Part shown: one piece after another, positions 1 through 64,000 of the stretch
How the letters are laid out: the number at the start of each line of letters is the position of its first letter
Numbering within the stretch: position 1 is the stretch's first letter
DNA from: Archangium violaceum
Lineage (GTDB): Bacteria > Myxococcota > Myxococcia > Myxococcales > Myxococcaceae
Reading direction: 5' to 3'
DNA: 64,000 nt
NCBI RefSeq assembly: GCF_016887565.1
Contig: NZ_CP069396.1
Coordinates: forward strand, 7,112,001 to 7,176,000
The notes under the pieces: model-generated
Told to the model about the DNA's origin: nothing
The model's database searches: none
What the model saw: only the letters and a program-made list of their open reading frames with translations
Made by a program: the position numbers and the translations under genes

Positions 1-1619
<1,619 letters not shown>

Positions 1620-1649
1620 TCGCGGGCTGATCCAGGATCGAGGTCGATG

Positions 1650-1690
1650 ACGGGCAGGTTCCCACTCGGGAGCCTGCCCGTTGTCTTTTT
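1650..1690 (+). terminator. Intrinsic terminator of lon
   Basis: A 14-bp stem (1650-1663 pairing with 1668-1681, one G-T wobble) with a four-base loop ACTC is followed by a T-rich run (TTGTCTTTTT, 1681-1690). It lies 31 bases after the lon stop codon and ends before the next gene starts at 1728, so that gene needs its own promoter or readthrough. Confidence 0.9.
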
Positions 1691-1727
1691 GGGGAACGTC
1701 CACCCGCCGGCCGGGGTCCGAGGGGAC

Positions 1728-2681
1728 ATGTCGAGAGTCCCCGCGTGGCCGCTGTTGCTCGCCCTGGCCCTGTCCTCCGCTGGCTGCGGGGAGCAGGCCC
1801 GAGCCGCGTCCACCCCACCCGAGCCCCTCCCCGTCCCCTCTGTCGCGCCCTCCGCCGCGCCTCCCGCCGTGGAGGCCCCGCCCACGTGGCCCGCCGCGAG
1901 TGCTCCGCTCACCGTGGCGCGGGTGGAGTTCCCCCTCGGCTTCGGACGCAAGCGCATCTACCTGGACGCGGGGCACGGCGCGCCGGGGAACGAGGGGAAC
2001 TCGTCCGTCACCTGCGAGCCCGAGGAGTCCTTCACGCTCCGGGTCGCGCAGGATCTGGCCCGGCGGCTGGAGGCCACGGGGCACTTCAAGGTGAAGCTCA
2101 GCCGGAAGCCGGGACAGCGGCCCCGCTACCAGGATCGGCTCGCGGAGGCCGAGCGATGGCGGGCCGAGCTCTTCGTGAGCCTGCACTCGGATGCCCGGGG
2201 CGAGGCGAGCTGGTGGATGGGAGCGCCGGACCAGTGGTGCCTGCGGAACGACGCGGCACCGGGGTACAGCGTGCTGTACGCGGACGACACCGCCGAGCCC
2301 CTGCTGTCCCAGCGGCTCACCGTGGCCCGGGCCCTCGCCCGGCGCATGGGAGAGGCCGGGTTCTTCCCCTACGGAGGGGAAGACTATGTCGGCCTGTACG
2401 CGTCCGATCCCGTGCAGCCGGGCACCTTCGTGAGCCGGCACCAGCCAGGACAGCGCATCTTCGTGCTGCGCAAGCCCCCCATGCCCTCGGTCATCATCGA
2501 GACGCATCACGCGCTGGACTACGAGGAGGTGGCCCGCTGGCGCGAGGAGCGCACGCTGGAGGCCTTCGCCGCGGCCGTGGCGCAGGGGCTGGTGGACTCG
2601 CTGGCGCCTCCCGCGAGCCCACCCGGACCCCGGGTCTCAACCCGTGCCGCTCTCCCCGCGCCCCGACCCTCCGCTCCCTGA
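1728..2681 (+). CDS. N-acetylmuramoyl-L-alanine amidase (Amidase_3), lipoprotein
   Basis: A 317-residue zinc amidase of the Amidase_3 family, which cleaves the amide bond between muramic acid and the stem peptide of peptidoglycan. I chose the ATG at 1728 because it gives a lipoprotein signal peptide ending in the lipobox SSAGC; the open frame extends upstream to 1647 but that part overlaps the lon terminator. After a Pro/Ala-rich linker the catalytic domain shows the first zinc His in LDAGHG, a Glu shortly after in the EESFT region, the second His in SLHSDA and the catalytic Glu in IIETHH. Known for the family: it acts in the periplasm in cell separation or wall turnover; here the anchor would be a lipid. 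The 3' end runs 45 bases into the end of the opposing NRPS gene. Confidence 0.88.
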   Translation: MSRVPAWPLLLALALSSAGCGEQARAASTPPEPLPVPSVAPSAAPPAVEAPPTWPAASAPLTVARVEFPLGFGRKRIYLDAGHGAPGNEGNSSVTCEPEESFTLRVAQDLARRLEATGHFKVKLSRKPGQRPRYQDRLAEAERWRAELFVSLHSDARGEASWWMGAPDQWCLRNDAAPGYSVLYADDTAEPLLSQRLTVARALARRMGEAGFFPYGGEDYVGLYASDPVQPGTFVSRHQPGQRIFVLRKPPMPSVIIETHHALDYEEVARWREERTLEAFAAAVAQGLVDSLAPPASPPGPRVSTRAALPAPRPSAP

Positions 2682-5600
2682 CTCCTCGCCTCCGGACGGC
2701 GCCTCCACGACCCCGAACCAGCGCTCGAACCGCTCCGCCAGTGCCCCGACGTGGGGCGCTCGCAGCAGGCCGTGGTGATCGCCGGGCACCTCCTCGACGG
2801 CGAGCCCCGAGGGCACGAGGCGTCCCCAGCCGTGAGTGGGGTCCACACCCGCGTCCCTCCGCGCGTCGCCCGCCCTGAGCAACACCACCCGCCCCTCGTA
2901 GGGCTCGGGTTGGTACCGCGCCACCGCGCCCAGGTTGGCCCGGGCCACCTCCAGCAGCGCGCGCAGCTCCTCCAGCCCGGTACCGGGAGGCAACAGGCCC
3001 GCCTCGCGCACTCGCGTCCAGAGGGTCCGGAGCTGCTCCTCGGGCGTCAGGCCCGCCAGGGCGTCGGGCGTGAGGAACACCTCGCGCCCGGCACTCCGGG
3101 CCAGATCCGCTGCGAAACCGGCCAGGAGCTCGGCGGACTCCGGCTCTCGCGCGGGCGACCCGCTCGGAGCGAAGCTGTCGAGCAGGACGAGCAGGGCCAC
3201 CTCCTGCCCCTGGCGCCGCAGCTCCCGCGCCATCTCGAAGGCCACCGCGCCGCCCAGCGACCAGCCGCCGAGGAGATAGGGCCCCTCGGGCTGGATGGAG
3301 CGCACCTGCTCCACGTACCGGCGGGCCATGTCCTCCACGCTCGCGAGGGGCACCTCCCGACCGTCCAGCCCCGTCGCCTGCAGGGCGTGGAAGGGACGCC
3401 CAGGGCCCAGGTGCCGAGCGACCTCCGCGTAGCAGAGCACGTTGCCGCCCACCGGATGCACCCAGAAGGTCGGCGTGCGCGTGCCCCCGGGTTGGAGCGT
3501 GACGAGGTTGCCCCGGGCCGGAGCCAGCGAGCCAGCGCGCAGCCGGGCGGCCAGCGCTTCGATCGTGGGCCCCTCGAAGAGCGCCGCCAGCGGGATGACG
3601 TGCCCCAACCGCTCCTGGAGCCTCGCCACCAGCCTCACGGCCAGCAACGACTGTCCGCCCAGCTCGAAGAAGGAGTCCGTCACGCCCACCGAGGACACTC
3701 CGAGCACCTCCTCCCAGACGCGTGCCAGCTCCCGCTCGAGCTCATCCCTCGGCGGCACCGAGGCCCGGCCATGAGCCCCCGTCTCCTCCGGCGCGGGCAG
3801 GGCGTGCCCGTCCACCTTGCCACTCGTGGTGAGCGGCAGGGACTCCAGGTAGATGCATGCCGAGGGCACCATCGCCTCCGACAGACGCTGGCGCAACCGC
3901 GCGCGGAGACCCAGCGCCTCGCGCGGCGTGGACTCGCCGGGCACCACGTACGCCACCAGCCGCGTCTCTCCCGAGGGGCTCCGCCAGACCGTCACGTGCG
4001 CCTGTCTCGCGCCCGCCAGCTCCCGCAGCGCCGCTTCCACCTCCCCGGGCTCCACCCGGACGCCATTCACCTTCACCTGCGCGTCCACCCGGCCCACGAA
4101 GTCGAGCCGCCCGTCCGCCCGCCAGCGCACCACGTCTCCCGTCCGGTACAGCCGCGCCCCCGGCTCGCCCGAGAAGGCGTCCGGCACGAAGCGCTCCGCC
4201 GTCAGCTCCGGCCTCCCCACGTAGCCCCGCGCCAGCCCCGGCCCTCCCACGTACAGCTCCCCCGCCAGGCCCGGCGGCACCGGCCTCATCGCCTCGTCCA
4301 GCACGTACGCCCGGACGTTCGGCAGCGGCCTCCCGATGGCCGGCCGGACCTCGCCCGCCACGCACTCCTCCCACGTGGCACACACCGTCACCTCCGTCGG
4401 TCCGTACCCGTTGAGGAAGCGCCGACCACGGCTCCACCTCTCCACCAGCTCCGCCGGGCACGCCTCGCCCACGGAGAACACCACCCGCAGGTGCTCCAGC
4501 CCCTCCTCCGCGAGCAGCGCCAGCACCGACGGCGGCAGCGTGGCCACCGTCACCCGGCCCTCCACCAGCGCGCGCCGCAGCTCGTCTCCCAGCGGCACCG
4601 CCCCTCCCGGAGGCACGTACAGCGTTCCTCCGGTCCCCAGTGCGAGCAGGTACTCCCAGAGCGACGAGTCGAAGCCCAGTGAGGCGAACTGCAACACCCG
4701 GGTGTCTCCGCCCAATCCGAGCGACCTCGCCTTGCCGCGGATGAGATCGCACGCGCCTCCGTGCGTCACCACCACGCCCTTCGGCCTCCCCGTGCTTCCC
4801 GAGGTGTAGAGGACGTAGGCCGCGTTCTCCGGCCGCGCTCCACTCTCCAGCGGGCCTGTATCCCCGGCTTCCAGCTCCTCCCAACGCACCACCCGGACGC
4901 TCCCGGACAGCCGGCACCGCTCCTCCAGGCCCCGCCGCGTCACCACCGCGCGCACGTCCGCGTCCTCCGCCATCCACGCCAGGCGCTCCGGCGGCTGCGT
5001 CGCCTCCAGCGGGACGTACACGCCCCCCGCGAGCTGCACGCCCCAGAAGGCCACCACCGCCTCCACGCTCTTCTCCAGCAACACGCCCACCCGTACTTCC
5101 GGGCCTACTCCTTCTCGCCGCAGCCGGTGTCCGAGCCTCCGCGCCCGCTCCCACAGCTCGCGGTAGCCCAGCCGCTGCCCGCTCCCCTCCACCGCTCCCG
5201 CTTCCGGCATCCGTGCCGCCTGAAGCTCCAGCAGCTGCCCCAGCGTCTCCTCCGGCGCCTCCACGCGTGGTCCACGGCCCCAGTCCACCAGCACCCGGGC
5301 CCGCTCCTCTCTCACCAGCAACTCCACCTCCGCCACCCGTCGATCCGGTGCCGCCGCCACCGCCGTCAGTAGCACCTCGAGGTGTCTCGCCAGGCGCTCG
5401 ATCGTCGCCGGCTCGAAGAGGGCCGCGTCGTAGGAGAACACGCCCCGCAGTCCCTCCCGCGTCTGGACGAAGCTCAGCGTCAGATCGAGCTTCGCCTCCG
5501 CGCCCTCCTGCTCCACCGTGGACAGCTTCAGCTCCGGCAGCGACACCTCTCGGGCGGGGAGGTTCTGCAGCACGAACATCACCTGGAACAGCGGCGAGTG

Positions 5601-8600
5601 CCTCATCTCCCGCACCGGCCTCAGCTCCTCCACCAGCTTCTCGAAGGGCACGTCCTGGTGCGCGTACGCTCCCAGCGCTACCTCTCTCACCCTCGCCAGC
5701 AGCTCCCGGAACGTCGGCGCTCCTCCCACGTCCGTCCTCAGCGCCAGCGTGTTGACGAAGAAGCCGATCAGCCCCTCCACCTCCGCCCTCGTGCGGCCCG
5801 CCACCGGCGTGCCCACCACGATGTCCTCCTGCCCGCTCCAGCGCCCCAGCAGCGCCTGGAATCCCGCCAGCAGCACCATGAACAGGCTGCTTCCCTCTCG
5901 CTGCCCCAAGGCTTCCAGTGCCTCGCTCAGCTCACGGGACAGCACCACCGGGACCCGGCCCGCCCTCGTGCCTCTCGTGCTCGGGCGCGGCCTGTCGAGG
6001 GGCAGGTTCAACACGGGCGGGCTGCCCGCCAGCTTCTGGCGCCAGTACGCCAGCTGCTCTTCCAACACCTCGCCCCTCAGCCACTCCCGCTGCCAGCGCG
6101 CGTAGTCCGTGTACTGCAACGGCAGCTCCGGCAGCGGGCTCGGCTCTCCTCGCGTCATGGCCCCGTACAGCGCCGCCAGCTCCCGGAAGAGCAGCCCCGC
6201 CGACCAGCCGTCGAAGACGATGTGGTGCACCGTCAGCAAGAGCACGTGCTCCGTCTCTCCCAGCCGCAGCAGCTTCGCTCGCAGCAGCGGCCCCCGGGAG
6301 AGCACGAACGGCTGGCTCGCCTCCTCGGACGCGAGCCGCTCCACTTCCCCGCTCCGCCTCCCGGCGTCCAGCTCCGACAGATCCACCGGCGCCAGCGGCA
6401 GCCGCAGCGACCCGGCGATGCGCAGCACCGGCTCGCCCGCCCGGCTCTCGAAACAGGCCCGGAGGATCTCATGCCGGCGCACTACCTCCTCCAGACAGCG
6501 CTCCAGCACCGCCGTGTCGAGCCGCCCCTCCAGCCGCAGCGCGTAGGGAATGTTGTAGGCCGTGCTCCCTGGCTGGAGCTGCTCCAGGAACCACAGCCGC
6601 TGCTGCGCGAAGCTGAGCGGCAGCACTTCCTCCTTCGGACCCGACCTGAGAGCGGGCTCCGCCTTCACCTTCCGGGCCGAAGCGACGCGCATGGCCAGCG
6701 CGCCGAGTGTCGGAGCCTCGAAGAGGGCCCGCAGCGGTACCTCCACCCCGAACACCTTGCGCACCCTCGCCACGAGCTGCGTGGCCAGCAGCGAGTGCCC
6801 GCCCAGCTCGAAGAAGCCGTCGTGCATCCCCACCCGCTCCACCCGGAGCAGCTCGCGCCAGAGCCGTGCCAGCTCGAACGCCACGGGGCCCTCGGGCTCC
6901 ACATACCCGGACCGCGCCGGGACGGACGGCAGTGGCGGCGGAGGCACGGAACGCACCCTTGCGGCTCCGTCTCCCAGGAGGCGCGCGAGGGGCTGGTCCG
7001 GTTCCTTCGCCACCGCGCCGAGCAGCGCCTCCAGCTCCGTGGCCCAACGCTCCACCGTGCCCGCGTCGAAGAGGCTGGCGTTGTAGCTGAACAACCCCCG
7101 CAGTCCTCCCTCCCACTCCTCCAGCGACAGGGAGAGATCGAACTTCGAGCTGCCCCCCACCGGCTCGAGGCCGTTGAGCGTGAGGCCCGGCAGCTCCAGC
7201 CGCGACCTGGGCGTGTTCTGCAGCGAGAACATCACCTGGAACAGCGGTGTGTACCGCATGTCCCGCACCGGCCTCAGCTCCTCCACCAGCTTCTCGAAGG
7301 GCACGTCCTGGTGCGCATACGCTCCCAGCGCTACCTCTCTCACCCTCGCCAGCAGCTCCCGGAACGTCGGCGCTCCTCCCACGTCCGTCCTCAGCGCCAG
7401 CGTGTTGACGAAGAAGCCGATCAGCCCCTCCACCTCCGCCCTCGTGCGGCCCGCCACCGGCGTGCCCACTACGATGTCCTCCTGCCCGCTCCAGCGCCCC
7501 AGCAGCGCCTGGAATCCCGCCAGTAGCACCATGAACAGGCTGCTTCCCTCTCGCTGCCCCAGGGTCTGGAGCGGCTCCACCAGCGCCCCCGACAGGGAGA
7601 GCATCCGCGTGCCCACCTGGAACACCGGCACCTCGGGGCGCGGTCTGTCCAGCGGAAGCGCCAGCACCGGCGGGCTGCCCGCCAGCTTCTGGCGCCAGTA
7701 CGCCAGCTGCGCCTCCAATACCTCGCCCTTCAGCCACTCCCGCTGCCAACGCGCGTAGTCCGCGTACTGCAACGACAGCTCCGGCAGCGGGCTCGGCTCT
7801 CCTCGCGTCATGGCTCCGTACAGCGCCGCCAGCTCCTTCACGAAGATGCCCGTGGACCAGCCATCCGTGACGATGTGGTGCATCGTCATCAACAGCACGT
7901 GCTCGGCCTCTCCCAGGCGCAACAGCGTGGTCCTCAGCAGCGGCCCCTCCGCGAGCACGAAGGGCGTCCGGGCTTCCCTCTTCGCGCGCCGCAGCATCTC
8001 GGCCTCGCGCTCCTCCTCCGCGAGCCCCGAGAGCTCCACCCTCGCCAGCTCCACCCGCATCCGCTCCGCCACGCACGCCACCGGCTCGCCGTCCCTCTCG
8101 CCGAACGTCGTCCGCAACACCTCGTGGCGCTGGACGATCGCCTCCAGCGCCCGCTCCAGTGCCTGGACGTCCAGCGCGCCCGTCAGCCTCACCCCGTAGG
8201 GGATGTTGTAGGCCGCGCTCCCCGGTTGCAGCCGATCCAGGAACCACAGCCGCTGCTGCGCGAAGCCAAGCACCGGCGCCTCTCCCGGCGGTCTCGCCAC
8301 CAGCGGCGGCGGTGCCCCAGCCCCCGTGGCGAGCCTCGGCGACTCCTCCACCCGGCGGGCGAGCGCCTCCAGCGTGGGGGACTCGAAGACGGCACGCAGC
8401 GGCAACTCCACCTTGAAGCCGCCACGCACGCGCGACACCAGTTGCGTGGCCAGCAGAGAGTGCCCGCCCAGCTCGAAGAAGGAGTCCGTCACGCCCACGC
8501 GCTCCACGCCCAGCGTCCTCGCCCAGAGCTCCGCGAGCCGCCGCTCCGTCTCCGTACGCGGTGCGATGAAGCCCACGCTCCTCGAGGCCACTCCCGGCAA

Positions 8601-11600
8601 CGGCAGCGCCTTCCGATCCACCTTGCCACTCGGGGTGAGCGGGAACGAGGGCAGCTCGACGATCGCCGCGGGCACCATCGGCTCGGGCAGGCGCGTCTTG
8701 AGCGCGGCCCGCAGCACGGCGGTGTCCACCGGCGCCGCGGCCACCACGTAGGCCACCAGCCGCTGATCTCCCGGTCCGTACTCGCGCACCGCCGCCACCG
8801 CGTCTCGCACCGAGAGCTGCTCGCGCAGGGCCGCTTCCACCTCGCCCAGCTCGATGCGGTGGCCGCGCAGCTTCACCTGGAAGTCCACCCGCCCGAGGTA
8901 CTCCACCGTTCCATCCGCCAACCACCGGGCCCGGTCTCCCGTCCGGTACAGCCTCGCGCCGGGCTCGCCTCCGAATGCATCCGGCACGAAGCGCTCGGCC
9001 GTCGCGTCCGGACGCCCGAGGTACCCGCGCGCCAGTCCCGCCCCTCCGATGTACAGCTCTCCCGCGACCCCCACTCCCACCGGCTGCCCGTGCCCGTCCA
9101 GCACGTACAGCCGCACGTTCTCGATGGGCCGGCCCAGCACCGGGCGCTCGTACTCCCGGGTGATGGGGCACACCGTCGCGTCCACCGTGCACTCGGTGGG
9201 GCCGTACACGTTGATGGCTCGCACAACGCGCGAGGCGGCCAGGCGCCGCCACAGCGTCTCCGAGATGGCCTCGCCGCCAATCAGCAGGGTGACGGGGTGC
9301 GTGGCCTCCTCCAGCCAGCCCGTCTCCAGCAGGAGTTGCAACTGAGAGGGCGTGCAGTCGAAGACATCCACCTTCCGCCGCTCCAGGTACTCGCGCAGGG
9401 CTTCACCGTCGAAGCGCACGGACTCTGGCGTCACGTCCAGCGTGTGCCCGCGCAGCAATTGGAAGAGCTGCTTCACCGAGGTGTCGAACGACACCGAGCC
9501 GTTGACGCTCACCCGCTGCCCGGACTCCAGCGGCGCATACACCGCCCGATGCAGCGCCTCGACGAGGTTGGCCACCGCGCCCTGCCGCACCATGACGGCC
9601 TTGGGACGGCCCGTGCTGCCCGAGGTGTAGATGGCGTACGCCAGGTGCTCCGGCCCCGCCCCACCCGGCACCGGCGTCTCCGGCTCCCCGCGCAACGCCT
9701 CCGCCTCGGCGTCCAACCGCAACAGCCGCGTCCCGGGCCCCACCAGCCCCTCGGCCGCGCCCCCCACCGTCACCACCACCCCCGCTTCCGAGTCCTCCAA
9801 CATGTAGCGCAGCCGGTCGGGCGGATATGCCGGATCCAACGGCACGTACGCGCCACCGGCCTTCAGGATGCCCCACAGGCCCACCACCAGTTCCAGCGAA
9901 CGCTCCACGCACAGGCCCACCCGTACGTCCGGGCCCACGCCCACCCGCCGCAGCCGGTGCGCCACCTGGTTCGCTCGCGCGTCCAGCTCGCGGAACGTGA
10001 GCCGCTCCGTCCCCATCACCACCGCCAGAGCCTCCGGCGTGCGCTCCACCTGGGTCTCGAACAGCGCCGCGAGCCCCACCCCTTCCCCGCGCGCCACCGC
10101 CGTCGCGTTCCACTCGCGCAGCACCCGCTGGCGCTCCGTCCCGTCCAGCGGCGACAGCTCCACCACCGGGCGCTCGGCCTCCTCCACCATCCGCGCGAGC
10201 AACACCCGGAGGTGCCCCAGCATCCGCTCCGCGTCCGCCGCGTCGATGCGGCGCTCGTCGTGGTACAGGGTCAGGCCCACCCCCTCGTGCAGCTCCGCGA
10301 TCAGCGTCAACGGGAAGCTGTCGAGCTCGTGGCCCCGGACGTCGCGGATCTCCAGCGCCGTCCCCTTCCCGGCCACACCGTCCACCGGGTAGTTCTCCAC
10401 CACGGCCAGCGTCTCGAAGAGCGGCGTCCCGAGCGGTACCTCGCTTCGGCGCTGCGCCTCCACCAGCGGCGTGTAGTCGTACTGCCGCATCTCCACCAGC
10501 CAGGCCTGTAGCTCTCGCAGCCACTGGCCCACGGGCTTGCCGCGAGGCACACGCACGCGCACCGGCAGCGTGTTGATGAACAGGCCCACCATCTCCTCCA
10601 CGCCCGGCAGGGACGCGGGACGGCCAGAGACCGTGTTGCCAAAGACGATGTCATCCTCGCCGGCATGGTGGCGCAGCAGCAGCGCCCAGGCCCCCTGGAT
10701 GCACGTCCCCAAGGTCACCTGGTGGCGGCGCGAAAACGCCTGGAGTGTCGCGGCCTGCTCCGGCGCCAGGTGCATCCGCTGCTCGCGGCGCACGGGCATG
10801 CCTTCCGACACAGGGCCGCGATCCGCTCCCACGCGCGTGGGCGACGTGAAGCCCGCGAGCGAACGGCTCCAGAACTCCCGGGCCACTCCTAGATCCTGCC
10901 GCCCCAGCCAGGCGATGAAGTCACGGTAGGGACGCGCCTCGGGCCAGGTGCGCGCGACACCCTTCGTCAGCGCTCCGTAGCGCGCGAACACCTCGCCCAC
11001 CATGAGGGGCATCGACCAGCCATCCAGCAGCACGTGCGAGTAGCTCAGCACGAAGCGCCAGGCCCGATCTCCGACTCGCAGCAGGGCGAGCCTCATCAAC
11101 GGCGCCCGCTCCAGCTCGAACCCGCGGCGCCGATCCTCCTCGAGCCACGCGGCCAGCCGCGCCTCGCGCTCCGAGGGCTCCAGCCCCCGCCAGTCCTCCG
11201 AGCGGATGGGGAGCTGGGCGTCTCGCAGCACCACCTGCAGCGGCACCTCCAGGCCCTCCCAGAAGAAGGCCGTGCGCAGCAGGGTGTGCCTCGCCACCGT
11301 CTCCTGCCACGCGCGGGCGACGGCCGTCACATCCAGCTCCCCGTGCACCTCCCAGGACATCTGGTTGAGGTACACCCCCGAGGTCGAATCCCTCAGCAGA
11401 TGGAAGAGCAGCCCCTGCTGGAGCGGGGAGAGCGGGTACACATCCTCGATGCTCCGACGGCGCCGGGCATCCCCTCCCGTCACCCGCTCCACCAGCGCGT
11501 CCAACGCCTCCTGCCCGAGCGGCGCGAGCGGGAAGTCGGACGGTGTGAAGCCTCCCGCTCCCTCCGCGCAGCGCGCCACCAGCGCACGCAGCGCGCTCAC

Positions 11601-14600
11601 GAAGTCCCTCGCGAGCGCCTCGACGGTCCTCCGCTCGTGCACGTTCTCGCTGTACGCCCAGAAGAGCCGCAGGCGTCCCTCGGACACCACTGCGCTGATG
11701 TCCAGCAGGTGGCGGCGCGGCGTCCTCTCCGACCAGGTGGGGCCCACCGGCTCGGTCACCATCGCCAGTGGCGTGCCCTCCGGCAGCACGTTGTCCACCT
11801 GCCCCAGGTAGTTGAAGGACACCTCCGCCTCCGGCAGTGCCCCCAGGCGCGCGGACAGTTCCTCCTCTCGCGACAGGTAGCGCAGCACGCCAAAGCCCAC
11901 GCCTCGCCGGGGAAGGCTCCTCAGCCTCTCCTTCACCGCCTCGAGCCCCGACTCCGGCCCCTGCCCTTCCGCCGTCTCCAGCAGCACCGGATACAGGCTG
12001 GTGAACCAGCCCACCGTGCGCGACACGTCCACGCCGTCCAGGACGTCCTCTCGCCCGTGCCCTTCCAGGTTCACCAGCAGGCTCGCCGCCCCCGTCCACC
12101 GGCGGAACGTCTCCAACAGCGCCGCCAGCAGCACCTCTTCCATCCGCGTCCGCCAGGCGCGCGGCACCTCGTGAATCAGTGCCCGCGTCTCCTCCGCGTC
12201 GAGCTCCACGCTCACCTGCCGCGCGAAGGCCACGGTGTTCTCCCCTCCGTGCCTGTCCACCGGCAGGCGCGTGACGCGCTCCCACGGCAGCCCCAGCCAG
12301 TACGTGGCCTCCTCGCGCATGGCCGGCGTCTGTGCATACGCCTCCAGCCGCTCCGCCCATTGCTGGAAGGACGTCGTCTTCGGCGGCAGACGCACTGGTG
12401 CCCCCGCCTGCAACTGCCGCCACGCCGTGAGCAGATCCACCAGCAGCACCCGCCACGACACCCCGTCCACCGCCAGGTGGTGGATGACGAACAGCAGCCT
12501 CCGAGGCTCTCCGGCCCCCAGCTCGTACAGCACCACTCGCGCGAGCAGGCCGCTGCCCAGGTCCAGCGAGGCCTGGGTCCGGGCGGCATGCGCCTCCAGG
12601 GCAGGGCCACGCGCGGCAGGCTCCAGTCCCGACAGGTCCACCTGCTCCAGCGGGAAGTGTCCCTCATCCCCTCCGTTGCTCTGACTCCAGCCCTCTCCAT
12701 CCCTCGTGAAGCGCAGGCGCAGCGCGTCGTGGTGCAGGCGCAGGTGCCTCAGCGCCCGCTCCAACAGTTGCGCCTCCACCGGCTCATCGAGGCTGAACAG
12801 GAGGGACTGGTTGTAGTGGTGTGGCTCCGGCGACTCCCGCTCGAAGAACCAGCGTTGGATGGGCGTGAGCACCACCGGACCCGTCACCAGCCCCTGCTCG
12901 GCCGCCACCACCGGCGCGGCTCTCGCCACCGTCGCCAGCTTCGCGATCGTCGGATGCTGGAAGAGCTGCTTCGCGGTGACGTGGACTCCCGCCTGCGCGG
13001 CCTTCGAGATGATCTGGATGGCGAGGATGGAGTCGCCCCCCAGCTCGAAGAAGTCATCATGGATGCCCACCCGCTCGTGCCTGAGCACCTGGGCCCAGGC
13101 CTCCGCCAGTGCTCGCTCCGTGGGAGTGCGCGGCGGCTCATGGGCGGTGGGAACCTCGCGTGCCTGCTCCGGCGAGGGCAGCGCCCGGCGATCCACCTTG
13201 CCACTCGTGGTGCGAGGCAGCGCCTCCAACATCACGAAGGCCGCGGGCACCATGTACTCCGGCAGCCGCTCGCGCAGCCGCTCGCGCAGCTCGCGTACCA
13301 CGGGGGCTGGACCGCCCGCCGCGGGGACCACGTACGCCACCAGCCAGGGCTCTCCCTCGGCCCGCTTGCGCAGCACCACCACCGCCTCGCCCACCGAGGA
13401 CTCCGCGAGCAACGCGGACTCTATCTCCCCCAGCTCGATGCGGAACCCGCGCAGCTTCACCTGCTCGTCCGCGCGGCCGAAGAACTCCAACTGTCCGTCC
13501 GCCATCCACCGCACGACATCGCCCGTCTTGTACAGGCGGGCGCCGGGCTCCTCCGAGAACGGATCCGGAATGAAGCGCTCGGCCGTCAGCTCCGGGCGTC
13601 CGAGGTAGCCGCGAGCCACGCCCGCACCACCGATGTACAGCTCTCCTCGCACTCCCACGGCCACCGGTCGCAGGTCCGCGTCGAGCACGTAGGCGCTTGC
13701 CCCCGCCAGCGGCCGGCCAATGGGCGCCACGGGCGCACCCGGTACGCACTCGGTCAGGGTTCCGTAGATGGACACCTCCGTGGGCCCGTACGCGTTGACG
13801 AATCGCCGTCCCACGCCCCAGCGCGCCGGAAGCCTCGGGCCGCACGCCTCGCCCGCCACCATCATCGACTCCAGCGCGGGCAACTCCTCCACCGGCGTCG
13901 CCTCCAGCACCGAGGGCGTGAGCACCGCCGTCGTCACCCGCTCCTCGCGCAACACCCGCAGCAGGTCCGCTCCTGGCATCAACGCCTCGCGCGGCGCCAT
14001 CACCAGCGTCGCCCCGTCGCTCAGCGCACCGTAGATCTCGAAGACGGACACGTCGAAGCTCGCCGAGGCGAACTGCAACACACGCTTGCCCGGCCCGATG
14101 GCCCAGGCCCCTCGCGACGCCTTCACGGTGTTGCTCGCGCCCCGGTGCTCCACCAGCACGCCCTTGGGTTTCCCCGTGGAGCCCGAGGTGTAGATGACGT
14201 ACGCGAGCTGTCCCGGGTGGAGCTTCACTTCGGGTGCCGTCCGCGACGCACGTGCGAGCGACTCGCGCTCCGGCTCCGCGTCGAGCAGCACCCGCCGCGC
14301 ACTTGTCCCCTCCAGCCACGCGGCCGTGCCCTCCCGCACGAGCACCACGGGCGCTCCGCAGTCCTCCAGCAGGGAGCGCAACCGTGCCGCCGGCCAGGAC
14401 GGATCCACCGGCACGTACGCGCCGCCGGCCTTGAGCACGCCCAACATGGCGAAGATGAGCTCCGGCGAGCGCTCCAGGCACAACAGCACCCGCGTCTCCG
14501 CCACCACCCCGAGCCCGCGCAGGTGGTGCGCGAGCTGATTGGCCCTCGTATCCAGCTCGCCGTACGTGAGCCGCTGCTGTCCGAAGCGGATCGCCTCGGC

Positions 14601-17600
14601 CTCCGGGGCCGCCAGGGCCCGCTCCTCGAAGGCACGGTGCAGCAGCGCGGGGGCGTGGCCGGCCTTCCCCGCTCCGCTCCACTCGCGCAGCAGCACCCGC
14701 CGCGCGGCCTCGTCCACCGGGGAGAGCTCACGCAGCCGCTGCTCCGGCCGCGCCACCATCGACTCCAGCAGGTGGCGCAACTGCTCCAGCATCCGCTCCA
14801 CATGCGCCGCGTCGAAGCGCGCACCGTCATACGACAGATGCAACGGCAGCTCGCGTCCGGGCGACGAGATGAGCGTCAGCGGATGATGATCCGCCTCCAG
14901 TGAACGCACATCGCGCACCTCCAGAGAAGGCAGTGACGCGGTGAGCGCGGCGTCCACCGGGTAGTTCTCGAACACCACCAGGCTCTCGAACAGCGGCGTG
15001 CCCGCCGGTACCTCGCTCCAGCGCTGCACCTTCACCAGCGGCGAGTGCTCGTGCTGCCTCATCTCCAGCAACCACGCCTGCAATCCCTTCAGCCACGGGA
15101 TGAGCGGCTCGTCTCCGGCCAGGCGCACGCGCACCGGCAGCGTGTTGATGAACAGGCCCACCATGCCCTCCACCCCGGGCAGCTCCGGCGGACGGCCCGA
15201 GACGGTGGTGCCAAAGACGACGTCCCTCGTCCCCGCGTGATGCCCCAGCAGCAGCGCCCACGCGCCCTGTATCAGCGTGTTGAGCGTCAGCCCATGCTGG
15301 CGCGTGAACGCGTTCAGCGCCTCGGTGGTGGCGGCGGACAGGTGGATCTGCCTCGAGCCCCGGCCCTCCCCCGAAGCCTCCTGACTCGCGGAGAGCCGCC
15401 CCGGATCCGTCGGCTCGGAGAAGCCCGCCAGCGAACGGCGCCAGAAGCGCTCGGACTCCTCCAGTCCTCGCTCCGCGAGCCAGCCGATGTAATCGCGGTA
15501 GGGCCTCGTCTGCTCCACCTGGGGCGTCAGTCCTCGCGAGAGCTGGTCATACTGGACGAACACCTGGCGGATGAGGACGGGAACGGACCACCCGTCCAGC
15601 AGGATGTGGTGGTGGCTGAAGACGAAGCGGTATACCGCCTCTCCCGTGCGCAGCAGCGCCAGCCGGGCCAGCGGCGGAGAGGACAGCTCGAAGCCTCGAC
15701 GGCGGTCGGCCTCCAGCCACGCGGCGAAGCGCGCCTCCTGCTCACCGGGCGGGAGCCCTCGCCAGTCCTCCTGGGTCAGCGGCAGCTCCACCTCCCGAAA
15801 CACCACCTGCAACGGCGCCTCCACGCCCTCCCAGACCGTGGCCGTCCTCAGAATCGGATGTGCGTCCACCACCTGCCGCCACGCCCTCGTGAAGGCCGAG
15901 AGGTCCAGCGTCCCGCGCAGCTCGCACGCGAGCTGGTTGAAGTACACACCGCTGCCTTCCTGGAGGACATGGAAGAGCATGCCCTGCTGGAGAGGAGAGA
16001 GCGGATACAGATCCTCGAGTCCGCGCCGGCCTCGTGCGCCGCCTCGGGCCACCCGCTCCACCACCGCGTCCAGCGCCTGCTGTCCCAATGACGCCAGCGG
16101 GAAGTCGGACGGAGTGAGGACACTCGCCACATCCTCCGCGGTGCAGCGCCCGAGCAGGGCTCGCACGGCATCCAGGAAGCCTCGCGCCAGGGACTCCAGC
16201 GTCTCCCTTCGGTAGAGATGCGTGCCATACGCCCAGGAGACCTGGAGGCGTCCTCCCGAGACGAGGGCATTGATGCCGATCCGGTGGGAGCGGCGGGCCC
16301 GGGGATCCTGCGTCGGTCCCAGGGGCTCGGAGGCCAGGACGAGTGGAGACTCCGCGGGCAGCACGTTGTCCACCTGCCCCAGGTAGTTGAAGGACACCTC
16401 CGCCTCCGGCAACGCACGCAGGCGCGCGGACAGTTCCCCCTCCCGCGACAGGTAGCGCAGCAGGCCGAAGCCCAGGCCCCGCCGCGGAATGCGCCGCAGC
16501 GCCTCCTTCACGGCCTTGAGACCCGACTCGGGCGTCCTGCCGTCACCCGTCTCCAGCAGCACCGGATACAGGCTGGTGAACCAGCCCACCGTGCGCGACA
16601 CGTCCACGCCTTCCAGGACGTCCTCTCGCCCGTGCCCTTCCAGGTCCACCCGCAGACAGGGCGCGCCCGTCCACCGGCGGAACGTCTCCGCCAGCGCCGC
16701 GAGCAGCACCTCGTCCACGCGCGTCCGCCAGGCACGCGGCACTTCCTGAAGCAGCGCGCGGGTCTCCTCCACGTCGAGCTCCACCCGCACTACGCTCGCG
16801 GCGCCCTCGGTGTCCTCCCCTCCCGGGAGCTCCACTGGCAGGCGGGAGATGCGCTCCCATGGCAGCCCCAGCCAGTACGCGGACTCTTCCCGCACGGCCG
16901 GCGTCTGGGCGTAGGCCTCCAATCGCTCCGCCCACTGCTGGAAGGACGTCGTCTTCGGTGGCAGCCGCACCGCGGCCCCCGACTGGAGCTGTCGCAACGC
17001 CGTGAGCAGATCCACCAGCAGCACCCGCCACGACACCCCGTCCACCGCCAGGTGATGGATGGCGAGCAGCAGCCTCCGAGGCTCTCCCGCTCCCATCTCG
17101 TACAGCGCCGCTCGCGCGAGCAGCCCATTACCCAGCTCCAGCGAGGCCTGGGTCCTCGCGGCATGCGCCTCCAGGGCCGGGCCACGCGCGGCCGGCTCCA
17201 GTCCAGACAGGTCCACCCGCTCCAGCGGGAAGTGCCCCTCGTCACCCCCGTTGGATTGATGCCAGCCCTCGCCGTCCCTCGTGAAGCGCAGGCGCAGCGC
17301 ATCGTGGTGCAGGCGCAGGTGTCTCAGCGCCTGTTCCAACAACCCCGCGTCCACCGGCTCGTTCAGCGAGAAGAGCAGCGCCTGGTTGTAATGGTGCGAG
17401 CCCGGCCGCTCCTGTTCGAGGAACCAGCGCTGGATGGGCGTGAGCACCACCTGGCCCGTCACCAGCCCCTGCTCGGCCACCACCACCGGCGCTGCTCCCG
17501 CCACCGTGGCCAGCTTCGCGATCGTCGGATGCTGGAAGAGCTGCTTCGCGGTGACGTGGACTCCCGCCTGCGTGGCCCTCGAGATGATCTGGATAGCGAG

Positions 17601-20600
17601 GATGGAGTCACCGCCCAGCTCGAAGAAGTCATCGTGGATGCCCACCTGCTCGTGCCCGAGCACCTGGGCCCAGACATCCGCCAGCGCGCGCTCCGCGGGA
17701 GTGCGCGGCGGCTCGTACGTCTCCGGCACCTCCCGCGACAGCTCCGGCGCGGGCAGCGCCCGGCGATCCACCTTGCCACTCGTGTTGAGGGGCAGTGCCT
17801 CCATCACCACGAAGGCCGCGGGCACCATGTACTCCGGCAGCCTCTCGCCCAATCGCTCCCGCAGCTCGCGCAACGAGGGCGCCGGCCCCCCCTGCACGGG
17901 AACCACGTACGCCACCAGCTTCGACTCTCCCTGAGCCCCCTTGCGCAGCACCACCACCGCCTCGGCCACCGAGTCCTCGTCGCGCAGGGCGGCTTCGATC
18001 TCCCCCAGCTCGATGCGGAACCCGCGCAGCTTCACCTGATCATCCGCGCGGCCGAAGAACTCCAGCTGTCCGTCCGGCATCCACCGCACCACGTCGCCCG
18101 TCTTGTACATGCGGGCACCGGGCTCCTCCGAGTACGGATCCGGCACGTACCGCTCCGCCGTCAGCTCCGGCCTCCCGAGGTAGCCTCGGGTCACCCCCGC
18201 TCCTCCCACGTACAGCTCACCCCGGACCCCAGGGGCCACGGGTCTCAGCGTCTCGTCGAGCACATAGGCCCGGGCTCCACCGATCGGCGGACCGAGGGGT
18301 GTCACGGGCGCACCCGGCACGCAGTCGGCGAGCGTCACGCAGATGGTGATCTCCGTGGGACCGTACACGTTGATGAAGCGCCGCCCCGTCCCCCAGCGCT
18401 TCGTCAGCCCCGGGTTGCAGGCCTCGCCCGCCGCCATCACCGTCTCCAGCAGGGGCAGCTCCCCGGCCGGTGTCACCTCCAACACGGAGGGCGTGAGCAT
18501 GGTGGCCGTCACTCGCTCCTCGCGTAGCAGCCGCGCCAGATCCGGCCCCGGCTGGATGGCCTCGCGCGAGGCCAGCACCAGCGTCGCGCCCTCCAGCAGC
18601 GCGCCGTAGATCTCCGACACGGACGCATCGAAGCTCGCCGAGGCGAACTGCAACACGCGCCTGCCCGGAGCCACGGCCCAGGCCCAGCGGGAGACCCGCA
18701 CGGTGTTGCAGACGTTCCGGTGCTCCACCAGCACGCCCTTGGGCCTGCCCGTCGAGCCCGACGTATAGATGATGTAGGCGAGCTGCTCGGGGTGCACACG
18801 CACCTCGGGAGCCGTCCGGGGCTCCCGCGCAAGCACCTCCGTCTCCGCGTCGAGGACCACCCGAGGCACCTCGCGCCCCTCCAGCCAGGCGGAGGTCCGC
18901 GACTGCACCAGCACCGCGGCGGCACCGCAGTCCTCCAGCAGGGACTGGAGCCTCGCCGCCGGCCACGCAGGATCCAACGGCACGTACACGCCGCCGGCCT
19001 TGAGCACGCCCAGCATGGCGATGATGAGCTCCGGCGAGCGCTCCAGGCACAGCACCACCCGGGACTCCGCCTCCACCCCGAGCCCGCGCAGGTGATGCGC
19101 GAGCTGATTGGCCCTCGCGTCCAGCTCTCCGTACGTGAGCCGCTGGGAGCCGAACACCAGCGCCTCCGCGTCCGGCGTCCGCGCCACCTGCTCCTCGAAG
19201 AGGCGGTGCAGCACCGCCGGTCCGGTGGCCGCGCCTCCCGAGGTCCCCCACTTGCGCAGCTGCTGGCGCGCGGCCTCGTCCACCGGGGACAGCTCACGCA
19301 GCCACTGCTCCGGCCGGGCGGCCATGGACTCCAGCAGGGAGCGAAGCTGCCCCAGCATCCGTTCCACATGGCCCGAGTCGAAGCGCGCGTACTCGTGGGC
19401 GAGCTCCAATCGCAGCTCACGCCCCGGCACGGCCACGAGCGTCAGCGGATGGTGGTCCGCCTCCACCGAGCGCACGTCCCGCACCTCCAGAGAAGGCAGT
19501 GACGCGGTGAGCGCGGCGTCCACCGGGTAGTTCTCGAACACCACCAGGCTCTCGAACAGCGGCGTGCCCGCCGGTACCTCGCTCCAGCGCTGCACCTTCA
19601 CCAGCGGCGAGTGCTCGTGCTGCCTCATCTCCAGCAACCACGCCTGCAATCCCTTCAGCCACGGGATGAGCGGCTCTTCCGCGGGCAGGCGCACGCGCAC
19701 CGGCAGCGTGTTGATGAACAGGCCCACCATGCCCTCCACCCCGGGCAGCTCCGGCGGACGGCCCGAGACGGTGGTGCCGAAGACGACGTCCCTCGTCCCC
19801 GCGTAATGCCCCAACAGCAGCGCCCACGCGCCCTGCACCACGGTGTTGAGCGTGAGCCCGTGCTGGCGCGCGAGCGCGCTCAACGCCTCGGTGGTGGAGG
19901 CGGACAGGTGCACCCGGCCAGCACCCCGGCCGGATGCTGGCGAGCCTCCCGCTCCTGGATGGCCCTTCCCCAGCTCGGTGGGCTCGGAGAAGCCCGCGAG
20001 CGAGCGGCGCCAGAAGCGCTCGGACTCCTCCAGGCCACGCTCCTCGAGCCAGCTGATGTAGTCGCGGTAGGGCCGCGCCTGCTCCACCCGTGGCGTGAGG
20101 CCCCGCACGAGGCTCTCGTAGAGGACGAAGACCTGCCGGATGAGGATGGGAACGGACCACCCGTCCAGCAGGATGTGGTGGTGGCTGAAGACGAAGCGGT
20201 ACGCCGCGTCGGCGGTGCGCAGCAGCGTGAGCCGCAGCAGGGGCGGCTCGCCCAGCTCGAAGCCCCGGCGCCGGTCCTCTTCCATCCACGTGGCGAAGCG
20301 TGCCTCCTGCGCGGAGGGCGGCAGCTGGCGCCAGTCCTCCTGCACGAGCGGCAGCTCCACCTCGTTGAGCACCACCTGGAGGGGCGCGTCGACGTCCTCC
20401 CACACGAGGGCCGTGCGCAGGATGGGATGCGCCGCCACCGCCCGCCGCCAGGCTTCCGTGAAGGCCGGAAGCTCCAGCCGCCCGCGCAGCTCGCACGCGA
20501 GCTGGTTGATGTAGAGCCCACCGCCCTGCTCCTGCAGGACGTGGAAGAGCAGGCCCTGCTGGAGCGGGGAGAGCGGGTACAGGTCTTCGATGTTGTCGCT

Positions 20601-20603
20601 CAT
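2637..20603 (-). CDS. Five-module NRPS with terminal thioesterase (C-A-T-E, C-A-T-E, C-A-T, C-T, C-A-T-TE)
   Basis: A 5988-residue nonribosomal peptide synthetase, the last enzyme of the lipopeptide line. Approximate domains by residue: C1 5-440, A1 465-955, T1 965-1035, E1 1045-1490; C2 1525-1965, A2 1985-2480, T2 2490-2560, E2 2570-3010; C3 3045-3490, A3 3515-4000, T3 4015-4085; C4 4105-4540, T4 4565-4635; C5 4655-5085, A5 5115-5605, T5 5620-5690; TE 5710-5960 with GWSLGG. T domains before E have the LGGDS form, the others LGGHS or LGGQS. C1-C3 begin YPLSPLQQG (DCL-like, after E domains), C4-C5 begin FAQQRLWFL (LCL-like). By-eye A codes: A1 DASMMAVIC, A2 DVFVMAAIY, A3 DTKDLGVVD (Glu/Gln-like), A5 DSWTFVGVC (perhaps aromatic). 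Module 4 has no A domain. In C3 the first His of HHxxxDG is Ser. The start ATG overlaps the stop of the upstream gene by 4 bases. Confidence 0.96.
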   Translation of the reverse strand: MSDNIEDLYPLSPLQQGLLFHVLQEQGGGLYINQLACELRGRLELPAFTEAWRRAVAAHPILRTALVWEDVDAPLQVVLNEVELPLVQEDWRQLPPSAQEARFATWMEEDRRRGFELGEPPLLRLTLLRTADAAYRFVFSHHHILLDGWSVPILIRQVFVLYESLVRGLTPRVEQARPYRDYISWLEERGLEESERFWRRSLAGFSEPTELGKGHPGAGGSPASGRGAGRVHLSASTTEALSALARQHGLTLNTVVQGAWALLLGHYAGTRDVVFGTTVSGRPPELPGVEGMVGLFINTLPVRVRLPAEEPLIPWLKGLQAWLLEMRQHEHSPLVKVQRWSEVPAGTPLFESLVVFENYPVDAALTASLPSLEVRDVRSVEADHHPLTLVAVPGRELRLELAHEYARFDSGHVERMLGQLRSLLESMAARPEQWLRELSPVDEAARQQLRKWGTSGGAATGPAVLHRLFEEQVARTPDAEALVFGSQRLTYGELDARANQLAHHLRGLGVEAESRVVLCLERSPELIIAMLGVLKAGGVYVPLDPAWPAARLQSLLEDCGAAAVLVQSRTSAWLEGREVPRVVLDAETEVLAREPRTAPEVRVHPEQLAYIIYTSGSTGRPKGVLVEHRNVCNTVRVSRWAWAVAPGRRVLQFASASFDASVSEIYGALLEGATLVLASREAIQPGPDLARLLREERVTATMLTPSVLEVTPAGELPLLETVMAAGEACNPGLTKRWGTGRRFINVYGPTEITICVTLADCVPGAPVTPLGPPIGGARAYVLDETLRPVAPGVRGELYVGGAGVTRGYLGRPELTAERYVPDPYSEEPGARMYKTGDVVRWMPDGQLEFFGRADDQVKLRGFRIELGEIEAALRDEDSVAEAVVVLRKGAQGESKLVAYVVPVQGGPAPSLRELRERLGERLPEYMVPAAFVVMEALPLNTSGKVDRRALPAPELSREVPETYEPPRTPAERALADVWAQVLGHEQVGIHDDFFELGGDSILAIQIISRATQAGVHVTAKQLFQHPTIAKLATVAGAAPVVVAEQGLVTGQVVLTPIQRWFLEQERPGSHHYNQALLFSLNEPVDAGLLEQALRHLRLHHDALRLRFTRDGEGWHQSNGGDEGHFPLERVDLSGLEPAARGPALEAHAARTQASLELGNGLLARAALYEMGAGEPRRLLLAIHHLAVDGVSWRVLLVDLLTALRQLQSGAAVRLPPKTTSFQQWAERLEAYAQTPAVREESAYWLGLPWERISRLPVELPGGEDTEGAASVVRVELDVEETRALLQEVPRAWRTRVDEVLLAALAETFRRWTGAPCLRVDLEGHGREDVLEGVDVSRTVGWFTSLYPVLLETGDGRTPESGLKAVKEALRRIPRRGLGFGLLRYLSREGELSARLRALPEAEVSFNYLGQVDNVLPAESPLVLASEPLGPTQDPRARRSHRIGINALVSGGRLQVSWAYGTHLYRRETLESLARGFLDAVRALLGRCTAEDVASVLTPSDFPLASLGQQALDAVVERVARGGARGRRGLEDLYPLSPLQQGMLFHVLQEGSGVYFNQLACELRGTLDLSAFTRAWRQVVDAHPILRTATVWEGVEAPLQVVFREVELPLTQEDWRGLPPGEQEARFAAWLEADRRRGFELSSPPLARLALLRTGEAVYRFVFSHHHILLDGWSVPVLIRQVFVQYDQLSRGLTPQVEQTRPYRDYIGWLAERGLEESERFWRRSLAGFSEPTDPGRLSASQEASGEGRGSRQIHLSAATTEALNAFTRQHGLTLNTLIQGAWALLLGHHAGTRDVVFGTTVSGRPPELPGVEGMVGLFINTLPVRVRLAGDEPLIPWLKGLQAWLLEMRQHEHSPLVKVQRWSEVPAGTPLFESLVVFENYPVDAALTASLPSLEVRDVRSLEADHHPLTLISSPGRELPLHLSYDGARFDAAHVERMLEQLRHLLESMVARPEQRLRELSPVDEAARRVLLREWSGAGKAGHAPALLHRAFEERALAAPEAEAIRFGQQRLTYGELDTRANQLAHHLRGLGVVAETRVLLCLERSPELIFAMLGVLKAGGAYVPVDPSWPAARLRSLLEDCGAPVVLVREGTAAWLEGTSARRVLLDAEPERESLARASRTAPEVKLHPGQLAYVIYTSGSTGKPKGVLVEHRGASNTVKASRGAWAIGPGKRVLQFASASFDVSVFEIYGALSDGATLVMAPREALMPGADLLRVLREERVTTAVLTPSVLEATPVEELPALESMMVAGEACGPRLPARWGVGRRFVNAYGPTEVSIYGTLTECVPGAPVAPIGRPLAGASAYVLDADLRPVAVGVRGELYIGGAGVARGYLGRPELTAERFIPDPFSEEPGARLYKTGDVVRWMADGQLEFFGRADEQVKLRGFRIELGEIESALLAESSVGEAVVVLRKRAEGEPWLVAYVVPAAGGPAPVVRELRERLRERLPEYMVPAAFVMLEALPRTTSGKVDRRALPSPEQAREVPTAHEPPRTPTERALAEAWAQVLRHERVGIHDDFFELGGDSILAIQIISKAAQAGVHVTAKQLFQHPTIAKLATVARAAPVVAAEQGLVTGPVVLTPIQRWFFERESPEPHHYNQSLLFSLDEPVEAQLLERALRHLRLHHDALRLRFTRDGEGWSQSNGGDEGHFPLEQVDLSGLEPAARGPALEAHAARTQASLDLGSGLLARVVLYELGAGEPRRLLFVIHHLAVDGVSWRVLLVDLLTAWRQLQAGAPVRLPPKTTSFQQWAERLEAYAQTPAMREEATYWLGLPWERVTRLPVDRHGGENTVAFARQVSVELDAEETRALIHEVPRAWRTRMEEVLLAALLETFRRWTGAASLLVNLEGHGREDVLDGVDVSRTVGWFTSLYPVLLETAEGQGPESGLEAVKERLRSLPRRGVGFGVLRYLSREEELSARLGALPEAEVSFNYLGQVDNVLPEGTPLAMVTEPVGPTWSERTPRRHLLDISAVVSEGRLRLFWAYSENVHERRTVEALARDFVSALRALVARCAEGAGGFTPSDFPLAPLGQEALDALVERVTGGDARRRRSIEDVYPLSPLQQGLLFHLLRDSTSGVYLNQMSWEVHGELDVTAVARAWQETVARHTLLRTAFFWEGLEVPLQVVLRDAQLPIRSEDWRGLEPSEREARLAAWLEEDRRRGFELERAPLMRLALLRVGDRAWRFVLSYSHVLLDGWSMPLMVGEVFARYGALTKGVARTWPEARPYRDFIAWLGRQDLGVAREFWSRSLAGFTSPTRVGADRGPVSEGMPVRREQRMHLAPEQAATLQAFSRRHQVTLGTCIQGAWALLLRHHAGEDDIVFGNTVSGRPASLPGVEEMVGLFINTLPVRVRVPRGKPVGQWLRELQAWLVEMRQYDYTPLVEAQRRSEVPLGTPLFETLAVVENYPVDGVAGKGTALEIRDVRGHELDSFPLTLIAELHEGVGLTLYHDERRIDAADAERMLGHLRVLLARMVEEAERPVVELSPLDGTERQRVLREWNATAVARGEGVGLAALFETQVERTPEALAVVMGTERLTFRELDARANQVAHRLRRVGVGPDVRVGLCVERSLELVVGLWGILKAGGAYVPLDPAYPPDRLRYMLEDSEAGVVVTVGGAAEGLVGPGTRLLRLDAEAEALRGEPETPVPGGAGPEHLAYAIYTSGSTGRPKAVMVRQGAVANLVEALHRAVYAPLESGQRVSVNGSVSFDTSVKQLFQLLRGHTLDVTPESVRFDGEALREYLERRKVDVFDCTPSQLQLLLETGWLEEATHPVTLLIGGEAISETLWRRLAASRVVRAINVYGPTECTVDATVCPITREYERPVLGRPIENVRLYVLDGHGQPVGVGVAGELYIGGAGLARGYLGRPDATAERFVPDAFGGEPGARLYRTGDRARWLADGTVEYLGRVDFQVKLRGHRIELGEVEAALREQLSVRDAVAAVREYGPGDQRLVAYVVAAAPVDTAVLRAALKTRLPEPMVPAAIVELPSFPLTPSGKVDRKALPLPGVASRSVGFIAPRTETERRLAELWARTLGVERVGVTDSFFELGGHSLLATQLVSRVRGGFKVELPLRAVFESPTLEALARRVEESPRLATGAGAPPPLVARPPGEAPVLGFAQQRLWFLDRLQPGSAAYNIPYGVRLTGALDVQALERALEAIVQRHEVLRTTFGERDGEPVACVAERMRVELARVELSGLAEEEREAEMLRRAKREARTPFVLAEGPLLRTTLLRLGEAEHVLLMTMHHIVTDGWSTGIFVKELAALYGAMTRGEPSPLPELSLQYADYARWQREWLKGEVLEAQLAYWRQKLAGSPPVLALPLDRPRPEVPVFQVGTRMLSLSGALVEPLQTLGQREGSSLFMVLLAGFQALLGRWSGQEDIVVGTPVAGRTRAEVEGLIGFFVNTLALRTDVGGAPTFRELLARVREVALGAYAHQDVPFEKLVEELRPVRDMRYTPLFQVMFSLQNTPRSRLELPGLTLNGLEPVGGSSKFDLSLSLEEWEGGLRGLFSYNASLFDAGTVERWATELEALLGAVAKEPDQPLARLLGDGAARVRSVPPPPLPSVPARSGYVEPEGPVAFELARLWRELLRVERVGMHDGFFELGGHSLLATQLVARVRKVFGVEVPLRALFEAPTLGALAMRVASARKVKAEPALRSGPKEEVLPLSFAQQRLWFLEQLQPGSTAYNIPYALRLEGRLDTAVLERCLEEVVRRHEILRACFESRAGEPVLRIAGSLRLPLAPVDLSELDAGRRSGEVERLASEEASQPFVLSRGPLLRAKLLRLGETEHVLLLTVHHIVFDGWSAGLLFRELAALYGAMTRGEPSPLPELPLQYTDYARWQREWLRGEVLEEQLAYWRQKLAGSPPVLNLPLDRPRPSTRGTRAGRVPVVLSRELSEALEALGQREGSSLFMVLLAGFQALLGRWSGQEDIVVGTPVAGRTRAEVEGLIGFFVNTLALRTDVGGAPTFRELLARVREVALGAYAHQDVPFEKLVEELRPVREMRHSPLFQVMFVLQNLPAREVSLPELKLSTVEQEGAEAKLDLTLSFVQTREGLRGVFSYDAALFEPATIERLARHLEVLLTAVAAAPDRRVAEVELLVREERARVLVDWGRGPRVEAPEETLGQLLELQAARMPEAGAVEGSGQRLGYRELWERARRLGHRLRREGVGPEVRVGVLLEKSVEAVVAFWGVQLAGGVYVPLEATQPPERLAWMAEDADVRAVVTRRGLEERCRLSGSVRVVRWEELEAGDTGPLESGARPENAAYVLYTSGSTGRPKGVVVTHGGACDLIRGKARSLGLGGDTRVLQFASLGFDSSLWEYLLALGTGGTLYVPPGGAVPLGDELRRALVEGRVTVATLPPSVLALLAEEGLEHLRVVFSVGEACPAELVERWSRGRRFLNGYGPTEVTVCATWEECVAGEVRPAIGRPLPNVRAYVLDEAMRPVPPGLAGELYVGGPGLARGYVGRPELTAERFVPDAFSGEPGARLYRTGDVVRWRADGRLDFVGRVDAQVKVNGVRVEPGEVEAALRELAGARQAHVTVWRSPSGETRLVAYVVPGESTPREALGLRARLRQRLSEAMVPSACIYLESLPLTTSGKVDGHALPAPEETGAHGRASVPPRDELERELARVWEEVLGVSSVGVTDSFFELGGQSLLAVRLVARLQERLGHVIPLAALFEGPTIEALAARLRAGSLAPARGNLVTLQPGGTRTPTFWVHPVGGNVLCYAEVARHLGPGRPFHALQATGLDGREVPLASVEDMARRYVEQVRSIQPEGPYLLGGWSLGGAVAFEMARELRRQGQEVALLVLLDSFAPSGSPAREPESAELLAGFAADLARSAGREVFLTPDALAGLTPEEQLRTLWTRVREAGLLPPGTGLEELRALLEVARANLGAVARYQPEPYEGRVVLLRAGDARRDAGVDPTHGWGRLVPSGLAVEEVPGDHHGLLRAPHVGALAERFERWFGVVEAPSGGEESGSGGSGRGESGTG
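5608..5908 (-). repeat. 301-bp near-identical repeat, copy in C domain of module 5
   Basis: This segment matches 7261-7561 with only three mismatches that I can see over 301 bases. It encodes the same stretch of the C domain (the region around VVGTPVAGR and HQDVPFEKLVEELRPVR) in module 5. Identity this high at silent positions points to recent duplication or gene conversion. Confidence 0.9.
7261..7561 (-). repeat. 301-bp near-identical repeat, copy in C domain of module 4
   Basis: Partner of 5608-5908, located in the C domain of the A-less module 4. The flanks diverge clearly on both sides, so the shared block is a discrete tract inside the domain, consistent with gene conversion between modules 4 and 5. 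Confidence 0.9.
14914..15238 (-). repeat. 325-bp near-identical repeat, copy in C domain of module 2
   Basis: Matches 19480-19804 almost base for base, apart from a short cluster of changes near 15112-15125 and an isolated change near 15213. It covers the C domain part that encodes RPPELPGVEGMVGLF through the FENYPVD region of module 2. Confidence 0.88.
19480..19804 (-). repeat. 325-bp near-identical repeat, copy in C domain of module 1
   Basis: Partner of 14914-15238, in the C domain of module 1. Further short identical blocks are shared by the E domains of modules 1 and 2 (around 17000-17060 and 12420-12480), so these two C-A-T-E modules probably arose by duplication. Confidence 0.88.
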
Positions 20604-23600
20604 CGGGTCTTCTTGCCGAAACGGGCGGAGAGCTTGTCGAGTTGGTTCTGCTTCACCTTCGCCAGCGGGAAGTCGGAGGGCGTGTGGCCACCCACCTCCG
20701 GAGACTGGCAGTGCGCGATCAGCTCGCGCAGGCGCTCCAGGAAGTCCGCCGCGAGCCGCTCGACGGTCTCACGGCGGTGGAGTGCCTCCCCGTACGTCCA
20801 CGTCACCTGGAGCTGGCCTCCCACCACCGCGCCCATGACGTCGAGCAGGTACGGCCGGCGGTTCCGGGGGCCACGCTGGAGCCCCATACCCTCGGGCGCG
20901 AGCGTGAGCATCCCGCTCCCGGCCAGGGCACCGTCCACCTGCCCGAGGTAGTTGAAGCTCAGCTCCGCGGCTGGCAGCGCGGCCAGCCCGGAGTCCTCGC
21001 GCAGGTGGCGCAGCAGCCCGTAGCCCATGCCCTTGGAGGGCACGGCGCGCAGCTGCTCCTTCACGGCCCGCAGCGCCTCACCGGGGCCCGCCGCATCCCG
21101 CAGATCCACCAGCGCCGGGTAGTACGTGGTGAACCAGCCCACCGTGCGCGAGACGTCCAGGCCCGCGAGCAGCTCCTCGCGCCCGTGGCCCTCCACGTCC
21201 ACCAGCACCAGCGGATTGCCAGCCCAGCGTCCCACCGTCCGCGCGAGCGCCGTGAGCAGCGCGTCGTTGATCTGCGTGTGGTATGCGCGCGGCACGTCCT
21301 GCAGGAGCGCTCGCGTCTCCTCGACGGAGAGGCTCGCGGTCACGCTCCGGGCCGTGCCCTCGGTGTTCCCTCCTCCCGGCTGATCCACCGGCAGGCGCGT
21401 GACGCGCGTCCAGGGACGCTCCAACCACCAGGAGCGCTCGGCCTCCAGCGCCTTCGAGAGCGCGTGCTCGGAGAGGCCCCGGGCCCACGCCTGGAAGGAG
21501 GTGGTCTTCGGCGGCAGGCCCACCGGAGCACCGGCCGCGAGCCGCTGGTACGCCGCCAGCAGATCCTCCAGGAGGATGCGCCAGGAGACGCCATCCACCA
21601 GCAGGTGGTGCAGCACGAGCAACAGCCGCCCGGACCGCCCCGCCCCGAGGTCGAACAGCACCGCCCGGAGCAGCGAGCCCTCCTCCAGCCGCAGCGAGCC
21701 CTGGACCTCCGAGGCCCGCCGCTCCAGCTCCGCGGCCTGCTCGCCCGCCGGTACGCCCGACAGGTCCACGCGCTCCAGCCGCACGGGCTCGCCCGGGGCC
21801 GCGCACGCCTGCCGCCAGCCGTCCTCCCCACGAGCGAAGCGCAGGCGCAGCGCATCGTGGTGCTCCACCACGTGCCCCAGCGCGCGCTCCAACACCGCCG
21901 CGTCCAGGGTCGTGCGCACCTCCAGGAAGAGCGACATGTTCCAGTGGTGTGGCTCCGCGGGCGCCTGGGCGAAGAACCAGCGCTCGATGGGCGTGAGCGC
22001 CACCGGGCCCGTCACCGGCCCCTGCTCGGCCTTCACGGCGAGCCGCGTGTTCGCCACCGCCGCGAGCCGGGCCACCGTGGGGTTCTGGAAGACCTGGCGC
22101 GGCGACAGCTCGATGCCCGCCCGGCCCGCCCGCGTGACGATCTGGATGCTGAGGATGGAGTCACCGCCCAGCTCGAAGAAGTTGTCATCCACCCCCACGC
22201 GCTCCACGCCGAGCACCTCGCACCAGATGCGCGCGAGCTGCTCCTCCTGCTCGTTGCGAGGCGCCACGTACGCCGCGCTCCGGACGGAGGCCTGGGCCTC
22301 CGGGGCCGGCAGTGCACCCAGGTCCACCTTGCCGGTGCGCGTGCGTGGCAGGGCCTCGCGCTCCACGAAGGCGGACGGCACCATGTACTCGGGGAGCCGC
22401 TCGCGGAGGAAGGCGCGCAGGGCGTCCGCTCCGGGGCCTGGATTCTGGTGGGGCACGACGTAGCCGACGAGCCGCCTGCCCCCCCGCCCGTCCTCGCGCG
22501 CGGCCACCGCCACCTCACGCAGTCCGGGGTGGGCGGCGAGCGCCGCTTCCACTTCACCCGTCTCGATGCGGAAGCCCCGCACCTTCACCTGTCCGTCCTG
22601 ACGCCCGAGGAACTCGAGCACCCCGTCCTTCCGCCAGCGCACGCGGTCGCCCGTGCGGTACAGCCGAGCGCCCGGAGTCGTGTCGAACGGATCGCCCAGG
22701 AAGCGCTCGGAGGTCAGCTCGGGCCTGCCGAGGTAGCCACGCGCCACGCCCGCTCCGCCGATGAACAGCTCGCCCGGGACTCCCACGGGGACGGGTTGGA
22801 ATCGCTCGTCCAGCACGTACACCCGGGCACCGGGGATGGCTCGGCCGATGGGCACCGGCCCCGTCTCCGTGGCGGAGACGCGGTGCGCGGTGCTCCAGAT
22901 GGTGGCCTCGGTGGGGCCGTACTCGTTGAAGAGCGGCGTGTTGGGCAGGGCCTCGTGGTGGGCGCGGATCAGGTCCTTCGGAGGCGCCTCGCCACCGACG
23001 GAGACGGCGCGCAGGCTGGAGAGCCCACCGGCCGGCGCCGCCGCGAGGATCTGCGCGTAGAGCACCGGCACGCAGATGAGGTGCGTGACGCCGTGCTTCG
23101 CGAGCGAGGCGGCCAGCTCCCTCGGATCATCCATGACTCCGGCGTCCGGGAAGCGCAGCGTGCCGCCGTGGAGCAGCGTCCAGAACAGGCCGGCGAGCGA
23201 GGCGTCGAAGGTGAACGGTGACAGTGAGAGGCTGACGGCCGGTGCACCGTACACCTCGAAGCGGGCCCGCGTGGCGTGCACGAGCTGGCGATGCTCCACC
23301 ACCACGCCCTTGGGCTTGCCCGTCGAGCCGGAGGTGAAGAGGACGTACGCCGCGTGATGGGGCTCCGGACGAGACGCGGGAGACGCATCGGGCTCGGACG
23401 CCACGGCCTCCAGCAGGAGCTGTCGGTCGAGCATCACCCGGGCGCCCGCGTCCTCCATCAGGAGCCGCAGCCGCTCCCGAGGGTGGGAGGGATCCAACGG
23501 GAGCCAGGCGCCTCCCGCCGCGAGCGTGCCCAGGATGGATGGCACCACGTCACTGGGGCGCTCCAAGGCGAGCGCCACCACGTGCTCGGGGCCCACGCCG

Positions 23601-26600
23601 CGCCGGCGCAGCCACGAGGCGATGCGCGAGGCCCGCGCGGACAGCTCGCGGTACGAGAGCACGTCCCCGGCATCGGCCAGGGCGGGCGCGTCCGGAGTTC
23701 GGGCCACCTGGGCCTCGAAGAGCTCCAGCACGGTGGCGGAGTCCCGGGGCGCGGCGGGCGGATTCCATTCGACGAGGAGCCGCTGGCGCTCGGCCTCGGA
23801 CAGGAGCGACAGCGAGGAGAGCCGCCGCTCCGGTGCCGAGACGATCCCCTCCAGCAGGCGCACGAACTGCTCGCCCATGCGGGCGATGGTCTCGGGGTCG
23901 AAGAGATCGGTGTTGTACTCGAGCCCGCCCCAGAGCCCGTCCGCCGTCTCGCGCAGCTCCAGCGCGAGGTCCAACCTGGAGGCGCCCGAGTGGGCGTCCA
24001 TGCCGCTCAGGGTGAGACCCGCGAGCTGCACGGTGGGCATGGGGACGTTGTGGAGCACCAGCAGCGTCTGGAAGATGGGCGAGTGGCCCAGGTCGCGCGA
24101 GACGTGCAGCGCGTCGACGAGCTTCTCGAAGGGCGCCTCCTGGTGGGCGAAGGCGTCCAGGGCGGTGCGGCGGACTCGGCCGAGCAGCTCCACGAAGGAC
24201 GGATCCCCGGAGAGCCCGGCGCGCAGGGGCAGCGAGTTGATGAAGCACCCGATGAGGGGCTCCAGCTCGGGCCGGTTGCGACCCGCCACCGCGGTGCCCA
24301 CCGCGAAGTCCTCCTGGCCGCTGTAGCGGAACAGGAGCACCTGGTAGGCGGCCATGAGCGCCATGAAGGGCGTGGCCCCCTCGCGCTTCGCGAGCGCGCC
24401 CAGTGCATCGGCCACGCGCCGGGGCACGGTGAAGCAGTGCTGCGCGCCCCGGTAGCCCTGGACCGCTGGCCGGGGCCTGTCCGTGGGGATCCGCAGCACC
24501 GGAACCTCGGCCAGCGTCTCCTTCCACCAGGACAGCTCCGACTCCAGCGCCGGGCCTCGCATCCACTGGTGCTGCCACGCGGCGTAGTCCGCGTACTGCA
24601 CCGTGAGCTCCGGCAGCGGCGACTCGGCCCCCGTGACGTAGGCGGCGTAGAGGATCGCCAGCTCCTTCATCATCACACCCGCGGACCAGCCGTCGGACAC
24701 GATGTGGTGCGGGGTGACGAGCAGCACGTGCTCCGTGTCCTCGATCTGGAGCAGCGCCGCGTGCATCAGCGGACCGGCCGCGAGATCGAACGGACGCCGG
24801 GCCTCCTCACGGGCCCACCGGGCGATCTCCGCGTCGCGGTCTCCCGCCGCCTCCAGCCGCGCCCGCTCCAGGGGCACGGTCAGGGACGGGACGATGCGCT
24901 GCACGGGGCCGGAGTCCTCCAGGGCGAAGGTGGTCCGGAGCGCCTCGTGGCGGCGCACCACCTCGTTGAGGGCCCGCTCCAGCGCGGCGGTGTCCAGGCG
25001 CCCGCTGAGGCGCAGCGCGGACGGGTTGTTGTAGGCCACGTTCCCGGGCTCGAGCTGATCCAGGTACCACAGCCGCTGCTGGCCGAAGCTGAGGGGCAGC
25101 GGCCGATCGCGCGGCACCCGGGCGATGGCGGGCGGACCCTCGGGGCGGCGAGCCACCTCCGGGCGCGGAGCCTGGGCGGCGGGCGCCGGGCGGCGGGCCG
25201 GAGCGCTCCCCACCGAGAGGAGCTCCACGGAGCCATCGGCGAGGAGACGGGCGCGCCGTCCCGTGGTGAGCAGCCGTGCTCCCGCCTCGGAGGGATGGGG
25301 CACGAGTCGGCTGCGCGTGGCCTCCGGAGCCATCCAGAAGCCTCGGGGGACACCGCCGCCCCCGAGCGCGAGCTCACCGGCCACGCCCACGGGCACGGGC
25401 TGTCCTCGCGAGTCCAGCACGTGGAGCCGCACGTGCGAGGGAGGCGCGGCGAGCACCTGGGTATGTGCGGTCCGCTCCGGACGAACTGGCAGCCACGTCC
25501 CGGGCCCGAGCGTCTCCTCGCGGCGCACCACCTCCACGCCGGCCGCGCGAGCGAGCGAGACGGCCAGCTCCGGCGCCCCGCCCTCGATGAAGAGCCGGCG
25601 CACTGGGCGAAGGGCCTCGGCCACACCGGGCAGTCCCACGAGCGCGCGGGCCAGGGTGGGCGTGCAGTGCAGGTGCGTGACACCCGCCTCGCGGACGAGC
25701 GCGAGCAGCGCCTCCGCGTCCGTGCCGCTCTCGTGCAGCACGGTGGGCGTGCTCGCCCCCTCCTCCGGTTGCGAACGCCGCCGCAGGGTGTCCAGGTGCT
25801 GGAGGCTGACCAGCGTCGCCTCGGTGCCGATGCCGAAGTCCACGAGGCAGGCCACCTCGTCGACGTCCAAACGCTTCACGCGCTCGACCATGGGCGCGCT
25901 GGACTCGGGCGTGCCGAAGAGGCCACCGTCCTCCATGTAGCGCTCGAGCCCGTGCTCCAGCAGCGCCTCCATGTCCCGGGGCGTCAGGGTGCGCGGATCC
26001 ACCTTCAGCCCCTGGCTGGCGGCGAAGCCACTGAGGATGTCCACCGAGCTGCGGAAGTACCGGAGCAACGGCTCGCGCACGGTGCGGCGCGCCTCGGCCG
26101 CATCCGAGCCGAGGAAGGCATGCATCATCAAGCTCACGTGTCCGCGTCCGGCGTGGCCGTGCTGCCGCCACGTCTCGCGGTAGAGCGCCACCTTCTCGGC
26201 CAGCGAGTCCAGCTGCTGGCCCATCAGGTTGGTGAGCACGTTGGCGCCCAGCTCTCCCGCGAGCCGGAAGGTGTCCGGGCTGCCCGCGGCCGTCAGCCAG
26301 AAGGGCAGCTCGGTCTGCACCGGGCGCGGGCGGATGGTGAGCTCCACCTCCTGGCCCTCGCCGTTGCGGCGGCGCACCGTTCCACCCCGCCACAGGTGGC
26401 GCACCAGCTCGATGCCCCGGTGCAGGACCTCCTTGCGGCGCGCGTAGTTGTCGGGCGCGAAGACGAAGTCGTTGGCGTGCCACCCCGAGGCGAACGACAC
26501 CCCCACCCGTCCGCCGGAGAGGTTGTCGATCATCGCCCACTCCTCGGCGACCTGGATGGGATCGTGCAGGGGGAGCACCACGCTGCCCGCGCGGATGCCG

Positions 26601-29600
26601 ATCTTCTCCGTGATGGTCGCGAGGCCCGCGCCGGTGATGGCGGGGCTCGGGTAGAGGCCACCGAAGGAGTGGAAGTGGCGCTCGGGCGTCCAGACCGCCG
26701 AGAAGCCGTGCGCGTCGGCGAAGCGCGCTCCATCCAGCAGGAGCTGGTACTTGCGCCGGCCGAGCCCGTCCTCGTCATTGGCGAAGTACGAGAGACCGAA
26801 GGCCAGCGGGCGGCGAGCCGGAGTGCCCTGCCCCACCGAGAGGAAGCGCGCACGCTCGGGCTCGGGAGCCAGGACGACGCGCAGGCCGCGGCTCAGGGCC
26901 CAGAGCACCTCCAGGCCGCTCCCGTGCGCACCGGGTTCCTCGGCCCAGAGCCAGGCGCCGCCCGGAGTGGCCCCGTGGCCCTCGTCGAGCGCGCGGAACA
27001 GATGGGCCACCGTGCCCTGGGTGTGAATGGCCTGGAGCGGCGCGCCCGTGGAGCCGGCCAGCGGCTCGAGGCACACCATGGACTCGACATCGGGGGCAGA
27101 GCGGCGCTCCACCGGAGACGGGAGCGACCCCTCGGGCAGCGCATCCACGTGCAGCACCCGCGAGGCATCGAGCGCCAGGCTCGTGCGCAGCCGCGAGTAC
27201 GTGAGCAGCAGCGGCGGAGGAGAACCCTCGGGAGAGAACGAGGCCAGCTCGCGGAGCCGGGCCGGCGGCAGGAGCACCCAGGCCGCTCCGGCCTCCAGCA
27301 CGGCCCAGAGGGCCACGAGGCGCTCGGGCGAGGGCTCCAGGCACACGGCCACGAGCTGCTCCGCGCCCACGCCCTTCTGGACCAGCAGGCCGGCGAGGTG
27401 CCGGGCCCGCTCACGCAGCTCGCGCCAGGACAGGCCGCGCTCTCCGGCGGAGACGGCGAGGGCCTCCGGGGTCCGTGAGGCCTGGGCCTCCAGCGAGGCC
27501 AGGACCGGGATGACCTCGGCACGAGGAGCGTCCACGCGGGCGGTGGCGAGCTGGCTCCGCTCGGCCGCGGTCAGCAGGGAGAGCTCGGAGAGGCGCTGGC
27601 CGGGGTTGGCGAGGGCGGACTCGAGGAGCGCCTGGAGGTGGTGGAGCAACCGCTCGACGGTGGGCGGCTCGAACAGCTCGGCGGCGTACTCCAGGTGGCC
27701 CTCGTAGCCGTGCGGGCCCTCGCTCATGAAGATGGAGAGGTGGGAGAGCGTGGCGCCGAACTGGGCGGGCGCGTCTGGAACCTCCACGAGCTCCAGGCGG
27801 AGCGCGGGCAGCTCCAGGCTCGACGCGAAACCGGCGTGGAGGACGAACACCGCGTCGAACAGCCGGGCGCGCTCCGGGTCCTTGCCGGGCTCAAGCTCGC
27901 GCACGAGGTGCTCATAGGGCACATCCGGATTCGCGTAGGCGCCGAGCGTGGTGTCCCGCACGCGGGAGAGCAGCTCGAGGAAGGTGGGATCGCCGGACAG
28001 GTCCGTGCGCAGCGGGACGGCGTGGGCCACGTAGCCGATCAGCGGCTCCAGCTCGACCCGGGTGCGGTTGCCGATGGGGGTGCCCACCACGATGTCGTCC
28101 TGGCCTGCGTAGCGGGCCAGCAGCGCCTTGTAGGCGGCCAGGAGGATCATGAAGTCGGTGAAGCCCTCGCGCTGGCCGAGCGCGTGGATGGCATCGGTGA
28201 GCGCGCGGGAGAAGCCGAAGGGCCGGCGCGTCCCGAGGAGCTTCCGGACGGCCTCGCGCGGACGGTCCAGGGGCAATGCCAGCGGGCCGGGAGGCTGGGC
28301 CATGCGCTCGCGCCAGTAGGACTCCTGGTCCGAGAAGGCGCCGGACGCCAGCGCGCGGCGCTGCCAGGCGGCGTAGTCCATGTACTGCACGGACAGGGCC
28401 GGGAGCGGCGAGGGCTGGCCCTGGAGGAACGCCGCGTAGAGCGCCGACAGCTCGCGGACGAGCGCCACCATGGACAGGGTGTCCGAGACGACGTGGTGCA
28501 GGGTGGCGAGCAGCAGGTGCACGTCCGAGTCGATGCGGACGAGGCTCGTGCGGATGACGGGGCCCCGCTCCAGGGAGAAGGGCCGGGCCGCCTCTTCACG
28601 AGCGAGCCGCAGCGCCTCGGCCTCGCGCTGCTCGCGGGAACCCTCCAGCACGGTGACGGAGAGCGACGGCTTCAGCGCGGGGGTGACGCGGAGCACGGTC
28701 CGGCCATCCACGGTGGCGTAGGTGGTGCGGAGGGCCTCGTGGCGGCGGATGACCTCACCGAGGCTCCGCTCCAGCACGGCCACGTCCAGCGAGCCCGTCA
28801 GCCGGAGGGCCACGGGCATGTAGAGCGCCGGGTTGCCGGGGACGAAGCGCTCCAGGGCGCACACCCGCTCCTGCACGAAGGAGAGCGGCAGCACGCCTTC
28901 GCGCGGAATGGGAACGAGGGGCGACACCGGGACGCGCCCCGTGCCCGGAGCCTCATCCTTCAGCCGGGCCTCGATCCGTGAGGCGACGCCCGCCACCGTC
29001 GGTGCCTCGAAGAGGTCGCTCAACGGAAGCTGCACGGGGAACGTCTCGCGCAGGCGCGTGAGCATCTGCGCGGCCATCAGCGAGTTGCCGCCCAGTTCCA
29101 GGAAATTGTCGTGGATGCCGAAGTCCGCGATGCCGAGCCGCTCGCGCCAGATCTCCATCACCTGGCGCTCGATGTCGTTGCGCGGGCCGGGAGCACCCGC
29201 CCCCGCCACGGCGCTCGGGGCCGGGCGCGAGGAAGGCACGGGAGCCGGAACTGGCTTGGACACAGGAGAGGGAGCCTCCTGCCGGGGTGCCTCCTGCTCC
29301 AACCACCGGGACTCGAGCACGAAGCGCTGGCGCTCGAAGGGATAGGTGGGCAGGGGGACGCGGAGGCGCCGCTCGTGCGCGTAGAACCGATCCCAGCGGA
29401 TCTCCAGTCCGGCCCGCCACAGCGAGCCGACGGACTCCAGGAGCGCGCCATGATCGGACGCGGACACGCCCGCGCGAGGCAGCGACGGCACGGCCAGGGA
29501 GCCCTCCTCGCCGCGCAGCCGCAGGCGGGCGAGCGCGGTGAGCGCCTGGTCCGGGCCCACCTCCAGGAGCACGAGGCCCCCATCGCGCAGCAGGGTGTCC

Positions 29601-31969
29601 AGGCCCTCGGAGAAGCGGACGGGCTGCCGCATCTGCCTGACCCAGTACGAGGGATCGGTCGCCTCCTCGGGGCGGATCCACGTGCCGGTGAGGCTGGAGA
29701 CGTAGGGCCGCTGCGGAGCGGAGAGACGCAGCCCGGCGACGACGCGCTGGAGCTCCGGCATCACCGGCTCCACATCGGCCGAGTGGAAGGCATGGCGCGC
29801 GGGCAGCCGCAGCACGCCCACGTCCCGGCGCACCAGTTCCTGCTCGAGCCGCTCCACCTCGGCGACGGGGCCGGAGACGACACACCGGGAGGCACCGTTG
29901 ACGGCGGCGAGCGAGAGCCCACCGGTGAGCAGCGGGCGCAGGTCCGCCTCGGAGCAGCCCACGGCGGTCATGGCGCCCGGAGGCATGGAGGCCATCAACC
30001 GGCCCCGAGTCACGGCGAGCGTCAGCGCGTCCTCCAGGGACAGCACGCCCGCGAGGCACGCGGCGGCGTACTCGCCATAGCTGTGCCCGAGCATCGCGTG
30101 GGGCTCGATGCCCCAGTCCATCCAGAGGCGGGCCAGCGCGTACTCCACGATGAACAGCGCGGGCAGCGCGAAGCGGGGATCCGCCAGGGCCTCGCGGGCC
30201 GCGACCTCCTGACCGGGCGCGGGGTACAGCAGCGGGCGAAGGTCCCTACCCAACCGGGGAGCGAGCAGCGTGAAGCACGCGTCGGCGTGCTCACGGAAGA
30301 CGGGCTCGGAGGCGTACAGCTCGCGGGCCATGCCCACCGACTGCGCGCCCTGTCCGGGGAACAGGAAGGCCACGCGCTGCTCGCGGGCGGCCTCCAGGCT
30401 GGCGAGGCTCCGAATCGCGGGAGGCGCCTTCAACCGGGCGATCAGCCCGGCGGTATCGGCGGCGACGAGGGCCCGCCGGTGCTCGAAGGACTTGCGGCCC
30501 ACGGCGCGGGTGAAGGCCAGGTCGGCCAGGTCCACCCCGGGCCGGGCCTCCAGGTGCGCGGCGAGCTCGCGCGTCATCGCCTCCAGCGCCTCGGGGGTGC
30601 GGGCGGAGAGCGTGACGAGTTGGTGGGGCCGGGCGCTCGGCTGGCTCTCGACGAGCGGGGCCTCGCCGAGGATGGCGTGCGCGTTGGTGCCACCGATGCC
30701 GAAGGAGCTGACGGCCGCGAGCCGCGGCGTCTCCCCGCGCTTCCACTCGCGGCGTCCGGTGACGACGAAGAAGGGGCTGCTCTCCAGGCCGAGGGCGGGG
30801 TTGGGCCGCTCGAAGTGGAGGCTCGGGGGCAGCTCCTCGTTGTGCAGGGCCAACGTGGCCTTGAGCAGCCCGGCGATGCCGGCGGCGGTGTCCAGGTGGC
30901 CGATGTTCGACTTCACCGAGCCGATCCCGCAAAACCCCCGGCCGTCCGTGTCGCGACGGTAGGCGCGGGTGAGCGCGGCGACCTCTATCGGATCTCCGAG
31001 CGGCGTGCCGGTACCGTGCGCCTCCACGTAGCCGATGTCGCCGGCCTGGACGCCGGCATAGGCGAGCGCCTCGGAGATGACGTCGGACTGGCCCTCGACG
31101 CTGGGGGCGGTGTAGCCGACCTTGAGGTGGCCGTCGTTGTTGATGGCCGAGCCCTTGATGACGGCGTAGACGTGATCGCCATCGCGCAGCGCATCCGCGA
31201 GCGGCTTGAGGACGACGACGCCCACGCCATTACCGCTCACCGTGCCCCGGGCGCGCGCGTCGAAGGCGCGGCAGTGCCCGTCCGGGGAGAAGATCATCCC
31301 CTCCTGGTAGAGGTAGCCGGTGCGCTGGGGGAGCGAGACGCGCACGGCGCCGGCCAGGGCGATGTCGGACTGGCGCATCAGCAGGCTCTGGCAGGCCATG
31401 TGGACGGAGACGAGGCCCGTGGAGCACGCGGTGTAGACGGCGAGGCTCTCGCCGCGCAGCCGCAGCTTGAAGGAGACCTTGGTGGCGGCGTTCTCGCCGG
31501 AGGTGCCGAGCGCCTCGAAGAGGGCCGCCGGCTCCTTCTTCACGTGCCCCAGGAGGGACAGCATGTGCCCGTTCTGGCCCACGCCCGCGTAGAGGGAGAT
31601 CTTCCCCGCGAAGCGCTCGGGGTCATAGGCCGCGTCCTCGAGCGCGGCCCAGGAGCACTCGAGGAACAAACGCTGCTGCGGATCCATCCACAGCGCCTCG
31701 CGCGGGGAGATGTCGAAGAATCCGTTGTCGAAGAGCTCCGCGCCCTCGAGCACGCCGCCGGCGCGCACGAAGTCCGGGTGCCCGCGCAGGGCCTCGGGGA
31801 CGAGCGGTGACGGCTCCAGCTCGTCCGGGCGGAAGCGGGAGATGGACTCGACGCCCTCTCGCAGGTTGCGCCAGAAGGCGCGCACGTCACCGGCCCCAGG
31901 AAAGCGCCCCGCCATGCCGATGATCGCGATGTCGTTCCCGGTGCCCTCATCCATCTGCTGCTCAGCCAT
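20600..31969 (-). CDS. Hybrid PKS-NRPS: KS-AT-ACP-C-A*(luciferase-like monooxygenase)-C-A-T-E
   Basis: A 3789-residue hybrid megasynthase, second in the assembly line. Domains by residue: KS 10-440 (Cys about 183 in TACSTG, then EAHGTGT and SNIGH); AT 540-860 (GHSYGE near 628, HAFHS motif, so malonyl-CoA predicted); ACP/T near 963 (LGGNSL); C about 995-1430 with HHVVSDT instead of HHxxxDG; a degenerate A domain 1450-2245 carrying a luciferase-like monooxygenase (about 1715-2050, motif FASGWHANDF); C 2270-2710 (HHIVSDG); A 2735-3225 (FTSGSTGKPKG near 2880, by-eye code DAAISGEIW, no confident substrate); T near 3269 (LGGDSI); E 3300-3750 (HHLLVDG). No KR is present, so the PKS step should leave a beta-ketone. 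No carrier follows the degenerate A. The C-terminus after E (SDFPLAKVKQNQLDKL) resembles a donor docking helix for the next protein. Overlaps both neighbours, suggesting translational coupling. Confidence 0.95.
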   Translation of the reverse strand: MAEQQMDEGTGNDIAIIGMAGRFPGAGDVRAFWRNLREGVESISRFRPDELEPSPLVPEALRGHPDFVRAGGVLEGAELFDNGFFDISPREALWMDPQQRLFLECSWAALEDAAYDPERFAGKISLYAGVGQNGHMLSLLGHVKKEPAALFEALGTSGENAATKVSFKLRLRGESLAVYTACSTGLVSVHMACQSLLMRQSDIALAGAVRVSLPQRTGYLYQEGMIFSPDGHCRAFDARARGTVSGNGVGVVVLKPLADALRDGDHVYAVIKGSAINNDGHLKVGYTAPSVEGQSDVISEALAYAGVQAGDIGYVEAHGTGTPLGDPIEVAALTRAYRRDTDGRGFCGIGSVKSNIGHLDTAAGIAGLLKATLALHNEELPPSLHFERPNPALGLESSPFFVVTGRREWKRGETPRLAAVSSFGIGGTNAHAILGEAPLVESQPSARPHQLVTLSARTPEALEAMTRELAAHLEARPGVDLADLAFTRAVGRKSFEHRRALVAADTAGLIARLKAPPAIRSLASLEAAREQRVAFLFPGQGAQSVGMARELYASEPVFREHADACFTLLAPRLGRDLRPLLYPAPGQEVAAREALADPRFALPALFIVEYALARLWMDWGIEPHAMLGHSYGEYAAACLAGVLSLEDALTLAVTRGRLMASMPPGAMTAVGCSEADLRPLLTGGLSLAAVNGASRCVVSGPVAEVERLEQELVRRDVGVLRLPARHAFHSADVEPVMPELQRVVAGLRLSAPQRPYVSSLTGTWIRPEEATDPSYWVRQMRQPVRFSEGLDTLLRDGGLVLLEVGPDQALTALARLRLRGEEGSLAVPSLPRAGVSASDHGALLESVGSLWRAGLEIRWDRFYAHERRLRVPLPTYPFERQRFVLESRWLEQEAPRQEAPSPVSKPVPAPVPSSRPAPSAVAGAGAPGPRNDIERQVMEIWRERLGIADFGIHDNFLELGGNSLMAAQMLTRLRETFPVQLPLSDLFEAPTVAGVASRIEARLKDEAPGTGRVPVSPLVPIPREGVLPLSFVQERVCALERFVPGNPALYMPVALRLTGSLDVAVLERSLGEVIRRHEALRTTYATVDGRTVLRVTPALKPSLSVTVLEGSREQREAEALRLAREEAARPFSLERGPVIRTSLVRIDSDVHLLLATLHHVVSDTLSMVALVRELSALYAAFLQGQPSPLPALSVQYMDYAAWQRRALASGAFSDQESYWRERMAQPPGPLALPLDRPREAVRKLLGTRRPFGFSRALTDAIHALGQREGFTDFMILLAAYKALLARYAGQDDIVVGTPIGNRTRVELEPLIGYVAHAVPLRTDLSGDPTFLELLSRVRDTTLGAYANPDVPYEHLVRELEPGKDPERARLFDAVFVLHAGFASSLELPALRLELVEVPDAPAQFGATLSHLSIFMSEGPHGYEGHLEYAAELFEPPTVERLLHHLQALLESALANPGQRLSELSLLTAAERSQLATARVDAPRAEVIPVLASLEAQASRTPEALAVSAGERGLSWRELRERARHLAGLLVQKGVGAEQLVAVCLEPSPERLVALWAVLEAGAAWVLLPPARLRELASFSPEGSPPPLLLTYSRLRTSLALDASRVLHVDALPEGSLPSPVERRSAPDVESMVCLEPLAGSTGAPLQAIHTQGTVAHLFRALDEGHGATPGGAWLWAEEPGAHGSGLEVLWALSRGLRVVLAPEPERARFLSVGQGTPARRPLAFGLSYFANDEDGLGRRKYQLLLDGARFADAHGFSAVWTPERHFHSFGGLYPSPAITGAGLATITEKIGIRAGSVVLPLHDPIQVAEEWAMIDNLSGGRVGVSFASGWHANDFVFAPDNYARRKEVLHRGIELVRHLWRGGTVRRRNGEGQEVELTIRPRPVQTELPFWLTAAGSPDTFRLAGELGANVLTNLMGQQLDSLAEKVALYRETWRQHGHAGRGHVSLMMHAFLGSDAAEARRTVREPLLRYFRSSVDILSGFAASQGLKVDPRTLTPRDMEALLEHGLERYMEDGGLFGTPESSAPMVERVKRLDVDEVACLVDFGIGTEATLVSLQHLDTLRRRSQPEEGASTPTVLHESGTDAEALLALVREAGVTHLHCTPTLARALVGLPGVAEALRPVRRLFIEGGAPELAVSLARAAGVEVVRREETLGPGTWLPVRPERTAHTQVLAAPPSHVRLHVLDSRGQPVPVGVAGELALGGGGVPRGFWMAPEATRSRLVPHPSEAGARLLTTGRRARLLADGSVELLSVGSAPARRPAPAAQAPRPEVARRPEGPPAIARVPRDRPLPLSFGQQRLWYLDQLEPGNVAYNNPSALRLSGRLDTAALERALNEVVRRHEALRTTFALEDSGPVQRIVPSLTVPLERARLEAAGDRDAEIARWAREEARRPFDLAAGPLMHAALLQIEDTEHVLLVTPHHIVSDGWSAGVMMKELAILYAAYVTGAESPLPELTVQYADYAAWQHQWMRGPALESELSWWKETLAEVPVLRIPTDRPRPAVQGYRGAQHCFTVPRRVADALGALAKREGATPFMALMAAYQVLLFRYSGQEDFAVGTAVAGRNRPELEPLIGCFINSLPLRAGLSGDPSFVELLGRVRRTALDAFAHQEAPFEKLVDALHVSRDLGHSPIFQTLLVLHNVPMPTVQLAGLTLSGMDAHSGASRLDLALELRETADGLWGGLEYNTDLFDPETIARMGEQFVRLLEGIVSAPERRLSSLSLLSEAERQRLLVEWNPPAAPRDSATVLELFEAQVARTPDAPALADAGDVLSYRELSARASRIASWLRRRGVGPEHVVALALERPSDVVPSILGTLAAGGAWLPLDPSHPRERLRLLMEDAGARVMLDRQLLLEAVASEPDASPASRPEPHHAAYVLFTSGSTGKPKGVVVEHRQLVHATRARFEVYGAPAVSLSLSPFTFDASLAGLFWTLLHGGTLRFPDAGVMDDPRELAASLAKHGVTHLICVPVLYAQILAAAPAGGLSSLRAVSVGGEAPPKDLIRAHHEALPNTPLFNEYGPTEATIWSTAHRVSATETGPVPIGRAIPGARVYVLDERFQPVPVGVPGELFIGGAGVARGYLGRPELTSERFLGDPFDTTPGARLYRTGDRVRWRKDGVLEFLGRQDGQVKVRGFRIETGEVEAALAAHPGLREVAVAAREDGRGGRRLVGYVVPHQNPGPGADALRAFLRERLPEYMVPSAFVEREALPRTRTGKVDLGALPAPEAQASVRSAAYVAPRNEQEEQLARIWCEVLGVERVGVDDNFFELGGDSILSIQIVTRAGRAGIELSPRQVFQNPTVARLAAVANTRLAVKAEQGPVTGPVALTPIERWFFAQAPAEPHHWNMSLFLEVRTTLDAAVLERALGHVVEHHDALRLRFARGEDGWRQACAAPGEPVRLERVDLSGVPAGEQAAELERRASEVQGSLRLEEGSLLRAVLFDLGAGRSGRLLLVLHHLLVDGVSWRILLEDLLAAYQRLAAGAPVGLPPKTTSFQAWARGLSEHALSKALEAERSWWLERPWTRVTRLPVDQPGGGNTEGTARSVTASLSVEETRALLQDVPRAYHTQINDALLTALARTVGRWAGNPLVLVDVEGHGREELLAGLDVSRTVGWFTTYYPALVDLRDAAGPGEALRAVKEQLRAVPSKGMGYGLLRHLREDSGLAALPAAELSFNYLGQVDGALAGSGMLTLAPEGMGLQRGPRNRRPYLLDVMGAVVGGQLQVTWTYGEALHRRETVERLAADFLERLRELIAHCQSPEVGGHTPSDFPLAKVKQNQLDKLSARFGKKTR
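25830..26810 (-). other. Luciferase-like monooxygenase domain inserted in a degenerate A domain
   Basis: A domain-level entry. Residues about 1715-2050 of the hybrid protein match the flavin-dependent luciferase-like monooxygenases used in natural-product assembly lines (start FGLSYFANDED, WTPERHFH, then FASGWHANDFVFAPDNYA). It interrupts an A-domain remnant after the region equivalent to core A4 and before the region equivalent to A5 (LHCTPTLARAL follows it). The A remnant has LAGSTGAPLQ in place of TSGSTGxPKG, no YGPTE, and lacks the A8-A10 cores and the catalytic Lys. Known relatives oxidise carrier-bound intermediates; the substrate here is inferred, not shown. Confidence 0.85.
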
Positions 31970-34900
31970 TGCCTCGGGTTCCTCTCGGGTTGCGGCGCTG
32001 GAGGGCCTGACGGCGAGCCTCGGCGCGATCCTGGTGTTGGGTGGTTCCGGCCTGGGGGGCGGGCATCTGGCCCAGACGCTTCGCGAGCGCCTGGACCGTG
32101 GGGTGTTCGAAGAAGTGCGTGATGGGCACGTCCTGCTTCAGCTCCTCGCGAAGCAGGGCGCAGGCCCGGACCACCGTGAGCGAGCTGCCCCCGAGGTCAT
32201 CGAAGAAGTGATCATGCAGGCCCACCGGCTCGCGGCCGAGCGCCTGTTCCCAGGTGCGGGCGATGGTCACCTCCAGCGGGGCGCGAGGCGGGACGAAGGA
32301 GGCATCGCGCTCGGGCGGCTGGGGAGGCGGGAGGGCGCGCACGTCCACCTTGCCCGTGGGAGACAGGGGCAGGGCCTCGAGCAGGACGAAGGAGGCGGGC
32401 ACCATGTGCTCCGGGAGCCGCTGGCGCAGGCGGGCGCGAGCCTCGCGGGCGTCTCGCGGCGTGGCCTCGCCGGGCACCACGTACGCCGCCAGCCGCGTCT
32501 CGCCCGCGGCCTTCCAGGGACGCACGAGCGCCTGCCGCGCCCCGAGCACCTCCCGCAGCGCGAACTCCACCTCGCCGGGCTCCACGCGCATGCCCCGCAG
32601 CTTCACCTGGGCATCCGCGCGGCCGAGGAAGTCCAGCGAGCCATCCACCCGCCAGCGCACCACGTCGCCGGTGCGGTACAGGCGCGCGCCGGGCTCGCGG
32701 GCGAAGGGGTGCGGAACGAAGCGCTCCGCCGTCAGCTCCGGCCGGCCCAGATAGCCTCGCGCCACGCCCGGTCCACCGATGTACAGCTCTCCGGCCACGC
32801 CCGGAGGGACCGGCCGCATCGCCCCGTCCAGCACGTACGTCTGGACGTTGGCCAGCGGCCTGCCGATGGGAGGAGCGCCCTGCCCCGGCGTGCACTCGGT
32901 CCACGTGGCGCACACGGTGATCTCCGTGGGGCCGTAGCCGTTGTAGAAGCGCCGCCCGGGCGCCCAGCGCTCCACCAGCTCCGCCGGGCAGACCTCGGCG
33001 CCGGAGACCATGACGCGCAGGTGCTCCAGTCCGCCCTGGGGCAGGGTCCCCAGCACCGACGGAGTCATCGTGACCGCCGCCACGCGGTGCTCCTCCAACA
33101 GGCGCTTGAGCGCCTCGCCCACCAGCACCTCTCCCGCGGGAGGGACGACCACCGACGCGCCCAGGGTCACCGCCAGCAGATAGTCCCAGACGGAGATGTC
33201 GAAGCCGAGCGGCGAGAGCTGAAGCACCCGCTCCCCTTCCTCGACACCGAGCCGGCGCAGGGCCACGGCCAGGTTGAGGGCACCCCGGTGCGTCACCTCG
33301 ACGCCCTTGGGCCGTCCGGTGCTTCCGGACGTATAGATGATGTACGCGGCGTTCTCGCTCCGGGCCTCACTCACGGGCGGACCCGCGTCCTCCTCCCCTA
33401 CTTCCTCTATCCGCACCACCCGGACGCCCTCCGGCAGGCGGCACCGCTCCTCCATACCCGCGCGCGTCACCACCACCCGGGGCCGGGCGTCCTCCACGAG
33501 CCACTCCAGCCGCTCGCGAGGCTGCGCCAGCTCCATCGGCACGTACACGCCGCCCGCGAGCTGGATGCCCCAGAAGGCGACCACCGCGTCCACGCTCTTC
33601 TCCAGGAGCATGCCCACGCGCACCTCGGGTCCCACGCCCTCGCGCCGCAGCCGGTGCGCGAGCCTCCGGGCCCTCGCCGCCAGCTCCCCGTAGCTCAGCC
33701 GCTCGGCGCCGCACACCAGCGCCTCCGCCTCGGGCCGGGCCTGTGCCCGCCGAGCCAGCAGCTCCGCGAGGCTCCCGGGCTCCTCGGCGTCCCGAGGCCC
33801 CTCGCTCCAGGCGCCCAGCACCGTGGCGCGCTCCTCCTCGTCCAGCAGCTCCAGCGCTTCCACCGGCCGCTCTGGTGCCCGCACCAGACCCTCCAGCAGC
33901 GACGTGAAGTGCCGCGCCATGCGTGAGGCCGTGGAAGCCTCGAAGAGGTCCGTGCAGTACTCCAACGAGGCGCCCAGCCCGTCACCGGTCTCGGCCATCG
34001 TCAGGGACAGCTCGAACGCCGAGCCCCGTTGCGCGAGCGGAAGGGACTCGAGCTCCAGCGCGCCCAGGCGCATGCGCGCGCCCTTCTCTCCCAGCGCGAA
34101 GGCGGCGAGCGAGCCGCCCGTCTCCGGCAGGTGGGCGCGCTGCAGGACGAACATCGACTGGAAGACGGGCGAGCGCCCTGGCTCGCGCGCGGGTTGGAGC
34201 TGCTCGACGAGCCGGGCGAAGGGCATGTCCTGGTGCTCGAGCGCCTCCAGGACGGTCTGACGCACCTGGGAGAGCAGCTCCAGGAAGGTGAGCCCCGGAG
34301 ACAGACTGGCGCGCAGGGCCACCGGGTTGACGAGGTAGCCCACGAGCCGGGACAGCTCCGGGCGCGAGCGGCCCGCTGTAGGCGAGCCGACGACGAGATC
34401 CTCCTGTCCGGTGTAGCGGCGCAGGAAGGAGAGGAAGGCGGCCAGCAGCACCATATAAGGAGTGGCGCCATGCTCGCGGGCGAGCGCCTTCACACGCGCG
34501 GTGGTCTCCGGCCCCACCTGGAACGCGAGCGAGGCGCCCCGGAAGGACTGGAGCCTGGGCCGGGGACGATCCGTCGGCAGCGCCAGCACGGGCAGCTCGC
34601 CACCGAGGCGGGAGCGCCAGAAGGAGCGCAGCGTCTCACCCCTCGGGCCCGCGAGCCGAGCCGAGAGCGCCCGCGTGGCCGCCGAGGGGCTCAGGGCAAT
34701 GGCCGGCAGCACGGCCGGTGCGCCGCCCGTCTCCGCCGAGTAGAGCGCGCCCAGCTCCTCCACCATCAAGCCCAGGGACCAGAAGTCGGTGATGAGGTGG
34801 TGCAGCGCGAGCAGCAACACGTGCTCATCCGGGCCTCGGGTGAGGAGCAGGACGCGCATCAGCGGGCCATTCATCAGGTCGAAGGGCCGGTGGGCCTCGG

Positions 34901-37304
34901 CATCGAGCCGCGCGGCCAGCTGGGCCTCGCTCCAGCCGGAGGCATCCTCCACGAGCAGCACGGAGCGCGGAGGCTCCACGAACCGCTGCACGGGGATGCC
35001 CTGCTCCTCGGGGAACACGGCGCGCAGGGATGGATGCCGCGCCACGAGCGCCAGGAAGGCCCGCTCCAGCGCCGCGACGTCGAGACGCGAGTGGATCCGC
35101 ACCGCGCGCACCACGTGGTACGCCGTGCTCTCCGGGGCCATGCGCTGCAGGAACCACAGCGCCCGCTGGCCATCGGAGAGTGGCAGGGGTCCCGCGGACT
35201 CCTCGGGCGCGAGCGGAACCTCGGCCTCCGGCGAGGGACGCTCGGCGATGCGCGCGGCCAGCTCGCGGAGACTCGGCCCCTGCAGGAGACAGGTGATCGG
35301 CAGCCGCACCCCGAGCGCCGTCTCGATGCCGCCCTGCACTTCCATGGAGCGCAGCGAGTCGAGTCCGTACCGGGTGAGCGGCACATCCAGCTCCAGCTCA
35401 CCGGACGGGACTCCGAGCATCCGCGACAGGCGAGAAGAGAGCCACGGCAGCAGCGCCTCCGGACCGGAGCCAGCGGGGGGAACGGGCACCTCGGCCTCGA
35501 CCGGGCCCGCGTTCACCACGCCGGAGACCGGAGTCCCCTCGCGCCAGGAGCCCACCACCTCCAGGGAGCCCTCGAGGAACGCGGTGCGGCAGGCGTGGCG
35601 CTGGATCTTCCCGCTCGAGGTCTTCGGGATGCTCCCGGGCGCGAGCAGCACCACGGCATGGGCGCCGAGCTCGTGCTGCTCGGCGACCGCCTGGCGGATG
35701 CGGGCGATGGCCTCGCGAGCGCGCTCCTCCAGGTCGGCGCCGGAGCGGTCGGCGAACTCGTGGACGACGACCAGTTGCTCCTCCCCGTTCACGTCCACGG
35801 AGAAGGCGGCGCCACAACCGGGACGCAGTCCGGAGTCGCACCGCTCCACGGTGAGCTCGATGTCCTGCGGGTAGTGGTTGCGCCCGCGGATGATGAGGAG
35901 ATCCTTCCGTCGCCCGGTGACGAACAGCTCGCGCCCGTCGAGCACACCGAGGTCCCCGGTGCGCAGGAAGGGCCCCTCGCCGGAGCCCGCCAGACGGGCC
36001 TGGAAGGTGCGAGCGGTCTCCTCGGGCCGCTCCCAATAACCCCGGGCCACGCTGGTACCGCGGACCCAGATCTCCCCGATGCGGCCGGGCGCGCACGGCG
36101 CACACGTCTCGGGATCGACGATGCGGACCTCCTGCTCCGCGAGGGACTGGCCGCAGCCGATCATCGTCACGCCCTCGGCGCCCTCACCCGGAGCCCGCGC
36201 CTCCGCGCGCAGCAGCGCCTCGCGCTCGAAGCGGCGCGCCACGGGAGCCTCGGCCCGGCGCCCTCCGCTGACGATGAGCGTCCCCTCGGCGAGCCCGTAG
36301 CACGGATAGAAGGCCTCGCGCCGGAAGCCGGCGGGGGCGAACGCCTCGGCGAAGCGCTCCAGCGTCTCCTGGCGGATGGGCTCGGCGCCGCAGAAGGCCA
36401 CCTCCCAGCCGCGCAGGTCCAACGCGGCGCGCTCCTCGGGGGTCGTCTTCCGGACGCACAGCTCGTAGGCGAAGTTGGGGCCGCCGCTGACGCTGCCCCG
36501 GTGCCGGGAGATCGCCTCCAACCAACGCAGGGGGCGCTGGAGGAAGAAGAGCGGCGACATGAGGACGGTGGGGATGTCGCGGTAGAGGGGCTGGAGGATG
36601 CCGCCGATGAGGCCCATGTCGTGGTACGGCGGCAGCCAGATGACGCCCACGGGTTGGGGAGAGGCATCGAACCCGAGGGCGATGAGCCCCGAGTTGTGAA
36701 GCAGGTTGCGGTGGCTGAGCATCACGCCCTTGGGCGTGCCGGTGGAGCCGGAGGTGTACTGGAGGAAGGCCAGGTCGTCCGAGGACAGGCTCGGGGCGGA
36801 CCAGGCGTCGGCGGCACCGGGCTCGAGCGAGTCCGTGGCGAGCCAGCGCAGGGCGCGGAGGTCGGGGGCGTCCTCGGTGAGGAACCCGACCATGTCGAGC
36901 ACGGCGGAGGTGGTCAGCGCGGCGGTGGCGCGGCAGTCGGCGACCAGCGACTGGAGCCGGGGCAGCGTGCGGCCCAGGCGGGAGGGATCGGGCGGGTACG
37001 CGGGGACGGCGATGACACCGGCGTAGAGGCAGCCGAGGAAGCCCAGCACGTACTCACGGCCCGGGGGATAGAGCAGGAGCGCCCGCTCACCGGGGGCGAG
37101 GTGCCGCCGCAGGGAGGCGGCGACGGCGCGTGCGCCCTCGTCCAGTTCGCGGTAGGTGACATGGGTCTCTCCGTCCTCATCGAGGAAGGTGAAGACACGC
37201 GCCTCGGGTTGGTTCCGGACTCTCTGCCGGAGCACGTCCACGAAGGTGATGCCCTCGGGCAGGGAGATGGCGTGAGCGGGAGTGTCTCGCGTCGGCAGCT
37301 GCAT
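31962..37304 (-). CDS. FAAL-ACP-C-A-T lipopeptide starter synthetase
   Basis: A 1780-residue initiating enzyme. Residues 1-590 are a fatty acyl-AMP ligase (YTSGSTGTPKGVMLSH, PPYHDMGLIGG, YGLAEGTL), which adenylates a free fatty acid and passes it to the adjacent ACP (Ser near 646 in YGLDSL). A condensation domain follows (about 690-1130) with HHLITDF rather than HHxxxDG, as expected for a starter-type C domain that N-acylates the first amino acid. The A domain is about 1160-1660 (YTSGSTGRPKG near 1321; by-eye code DIWTVGGVC, perhaps aromatic, low confidence). The last domain is a T with LGGSSL near 1705. The start ATG at 37304 has AGAGGA just upstream inside a 12-base palindrome. The stop overlaps the next gene by 8 bases, so the three synthetases form one operon. 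Confidence 0.95.
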   Translation of the reverse strand: MQLPTRDTPAHAISLPEGITFVDVLRQRVRNQPEARVFTFLDEDGETHVTYRELDEGARAVAASLRRHLAPGERALLLYPPGREYVLGFLGCLYAGVIAVPAYPPDPSRLGRTLPRLQSLVADCRATAALTTSAVLDMVGFLTEDAPDLRALRWLATDSLEPGAADAWSAPSLSSDDLAFLQYTSGSTGTPKGVMLSHRNLLHNSGLIALGFDASPQPVGVIWLPPYHDMGLIGGILQPLYRDIPTVLMSPLFFLQRPLRWLEAISRHRGSVSGGPNFAYELCVRKTTPEERAALDLRGWEVAFCGAEPIRQETLERFAEAFAPAGFRREAFYPCYGLAEGTLIVSGGRRAEAPVARRFEREALLRAEARAPGEGAEGVTMIGCGQSLAEQEVRIVDPETCAPCAPGRIGEIWVRGTSVARGYWERPEETARTFQARLAGSGEGPFLRTGDLGVLDGRELFVTGRRKDLLIIRGRNHYPQDIELTVERCDSGLRPGCGAAFSVDVNGEEQLVVVHEFADRSGADLEERAREAIARIRQAVAEQHELGAHAVVLLAPGSIPKTSSGKIQRHACRTAFLEGSLEVVGSWREGTPVSGVVNAGPVEAEVPVPPAGSGPEALLPWLSSRLSRMLGVPSGELELDVPLTRYGLDSLRSMEVQGGIETALGVRLPITCLLQGPSLRELAARIAERPSPEAEVPLAPEESAGPLPLSDGQRALWFLQRMAPESTAYHVVRAVRIHSRLDVAALERAFLALVARHPSLRAVFPEEQGIPVQRFVEPPRSVLLVEDASGWSEAQLAARLDAEAHRPFDLMNGPLMRVLLLTRGPDEHVLLLALHHLITDFWSLGLMVEELGALYSAETGGAPAVLPAIALSPSAATRALSARLAGPRGETLRSFWRSRLGGELPVLALPTDRPRPRLQSFRGASLAFQVGPETTARVKALAREHGATPYMVLLAAFLSFLRRYTGQEDLVVGSPTAGRSRPELSRLVGYLVNPVALRASLSPGLTFLELLSQVRQTVLEALEHQDMPFARLVEQLQPAREPGRSPVFQSMFVLQRAHLPETGGSLAAFALGEKGARMRLGALELESLPLAQRGSAFELSLTMAETGDGLGASLEYCTDLFEASTASRMARHFTSLLEGLVRAPERPVEALELLDEEERATVLGAWSEGPRDAEEPGSLAELLARRAQARPEAEALVCGAERLSYGELAARARRLAHRLRREGVGPEVRVGMLLEKSVDAVVAFWGIQLAGGVYVPMELAQPRERLEWLVEDARPRVVVTRAGMEERCRLPEGVRVVRIEEVGEEDAGPPVSEARSENAAYIIYTSGSTGRPKGVEVTHRGALNLAVALRRLGVEEGERVLQLSPLGFDISVWDYLLAVTLGASVVVPPAGEVLVGEALKRLLEEHRVAAVTMTPSVLGTLPQGGLEHLRVMVSGAEVCPAELVERWAPGRRFYNGYGPTEITVCATWTECTPGQGAPPIGRPLANVQTYVLDGAMRPVPPGVAGELYIGGPGVARGYLGRPELTAERFVPHPFAREPGARLYRTGDVVRWRVDGSLDFLGRADAQVKLRGMRVEPGEVEFALREVLGARQALVRPWKAAGETRLAAYVVPGEATPRDAREARARLRQRLPEHMVPASFVLLEALPLSPTGKVDVRALPPPQPPERDASFVPPRAPLEVTIARTWEQALGREPVGLHDHFFDDLGGSSLTVVRACALLREELKQDVPITHFFEHPTVQALAKRLGQMPAPQAGTTQHQDRAEARRQALQRRNPRGTRGNG

Positions 37305-37307
37305 TCG

Positions 37308-37320
37308 TCCTCTCGAGAGG
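37308..37320 (-). promoter_or_regulatory. Shine-Dalgarno within a 12-bp palindrome before the FAAL-NRPS start
   Basis: The ribosome binding site AGAGGA (37308-37313 on the minus strand) lies four bases or fewer from the start codon and overlaps the perfect palindrome CCTCTCGAGAGG (37309-37320). The palindrome could be a binding site for a dimeric regulator or simply a chance XhoI-containing sequence; function is not established. Confidence 0.55.
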
Positions 37321-37417
37321 GCTCGGAGGGGGCGAGAGGTCCGCCATCACTCACACGGCCACGAGGGCCGCGCAGTCGAAGACGAGACGCATCGGTGCCC
37401 CCTTTGGCACGAGGAAC

Positions 37418-37445
37418 ATTAGACGTTCTCTTTTTTGAATTCCAA
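37418..37445 (-). promoter_or_regulatory. Candidate sigma-70-type promoter of the lipopeptide operon
   Basis: On the minus strand TTGGAA (37440-37445) and TCTAAT (37418-37423) are separated by 16 bases. They match the -35 consensus at four of six positions and the -10 at five of six. The site lies in a locally A/T-rich patch and would give a leader of about 105 bases before the ATG at 37304. Prediction by eye only. Confidence 0.45.
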
Positions 37446-37536
37446 GCGACAACACCCGCATGGACTTCACTGGGAGTGGACGCGCCAGTCACTTCAATGG
37501 ATAAGCGCATTCCCATCTCTCGAGGAGTGATCACGG

Positions 37537-38517
37537 ATGAAGTACGCCAACCTGGGTCATACCGGTCTGAAGGTGTCCCGCATCTGTCTGGGGTGCATGA
37601 GTTACGGCACCTCGAAGTGGCGCCCTTGGGTGCTGGACGAGGAGGCCTCGCAGCCGTTCTTCCGCCGCGCGGTGGAGGCGGGCATCAACTTCTTCGACAC
37701 CGCGGACATGTATTCATTGGGGGTCAGTGAAGAGGTCACCGGCCGCGCCCTGCGCAAGTATGCGCGGATGGAGGAGGTGGTACTCGCCACCAAGGTCTAC
37801 AACCCGATGGGAGACGGGCCGAACATGCGAGGACTGTCTCGCAAGCACATCGTGCAGGGGTGCGAGGCCAGCCTGAAGCGGCTCGGGGTGGAGACGATCG
37901 ATCTGTACCAGCTCCACCGGATGGATCCGGAGACGCCGCTGGAGGAAACGCTGGGCGCGTTGGACCAGCTCGTGCGGCAGGGAAAGGTCCGCTACATCGG
38001 CGCGAGTTCCTCGGCGGCGTGGAAGTTCGCCAAGGCGCTGAGCCTCTCGGAGCGCAACGGCTGGGCGCGCTTCGTGTCGATGCAGAACCACTACAACCTC
38101 GTCTACCGCGAGGAGGAGCGCGAGATGATGCCCCTGTGCGAGGAGGAGGGCATCGGCGTCATCCCCTGGTCCCCGCTGGCGCGCGGGCTGCTGGCGGGCA
38201 CGCGCAAGTCGCTGGATGACAAGCAGTCGACGACGCGCTCGGGCTCGGACGCGTTCGCCAACGCGCTCTACGACAACCCCCACGACTGGGACGTGGTGGA
38301 GGCGGTGAAGAAGGTGGCCTCCGCGCGGGGCAGCAAGCCCGCCGAGGTGTCCCTGGCGTGGCTGTTGTCGAAGCCCGCGGTGGTGGCACCCATCATCGGT
38401 GCCACGAAGCTGGAGCACCTGGAGGACGCGCTCCGCTCGTTGGACGTGAAGCTCACGCCGGACGAGGTGAAGGTGCTGGAGGCGCCCTACAAGCCGCACG
38501 AGGTCCGCGGGCACTGA
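37537..38517 (+). CDS. Aldo/keto reductase
   Basis: A 326-residue NADPH-dependent aldo/keto reductase. The catalytic tetrad is visible: Asp54 and Tyr59 in FFDTADMYS, Lys86 in VLATKV and His127 in YQLHRMD. The (alpha/beta)8 barrel length is normal. The ATG at 37537 has a good ribosome binding site, GAGGAG, at 37522-37527. The gene is divergent from the lipopeptide operon across 232 bases. The physiological substrate cannot be deduced; members of this subfamily reduce small aldehydes and ketones, and a tailoring role for cluster 1 is possible but rests only on location. Its 3' end is 12 bases from the opposing FHA gene, with no clear terminator between. Confidence 0.92.
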   Translation: MKYANLGHTGLKVSRICLGCMSYGTSKWRPWVLDEEASQPFFRRAVEAGINFFDTADMYSLGVSEEVTGRALRKYARMEEVVLATKVYNPMGDGPNMRGLSRKHIVQGCEASLKRLGVETIDLYQLHRMDPETPLEETLGALDQLVRQGKVRYIGASSSAAWKFAKALSLSERNGWARFVSMQNHYNLVYREEEREMMPLCEEEGIGVIPWSPLARGLLAGTRKSLDDKQSTTRSGSDAFANALYDNPHDWDVVEAVKKVASARGSKPAEVSLAWLLSKPAVVAPIIGATKLEHLEDALRSLDVKLTPDEVKVLEAPYKPHEVRGH

Positions 38518-38529
38518 CAGGCCCGAGGC

Positions 38530-39501
38530 TCAGGGCGCCTCCTTCGCGAGCTTATCGACCTCCTTCTGGAGGTCCTGGGTGCCGTCGAAGAAGGCGTCCA
38601 CGGGCTTCGCGGAAGCCACCCGGAAGGCGGGGGGCAGCAGCGTGCGATCGAAGTCCAGGCTGGACGAGAAGTCCTCGTCGCCCAGCAGCGAGTCCAGCTG
38701 CGTCAGGACGCCGAAGCACACCAGGATGATGGCCAGCAGGGTGGCGAGCCGCTTCGGCTCCGCGCGGGACACGTAGCGCACGTGCCAGAAGAACACGCAG
38801 CCCATCCATCCCAGGTAGCTCAGCAGGTACAGCCAGCGCACCCACGGCCCCAGCGCCAGTCCGTACACCACCGTCCCCAGCAGCAGCGGAATGGACAGCG
38901 CCCCCAGCAGGCCGAGGCTCGCGATGGTGCCGTGCGCGCCGAAGTGGAACTGCCGGCGCGCCACCTTGCTCGCGACGGACCAGATGCCCGCCCAGAAGAA
39001 GGCCGCCACCACGGGCACCAGCACCGCCACCGTCAGCGAGCCCCAGTCCGTCTTCTGGTAGCTCGTCAGGTACTCCTGGAGGAGGAAGGCCACCACGGTC
39101 GCGGCCAGCATCGCGGGGAATGCGAAGGGGCGCTCGAAGACGCGGCCCCGGGGCGCCACCGGGACGGCCGTGACGCGGGTGATCTCCACCGCGTGCGCGC
39201 GGCTCCGGAAGCGCAGCACCGTGTCCCCCACGGCCACCCGCGCGTCGTCCGCGAGCACCAGCTCCGCCAGTTGCGCCCAGGGCTCCACCCGGAACGTGCC
39301 GTTGCGGCTGCCCACGTCCCGCACCAGGAGCTTGCCGTCCTCGGTGCGCTCGATGCGCAGGTGCGAGGTGGACACCTTCGGGTCGTCCAGGATGATGTCG
39401 TTGGCGTAGCCGCGCCCCACCGTCACCGGGAAGCGCTCCAGGCGGTGCCGCGCGTGCACCGCGTCCCCGTCCAGCACCTCGAGGAAGATCACTTCGTCCA
39501 C
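38530..39501 (-). CDS. FHA-domain membrane protein
   Basis: A 323-residue protein with an N-terminal forkhead-associated domain (residues 1-95; VGRGYANDI, STSHLRI and GSRNGTF are the phosphothreonine-binding motifs) followed by about five hydrophobic segments (roughly 125-147, 155-180, 193-220, 224-245 and 257-275) and a charged C-terminal tail. FHA domains bind phosphothreonine on partner proteins, so the cytoplasmic FHA probably senses substrates of Ser/Thr kinases, and a Hanks kinase is encoded 3.6 kb away. Its start overlaps the end of the upstream protease gene by 13 bases, suggesting coupled translation and a shared task. The membrane part is not recognised. Confidence 0.8.
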   Translation of the reverse strand: MDEVIFLEVLDGDAVHARHRLERFPVTVGRGYANDIILDDPKVSTSHLRIERTEDGKLLVRDVGSRNGTFRVEPWAQLAELVLADDARVAVGDTVLRFRSRAHAVEITRVTAVPVAPRGRVFERPFAFPAMLAATVVAFLLQEYLTSYQKTDWGSLTVAVLVPVVAAFFWAGIWSVASKVARRQFHFGAHGTIASLGLLGALSIPLLLGTVVYGLALGPWVRWLYLLSYLGWMGCVFFWHVRYVSRAEPKRLATLLAIILVCFGVLTQLDSLLGDEDFSSSLDFDRTLLPPAFRVASAKPVDAFFDGTQDLQKEVDKLAKEAP

Positions 39502-40814
39502 GCGAGCGCCTCCAGGTAGCGGCGCGCGAGGGCGCGTGCGTTGTCCGCGGAGAACCCCGCCAGGTCCAGGCTCGTCTGGACTCCCGAGGTGCTCGCGTTC
39601 ACGGTGGCGGCCCGGAGCGCCAGGTCATACAGGCCGGGGAACTTCTTGTAGGCGCGCAGGCACAGCGCCGTGCGCACGGGGATGCCGCCCACCTTCACGA
39701 ACGACACCTTGCAGCGGAAGTTCGTCACGTCCTCCTTGGTGGCGTCCACGCCGCCCGCGTCGTTGCTGAAGGTGGCCTCGTAGAGCGACGAGAAGCGCAG
39801 GGGCCCGAGCTGCTCGCTCGCCACGGCGGCATGGTCATACGCGACCACGCCCGTGCGGTGGTCCGAGCTCAGGTACAGATCCTCCTCGGAGGAGCACTGG
39901 TAGTTGGTGATGGTGTACGGGTTCTCGGGGTTGTGCGGGGTATCGCCCCAGCACTTGAGGAAGGGCAGCCAGCGGCCGGGCACGCGGTAGTCGCCGAGCT
40001 GCTGCGTCGGCAGGGGCTCGGCCAGCAGGCGCTCGGTGATGCGCTGCTGGTTGTCCAGCAACTGCGAGCCCACCACGGCCAGCAGCGCCGAGGGGCTGCT
40101 CTCCTTCACCTGACGCGCCCGCTCCAGCAGCGCGCGGGCATGCACCACCGGCACCAGGAAGCCGAGCTGGTTGCCCAGCGTGGCCACGTTGACGCCCACC
40201 ACCCTGCCCTCGCCCGTCACGGTGGGACCACCGCTCATGCCGGGGTTGATGGCGCCGCTGAAGTGCACCTTGTCGTAGAGGGCGTCCTGCACCAGGCCGT
40301 TGTAGGTGCCCTCGACGATGGTGGTGCCCAGGTCATGCGGGTTGCCCATGGCGTACAGCCGGGTGCCCTGCGGAGGCTCCTTCGTCGCCAGTTCGAACCA
40401 GTCCTTCACGGGCCCGCTCTGCTGGATGACGGCCAGGTCGTGCACCACGTCCACATCCACCAGCCGCACGGGGACGGCCGACGCGTCATTCCCATCGCGC
40501 ACCAGCTCGGCGGTGTAGTCCTCCGGGTGCTGGACGATGCTGGAGACGACGTGGAAGTTGGTGACGGCGTGCCCCTCGGCGCTCACGAAGAAGGCCGAGC
40601 CGATGGAGGACTTGGTGCCGCTGCGCCGCTCGATGATGCGCACCTGGGCCACGCGGCCCTTGAGCCGCTCGAAGAGCTCATGGGTGGCGGGAGGCAGCGA
40701 GGCCACGGGCAGCGGGGGGACGACGGCCGGCGAGCCCGCGTCCGGCGCGTCCTCGGGGATGTCGTCCGCGGCCGGAACCTGGGCCAGCGCGGCGAGGAGG
40801 AGGATCGTCAACAT
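39489..40814 (-). CDS. Exported trypsin-like serine protease
   Basis: A 441-residue S1-family protease related to the HtrA catalytic domain. From the ATG at 40814 the protein begins with a hydrophobic signal peptide (LTILLLAALAQVPAA). The catalytic triad is His88 (AVTNFHVVS), Asp126 (VVHDLAVI) and Ser194 (NPGMSGGPT). No PDZ domain is seen; the C-terminal 200 residues are unrecognised and have scattered cysteines. The frame is open to 40871, but the upstream start would spoil the signal peptide. The gene is translationally coupled to the FHA membrane gene. It probably acts in the periplasm, degrading or processing envelope proteins; the real substrate is unknown. Confidence 0.82.
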   Translation of the reverse strand: MLTILLLAALAQVPAADDIPEDAPDAGSPAVVPPLPVASLPPATHELFERLKGRVAQVRIIERRSGTKSSIGSAFFVSAEGHAVTNFHVVSSIVQHPEDYTAELVRDGNDASAVPVRLVDVDVVHDLAVIQQSGPVKDWFELATKEPPQGTRLYAMGNPHDLGTTIVEGTYNGLVQDALYDKVHFSGAINPGMSGGPTVTGEGRVVGVNVATLGNQLGFLVPVVHARALLERARQVKESSPSALLAVVGSQLLDNQQRITERLLAEPLPTQQLGDYRVPGRWLPFLKCWGDTPHNPENPYTITNYQCSSEEDLYLSSDHRTGVVAYDHAAVASEQLGPLRFSSLYEATFSNDAGGVDATKEDVTNFRCKVSFVKVGGIPVRTALCLRAYKKFPGLYDLALRAATVNASTSGVQTSLDLAGFSADNARALARRYLEALAWTK

Positions 40815-40882
40815 GTCGGGCGCACAGTAGCGGAACCGCCGAGGGGGCGCGCCAGGAGACGCGCCCCCCACCCGGAAAACGG

Positions 40883-42262
40883 TTACCGGCCGAGCTTCGC
40901 CAGGTAGATGTCGGAGTCACCCTCGCTCAGGAAGAGGTCGCCGCCGAACCAGCCGTACCCGGAGTAGGAGCCCGAGAGCAGGACATCGCCCGCCCCGTCC
41001 AGCCCGAGGTGGGCGCGGAACTGGAGCTCCTCGTTGACGAAGGCCTGGCTCCACTGGTGGGCCCCCGTGGCGTCGAACTTCGCCACGTACGCCTTGGAAT
41101 CGCCCTCGTTCTCCAGGGGGCCGGCGCCGAAGTCGATGTAGCCGGCGTAGCTGCCCGTGGTGACGATGTTGCCCGCCGCGTCGGTGGCCACCTGGAGGCC
41201 CGTCTGGCCGGATGCATCACCGAAGCGCCGGCTCCACACGTGCCCACCCGCGCCCGTCAGCTTCACGAGGAAGACGTCCGTGGGGCCCACGCTCGCCAGC
41301 GTGGCGCCGCCGAAGCCCACCGAGCCGCCGAAGCCGCCGGTGAGGACGACGTTGCCCGCCGCGTCCGTGGTGACACCGGTGGCGAACTGGTCTCCCGCGT
41401 TGCCGAAGCGCTTGCTCCACAGGTGCTGGCCCGAGCCGCTCAGCTTCGCCACGAAGACGTCCCGCTGCCCCGTGCTGCTCAGCGTGGCGCCGCCGAAGCT
41501 CACCGAGCCCCCGAAGCCGCCCGCCAGCACCACGTTGCCCGCGCCGTCCACCGCCACGTCCACCGTCGAGGCCAGGCCGCTGCCGGTGGCGAAGGCCCGG
41601 CTCCACACGTGCTGGAGCGCGCCGTCGAACTTCACCGCGAACGGGTCGTCATACCCGGTGCTCGTCAGCGTGCCGCCGCCGAAGCTCACCGAGCCGTTGA
41701 AGCGCCCGGCCACCACCACGTTGCCCGCGCCATCCACCGCCACCTGGAGGGAGTCCACGAACTTCTGCCCGTCGAAGCTCCGGCTCGCCAGGCAGTGGCC
41801 CGCCGCGTCCAGCTTCGCCACGAACAGGTCGCCGTACCCCTTCATCGGCCCGCAGCCCAGGTCCAGCGTGCCCGCGAAGTTACCCGCGAGGACGATGTTG
41901 CCCGCCGCGTCGAAGGCCACGGCGCGACCGGGCTCGTACATGCCCAGGTCATCCCCGTTCATCCCATCGAAGCTCCGGCTCCACACCACGGCGCCGGACG
42001 CGTCGAAGCGCGCCACGAAGGCCCGGTCGTAGTAGCTCGGCGCCGGCAGCGCGCCCGCTCCGAAATCCAACGCTCCCAGGTAATCCCCCACCACCACCGA
42101 GCCACCCGCGCCGTCCACCGCCAGCGCCTTCACCGACTGCCGCGTCTCGTTACCGAAGGTGCGGCTCCACAGGTGCTCACCGGGGACGGCCGCCAGGGCC
42201 GCTCCCGCCGACAGGCCCACCACCACTGCCGCCGCTGCTCCGAAACCACGTCGTGTCTGCAT
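40883..42262 (-). CDS. Exported seven-repeat beta-propeller protein (SBBP-like)
   Basis: A 459-residue exported protein. I chose the ATG at 42262, which has a GAGGAA ribosome binding site and begins a clear signal peptide (MQTRRGF, then a long Ala/Val core ending ALAAVPG). The rest consists of seven repeats of about 50-60 residues with the core VDGAGNVVLAGGFGGSVSFG followed by a VAKLD and HLWSRRFG strand pair, as in SBBP-type propellers. Seven repeats would close one beta-propeller. Such myxobacterial proteins are abundant and generally of unknown function, perhaps adhesion or matrix binding. The repeats are also visible at DNA level between about 41270 and 41720. Lies downstream of a divergent promoter region shared with the TPR gene. 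Confidence 0.85.
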   Translation of the reverse strand: MQTRRGFGAAAAVVVGLSAGAALAAVPGEHLWSRTFGNETRQSVKALAVDGAGGSVVVGDYLGALDFGAGALPAPSYYDRAFVARFDASGAVVWSRSFDGMNGDDLGMYEPGRAVAFDAAGNIVLAGNFAGTLDLGCGPMKGYGDLFVAKLDAAGHCLASRSFDGQKFVDSLQVAVDGAGNVVVAGRFNGSVSFGGGTLTSTGYDDPFAVKFDGALQHVWSRAFATGSGLASTVDVAVDGAGNVVLAGGFGGSVSFGGATLSSTGQRDVFVAKLSGSGQHLWSKRFGNAGDQFATGVTTDAAGNVVLTGGFGGSVGFGGATLASVGPTDVFLVKLTGAGGHVWSRRFGDASGQTGLQVATDAAGNIVTTGSYAGYIDFGAGPLENEGDSKAYVAKFDATGAHQWSQAFVNEELQFRAHLGLDGAGDVLLSGSYSGYGWFGGDLFLSEGDSDIYLAKLGR

Positions 42263-42518
42263 CGAGTTCCTCTGTTGTCCGAACGTTCTCGTTCCAGAGG
42301 CGCGCCCTCCTGCGACGCGCCCGCCCTCGCAGCCGTGCCCCCTGTGCACGTCCCGGAGCGGAGCGGGCGGACCGCTACCACGCGTTTTTGACGGCAAGGG
42401 CGGAATTTTGAAGGCAGCGGCGAAAAATTTGCGTAGCAGGCAGGCAACGGAGCCGGCAGAATGAGAGAACCCTCGGCCCCGTGACATCCCTGCCCCGTAC
42501 GGTAACCTTGCGCCCGAG
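42263..42518. promoter_or_regulatory. Divergent intergenic region, beta-propeller / TPR gene
   Basis: A 256-base non-coding stretch between oppositely oriented genes. It contains local A/T-rich patches (GTTTTTGAC near 42384, GAATTTTGAAG near 42403, GAAAAATTTG near 42423) that may hold promoters, but I see no pair of consensus boxes with correct spacing. Confidence 0.4.
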
Positions 42519-43016
42519 ATGAACCCCGAAGCCCGCGCCGAAATGGTCGCACATGCCGAACGCGCCCTGCGTCGCGGAGAGCTGAGTGAGGCGTTGAGCC
42601 TCTACGAGCGGCTCTGCCGATCTTTCCCAGGCGATGAGAGTCTGGCGCACAAGCTGACCAACGTGCGCGAGATGCTCCTGCCCGAGGAGCTCGAGTCCCT
42701 CCGGACCCTGCGCGTCGAGCGTCCCAGCGCCCGGCCCGAGCGCGTTCCCCTGGGTCCCTCGTCACCCGTGGCCGAGGGCGAGCGTCTCTTCGCCCTGGGG
42801 GACTATGTCGCCGCCGCGGCCGCCTACCGTCGCGCCCTGCAGGAGCGGCCCGACAGCGAGCTCATCCGCGAGCGGCTCGAGGAGCTGTACCGGCTCGCAC
42901 GCACACTCCCCGTGCGGCCCTCCCCCACGGATCGCAAGCTTCCCCGGCAGGTGGAGCCGCTGCTGCTCGCCCTGCTGGACCGGGTGGCCGCGCGGCGTCG
43001 CCTCAAGCGCGATTGA
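42519..43016 (+). CDS. Small TPR-like protein
   Basis: A 165-residue, probably cytoplasmic, charged helical protein. Two tetratricopeptide-like helix pairs are visible, residues about 6-40 (ERALRRGELSEALSLYERL) and about 85-118 (GERLFALGDYVAAAAAYRRA), joined by a Pro-rich linker, with a basic C-terminus. Such modules mediate protein contacts. It lies 100 bases before the Ser/Thr kinase gene on the same strand and may be co-transcribed with it. No enzymatic motif is present and the partner is unknown. Confidence 0.75.
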   Translation: MNPEARAEMVAHAERALRRGELSEALSLYERLCRSFPGDESLAHKLTNVREMLLPEELESLRTLRVERPSARPERVPLGPSSPVAEGERLFALGDYVAAAAAYRRALQERPDSELIRERLEELYRLARTLPVRPSPTDRKLPRQVEPLLLALLDRVAARRRLKRD

Positions 43017-43116
43017 CGCGTTGCACCCCTTGGGGCTGGCTCCTAGAATCCGACCCCGACGTGGCTGTCATACTGGCGCTTTCCTCCCTGACAAGCGCGT
43101 CTCAATTCCTGCACCC

Positions 43117-44933
<1,817 letters not shown>

Positions 44934-44937
<4 letters not shown>

Positions 44938-45887
44938 GCCGCTGCCTCACCCTCCTTCTCGTCTTGGGGCTGCTGGTCCCCGGAGCCGTGCTCGCCGCCG
45001 ACGAGCAGGTGGATCCGGAGGTGAGCGCCCTGCGTGCCAGCTACGAGTACGGCCGCTATGCCGAGGTGTTGGAGCGCGCGAGCAGCCGCATCGATCGGGG
45101 CCGCCTGTCGGACAATGAGCTGGCCGAGCTGCACAAGCTGGCCGGGCTGAGCGCCTTCCACCTCAACCGGAGCGAGGACTCCGCGCGCCACTTCCGCGCG
45201 CTGCTGCGGGTGGAGCCCGACTTCAACCTGGATCCCTTCGCGGTGCCGCCGCCGGCGGTGGCCTGGCTGGACAGCATCCGCGAGCAGATGTCGGCGGAGC
45301 TGGATCTGGTGCGCCAGGAGCGGCGGCTGCGGGTGGAGCGCGAGCGCGCGGAGACCGAGCGCGAGCGCGTGGCCACCGAGGAGCGGCGCCGCCGGGTGGA
45401 GGAGCTGGCCCGGCAGGTGACGGTGCGCGAGGTGGAGAAGCGCAGCTACCTGGTGAACTTCATGCCCTTCGGGGCGGGCCAGTTCCAGCAGGGCCGCACC
45501 AGCGTGGGCACGCTGCTGGCGGCCACCGAGGGCGCGCTGGCCGTCACCAGCATCCTCTCCTTCTTCGCCTACAACTCCCTCATCGAGACGGGCAAGGTGA
45601 CCGTGGACGCCATCGGCGGGCCCAAGGACATCACCTACACCTATATTCCCACCAGCCGTAAGCCTCAGGCCCTGGTGTGGAAGTGGCTCAAGTGGGGCTC
45701 GGCGGGGGGTTTCTACGCGGTGTACGCGGCGGGCGTGATCGACTCGCTCCGGTACCACCAGGACCAGGTCGTCCAGACGCACATCGAGACCCTTCCCCTC
45801 GCGCCGCAACCCGCCCCGCCCGCGGCCAGACTGAACCTCCATCCCACGCCCGGCGGAGCCGGCGTCGGCTTCACCCTCGCCTTCTAG
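44934..45887 (+). CDS. Exported TPR/coiled-coil protein
   Basis: A 317-residue exported protein with a signal peptide (LTLLLVLGLLVPGAVLAADE). A TPR-like helical region at about 30-100 is followed by a strongly charged coiled coil rich in Arg and Glu (about 120-170, RERAETERERVATEERRRR), then a region with two hydrophobic stretches (about 190-215 and 240-262). It starts inside the kinase stop codon and is followed 12 bases later by the sigma-54 activator gene, so the three genes form an operon. The domain order suggests a periplasmic or inner-membrane partner of the kinase's PEGA-like domain. No known family is recognised with certainty. Confidence 0.75.
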
Positions 45888-45899
45888 GAACACGTCGAC

Positions 45900-47804
<1,905 letters not shown>

Positions 47805-47835
47805 TCCCGGAGACACAATCCGCCCGGAGGGAGTC

Positions 47836-47853
47836 CGCGACAGGGTTGTCGCG
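47836..47853 (+). terminator. Possible terminator hairpin after the sigma-54 activator gene
   Basis: A perfect 7-bp stem CGCGACA/TGTCGCG with loop GGGT lies 31 bases after the stop codon. There is no T run behind it, so it may be a weak or Rho-assisted terminator or an mRNA 3' end stabiliser. Confidence 0.35.
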
Positions 47854-47904
47854 GTTCCCCGGGCTCCCCCCTTGTGGCACCCTCGCCAAGCCCCCGTTCC
47901 GACG

Positions 47905-48501
47905 ATGAAATCCCCTCTGCGCCAGCTGGCCAGCGAATTGCTATCGCTTCCCACCATGAAGTGGTTGGGACTCGGAGCCGTCTTGTGGACCTCGGGGGGA
48001 TGCCTCATTCCCCAGGACGAGAGCTACCTCAACGCGCTCCCCATCCAGCGCAACCGCCCCCCGCGGTTCGTGGAGAGCCAGGTGGAACCCCCCGCGCGCA
48101 TCATCGGGGGCTACGGCTCCGACAAGTTGTGTGATTTGAAGTTCTCCGTCTTCGTCGAGGATCCGGACACGGCCGACAGGCTCACCGTGAACTGGTTCGT
48201 GGACTACGATCCCAGCCAGCCGCGGGGACCGGACAGCGTGTCCCGGGTGGAGCCCCGGGACAACAGGGTCGTGCGAGGCGATAGCGCCACCTTCCAGGTG
48301 AGCTTCAACTCGGGAAACCTCAGCCGCCTGAACCAACTGGGCGATCACGTCGTCGAGGCGATCGTCTCCGATACCATCCTGGTGGGACGGGATCCCGAGC
48401 CCAAGCCCATTCCGCTCTCGGACGGAAGCATCTTCAACGACGCCGGTTACACCGCCACCTACGTGTGGTTCGTGAGGACCGAGGGAAATGGCTGCCAATG
48501 A
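47905..48501 (+). CDS. Putative envelope lipoprotein, unknown function
   Basis: A small exported protein, 198 residues from the ATG at 47905 or 181 from the ATG at 47956. The second start gives a compact signal (MKWLGLGAVLWTSGGC) with a lipobox-like cysteine, though Ser rather than Leu sits at -3. The mature part has no recognised domain; it contains beta-type sequence (FSVFVEDPDTADRLTVNWFVD, then SATFQVSFNSG) suggesting an Ig-like or cadherin-like sandwich. Its stop codon overlaps the start of the next lipoprotein gene (ATGA at 48498-48501), so the two are coupled and perhaps form one surface complex. Start choice is uncertain as neither has a good ribosome binding site. Confidence 0.65.
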   Translation: MKSPLRQLASELLSLPTMKWLGLGAVLWTSGGCLIPQDESYLNALPIQRNRPPRFVESQVEPPARIIGGYGSDKLCDLKFSVFVEDPDTADRLTVNWFVDYDPSQPRGPDSVSRVEPRDNRVVRGDSATFQVSFNSGNLSRLNQLGDHVVEAIVSDTILVGRDPEPKPIPLSDGSIFNDAGYTATYVWFVRTEGNGCQ

Positions 48502-50117
48502 ACCGCCCCACCCTGCTGAGGATGATGTTGGTGACCCTCACCATGGCCGGCTGCGCCGCGGATGACGGTGACCCCTTCTCGCTCGGCTGTCGCAGCGACA
48601 GCGATTGCGAGGGGGATGCGGTGTGCTTCATCGACGGGTGTGGAGACCCCGGCAGGAACATCATCGTGGAGGTGGTCCCCAATCCGAAGGGAGGACTGTA
48701 CGCCCAGGACTTCCCGGTGAACGAGCTGCGCAGCCAGCAGAACATCGAGCTGTTCGATTCCGCCACGGTCCAGGGCCAGGTGAGCGTGACGAGCACGATG
48801 GACCCTGTCCCCAGCGGCTACTCCGCTCCCGTCACCCTGCGCATGACGGGCGAGAGCCTGCTCATTCCAGGCGTGGTGCGCCGTTACGAGAGCACCCTCA
48901 CCCCGACCAATGGCATCTACACGCTGCCGGTGGGCTCGGGGCGCTACAACGTGACCCTGACCGCCGCGAACCCGGAGCTGCCGCCGGTGTCCAGCACGCG
49001 CGACGTGCAGCCGGGCCGGGCGGTGACGCTGGACTTCGTCCTGCCAGCCCTCGCGGATCTCGTGCGGCTGTCCGGGAAGGTGGAGCGCCCCAACAAGCAG
49101 CCCCTGGGTGCGCAGATGGAGGCCCAGGCCCTGGACGGGGAGCTGCGCCCGCTCTCGCAGCGCGTGCTGGTGGCGGAGTCGGGGGAGTTCACCCTGTCGC
49201 TGCCGCCGTCGGCGCTGCTGCTCTCCACGGTCGTCGTGCAGGTGACGCCCACCTCGGCGGAGGCGCTGGTGCCGCAGAAGCAGTTCACCGTGAATCCGCG
49301 CCAGGCCCTCCAGGGGTCGCTGTCCCTGGGGGACTACGGCGCTCCGGTGACGTACCGGGGCCGGGTGCTGGGCCTGGACGGCAAACCGGTGCCGCAGGCC
49401 ACGGTGTACCTGCAGGGCAAGGTGGGCGGCGGAGGGCAGTTCCGCAGCCGGAAGGTGCTCACCGACGTGAACGGCTTCTTCGAGCTGGTCACCCTGCCGA
49501 GCGCCGCCGACTCGACGATGACGCTCCACGCCCTGCCGCCGCCGGGCTCGCCCGCGGGCTTCACCCTCAAATCGGTCTCCGTGCCGCGCGATACCACGAC
49601 GCAGGGGCCGGACGTGGTGTGCGGGGATCGGATGAAGGTGCGTGGCACCTTGCGCATGCCGAGCGGCTCACTGTGGGCCGCGGGAGTGACGGTGGTGGCC
49701 GAGCCGATCGACGCGGTGGACGGCTGGCCCGAGCCCTCGTCCAGCGTCGAGGCCGCGCGCCCCACGGATGACATGGGCCGCTTCGAGCTCGCGCTGGATC
49801 CGGGCCAGTACCGCTTCGACTTCATCCCCACCGAGGATCTCCCCCGGGTCAGCCGCATCGTCACGGTGCGCCCCGGCGGGGATGGCGTCCTGGCGGATGG
49901 GTCCATGGAGCTCGCGCCCTTCACGCTCTCCAACGGGCGCCGCATCACCGGGCTCGTCAGCTTCGTCGGCGAGAAGCGCAACCTGCCGGCCGCCCCCTAC
50001 GCCTCCATCCGCTTCTTCCGCGTGGTGAACGTGGAGGGCAAGCCCTCCGCCCTGCTGCTCACGCAGACGCTGACGGACCAGAACGGCACCTACTCCACCA
50101 CCGTTCCCACGCGCTGA
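48498..50117 (+). CDS. Lipoprotein with carboxypeptidase-regulatory-like repeats
   Basis: A 539-residue lipoprotein. The ATG at 48498 gives a short signal with lipobox MAGC; the open frame extends upstream to 48465 but that would bury the signal. After a Cys-rich segment (LGCRSDSDCEGDAVCFIDGC, a two-disulfide motif common in myxobacterial lipoproteins) come several beta-sandwich repeats of the carboxypeptidase regulatory-like type (for example GRVLGLDGKPVPQATVYLQG and TDVNGFFELVTLPS). Such domains act as structural or carbohydrate-binding units at the surface. It is coupled to the preceding gene by an ATGA overlap. The exact role is unknown. Confidence 0.78.
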   Translation: MNRPTLLRMMLVTLTMAGCAADDGDPFSLGCRSDSDCEGDAVCFIDGCGDPGRNIIVEVVPNPKGGLYAQDFPVNELRSQQNIELFDSATVQGQVSVTSTMDPVPSGYSAPVTLRMTGESLLIPGVVRRYESTLTPTNGIYTLPVGSGRYNVTLTAANPELPPVSSTRDVQPGRAVTLDFVLPALADLVRLSGKVERPNKQPLGAQMEAQALDGELRPLSQRVLVAESGEFTLSLPPSALLLSTVVVQVTPTSAEALVPQKQFTVNPRQALQGSLSLGDYGAPVTYRGRVLGLDGKPVPQATVYLQGKVGGGGQFRSRKVLTDVNGFFELVTLPSAADSTMTLHALPPPGSPAGFTLKSVSVPRDTTTQGPDVVCGDRMKVRGTLRMPSGSLWAAGVTVVAEPIDAVDGWPEPSSSVEAARPTDDMGRFELALDPGQYRFDFIPTEDLPRVSRIVTVRPGGDGVLADGSMELAPFTLSNGRRITGLVSFVGEKRNLPAAPYASIRFFRVVNVEGKPSALLLTQTLTDQNGTYSTTVPTR

Positions 50118-50134
50118 GCGGCTCGAGGCCGCTC
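50116..50134 (+). terminator. Hairpin overlapping the lipoprotein stop codon
   Basis: A perfect inverted repeat GAGCGGC/GCCGCTC with a five-base loop directly at the stop codon (50115-50117). It has no T run and is probably only part of the transcript end; two more hairpins follow. Confidence 0.3.
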
Positions 50135-50198
50135 GCGCCCATTCTCGAATACGCAAACTCTCTCAATCGAAGACAGGGAGTCATAACTCCCTTGCCTT

Positions 50199-50225
50199 CC
50201 ATGCTTTCGCATGGTTCTGTTCCTT
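50199..50225 (+). terminator. Possible intrinsic terminator upstream of the P450 gene
   Basis: The perfect 6-bp stem CCATGC/GCATGG with loop TTTC (50199-50214) is followed by a T-rich stretch (TTCTGTTCCTTTCT). Just before it (50175-50192) is another 7-bp stem AGGGAGT/ACTCCCT. Together they could end the lipoprotein transcript, or act in the leader if the P450 promoter lies further upstream. Confidence 0.45.
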
Positions 50226-50277
50226 TCTGCATCAACCATTGACATTTCATTCCGCGAAAGATGGTAGGACAGACGAT

Positions 50278-51498
50278 ATGAGCAAAGCGCCTCACACCCA
50301 ACTGCCAGAAGGAAATCAGCTCACGGCCCAGGACGAGCACTACCGCAACCACATGCACGACGTGCTCGATCTGCTGCGGGAAGTGGCGCCGGTCTACAAA
50401 GACAACGTCTTCCAGCGCTATGTCGTCACCAAGCACGACGCCATCACCAAGATCTTCCGGAACAGCACTGTCTGTGGACGGGACTGGGAAGTGGCGGCGG
50501 AAGGCACGTGGGGCAAGACCGTCTCGCCGCGCAACGGCAAATTCGGCATGGTGGATGAGGATGGTGACAAGCACAAGCGCCTGCGCGGACTGGTCTCCAA
50601 GACCTTCACCGCCAAGGCCGCGCTGGCGCTGAAGCCGAAGCTGGATCAGATCGCCGACGATCTGATCGCCAGGCTCAAGGATCGGGAGTCGTTCGACTTC
50701 ATTCGCGAGCTCGCCGCGCCCTTGCCGACCATCATCATGGCGGAGGTCCTCGGCGTGGAGAAGAAGGACCAGGAGAAGTTCAAGCGCTGGTCCGAGGAGT
50801 GGGTCTACATCTGTGATCCCGACATCTCCCCGGAGATGCTGACGGTGGCGAGGGAGGCCAACGCCAACCTGGAGAACTACTTCGCGGAGACCGTGAAGGC
50901 GCGGCTCGCGGAGCCGAAGGACGATCTGATCTCCCGCCTGCTCCACGAGGTGGACGAGGGCAACAAGCTGACGCCGATCGAGGTCGCGACCATCTGCCTT
51001 CAGCTGATCGTGGCCGGCAACATCACCTCGACCGACCTGATCGGCAATGGCCTGGTGGCGCTGCTCCAGAACCCCGAGCAGCTGGAGAAGCTCCGGGCGC
51101 ATCCCGAGCTGATGGACAAGGCCGTCGAGGAGATGCTGCGCTTCGACGCTCCCGTGACCGAGATTCCCCGCTTCTGCTACGAGGCCGTGGAAGTCAGTGG
51201 GCAGAAGATCGACAAGGGGCAAACCCTCACACTCAGCCTGACCGGCGGCAATCACGATCCCGCGGCCTACAAATGCCCGCACAAGTTCGACATCGAGCGG
51301 GAAGGCCCGGCGCACCATGCCTTTGGCGGTGGCATCCACTATTGCCTGGGTGTGCACCTGGCCCGGATCGAGATCTCCGTGACCTTCACCAAGCTGCTCA
51401 ACGCCTTTCCGGTGCTGAAGCTGGCGGAGCAGAAGCTCGAGAGGAAGGCCGTGCCCACGTTCAGCGGGTACAAGCGGGTGATGGTGACCACCCGGTAG
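50278..51498 (+). CDS. Cytochrome P450
   Basis: A 406-residue soluble bacterial P450, a heme monooxygenase. I chose the ATG at 50278 (AGGA upstream) over one at 50239, since the family starts near there. Seen: the I-helix motif LIVAGNITSTD (the usual AGxxT form), the ExxR motif EEMLR, and the heme loop FGGGIHYCLG with the cysteine ligand at residue 356. The N-terminus has no membrane anchor, so ferredoxin-type partners are expected; none is encoded here. It converges on the methionine aminopeptidase gene and borders the trans-AT PKS cluster, so a role in hydroxylating or epoxidising that polyketide is likely but inferred from position only. The TTGACA at 50239-50244 could be a -35 box, though the matching -10 is poor. 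Confidence 0.93.
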   Translation: MSKAPHTQLPEGNQLTAQDEHYRNHMHDVLDLLREVAPVYKDNVFQRYVVTKHDAITKIFRNSTVCGRDWEVAAEGTWGKTVSPRNGKFGMVDEDGDKHKRLRGLVSKTFTAKAALALKPKLDQIADDLIARLKDRESFDFIRELAAPLPTIIMAEVLGVEKKDQEKFKRWSEEWVYICDPDISPEMLTVAREANANLENYFAETVKARLAEPKDDLISRLLHEVDEGNKLTPIEVATICLQLIVAGNITSTDLIGNGLVALLQNPEQLEKLRAHPELMDKAVEEMLRFDAPVTEIPRFCYEAVEVSGQKIDKGQTLTLSLTGGNHDPAAYKCPHKFDIEREGPAHHAFGGGIHYCLGVHLARIEISVTFTKLLNAFPVLKLAEQKLERKAVPTFSGYKRVMVTTR

Positions 51499-51519
51499 TA
51501 CGGCGCGCCCCGGGGCGGC

Positions 51520-51541
51520 CGCTCGGAGTCGGATCCGAGCG
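51520..51541. terminator. Bidirectional hairpin between convergent P450 and map genes
   Basis: A perfect 8-bp stem CGCTCGGA/TCCGAGCG with a six-base loop lies in the 66-base gap between the two stop codons. No T run on either side; it could serve as a shared weak terminator. Confidence 0.4.
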
Positions 51542-51564
51542 CGCCGCCTCACGGCTGGCGGACC

Positions 51565-52341
51565 TCAGCGGCGGGTCAGCACCATGGGACCATCGCCGGT
51601 GATGGCCACCGAGTGCTCGACGTGCGCGGCGAGCCGGCGGTCCACGGAGACGGCCGTCCACCCGTCGTCGAGCACCTCGATGTCCTCGCTGCCCACGTTG
51701 ACCATGGGCTCGATGGCCAGGACCATTCCGCGCTTGAGCCGGAGCCCCTTGCCGGGCTCTCCGAAGTTGGGGACGGAAGGCATCTCGTGCATGAAGCGGC
51801 CGATGCCGTGACCACAGAAGCTGGTCACCACGGAGAAGCCGTTCTTCTCGACATGGCTCTGGACGGCCCAGCCAATGTCTTCCAGCCGGTTGCCGTGCAC
51901 GCAGGCGGCGATGGCGCGCTCCAGGGACTCGCGCGTCACCTGGATCAACTTGCGCGCCTCCTCGCTGACGTTCCCGACCGGGATGGTCCGGGCCGAGTCG
52001 GCACAGAAGCCGTCCTTGTAGCAGGCGAAGTCGATCCCGATGATGTCCCCGTCCTTGAGGACGACGCTCTTGCTGGGGATGCCGTGGACCACCACCTCGT
52101 TCACGGAGGTGCAGAGCACCGCGGGATACGGGGGCGCTCCCCGGGGCGCATACCCCAGGAACGCCGAAGTGGCCCCGGCCTTGGTCATCACGCCGTTGGC
52201 GATCTCGTTGAGCTCCCAGGTGGACACGCCAGGGCGGCAGGCGGCTTCGACGGCATCGAGGACGTCGGCGACGATCAGGCCCGTCCGCCGCATCTTCGCG
52301 AGGTCATCGGCACTCTTCAGGGTAATGGACAAGGTGCTCAC
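51565..52341 (-). CDS. map: Methionine aminopeptidase, type I; candidate self-resistance copy
   Basis: A 258-residue type I methionine aminopeptidase, which removes the initiator Met from new proteins. All five metal ligands are in place: Asp104 (IGID), Asp115 (CADSA), His178 (CGHGIG), Glu211 (AIEPM) and Glu242 (HVEH); the substrate-side His86 (VVVHGIP) and Trp228 are kept too. It has no N-terminal extension. The GTG start at 52341 follows a markedly A/T-rich 60-base leader. It sits 153 bases after the AT-ER gene, same strand, at the end of the trans-AT run. Most bacterial map genes lie in ribosomal or translation loci, so this location is unusual. Known precedent: producers of MetAP inhibitors such as fumagillin carry extra MetAP genes in the cluster. 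A resistance role is therefore plausible; a housekeeping copy is the alternative. Confidence 0.93.
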   Translation of the reverse strand: MSTLSITLKSADDLAKMRRTGLIVADVLDAVEAACRPGVSTWELNEIANGVMTKAGATSAFLGYAPRGAPPYPAVLCTSVNEVVVHGIPSKSVVLKDGDIIGIDFACYKDGFCADSARTIPVGNVSEEARKLIQVTRESLERAIAACVHGNRLEDIGWAVQSHVEKNGFSVVTSFCGHGIGRFMHEMPSVPNFGEPGKGLRLKRGMVLAIEPMVNVGSEDIEVLDDGWTAVSVDRRLAAHVEHSVAITGDGPMVLTRR

Positions 52342-52494
52342 CCAAAAATAAACAATCGGAAATCAGTAGAATTTACCAGATAATTCACCGACCGTGCCCA
52401 GTCAAGGGATGTATGGGGTCGGCCCGAGCGAGCATCTGCTGGCTGACGACAGGGTGGCTGTCGGGCCCGGGAGGGGCCCGGCAACCCTCCCAGA
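52342..52494. promoter_or_regulatory. Gap between AT-ER and map genes; A/T-rich leader of map
   Basis: A 153-base gap. Its left 55 bases (52342-52396) are far richer in A and T than the surroundings and would be a suitable promoter for the map gene on the minus strand, although I cannot assign -10 and -35 boxes confidently. The right part holds two G/C hairpins (52462-52468 pairing with 52474-52480, and a GACAG/CTGTC stem near 52448-52462) without T runs. Confidence 0.4.
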
Positions 52495-54771
52495 TTACGA
52501 GAGCGCGCGGGAGTATTCCCCCAATCTGTCGCACAGGAGTCCAGCCGTCTCCTTCATGAGCAGCTCACCGAGCGCGTCCGGGTGACGGTTCCTCCAGTTC
52601 TCGAGCCCCGTGCCCTTGACCCACTGATTGAACGCGCCCATGGCGGGGCCGGTGTGCACCTGGTAGTTCACCCGGTCGTTCTTGTCTCCCTTCATGGCCA
52701 GCCGCATCGTGTGAACGAAGTACCAGCGGAAGACGAGCGCCATCTTGTGCTTGGGATTGACCTCGGCCTTGTCGATCTGCTGGGGCATCTCGCGCAGGTA
52801 GTAGTTGCGGGTCTCCTCGAACACCTCACCGAAGCTGCGCCCGAAATACTTTCCTTCGATCTGCTGGCGGGTCTTCGGATCGATCTGCTCCCAGGCGCCA
52901 TGATTGCGCCACAGCTCATGGAGCTTGTTGGCCCTGGGAGGGAAGAGCACGCCCCGGCTCAGCACCTGGACGCGCGCGCCGATCTCGAACATGTCCCCCG
53001 CGGGCGCGTAGTCCGTGTCCTGGACGTTCATGTCGGCCAGCATGTCCTTGACCTCGTCGCTGGTCCCGGCCTCGACGGTGCACTGGTTGATGGAGCCCGT
53101 GAGGATGAACTCCGCCCCGAGGATGAACGCGGACGCGGCCGCCTCCGGGCTGCCGATGCCCCCGGCGGTTCCCACCCGCACCCGGCGCGAGTAGCCCCGC
53201 TGCCGGCAGATGGCATCACGCTGCCGCATGATGGTCGGCAGGAGCACCGTGACGATTCCCATGTCGGTATGGCCGCCGGAGTCCGCCTCCACGCAGAGGT
53301 CATCCGCCATGGCGATCTTCTGCGACAGCTCGGCCTGCTCGCGGCTGACGGCGCCCGAGTCCACCAGCTGCTTCACGAGCCGCTCGGCGGGCGGATTGAG
53401 GAAGAGCTCGGCGACCTCCGGGCGGGAGATCTTCGCCATGACGCGGTGCTGGCTCGTCACGTTCCCCTGCTTGTCCCGCGAGAGACCCTTCAGCCGGAAC
53501 TTGACCAGCGCGGGCGTCAACTGCGTGTAGGCGGCCGCCTCGATGTTCTTGACGCCATAGCGCAGCAACAGGTCGACGGCCTCCATCTCCGCCTTCGGGT
53601 TGACCAGGTTGCTGAGCAGGTTCACGCCATAGGACTCGCCGCGCTGGAGGTGGGCCTGGATGTACTGGAGGGCGTCCTCGATGACGGGCAGCCGGAGACC
53701 CCCGGTGCCCAGGAACCCCATCGACCCCGCCTTGCCCATGCGGACGACGAGCTCCTTCGAGGCGATGCCCTTCACCATCCCGCCGGTCACGTACGCATGC
53801 CGGAGGTTGTAGTCCCGCCTGAACTCCGCCGAGCCCAGCTGCTCCGGCGTGACGAACGGCCTGCCCGTCCGGGCCGCCGCCTTGCTCTCACTGGCGGGAG
53901 CCGGCTCCTCCTTCACGACGAGCGGCGTCGCCTTCTTCTGGATGGCCTTGACCAGCTTCGTGAGGACATCCCCCGGGCCGATCTCCCGGAACTCGGACAC
54001 GCCCACGCCCATCAGGTAGCGGATGCTGTCCAGCCATTGCACGGAAGAGCTGATCTGCCGCTTCAGGTTCGTCTTGAGCTCGGAGCTCTTGTAGGGCCGC
54101 GCCAGGACGTTCGAGATGACGGGAATCTTCAGCTCGGAGAAGGTCATCCGCTCCAGGGTCTCCTGGATGGCGTCCTCCGCCTCGCGCATGTAGCGCGAAT
54201 GGAACGCGGCGCTGACGTTCAGCGGAATGTAGGTGACACCCAACTCCTTGAAGACGGCGCCCGCGTCGATGATCGCCTGCCTGGGACCCGACAGCACCGT
54301 CTGCGAGGGACTGTTGAAGTTGGCGATGTCGATGGAATCGAGCTGGCGCTCCTTGAGGATCGCCTGGATCTCCGCCACCTCGCGGTTCACGACGGCGGCC
54401 ATGCCACCGCCGGAGGCCTGACTCATCAGCTCGCCGCGCTTCTTCACCAGGCGGAGGCCGGTCTCGAAGTCGAACGCTCCCGCGGCGAACAGGGCGTCGT
54501 ACTCGCCCAGGCTGTGCCCGAGCAGGTAATCCGGAGGCGTGGGGTTCTCCTCGAGCGCGTTCAGGTAGCTGAAGGCATTCACGACGTAGAGGGCGGGCTG
54601 GGTGTACTGCGTCTTGCCGAGCACGCCCTCGGGATCCTCCAGGCACAGCCGTTTGATCGAGTAGCCCAGGATGTCGTCGGCCTTGCGCGTCAGCTCGACA
54701 TGCCGCTCGAACAGGCCACGCCCCATGCCCTTCACCTGGGAGCCCTGCCCCGGAAACATGTACGCTCTCAT
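52495..54771 (-). CDS. Trans-acting acyltransferase fused to PfaD-type enoyl reductase (AT-ER)
   Basis: A 758-residue bifunctional protein. Residues 1-290 are a malonyl-CoA acyltransferase (FPGQGSQ, GHSLGE with Ser87, and AAFHSRYM), which loads malonyl onto carrier proteins in trans. After a short linker, residues about 315-758 are an FMN-dependent enoyl reductase of the PfaD/nitronate-monooxygenase-like family (MGFLGTGGL, GVNLLSNL, EADSGGHTD, GTAGGIGSP). The same fusion is known in trans-AT clusters such as bacillaene (PksE). It lies six bases after the preceding AT gene with an AGGGAG ribosome binding site, so it belongs to the operon. It probably supplies all extender units and saturates selected double bonds of the polyketide. 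Confidence 0.95.
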   Translation of the reverse strand: MRAYMFPGQGSQVKGMGRGLFERHVELTRKADDILGYSIKRLCLEDPEGVLGKTQYTQPALYVVNAFSYLNALEENPTPPDYLLGHSLGEYDALFAAGAFDFETGLRLVKKRGELMSQASGGGMAAVVNREVAEIQAILKERQLDSIDIANFNSPSQTVLSGPRQAIIDAGAVFKELGVTYIPLNVSAAFHSRYMREAEDAIQETLERMTFSELKIPVISNVLARPYKSSELKTNLKRQISSSVQWLDSIRYLMGVGVSEFREIGPGDVLTKLVKAIQKKATPLVVKEEPAPASESKAAARTGRPFVTPEQLGSAEFRRDYNLRHAYVTGGMVKGIASKELVVRMGKAGSMGFLGTGGLRLPVIEDALQYIQAHLQRGESYGVNLLSNLVNPKAEMEAVDLLLRYGVKNIEAAAYTQLTPALVKFRLKGLSRDKQGNVTSQHRVMAKISRPEVAELFLNPPAERLVKQLVDSGAVSREQAELSQKIAMADDLCVEADSGGHTDMGIVTVLLPTIMRQRDAICRQRGYSRRVRVGTAGGIGSPEAAASAFILGAEFILTGSINQCTVEAGTSDEVKDMLADMNVQDTDYAPAGDMFEIGARVQVLSRGVLFPPRANKLHELWRNHGAWEQIDPKTRQQIEGKYFGRSFGEVFEETRNYYLREMPQQIDKAEVNPKHKMALVFRWYFVHTMRLAMKGDKNDRVNYQVHTGPAMGAFNQWVKGTGLENWRNRHPDALGELLMKETAGLLCDRLGEYSRALS

Positions 54772-54777
54772 CTCGGT

Positions 54778-55761
54778 CTAGCTCCCTGAAATCATCGACC
54801 TGGCGCGAGCCAGCGTCTTGAGGTCCTGCCCGAACGGCGTGAGCGTCGGGCAGGTATTCGCCCCACCCCGCGCCGGCAGGATCTGCTTGATGAAGGTCGA
54901 CAGCGTCCCGGACGGTCCGACGTCCAGATAGAAATGGCTTCCCTGGCGCTCCAGGTGCTGGAGGGTCCGGAGGAACTCGATCCGCCCCCTGAACGCATGC
55001 CAGAAATGATCGTCGGCCATGGACTCGACGACGCCCGCCCTGGCGCACGAGACGAACGGGAACCTCGGCGGGTTGTAGCGCACGGTCGACAGGAAGCCCT
55101 GGAACCCGACCCTCACCGACTCCAGCGAGGAGGAATGGAAGCCATACTCGACGGGCAGGCGCTGGTGGAGAATGTCCCGGCGCTTGAGGAACTCCTCCGC
55201 CCGCGACAGTCCTGACTCCCCGCCTGACACCACGAAGTGGGAATCCCAACTCACGGAGGCCAGCTCGCAATTGCCATGGAGGGCGGGCTCGGACTCGTAC
55301 AGCGAGGCGGCATGAATCACCGCGATCATCCCGCCCCGCTCACACCGGCCCTCCAGGAGCCGGGCGTTCTCCACCAGCAGCTCGACACAGTCCTCCAGGC
55401 TCACGATCCCGGAGACGGCCGCGGCGGTGACCTCACCCAGGCTCGAGCCCAGGACGAACGACGGCCGGAGGCCCTCGTCGAGCAACACCTGGGTGAGCGC
55501 ATACTCCACCATGAAGATGGCCTGGTGGGTGATGCGCGTGCGCACGAACGGCTCCGACTTCTTGCGGCGCTCGTCGTAGATGTGCTGGAGGACCGACTCA
55601 CCGAGGTGGCGCTCGACGAGCCCGTCGAGCTCCTGCATCACCCGTCGGAAACGAGCGTCCTCCAGGTAGAGCTCACGGCCCATCTGGTAGTACTGCGAGC
55701 CCTGCCCCGAATACATGAACACGAGGGGCAGCTGGCTTTGACTGGAATCTCCCGGGCGCAC
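54778..55761 (-). CDS. Discrete acyltransferase-fold protein of trans-AT PKS (AT or proofreading hydrolase)
   Basis: A 327-residue free-standing acyltransferase-fold protein. It has MYSGQGSQ near the start, the nucleophile elbow GSSLGE with Ser107, and YGFHS holding the catalytic His. The residue before the nucleophile is Ser instead of the His of classical GHSLGE malonyl transferases (as seen in the AT-ER partner). Deviations at this place and sequence clades separate malonyl transferases from acyl hydrolases that clear stalled chains in trans-AT systems, so this may be the proofreading enzyme, while the AT-ER does the loading. Start is GTG at 55761 with AAGGAAG upstream, 19 bases after the ECH2 stop. 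Confidence 0.88.
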   Translation of the reverse strand: MRPGDSSQSQLPLVFMYSGQGSQYYQMGRELYLEDARFRRVMQELDGLVERHLGESVLQHIYDERRKKSEPFVRTRITHQAIFMVEYALTQVLLDEGLRPSFVLGSSLGEVTAAAVSGIVSLEDCVELLVENARLLEGRCERGGMIAVIHAASLYESEPALHGNCELASVSWDSHFVVSGGESGLSRAEEFLKRRDILHQRLPVEYGFHSSSLESVRVGFQGFLSTVRYNPPRFPFVSCARAGVVESMADDHFWHAFRGRIEFLRTLQHLERQGSHFYLDVGPSGTLSTFIKQILPARGGANTCPTLTPFGQDLKTLARARSMISGS

Positions 55762-55780
55762 GTTTGGCTTCCTTCTGGGC

Positions 55781-56527
55781 TCAGGCGTTTCCGAACAGCG
55801 TCTCGATCCGCTCGCGCACTTCCGGCTGCGAGAACGTGAGCTCGTGCATCCTCAATTCCTTGCGGATGCACTCCGTCAGGTCCGCTTCGATCGCGCTGCT
55901 GAAGTGTTTCTTGAGCGTGACCAGCGCGAGCCGCGGCTTCTCCACCAGCTCGCGAGCGAGCTTCATGGCGGTGGAGACGACCTCGTTCTTGTCGACGATG
56001 ATCGCCCCGGCGCCCCGCTCCTTCAGCTCCGCGCCATGGTAGTTCCTCGCGGTGAACAGCATCTCCCGGCCCAGGGTGTCACCGAACCGCTTCGGGATGA
56101 TGAACGTCGAGCCGAAACCTGGCGTGAACCCATACTTCATGAAGTTGGTGCTGTAGAGACACTGGGTGCCCATCACGAGGATGTCCGCGTAGCTGCCCAG
56201 GGCCAGGCCGCCTCCCAGGGCATGCCCCTGCATGGCGGAGATGACCGGGACCTCGCACCGGAGCAGGAGGTCGTGGATGTGCCCATCGGTGAAGACGGCC
56301 TCACCCGAGTAGATCTTCAGCAGCTCCTCGCGGGTCCCTCCGCAGCAGAAGTAGTTCTCGAAGCCCCGGAGGACCACCGCCTTGACGGTCTTGTCCTTCT
56401 GGATCTCGTCGAAGGTCTTGAGCAACCCCGAGGTCAGCTCCTTCGAGAACGTGTTCTTGCTCTCCCGATCCTCCATGACCACGGTGGCGATGCCATCCTG
56501 CCGCTGCAAATGGACCACGTCTCTCAT
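55781..56527 (-). CDS. ECH2-type enoyl-CoA hydratase-like decarboxylase (beta-branching)
   Basis: A 248-residue crotonase-fold protein resembling the ECH2 members of HMG-synthase cassettes (PksI, TaY, CurF-ECH2). In that pathway it decarboxylates the 3-methylglutaconyl-ACP to yield the beta-methyl branch. Seen: the crotonase core with oxyanion-hole regions FCCGGTREELL and GHALGGGLALG, and a central KYGFTPGFGSTF stretch. The order in the operon, directly after ECH1 with a 10-base gap, is the usual one. The alternative, an ordinary fatty-acid crotonase, is unlikely next to HMG synthase, donor ACP and decarboxylating KS genes. Confidence 0.9.
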   Translation of the reverse strand: MRDVVHLQRQDGIATVVMEDRESKNTFSKELTSGLLKTFDEIQKDKTVKAVVLRGFENYFCCGGTREELLKIYSGEAVFTDGHIHDLLLRCEVPVISAMQGHALGGGLALGSYADILVMGTQCLYSTNFMKYGFTPGFGSTFIIPKRFGDTLGREMLFTARNYHGAELKERGAGAIIVDKNEVVSTAMKLARELVEKPRLALVTLKKHFSSAIEADLTECIRKELRMHELTFSQPEVRERIETLFGNA

Positions 56528-56537
56528 CTTCGGTATC

Positions 56538-57314
56538 TCACGTGCCTTCGGGGTCCTTCACGTCCCACGGAAACAGCCGCCGCTCGACGAAGTCGCGGAT
56601 GTCCTTCTTGACCTCCGGCAGCTCCGAGAGCCTGCTGATCTCCGCCACGGCCATCCGCTCGGTCTCTTCCGTGATCATCCACATGTCACGGAAGAACCGT
56701 TTGGTGTTGCCGATCGTCGAGCTCTTCAAGCGCGTCAACCGCAGGGCCCACTGGCGGATCATCTCATCGGGCTTGTCACTGACCTCGTCCACCAGGTTCA
56801 TCTCGAAGGCCCTGCGGGCCTGGACGGGCATCGTCGTCAGCGTCATCCGATAGGCATTCTGGAAGCCCACCCGCCGGATGAGATAGGGCGTCACGCACGC
56901 CGGCAGCAGGCCCCACAGCGTCTCGGAGAGGCTGAACTGCGAGCGGGGCGTCGCCACGACGAGGTCACTCGCCACCACGAAGCCCACCCCGCCCGCGACC
57001 ACCTGACCGTCCACGCTGGAGATGACCGCCCTGGGGATCATCGCGAGCCGCCGGATCGTCTCCATGTACCGGGCGAACATGGTGCCTTCCCGCGAATGCG
57101 CCTCGGTGGGCTCCGCGAAGTCCCGCCCCGTACAGAACACGCCATCGCGGCCCTGCAGGATGATCAGCCGGGAGTCGGCATCGCGTTCGATCTCGTCCAG
57201 CTCGAGGTTCAACTCGTGGAGCAGCACCCGGTCGATCTTGTTGCCCGACTCGGGCCGGTTCAGCACGATGGCGCGACCGTAGTCGAAACGCCTGACGGAA
57301 ATAGACTCATACAT
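56538..57314 (-). CDS. ECH1-type enoyl-CoA hydratase-like dehydratase (beta-branching)
   Basis: A 258-residue crotonase-fold protein matching the ECH1 members (PksH, TaX), which dehydrate the HMG-ACP intermediate. I chose the ATG at 57314 (MYESISVRRF) because it begins at the domain boundary; the open frame to 57341 lies inside the KS gene. Seen: the oxyanion-hole regions FCTGRDFAEP and GQVVAGGVGFVVASD. The start overlaps the end of the KS gene by eight bases, which implies translational coupling, and the ECH2 gene follows after 10 bases. Known for the pathway: ECH1 and ECH2 work one after the other on the same carrier. Confidence 0.9.
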   Translation of the reverse strand: MYESISVRRFDYGRAIVLNRPESGNKIDRVLLHELNLELDEIERDADSRLIILQGRDGVFCTGRDFAEPTEAHSREGTMFARYMETIRRLAMIPRAVISSVDGQVVAGGVGFVVASDLVVATPRSQFSLSETLWGLLPACVTPYLIRRVGFQNAYRMTLTTMPVQARRAFEMNLVDEVSDKPDEMIRQWALRLTRLKSSTIGNTKRFFRDMWMITEETERMAVAEISRLSELPEVKKDIRDFVERRLFPWDVKDPEGT

Positions 57315-58590
57315 CGCCCGGCCCTCGCGTCCCGAACGCAATGCAGCTGTTGATGCCGCCGAAGCCGAACGAGTTGCTCAGCGCCACCTGGATCCGGACA
57401 CGCTCCGCGACCGGCCCGCTGAACCGGCAGACCGTGTCGATCGGCTGGCGCAGGTTGAGGTTCGGATGGACGAACCCATGCTCCATCTGCGTCACACAGG
57501 CGATCGCCTCGATGACACCCGCGGAGAACAGGCAGTGGCCCGTGAGTCCCTTGGTCGAGTTGATCCACACCCTGGGCGTCTGGTCCCCCAGGACGGCCCT
57601 GATCGCCCGGACCTCGGTCTTGTCCCCCAGGGGGGATGCCGAACCATGGGCGTTGATGTAGTCGACCTGCTCGGGCCGGAGGTTCGCGCGGGCCATGCAC
57701 TGCTGCATGACGCGGATCTCGCCCGCCTCATTCGGGTCGGCCAGCCGGTTGCCATCGAGCCGCAGCGCGCCCCCCAGCAGCTCCGCCTTCCCAGGGACCC
57801 CCCGCCCCTTCGCCGAGCCCGCCGTCTCCAGGATGAGGCACCCGCTGCCCTGGCCGTAGATGAAGCCCTCGTGCTCCTGGTCGAAGGGGCGGCAGGCCAG
57901 CTCGGGTGAGTCGCGGAAGCGCCGTCCACCCATGGCGCCCACGTTGAAGAAGCCCTGCAGTGCCACCGGCGACAGGTCGCACAGGGCGCCGACGACCACG
58001 CAGGCGTCCAGCAGCCCCAGTTGGAGCAGCTGGGCGGCCTTCAGGATGGCCACGTTCCCGCTCGCGGAGGCACCGCCAACGGTGAAGCCCTCGCCGTGCA
58101 GTTGCAGAACCTCGCTGAGGGTGCCGACATGGTCGGTCTCGAGCCCATGCAGGACGTACCGCGGCGACAGGTACTCCGGCCCCTTGCCGTACTTGGCGAA
58201 GGCGTCGAAGTGGAACCGCTGCATCGAGCCCTCGGCCGCCACGACGACCCCGATTCGCTCGGGGTCGATGGGCGCCTCGCCGAGCCGCGCTTCCTTCCAG
58301 GCCTGGAGCGCACCGAGCACCGAGCACTGGATGGGGAGCGGCGCCCGCTGCGCGCTCCTGCGGGCCCGCTCCAGCACGGGAGGTGGCAACCCCGCGAGTG
58401 CCGGGAGGCGCTGCTCGAACGAGAAGTCCTTGAGCATCGCACCGATGTTGACGGGCCCCGCGGACGCGGAGTCTTGCTGGATGAACCCGACTCCGCTGCG
58501 ACCCGCCTCGAGCGCGGCCCGGAGCTCCTCGATCGAGCCACCAATCGAGCAGACCACGCCCATGCCGGTAATGACAATCTTCTCGCTCAT
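57307..58590 (-). CDS. Decarboxylating ketosynthase-like protein (active-site Cys replaced by Ser)
   Basis: A 427-residue ketosynthase-fold protein of the type found in every HMG-synthase cassette (PksF, TaK, CurC). Its role is to decarboxylate malonyl on the donor ACP to give acetyl-ACP. The fold is complete, with the His motifs INAHGSAS and TKGLTGHCL and a C-terminal FGFGG, but the condensing cysteine is replaced: the active-site stretch reads GGASASGN with Ser175 in the Cys position. This substitution is the hallmark of the decarboxylase group. It lies nine bases after the donor ACP gene and overlaps the ECH1 gene. Confidence 0.93.
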   Translation of the reverse strand: MSEKIVITGMGVVCSIGGSIEELRAALEAGRSGVGFIQQDSASAGPVNIGAMLKDFSFEQRLPALAGLPPPVLERARRSAQRAPLPIQCSVLGALQAWKEARLGEAPIDPERIGVVVAAEGSMQRFHFDAFAKYGKGPEYLSPRYVLHGLETDHVGTLSEVLQLHGEGFTVGGASASGNVAILKAAQLLQLGLLDACVVVGALCDLSPVALQGFFNVGAMGGRRFRDSPELACRPFDQEHEGFIYGQGSGCLILETAGSAKGRGVPGKAELLGGALRLDGNRLADPNEAGEIRVMQQCMARANLRPEQVDYINAHGSASPLGDKTEVRAIRAVLGDQTPRVWINSTKGLTGHCLFSAGVIEAIACVTQMEHGFVHPNLNLRQPIDTVCRFSGPVAERVRIQVALSNSFGFGGINSCIAFGTRGPGDV

Positions 58591-58599
58591 CTCCTGTCG

Positions 58600-58860
58600 C
58601 TACCTGGAACCCTTGCTCTGGCTCTTCTCGTACAGCTGATCCACCAGCCCCTGGATATTGGAGACACCAGCCAGGTCGACCAGCGGGATGTTGATACCAA
58701 GGGCCTCCATGGACATCGTCGTGATCTCGACCCGATCGATCGAGTTGGCGCCCAGGTCCTTGAGCTGGCAATCGACCCGGATCTGGTCCGCCGACACGTC
58801 CGACAGGACCTCCAGGATGTTCTTCTTCACGACCTCGAAAATCTCATTCTTCGTCATCAC
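58600..58860 (-). CDS. Donor acyl carrier protein of HMG-synthase cassette
   Basis: An 86-residue free-standing ACP. The phosphopantetheine attachment serine is Ser40 in LGANSIDRVEI, the pattern typical of the donor ACPs that carry malonyl/acetyl for HMG synthase. Two adjacent ATG codons (58860 and 58857) can serve as start; GAGGAG sits upstream and better suits the second. The gene is followed after nine bases by the decarboxylating KS that acts on it. The 101-base gap before it is the largest within the cassette and contains an 18-base hairpin. Confidence 0.94.
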   Translation of the reverse strand: MMTKNEIFEVVKKNILEVLSDVSADQIRVDCQLKDLGANSIDRVEITTMSMEALGINIPLVDLAGVSNIQGLVDQLYEKSQSKGSR

Positions 58861-58892
58861 ACACTCCTCGACCCGGTACCCTTGAAAGCCTT

Positions 58893-58910
58893 GCTCGCGC
58901 GGCCGCGAGC
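58893..58910. other. Hairpin between HMG synthase and donor ACP genes
   Basis: GCTCGCG/CGCGAGC, a perfect 7-bp stem with a four-base loop, in a 101-base intergenic gap. No T run follows on the minus strand, so it is not a classical terminator; it could protect or separate the mRNA of the downstream cassette genes. Confidence 0.4.
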
Positions 58911-58961
58911 CTACCGGTCACATGGTTACAGTCAATCGGTTTTGACAAGACTTGAACGGGG

Positions 58962-60224
58962 TCACTCGAGCCACTCGTATTTCCTGTGGAACTCACGAAT
59001 CTCTCTCAGCACGAGCCGCCGGGCGCCCGGCCGCCGCGCCGGAACACCGGGCAGCACCTCGCGATCCACCTGCACGTTCCGGGTGCCGAACTCCACCATC
59101 TTGCTGATGGTCAGCAGGTGCTCGTACTGGGGCATCGACAGCTCATGACGCAGCTCCAGCCCGTGCCCGATGTCGAAGCGCCGCTGGCGCTCCTGGCCCT
59201 CGCGCGTCACCACGCCGCTGTAGAACTCCGAGCAGCACCCGGAGCCATACGAGAAGACTCCGATGCGCTTGGGCCGCCCGAACTCGCCATGGTCGATGGT
59301 GCTGGCGAGCGACATGAACACCGTCGCTCCCATGATGTTGCCCACCCGCTGGCAGTAGCGCAGACCGGGGAGGACGCGCCGCTGGAAGTCTTCCTCGATC
59401 TCGTTCGTGGCGGCCTTGCAGAACTTGCGCATCATCTTGCGATGCGCGCCTTTGACCATTCCACCGAAGGGCGTATGGGAAGACAGGTACTGGAAGGAAT
59501 TGCGATAGTCCGCGTCCTCCACCCGCCGCTGGTACTCCAGGAAGGCCTGCTCGTTGCAGTCCAGGTACGACATCAGGGACAGATCGGAGTCACCCGCCTC
59601 GCTGTCCGGCACGGGGCGGCAGGTATCCATCACCTCGTAGCCGTAGTAGCCGTTGGCCCCGACATCCACCTGATACACGTGGGGCGTCTCGCTCACGAGC
59701 ACCGCCACCGCACCGGCGCCCGAGCTCGGCTCGGAGAAGGACCACTCCATGTTCACGGCGGAGCTGTGCTCGACGACCTTGAAGCGCGAGATGTCGGTGG
59801 CCACCACCAACGCCTTGGCCCCCGGTGACGTCTGGGACAGGATGAAGTTGACGGCCATCTGGAACCCGGCGGTGCCCGAGTAGCAGGCCTGCTTGAGCTC
59901 GAAGAGCCGGCAGTGGCGATTCAGCCCCAGGTAGTGATGGATATACGTGCTCATCGACTTGCCGAAGTCGATTCCCGACTCCGAGCACGTGATGAGCAGC
60001 TCGATGCGGTCCTTCTCGGCCGGGTCGAGCGCCTCGACGATCGGCATCGCCGCGTTCACCGCGTAGCTGACCGGGTCCTCCCAGGGCAGCGCGACGGTCT
60101 TCTGCTTCATCAAGAGGTTCTCGAACCTCGCGTTGTCGAGGCCGCGGTACTGGGCCAGCTTCTGGACATCGACGAAAGCCGAGCCCCCGAATACGTTCAT
60201 CGCCTCGATGCCTACGTTCACCAT
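58962..60224 (-). CDS. 3-hydroxy-3-methylglutaryl-ACP synthase-like enzyme (beta-branching)
   Basis: A 420-residue HMG-CoA synthase homologue of the polyketide type (PksG, TaC, CurD). It joins acetyl from the donor ACP to the beta-ketone of a chain on the PKS ACP. Active-site residues are all present: Glu82 in TCSESG, Cys114 in LKQACYSG and His250 in SSHTPFG. I chose the ATG at 60224 (MVNVGIEAMN), which matches the family start; the frame is open to 60287 but that part overlaps the PKS stop. It lies 59 bases after the PKS gene and heads the beta-branching block. Primary-metabolism HMG-CoA synthase is unlikely, given the full PKS cassette around it. Confidence 0.95.
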   Translation of the reverse strand: MVNVGIEAMNVFGGSAFVDVQKLAQYRGLDNARFENLLMKQKTVALPWEDPVSYAVNAAMPIVEALDPAEKDRIELLITCSESGIDFGKSMSTYIHHYLGLNRHCRLFELKQACYSGTAGFQMAVNFILSQTSPGAKALVVATDISRFKVVEHSSAVNMEWSFSEPSSGAGAVAVLVSETPHVYQVDVGANGYYGYEVMDTCRPVPDSEAGDSDLSLMSYLDCNEQAFLEYQRRVEDADYRNSFQYLSSHTPFGGMVKGAHRKMMRKFCKAATNEIEEDFQRRVLPGLRYCQRVGNIMGATVFMSLASTIDHGEFGRPKRIGVFSYGSGCCSEFYSGVVTREGQERQRRFDIGHGLELRHELSMPQYEHLLTISKMVEFGTRNVQVDREVLPGVPARRPGARRLVLREIREFHRKYEWLE

Positions 60225-60283
60225 GTCGCTCTCTCTTCGAATCTGATCTGGCCCACTCGGCCGTTTCCGATTTCTTCCCAAAA

Positions 60284-63200
60284 TCACACGCTGCGAGCTT
60301 CGGTCGAGTCCCTCGCGGTCTCGCGAGCGAGCATCGCCGCGGCATCGATCCGTGGCTCGATGCCATACAACCTGCGGCAGACCTCGACCATCATCCCGAG
60401 CGTCTCTTCATCCTCGAACATCGCGAAATGATCCGGCGCCGCCGTCCTGTGGACGGTCAGGTTGGGGAGGAAGTCCCGCCACCGTTCCACACAATCGCTT
60501 GTCGCGTGGTACCGGTTCTGCTCGGCGAGCTCCTCCACGGTGGCCAGCTCCGGCCGGAAGAACCATTCCTTGTCCCTGCGGGAGAAGTAGTGGCACTCCA
60601 CCTCGCCGGGACGAGGCAGGGGAGCGACCGAGTAGCGCCCCATGGAGGTGATGTTCGCCTCGGAGATGGCGGAGAACTTCTGGATCGCCGCCCTGAGCTC
60701 ATCCTCGGAGTACTTGAGGCCCCGCTCGAGCCCCACCTGGACCAGGAAGGGCAGGAGGTCCTCGTTCCTGGGGGAACGCGCCATGAAGGTCTTCAAGTCA
60801 TCGGGCCTGGCCAGGCCGCTCATGTTGAGGATGTTCAGGAACGTCAGGGCGAGGTTGCACTTCCGCGAGATCCGCGAGGAGACGGGTGGGAAGGGCGTAT
60901 CGACGAGGACGATGCTCGTGACGCTCCGTCCGGCGAGTTGCAGCTGTCTGGCCACCTCGTACGCCAGCGCGCCGCCCTGGGAGTAGCCTCCGAGCTGGAA
61001 GGCGCCCTGCCCCTTCAGCTTCATCAGGATGTCGCGGTAGTGGCTCGCCATCTCGACGAGGTCGTCGAACGGCTTCTGCGAGTCCCGGACGCCGCGAGAC
61101 TGGACCGCATGGAAGGACAGGTCACCGCCCAGCTTCCGGGCGAACGGCACGTACATCTGGACGGTGCCGAGCGCGGCGTGGAACCAGACGGTCGACGCGA
61201 GCCCGTCTCCCCGGCGAAGAAGCTCCACCTCTCGTGGCAGGACGGACCGGGACGAGCCACTCTCCCCCCGTGACCGGACCCGCTGCACCAGCTCCCCAAC
61301 GGTCTGGCACTCCTGGACATCGGAGAGCTCCAGGCGGACGGACAACGTACTGTCGATCAGATCCACCAGCTGGGCCGTGAGCATGGAGTCGATACCCTGC
61401 TCCCTCAAGACCGCGGAGCCGGTCAGCTGCTCACGGGGTATCGCGGTGACCTGAGCGAGCAGTCCCACCACCACCGACCCGGCGTCCTTGTCGACGCCCT
61501 TCTCCACCTGCGGGGGCGGTGCCTCGATCATGGCGGTGGAGAGCCGTTCGGCTGCCACCGTCCGCACGGCACGGCCGGGCGGGATCCAGTAGCGCTCTCG
61601 CAGGAAGGGGTAGCCCGGCAGGGGCACGCGCCGGACGCGCCGGCTCCCGTAGAGCTCCTCCCAGGGGATCTGGACACCCTTCACCCATAGCAGCGCCAGC
61701 TTCGCGAGGTTTCGCCGCTGCAAGCTGTTCTGGATGATGAACCGGCTCTCCTCCTCTCCGAGGAGCAGCTTCCACTCCTTGAGCGCCGCATCGTCCACGG
61801 CGCCCCGGAAGATGCCTCCACCGGAGGTCTCGGTCTGGCCCCGGTCATCCAGATAGCGCTCGAGCTTCTCGACCAGGTCCGGGAGCGAGGACGCGACGAA
61901 GGCCACGCGATGCGTCATCGCCTCGCGTCCGCACTGGAGGGCGAAGGCAACCTCCTCGAGGGTGATCTCCGAGAAGCCCCACGACAGGTACTCCTGGCCC
62001 TTCAGGAAGCGGAGCAACTGTCGGGCGAGCATCTGAAGCTGGGGGGCCTTCCGGGTCGAGAGCACGATGACCTGCTCCGCCGCTCCGGCCGGCGTCTGCG
62101 CGGGCCGCCCCGCGTCGACATACTCCTCCAGGATGGCGTGGGCGTTCATGCCGCCGAAGCCATAGTTGTGGATTCCGACACGCCGCGGGACGCGCTGACC
62201 GCCCTGGTACTTCGCGGGCCATGCCTCGGTCCTGTCCAGCACTCGCACCGGAAGCTCGCCGTCCGCCTCGTCCCAGTTCAGCTCCTGGAGGTTCAGGATC
62301 CGGGTGAGCGTGTTGTTCCTGAGCGACAGGACGGACTTGATGAGTCCGACGACGCCCGACGCGGCGCCCAGGTGCCCCAGGTTGCCCTTGATCGTTCCCA
62401 ACCCGATGGCGCCGGACGGACGCGCCGAGAACACGTGCTGATAGGTCTTCAGCTCCATGACGTCGGTGAGCTGATTGCCCGTGCCCTGCGCCTCGATGTA
62501 GTCGATGTCTCCCGGCTGGAGACGCGCATCGCGGAGGGCTTCCCGGATGACCTCCTGGTGGGAGGTGGCGTTCGGCGCCATCAGGTACACGCCCTTGCCG
62601 CCGTGCTCGACCGCGACGCCCTTGATGACGCCGTAGATCGTGTCGTTGTCCCGGATGGCGGAGGAGAGCCGCTTGAGCAGGACCAGGCCCATACCTTCGC
62701 CATTCAGATGGCCGGAGGCCCCGCGGTCGAAGGGCCGGGTGACTGGCTCGTTCGTGAGCATCCCCAGCTTCCTGTTGAGGATGAACAGGCTGGGGGTCAG
62801 CAGGACGTTGACGCCGCCGACGAAGGCCAGCTCGATGCTCCCGTGCCGGAGCTGCTCGACGGCGAGACTCAGCGCCGTGAACGAGCCGGAGCAGGCCGTG
62901 TCGAGCACCATGCTGGGGCCCCGCCACGAGAAGTAGCGGGAGACCCTGTTGGCCAGCATCGAGTGGGCATTTCCGGTGTTCATGTAGCCGTCGAGGGCAT
63001 GCCCGGAGTCCTTGAGCAGCTCCACGTAGTCCTGCTTCTCGACGCCGACGAACAGGCCGACGCGCTTGTTCTGCAAGCGGGCGCGCGTGTAGCCCGCGTT
63101 CTCCATCGTCTCCCAGGTGACCTCCAACAGCATCCGGTGCTGGGGGTCCATGAAGGTCGCTTCGCGCGGCGAGATGTCGAAGTGCAACGGATCGAAGCGA

Positions 63201-64000
63201 TCGATGCCCTCCAGGAACGCGCCATGGGTGCAATCCGTCTTGTTCTCCTCCTTCTGCGGATCGCCCCAGTAGTCCTGCCAGCGCCAGCGCGAGTCCGGCA
63301 CCTCCGAGATGGAAGACCGCTCGTCGACGAGGTTGCGCCAGAACTCGCTCACGCTCGCGGCGCCCGGAAACCGGCCTCCGATGCCGATGATGGCGATGGC
63401 CTCGTCGCTCTCCGGGCTCTCCGTGCCCGAGCTGACGGAGTACGTGGGCGCACGAGCCTCGCTCCGGGCTTCCGTGGCCACGACCTCGACCTTCGCCACC
63501 ACCGGCTGCGCGGTCGTCTCCACCTCGTTCAGCCCGAAGTGCTCGCGCAGCTCCTTCCCGTACTTCCTGGCGAGGAAGCCCACCAACGCGCCGAGCGTCG
63601 GATGCTCCAGGAAGGTGGAAGGCGCCAGCTTGATGAACCGGAACTGGCGCGAGAGCTCGTTGGAGAAGCCGGTCAGGGTGATCGAATCGAACCCGTACTC
63701 ACTCAGGTTCTTCTCCGGCTCGATCTCACCCGGCTCGACCCTCAGGACCTCGGCGGTCATGGCCGCCAGCGTCCTGGCCAACGACTCCTCGACCTTCCTC
63801 GCCGCCCCGGGGCCGGTCACGGCCTCGGGCTTCGCGGCCGCCGCCAGCAACCCAGGCCCGGCCTCGTCGCGGGACTTCTTCTTGATGTACTGAGCCTCCC
63901 AATCCAGGACGAGGGGGTTCGCGCGCTGCTCGAGGGCGCCGTCGTACTCGGCGGAGGTGATCTCGCCCCGGCGCAGGAGGGACTCGAGGTTCTCCCGGCC
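60284..64000 (-). CDS. Trans-AT PKS, terminal part: ACP-KS0-ACP-TE (5' end outside window)
   Basis: The last 1238 residues of a polyketide synthase; the frame stays open to the window edge, so the gene continues to the right, and a TTG at 63850 is only an apparent start. From the edge: an unassigned linker, ACP (about 70-140, Ser in GFDSITL), KS (about 190-640), ACP (about 830-900, GIDSML), TE (about 930-1230, GYSQGG). No AT domain is present, so ATs act in trans. The KS keeps the Cys (DTACSGS) and the second His (GNLGHL) but has EAQGTG where EAHGTG is expected, so it should not elongate (KS0). The TE releases the chain as acid or macrolactone; which one cannot be seen. The first ACP may be the acceptor for the beta-branch. 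Confidence 0.94.
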   Translation of the reverse strand, partial: GRENLESLLRRGEITSAEYDGALEQRANPLVLDWEAQYIKKKSRDEAGPGLLAAAAKPEAVTGPGAARKVEESLARTLAAMTAEVLRVEPGEIEPEKNLSEYGFDSITLTGFSNELSRQFRFIKLAPSTFLEHPTLGALVGFLARKYGKELREHFGLNEVETTAQPVVAKVEVVATEARSEARAPTYSVSSGTESPESDEAIAIIGIGGRFPGAASVSEFWRNLVDERSSISEVPDSRWRWQDYWGDPQKEENKTDCTHGAFLEGIDRFDPLHFDISPREATFMDPQHRMLLEVTWETMENAGYTRARLQNKRVGLFVGVEKQDYVELLKDSGHALDGYMNTGNAHSMLANRVSRYFSWRGPSMVLDTACSGSFTALSLAVEQLRHGSIELAFVGGVNVLLTPSLFILNRKLGMLTNEPVTRPFDRGASGHLNGEGMGLVLLKRLSSAIRDNDTIYGVIKGVAVEHGGKGVYLMAPNATSHQEVIREALRDARLQPGDIDYIEAQGTGNQLTDVMELKTYQHVFSARPSGAIGLGTIKGNLGHLGAASGVVGLIKSVLSLRNNTLTRILNLQELNWDEADGELPVRVLDRTEAWPAKYQGGQRVPRRVGIHNYGFGGMNAHAILEEYVDAGRPAQTPAGAAEQVIVLSTRKAPQLQMLARQLLRFLKGQEYLSWGFSEITLEEVAFALQCGREAMTHRVAFVASSLPDLVEKLERYLDDRGQTETSGGGIFRGAVDDAALKEWKLLLGEEESRFIIQNSLQRRNLAKLALLWVKGVQIPWEELYGSRRVRRVPLPGYPFLRERYWIPPGRAVRTVAAERLSTAMIEAPPPQVEKGVDKDAGSVVVGLLAQVTAIPREQLTGSAVLREQGIDSMLTAQLVDLIDSTLSVRLELSDVQECQTVGELVQRVRSRGESGSSRSVLPREVELLRRGDGLASTVWFHAALGTVQMYVPFARKLGGDLSFHAVQSRGVRDSQKPFDDLVEMASHYRDILMKLKGQGAFQLGGYSQGGALAYEVARQLQLAGRSVTSIVLVDTPFPPVSSRISRKCNLALTFLNILNMSGLARPDDLKTFMARSPRNEDLLPFLVQVGLERGLKYSEDELRAAIQKFSAISEANITSMGRYSVAPLPRPGEVECHYFSRRDKEWFFRPELATVEELAEQNRYHATSDCVERWRDFLPNLTVHRTAAPDHFAMFEDEETLGMMVEVCRRLYGIEPRIDAAAMLARETARDSTEARSV

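Follow-up and report, generated by a model that had tools for sequence, protein, structure and literature searches.

The trans-AT polyketide synthase cluster around a β-branching cassette in Archangium violaceum most likely makes archangiumide

The β-branching cassette analysed here lies in a 64,000-nucleotide stretch of DNA (the window; positions 7112001–7176000 of the Archangium violaceum genome, a single contig of 13.21 Mb). Reading of the DNA to the right of the window places it in a trans-AT polyketide synthase (PKS) cluster that forms an island of about 50.06 kb (genome 7164411–7214468). With its cassette and its trans-acting AT/ER pair, this cluster most likely makes archangiumide, an assignment made because the assembly line and the molecule are colinear, module for module. 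The product, previously given as unknown, is thereby largely resolved. Archangiumide is, to our knowledge, the first macrolide with an allene in its ring. The molecule has been known since 2021, and its cluster was probably also reported then. It is an allenic macrolide from A. violaceum SDU8 (Hu et al., Org. Lett. 2021, 10.1021/acs.orglett.1c00265, as cited in PMC10835656), and the reported formula is C19H26O6 (PMC11855526).

The cassette comprises seven genes, all on the minus strand and arranged head to tail between positions 52495 and 60287 of the window, with gaps of 6–101 bp or overlaps according to the open-reading-frame list and the family scans. The preliminary description had proposed a complete β-branching gene set in one operon, and all seven of its genes are indeed found, in the same direction and closely spaced. 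Scans for promoters and terminators gave no signal above that of shuffled sequence. The HMG-ACP synthase (HMGS; 58962–60287) matches PksG over its full length (4yxq, E = 3.7e-206) as well as CurD (5kp5), retains the active-site region ELKQACYSG and is probably of the acetyl (TaC) type; its conserved part and likely start lie at 60224, the end given for the cassette in the preliminary description. It is the only HMGS of the β-branching type in the genome (two others are about 36% identical), and none was found in five other genomes of the same genus. The stand-alone donor ACP (58600–58860; 86 aa) scores 82.1 bits with NF005502 (cut-off 79) and matches CurB (5kp7, E = 1.4e-10). The decarboxylating ketosynthase (KS; 57307–58590; NF005490, 482 bits, above the cut-off) has Ser in place of the active-site Cys within the motif GGASASGN (ASASG) and keeps both His residues (HGSA and KGLTGH). 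The HMG-ACP dehydratase ECH1 (56538–57341), for which an ATG at about 57314 is the likely start, matches 4nnq (E = 7.9e-64) and PksH (3hp0, E = 4.2e-39) and shows 51.5% identity to its counterpart in the G054 cluster discussed below; its NF005498 score of 213.9 bits is under the cut-off of 250 for that model. The methylglutaconyl-ACP decarboxylase ECH2 (55781–56527) matches PksI (4q1i, E = 3e-74), CurF (2q2x, E = 2.3e-62) and NF005496 (327 bits). HMGS, donor ACP, Cys-replaced KS, ECH1 and ECH2, together with DSxxxxxW-type ACPs in a module that lacks a ketoreductase (KR), constitute an HMGS (HCS) cassette.

The two remaining genes of the cassette differ in their predicted roles. The AT-ER protein (52495–54771) is a fusion of a FabD-type malonyl-AT (residues 1–280; TIGR00128, 333.9 bits) and a PfaD-type trans enoyl reductase (ER; residues 308–746; TIGR02814, 687.7 bits, above the cut-off). 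Its AT half retains GHSLGE and the malonate-binding Arg, and aligns at 51–55% identity with the second AT in each of two related clusters. The separate AT-like protein (54778–55761) lacks the malonyl-AT signature (GHSxG and Arg) that was sought in it: GSSLGE replaces GHSLGE, and Asn stands at the position of the malonate-binding Arg. It is 37–38% identical to the first AT of the same two clusters, both of which also lack the GHSLG His and this Arg, compared with 23–26% identity to malonyl ATs. In the AT pairs of trans-AT systems, the first type is usually read as a proofreading acyl hydrolase and the second as the malonyl loader. The lone AT-like protein is more likely to be such an acyl hydrolase than a malonyl transferase because the typical His and Arg of the latter are missing. 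The AT assigned to this position previously is therefore present as a gene, while its residues are those of an acyl-hydrolase-like protein.

The assembly line is encoded, in order of transcription, by an E2-ACP loading protein (genome 7212858–7214078; an E2-type acyltransferase fused to an ACP), PKS1 (7200013–7212831), PKS2 (7180548–7200032), a luciferase-like monooxygenase (7179399–7180541; PF00296, 1.4e-43) and PKS3 (7172284–7179516; 2410 aa), which is the last PKS before the cassette. The loading protein is without a lipoyl domain and carries a DHRALNG motif; a genome-wide search returned no relatives, and the only relative in the family (34% identity) is found in G065, inside a cis-AT cluster. 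PKS3 reaches position 67516 of the extended window (the same numbering carried on to the right). Contrary to the earlier statement that all PKS modules lie to the right of the window, its C-terminal part, with ACP9, KS10, the last ACP and the thioesterase (TE), sits inside at 60284–64000 on the minus strand; KS9 and the FMO oxygenase fall to the right of 64000. There is no AT domain in PKS1–3 and a FabD-type AT in the AT-ER protein, the organization of a trans-AT PKS.

The domain content gives ten modules: KS-KR-ACP (module 1), KS-ACP-ACP-ACP (module 2), KS-DH-KR-ACP (module 3), KS-DH-ACP-ACP with a break between the KS and the DH (module 4), KS-DH-ACP (module 5), KS-DH-KR-ACP (modules 6 and 7), KS-KR-ACP, its KR region long and in two parts (module 8), KS0-FMO-ACP (module 9) and KS0-ACP-TE (module 10). 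KS1–KS8 retain the Cys-His-His triad, and in KS9 and KS10 the HGTG motif has become QGMG and QGTG, respectively (KS0), which therefore leaves eight elongations. A DH-KR-ACP-KS unit of PKS2 is tandemly duplicated with 94–96% DNA identity (PKS2 nucleotides 6678–10932 and 11196–15450; extended window 72583–81355), making modules 6 and 7 (about 95% identical) and KS7 and KS8 near copies. The module with tandem ACPs of the branching type that was to be sought beyond 64000 is module 2: only 3 of the 15 ACPs in the cluster carry DSxxxxxW, and all three are its tandem ACPs (LDSIVGVEW, LDSIIGVEW and MDSIIGVEW), with no KR between them and KS2. In KS3, the expected acceptor of the branched chain, the active Cys is preceded by Ala; among KSs that accept β-branched chains, 94% have Ala or Gly at this position (PMC7619045).

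The structure of archangiumide was rebuilt from the building blocks of its total synthesis, in which chitaric acid supplies C1–C6, a valerolactone-derived sulfone C7–C12 and a lactate/propyne piece C13–C18, with the methyl group placed on C15 (PMC10835656). The resulting skeleton, CH3-CH(O)-CH(OH)-C(CH3)=CH-CH=C=CH-CH2-CH2-CH2-CH=CH-[tetrahydrofuran with two OH]-C(O)O, has an atom count of C19H26O6, matching the reported formula. The chain predicted from the modules is built from acetyl and eight malonyl units (C18) with one β-methyl at C15 (C2 + 16 + 1 = C19), bears a C17 hydroxyl and oxygens at C2, C4/C5 and C16, and is released by the TE. In the corresponding map, the C17 oxygen falls to module 1, the C15 methyl to module 2, C13 to module 3, C11 to module 4, C9 to module 5, C6=C7 to module 6, C4=C5 to module 7 and the C3 hydroxyl to module 8; no carbon remains for modules 9 and 10, precisely the pair with KS0. 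The C15 methyl is thus on the β-carbon of module 2, and the oxygen set by the KR-only module 1 is the lactone oxygen. KR1 has the Asp of B-type KRs (D-OH), and C17 of archangiumide was built from methyl D-lactate; KR8, which is without this Asp, is of the A-type (L-OH) and matches the L configuration at C3 of D-chitaric acid. Three oxygenases (the FMO, the luciferase-like enzyme and a P450) face three non-acetate oxygens (at C2, C4 and C16). Elongation count, branch site, KR stereotypes and oxygenase count all agree with archangiumide. Of the earlier expectation of at least one β-methyl or exomethylene branch, the β-methyl stands, at one site confined to the ACPs of module 2; an exomethylene is dispensable, as the matching product carries an endo C14=C15(CH3) alkene. 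The earlier suggestion that the ER may act on the branch finds no support: archangiumide keeps an alkene there, and the carbons that require a trans ER are C9–C10, where the ER is better placed.

Several features count against archangiumide. Modules 4 and 5 have a DH and no KR although C11 and C9 require ketoreduction, so that these reductions have to be ascribed to a KR outside the two modules, and known domains do not account for the allene-forming step. The best candidate for this step is the module-4 DH, in which Met replaces Pro of HxxxGxxxxP (HxxxGxxxxM) and which is followed by the tandem ACP. Modules 4–5 and the P450, the parts assigned with least certainty, leave room for a congener or relative of archangiumide from the same assembly line, for example a non-allenic or otherwise oxidized C19 macrolide, should this strain be another than the known producer. 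The absence of a β-branching HMGS from the five other genomes of the genus is in keeping with such a product. We nevertheless regard a congener as improbable: carbon count, branch position, the three oxygenases and the two KR types fit archangiumide itself.

The FMO raises a further question, as its closest solved relative in the PDB is the PKS oxygenase domain 8odw (568 bits), which we take to be of the Baeyer–Villiger type, whereas archangiumide has no inserted ester. Combined with the presence of the PfaD-type ER, this relationship would suit an unrelated trans-AT polyketide of similar length, with Baeyer–Villiger oxygen insertion by the FMO and an ER that reduces the branch. That reading is very improbable: it would make a coincidence of the agreement in branch site, chain length and stereochemistry with a known metabolite that probably comes from the same genus. 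Among named alternatives, ripostatin was considered on account of an E2-like loading protein, which we presume its pathway to have, and was dropped because archangiumide explains the number of carbons, the site of the branch and the oxygenases; rowithocin, with its 18 modules, is too large. Archangiumide remains the preferred product.

The sequence itself shows the gene and domain content, the KS0 states, the branching ACPs, the KR types and the borders of the island; from these and the structure we infer the product and the following order of steps and site of action of each oxygenase. The E2-like acyltransferase would load acetyl onto its own fused ACP to start the chain, and module 1 would set the C17 hydroxyl. 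The Ser-KS would decarboxylate the malonyl-donor ACP to acetyl-donor ACP, HMGS would add the acetyl group to the C15 ketone on the DSxxxxxW ACPs of module 2, and dehydration by ECH1 followed by decarboxylation by ECH2 would give C15(CH3)=C14. Modules 3–8 would complete the C18 chain, with modules 3–4 setting up the allene and the trans ER reducing C9–C10. At the PKS2/PKS3 junction, the luciferase-like enzyme may hydroxylate C2 before the KR of module 8 reduces C3; the in-line FMO of the following KS0 module may then oxidize C4=C5 by epoxidation, for which MmpE is the precedent, and attack of the C2 hydroxyl on C5 would form the tetrahydrofuran with a C4 hydroxyl. The TE would lactonize the chain onto the C17 hydroxyl. 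The P450 would supply the C16 hydroxyl, the third extra oxygen and the one left over after the luciferase-like enzyme and the FMO.

Both oxygenase systems at the end of the line have parallels in mupirocin biosynthesis. MupA acts on a β-ketoacyl ACP at a KS0 junction prior to ketoreduction (PMC10952193), and MmpE provides a precedent for epoxidation by a KS0-oxygenase mini-module (PMC7619045). The present cluster shares with MupA/MmpA the trans luciferase-like α-hydroxylase and the KS0 at a subunit junction, here KS9 across the junction of PKS2 module 8 and PKS3 (a MupA-type α-hydroxylation bimodule), and with MmpE the KS0-ACP-oxygenase mini-module. In contrast to mupirocin, the two systems are consecutive at the end of the line, ahead of a second KS0 module with the TE, and the oxygenase is an FMO-like domain (PF00743) rather than class A as in MmpE.

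Two related clusters resemble the cassette itself. The G056:C3 cluster, which we take from its gene order to be of the myxovirescin (ta) type, shares the two-AT set, KS, ECH1 and ECH2, HMGS (its two tandem copies show 65% and 50% identity, in that order) and a luciferase-like protein (52% identity); it differs in having two HMGSs and two donor ACPs and in its PKS modules and gene order. Its two tandem ACP-HMGS pairs (G056:C3:233665–237672; a relative of genus g23) form the myxovirescin arrangement. The G054:C13 cluster, presumably corallopyronin-like (cor) by its gene order, shares both ATs, the ER, donor ACP, KS (49% identity), HMGS (54–55%), ECH1 and ECH2, but in the order AT-AT-ER-ACP-KS-HMGS-ECH1-ECH2 and with other PKS modules. 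A separate large NRPS-PKS cluster with an embedded luciferase-like domain occupies 2637–37304 of the window on the minus strand; the scan of its last gene, which encodes 5988 residues, covered roughly residues 1–4000.

Beyond the left end of the cassette lie a rare type of type I methionyl aminopeptidase (MetAP; 51565–52341, minus strand; TIGR00500, 313 bits), at the edge of the PKS island, and on its far side a cytochrome P450 (50239–51498, plus strand; PF00067, 1.2e-32; haem motif FGGGIHYCLG), which may belong to this pathway as the C16 hydroxylase. G005 has the left flank, a MetAP and the right flank directly joined, with neither the island 7164411–7214468 nor the P450. Between the two flanking genes in G001–G003, neither MetAP nor the cluster was found, so MetAP, P450 and cluster are late arrivals in the lineage of this genome and G005. 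Either the 50.06 kb cluster went in next to MetAP in this genome, or G005 lost it.

The position of MetAP raises the idea that the cluster product inhibits type I MetAP and that this copy confers self-resistance. The rare type occurs in 4 of the 96 genomes of the family (this one, G005, G032 and G081) and has a five-residue insertion ahead of the conserved Cys, in a loop lining the substrate pocket. In all four, the housekeeping map gene is a short remnant, the remnants being partly different; here it is reduced to about 43 codons (adk-map-infA, ribosomal operon; genome 5558745–5558873). We know of no antibacterial target of archangiumide. A resistance role is possible because the producers of bengamides have altered MetAPs, which are thought to account for their resistance (PMC9228497). 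Three of the four genomes with the rare MetAP are without such a cluster, so self-resistance is unlikely and stays a lead only. A cluster-specific role for MetAP is also weakened by its standing alone at the empty site in G005 and by the G032 and G081 copies lying elsewhere among ordinary neighbours.

The β-branching cassette is in itself of the textbook kind. What the analysis adds is a likely tie between an unannotated cluster and a known, unusual molecule, archangiumide. Formation of the allene would be narrowed to modules 3–4, with their variant DH and KR-less tandem ACP, and the steps to the tetrahydrofuran would take a concrete order, an α-hydroxylation bimodule followed by an in-line oxygenase.
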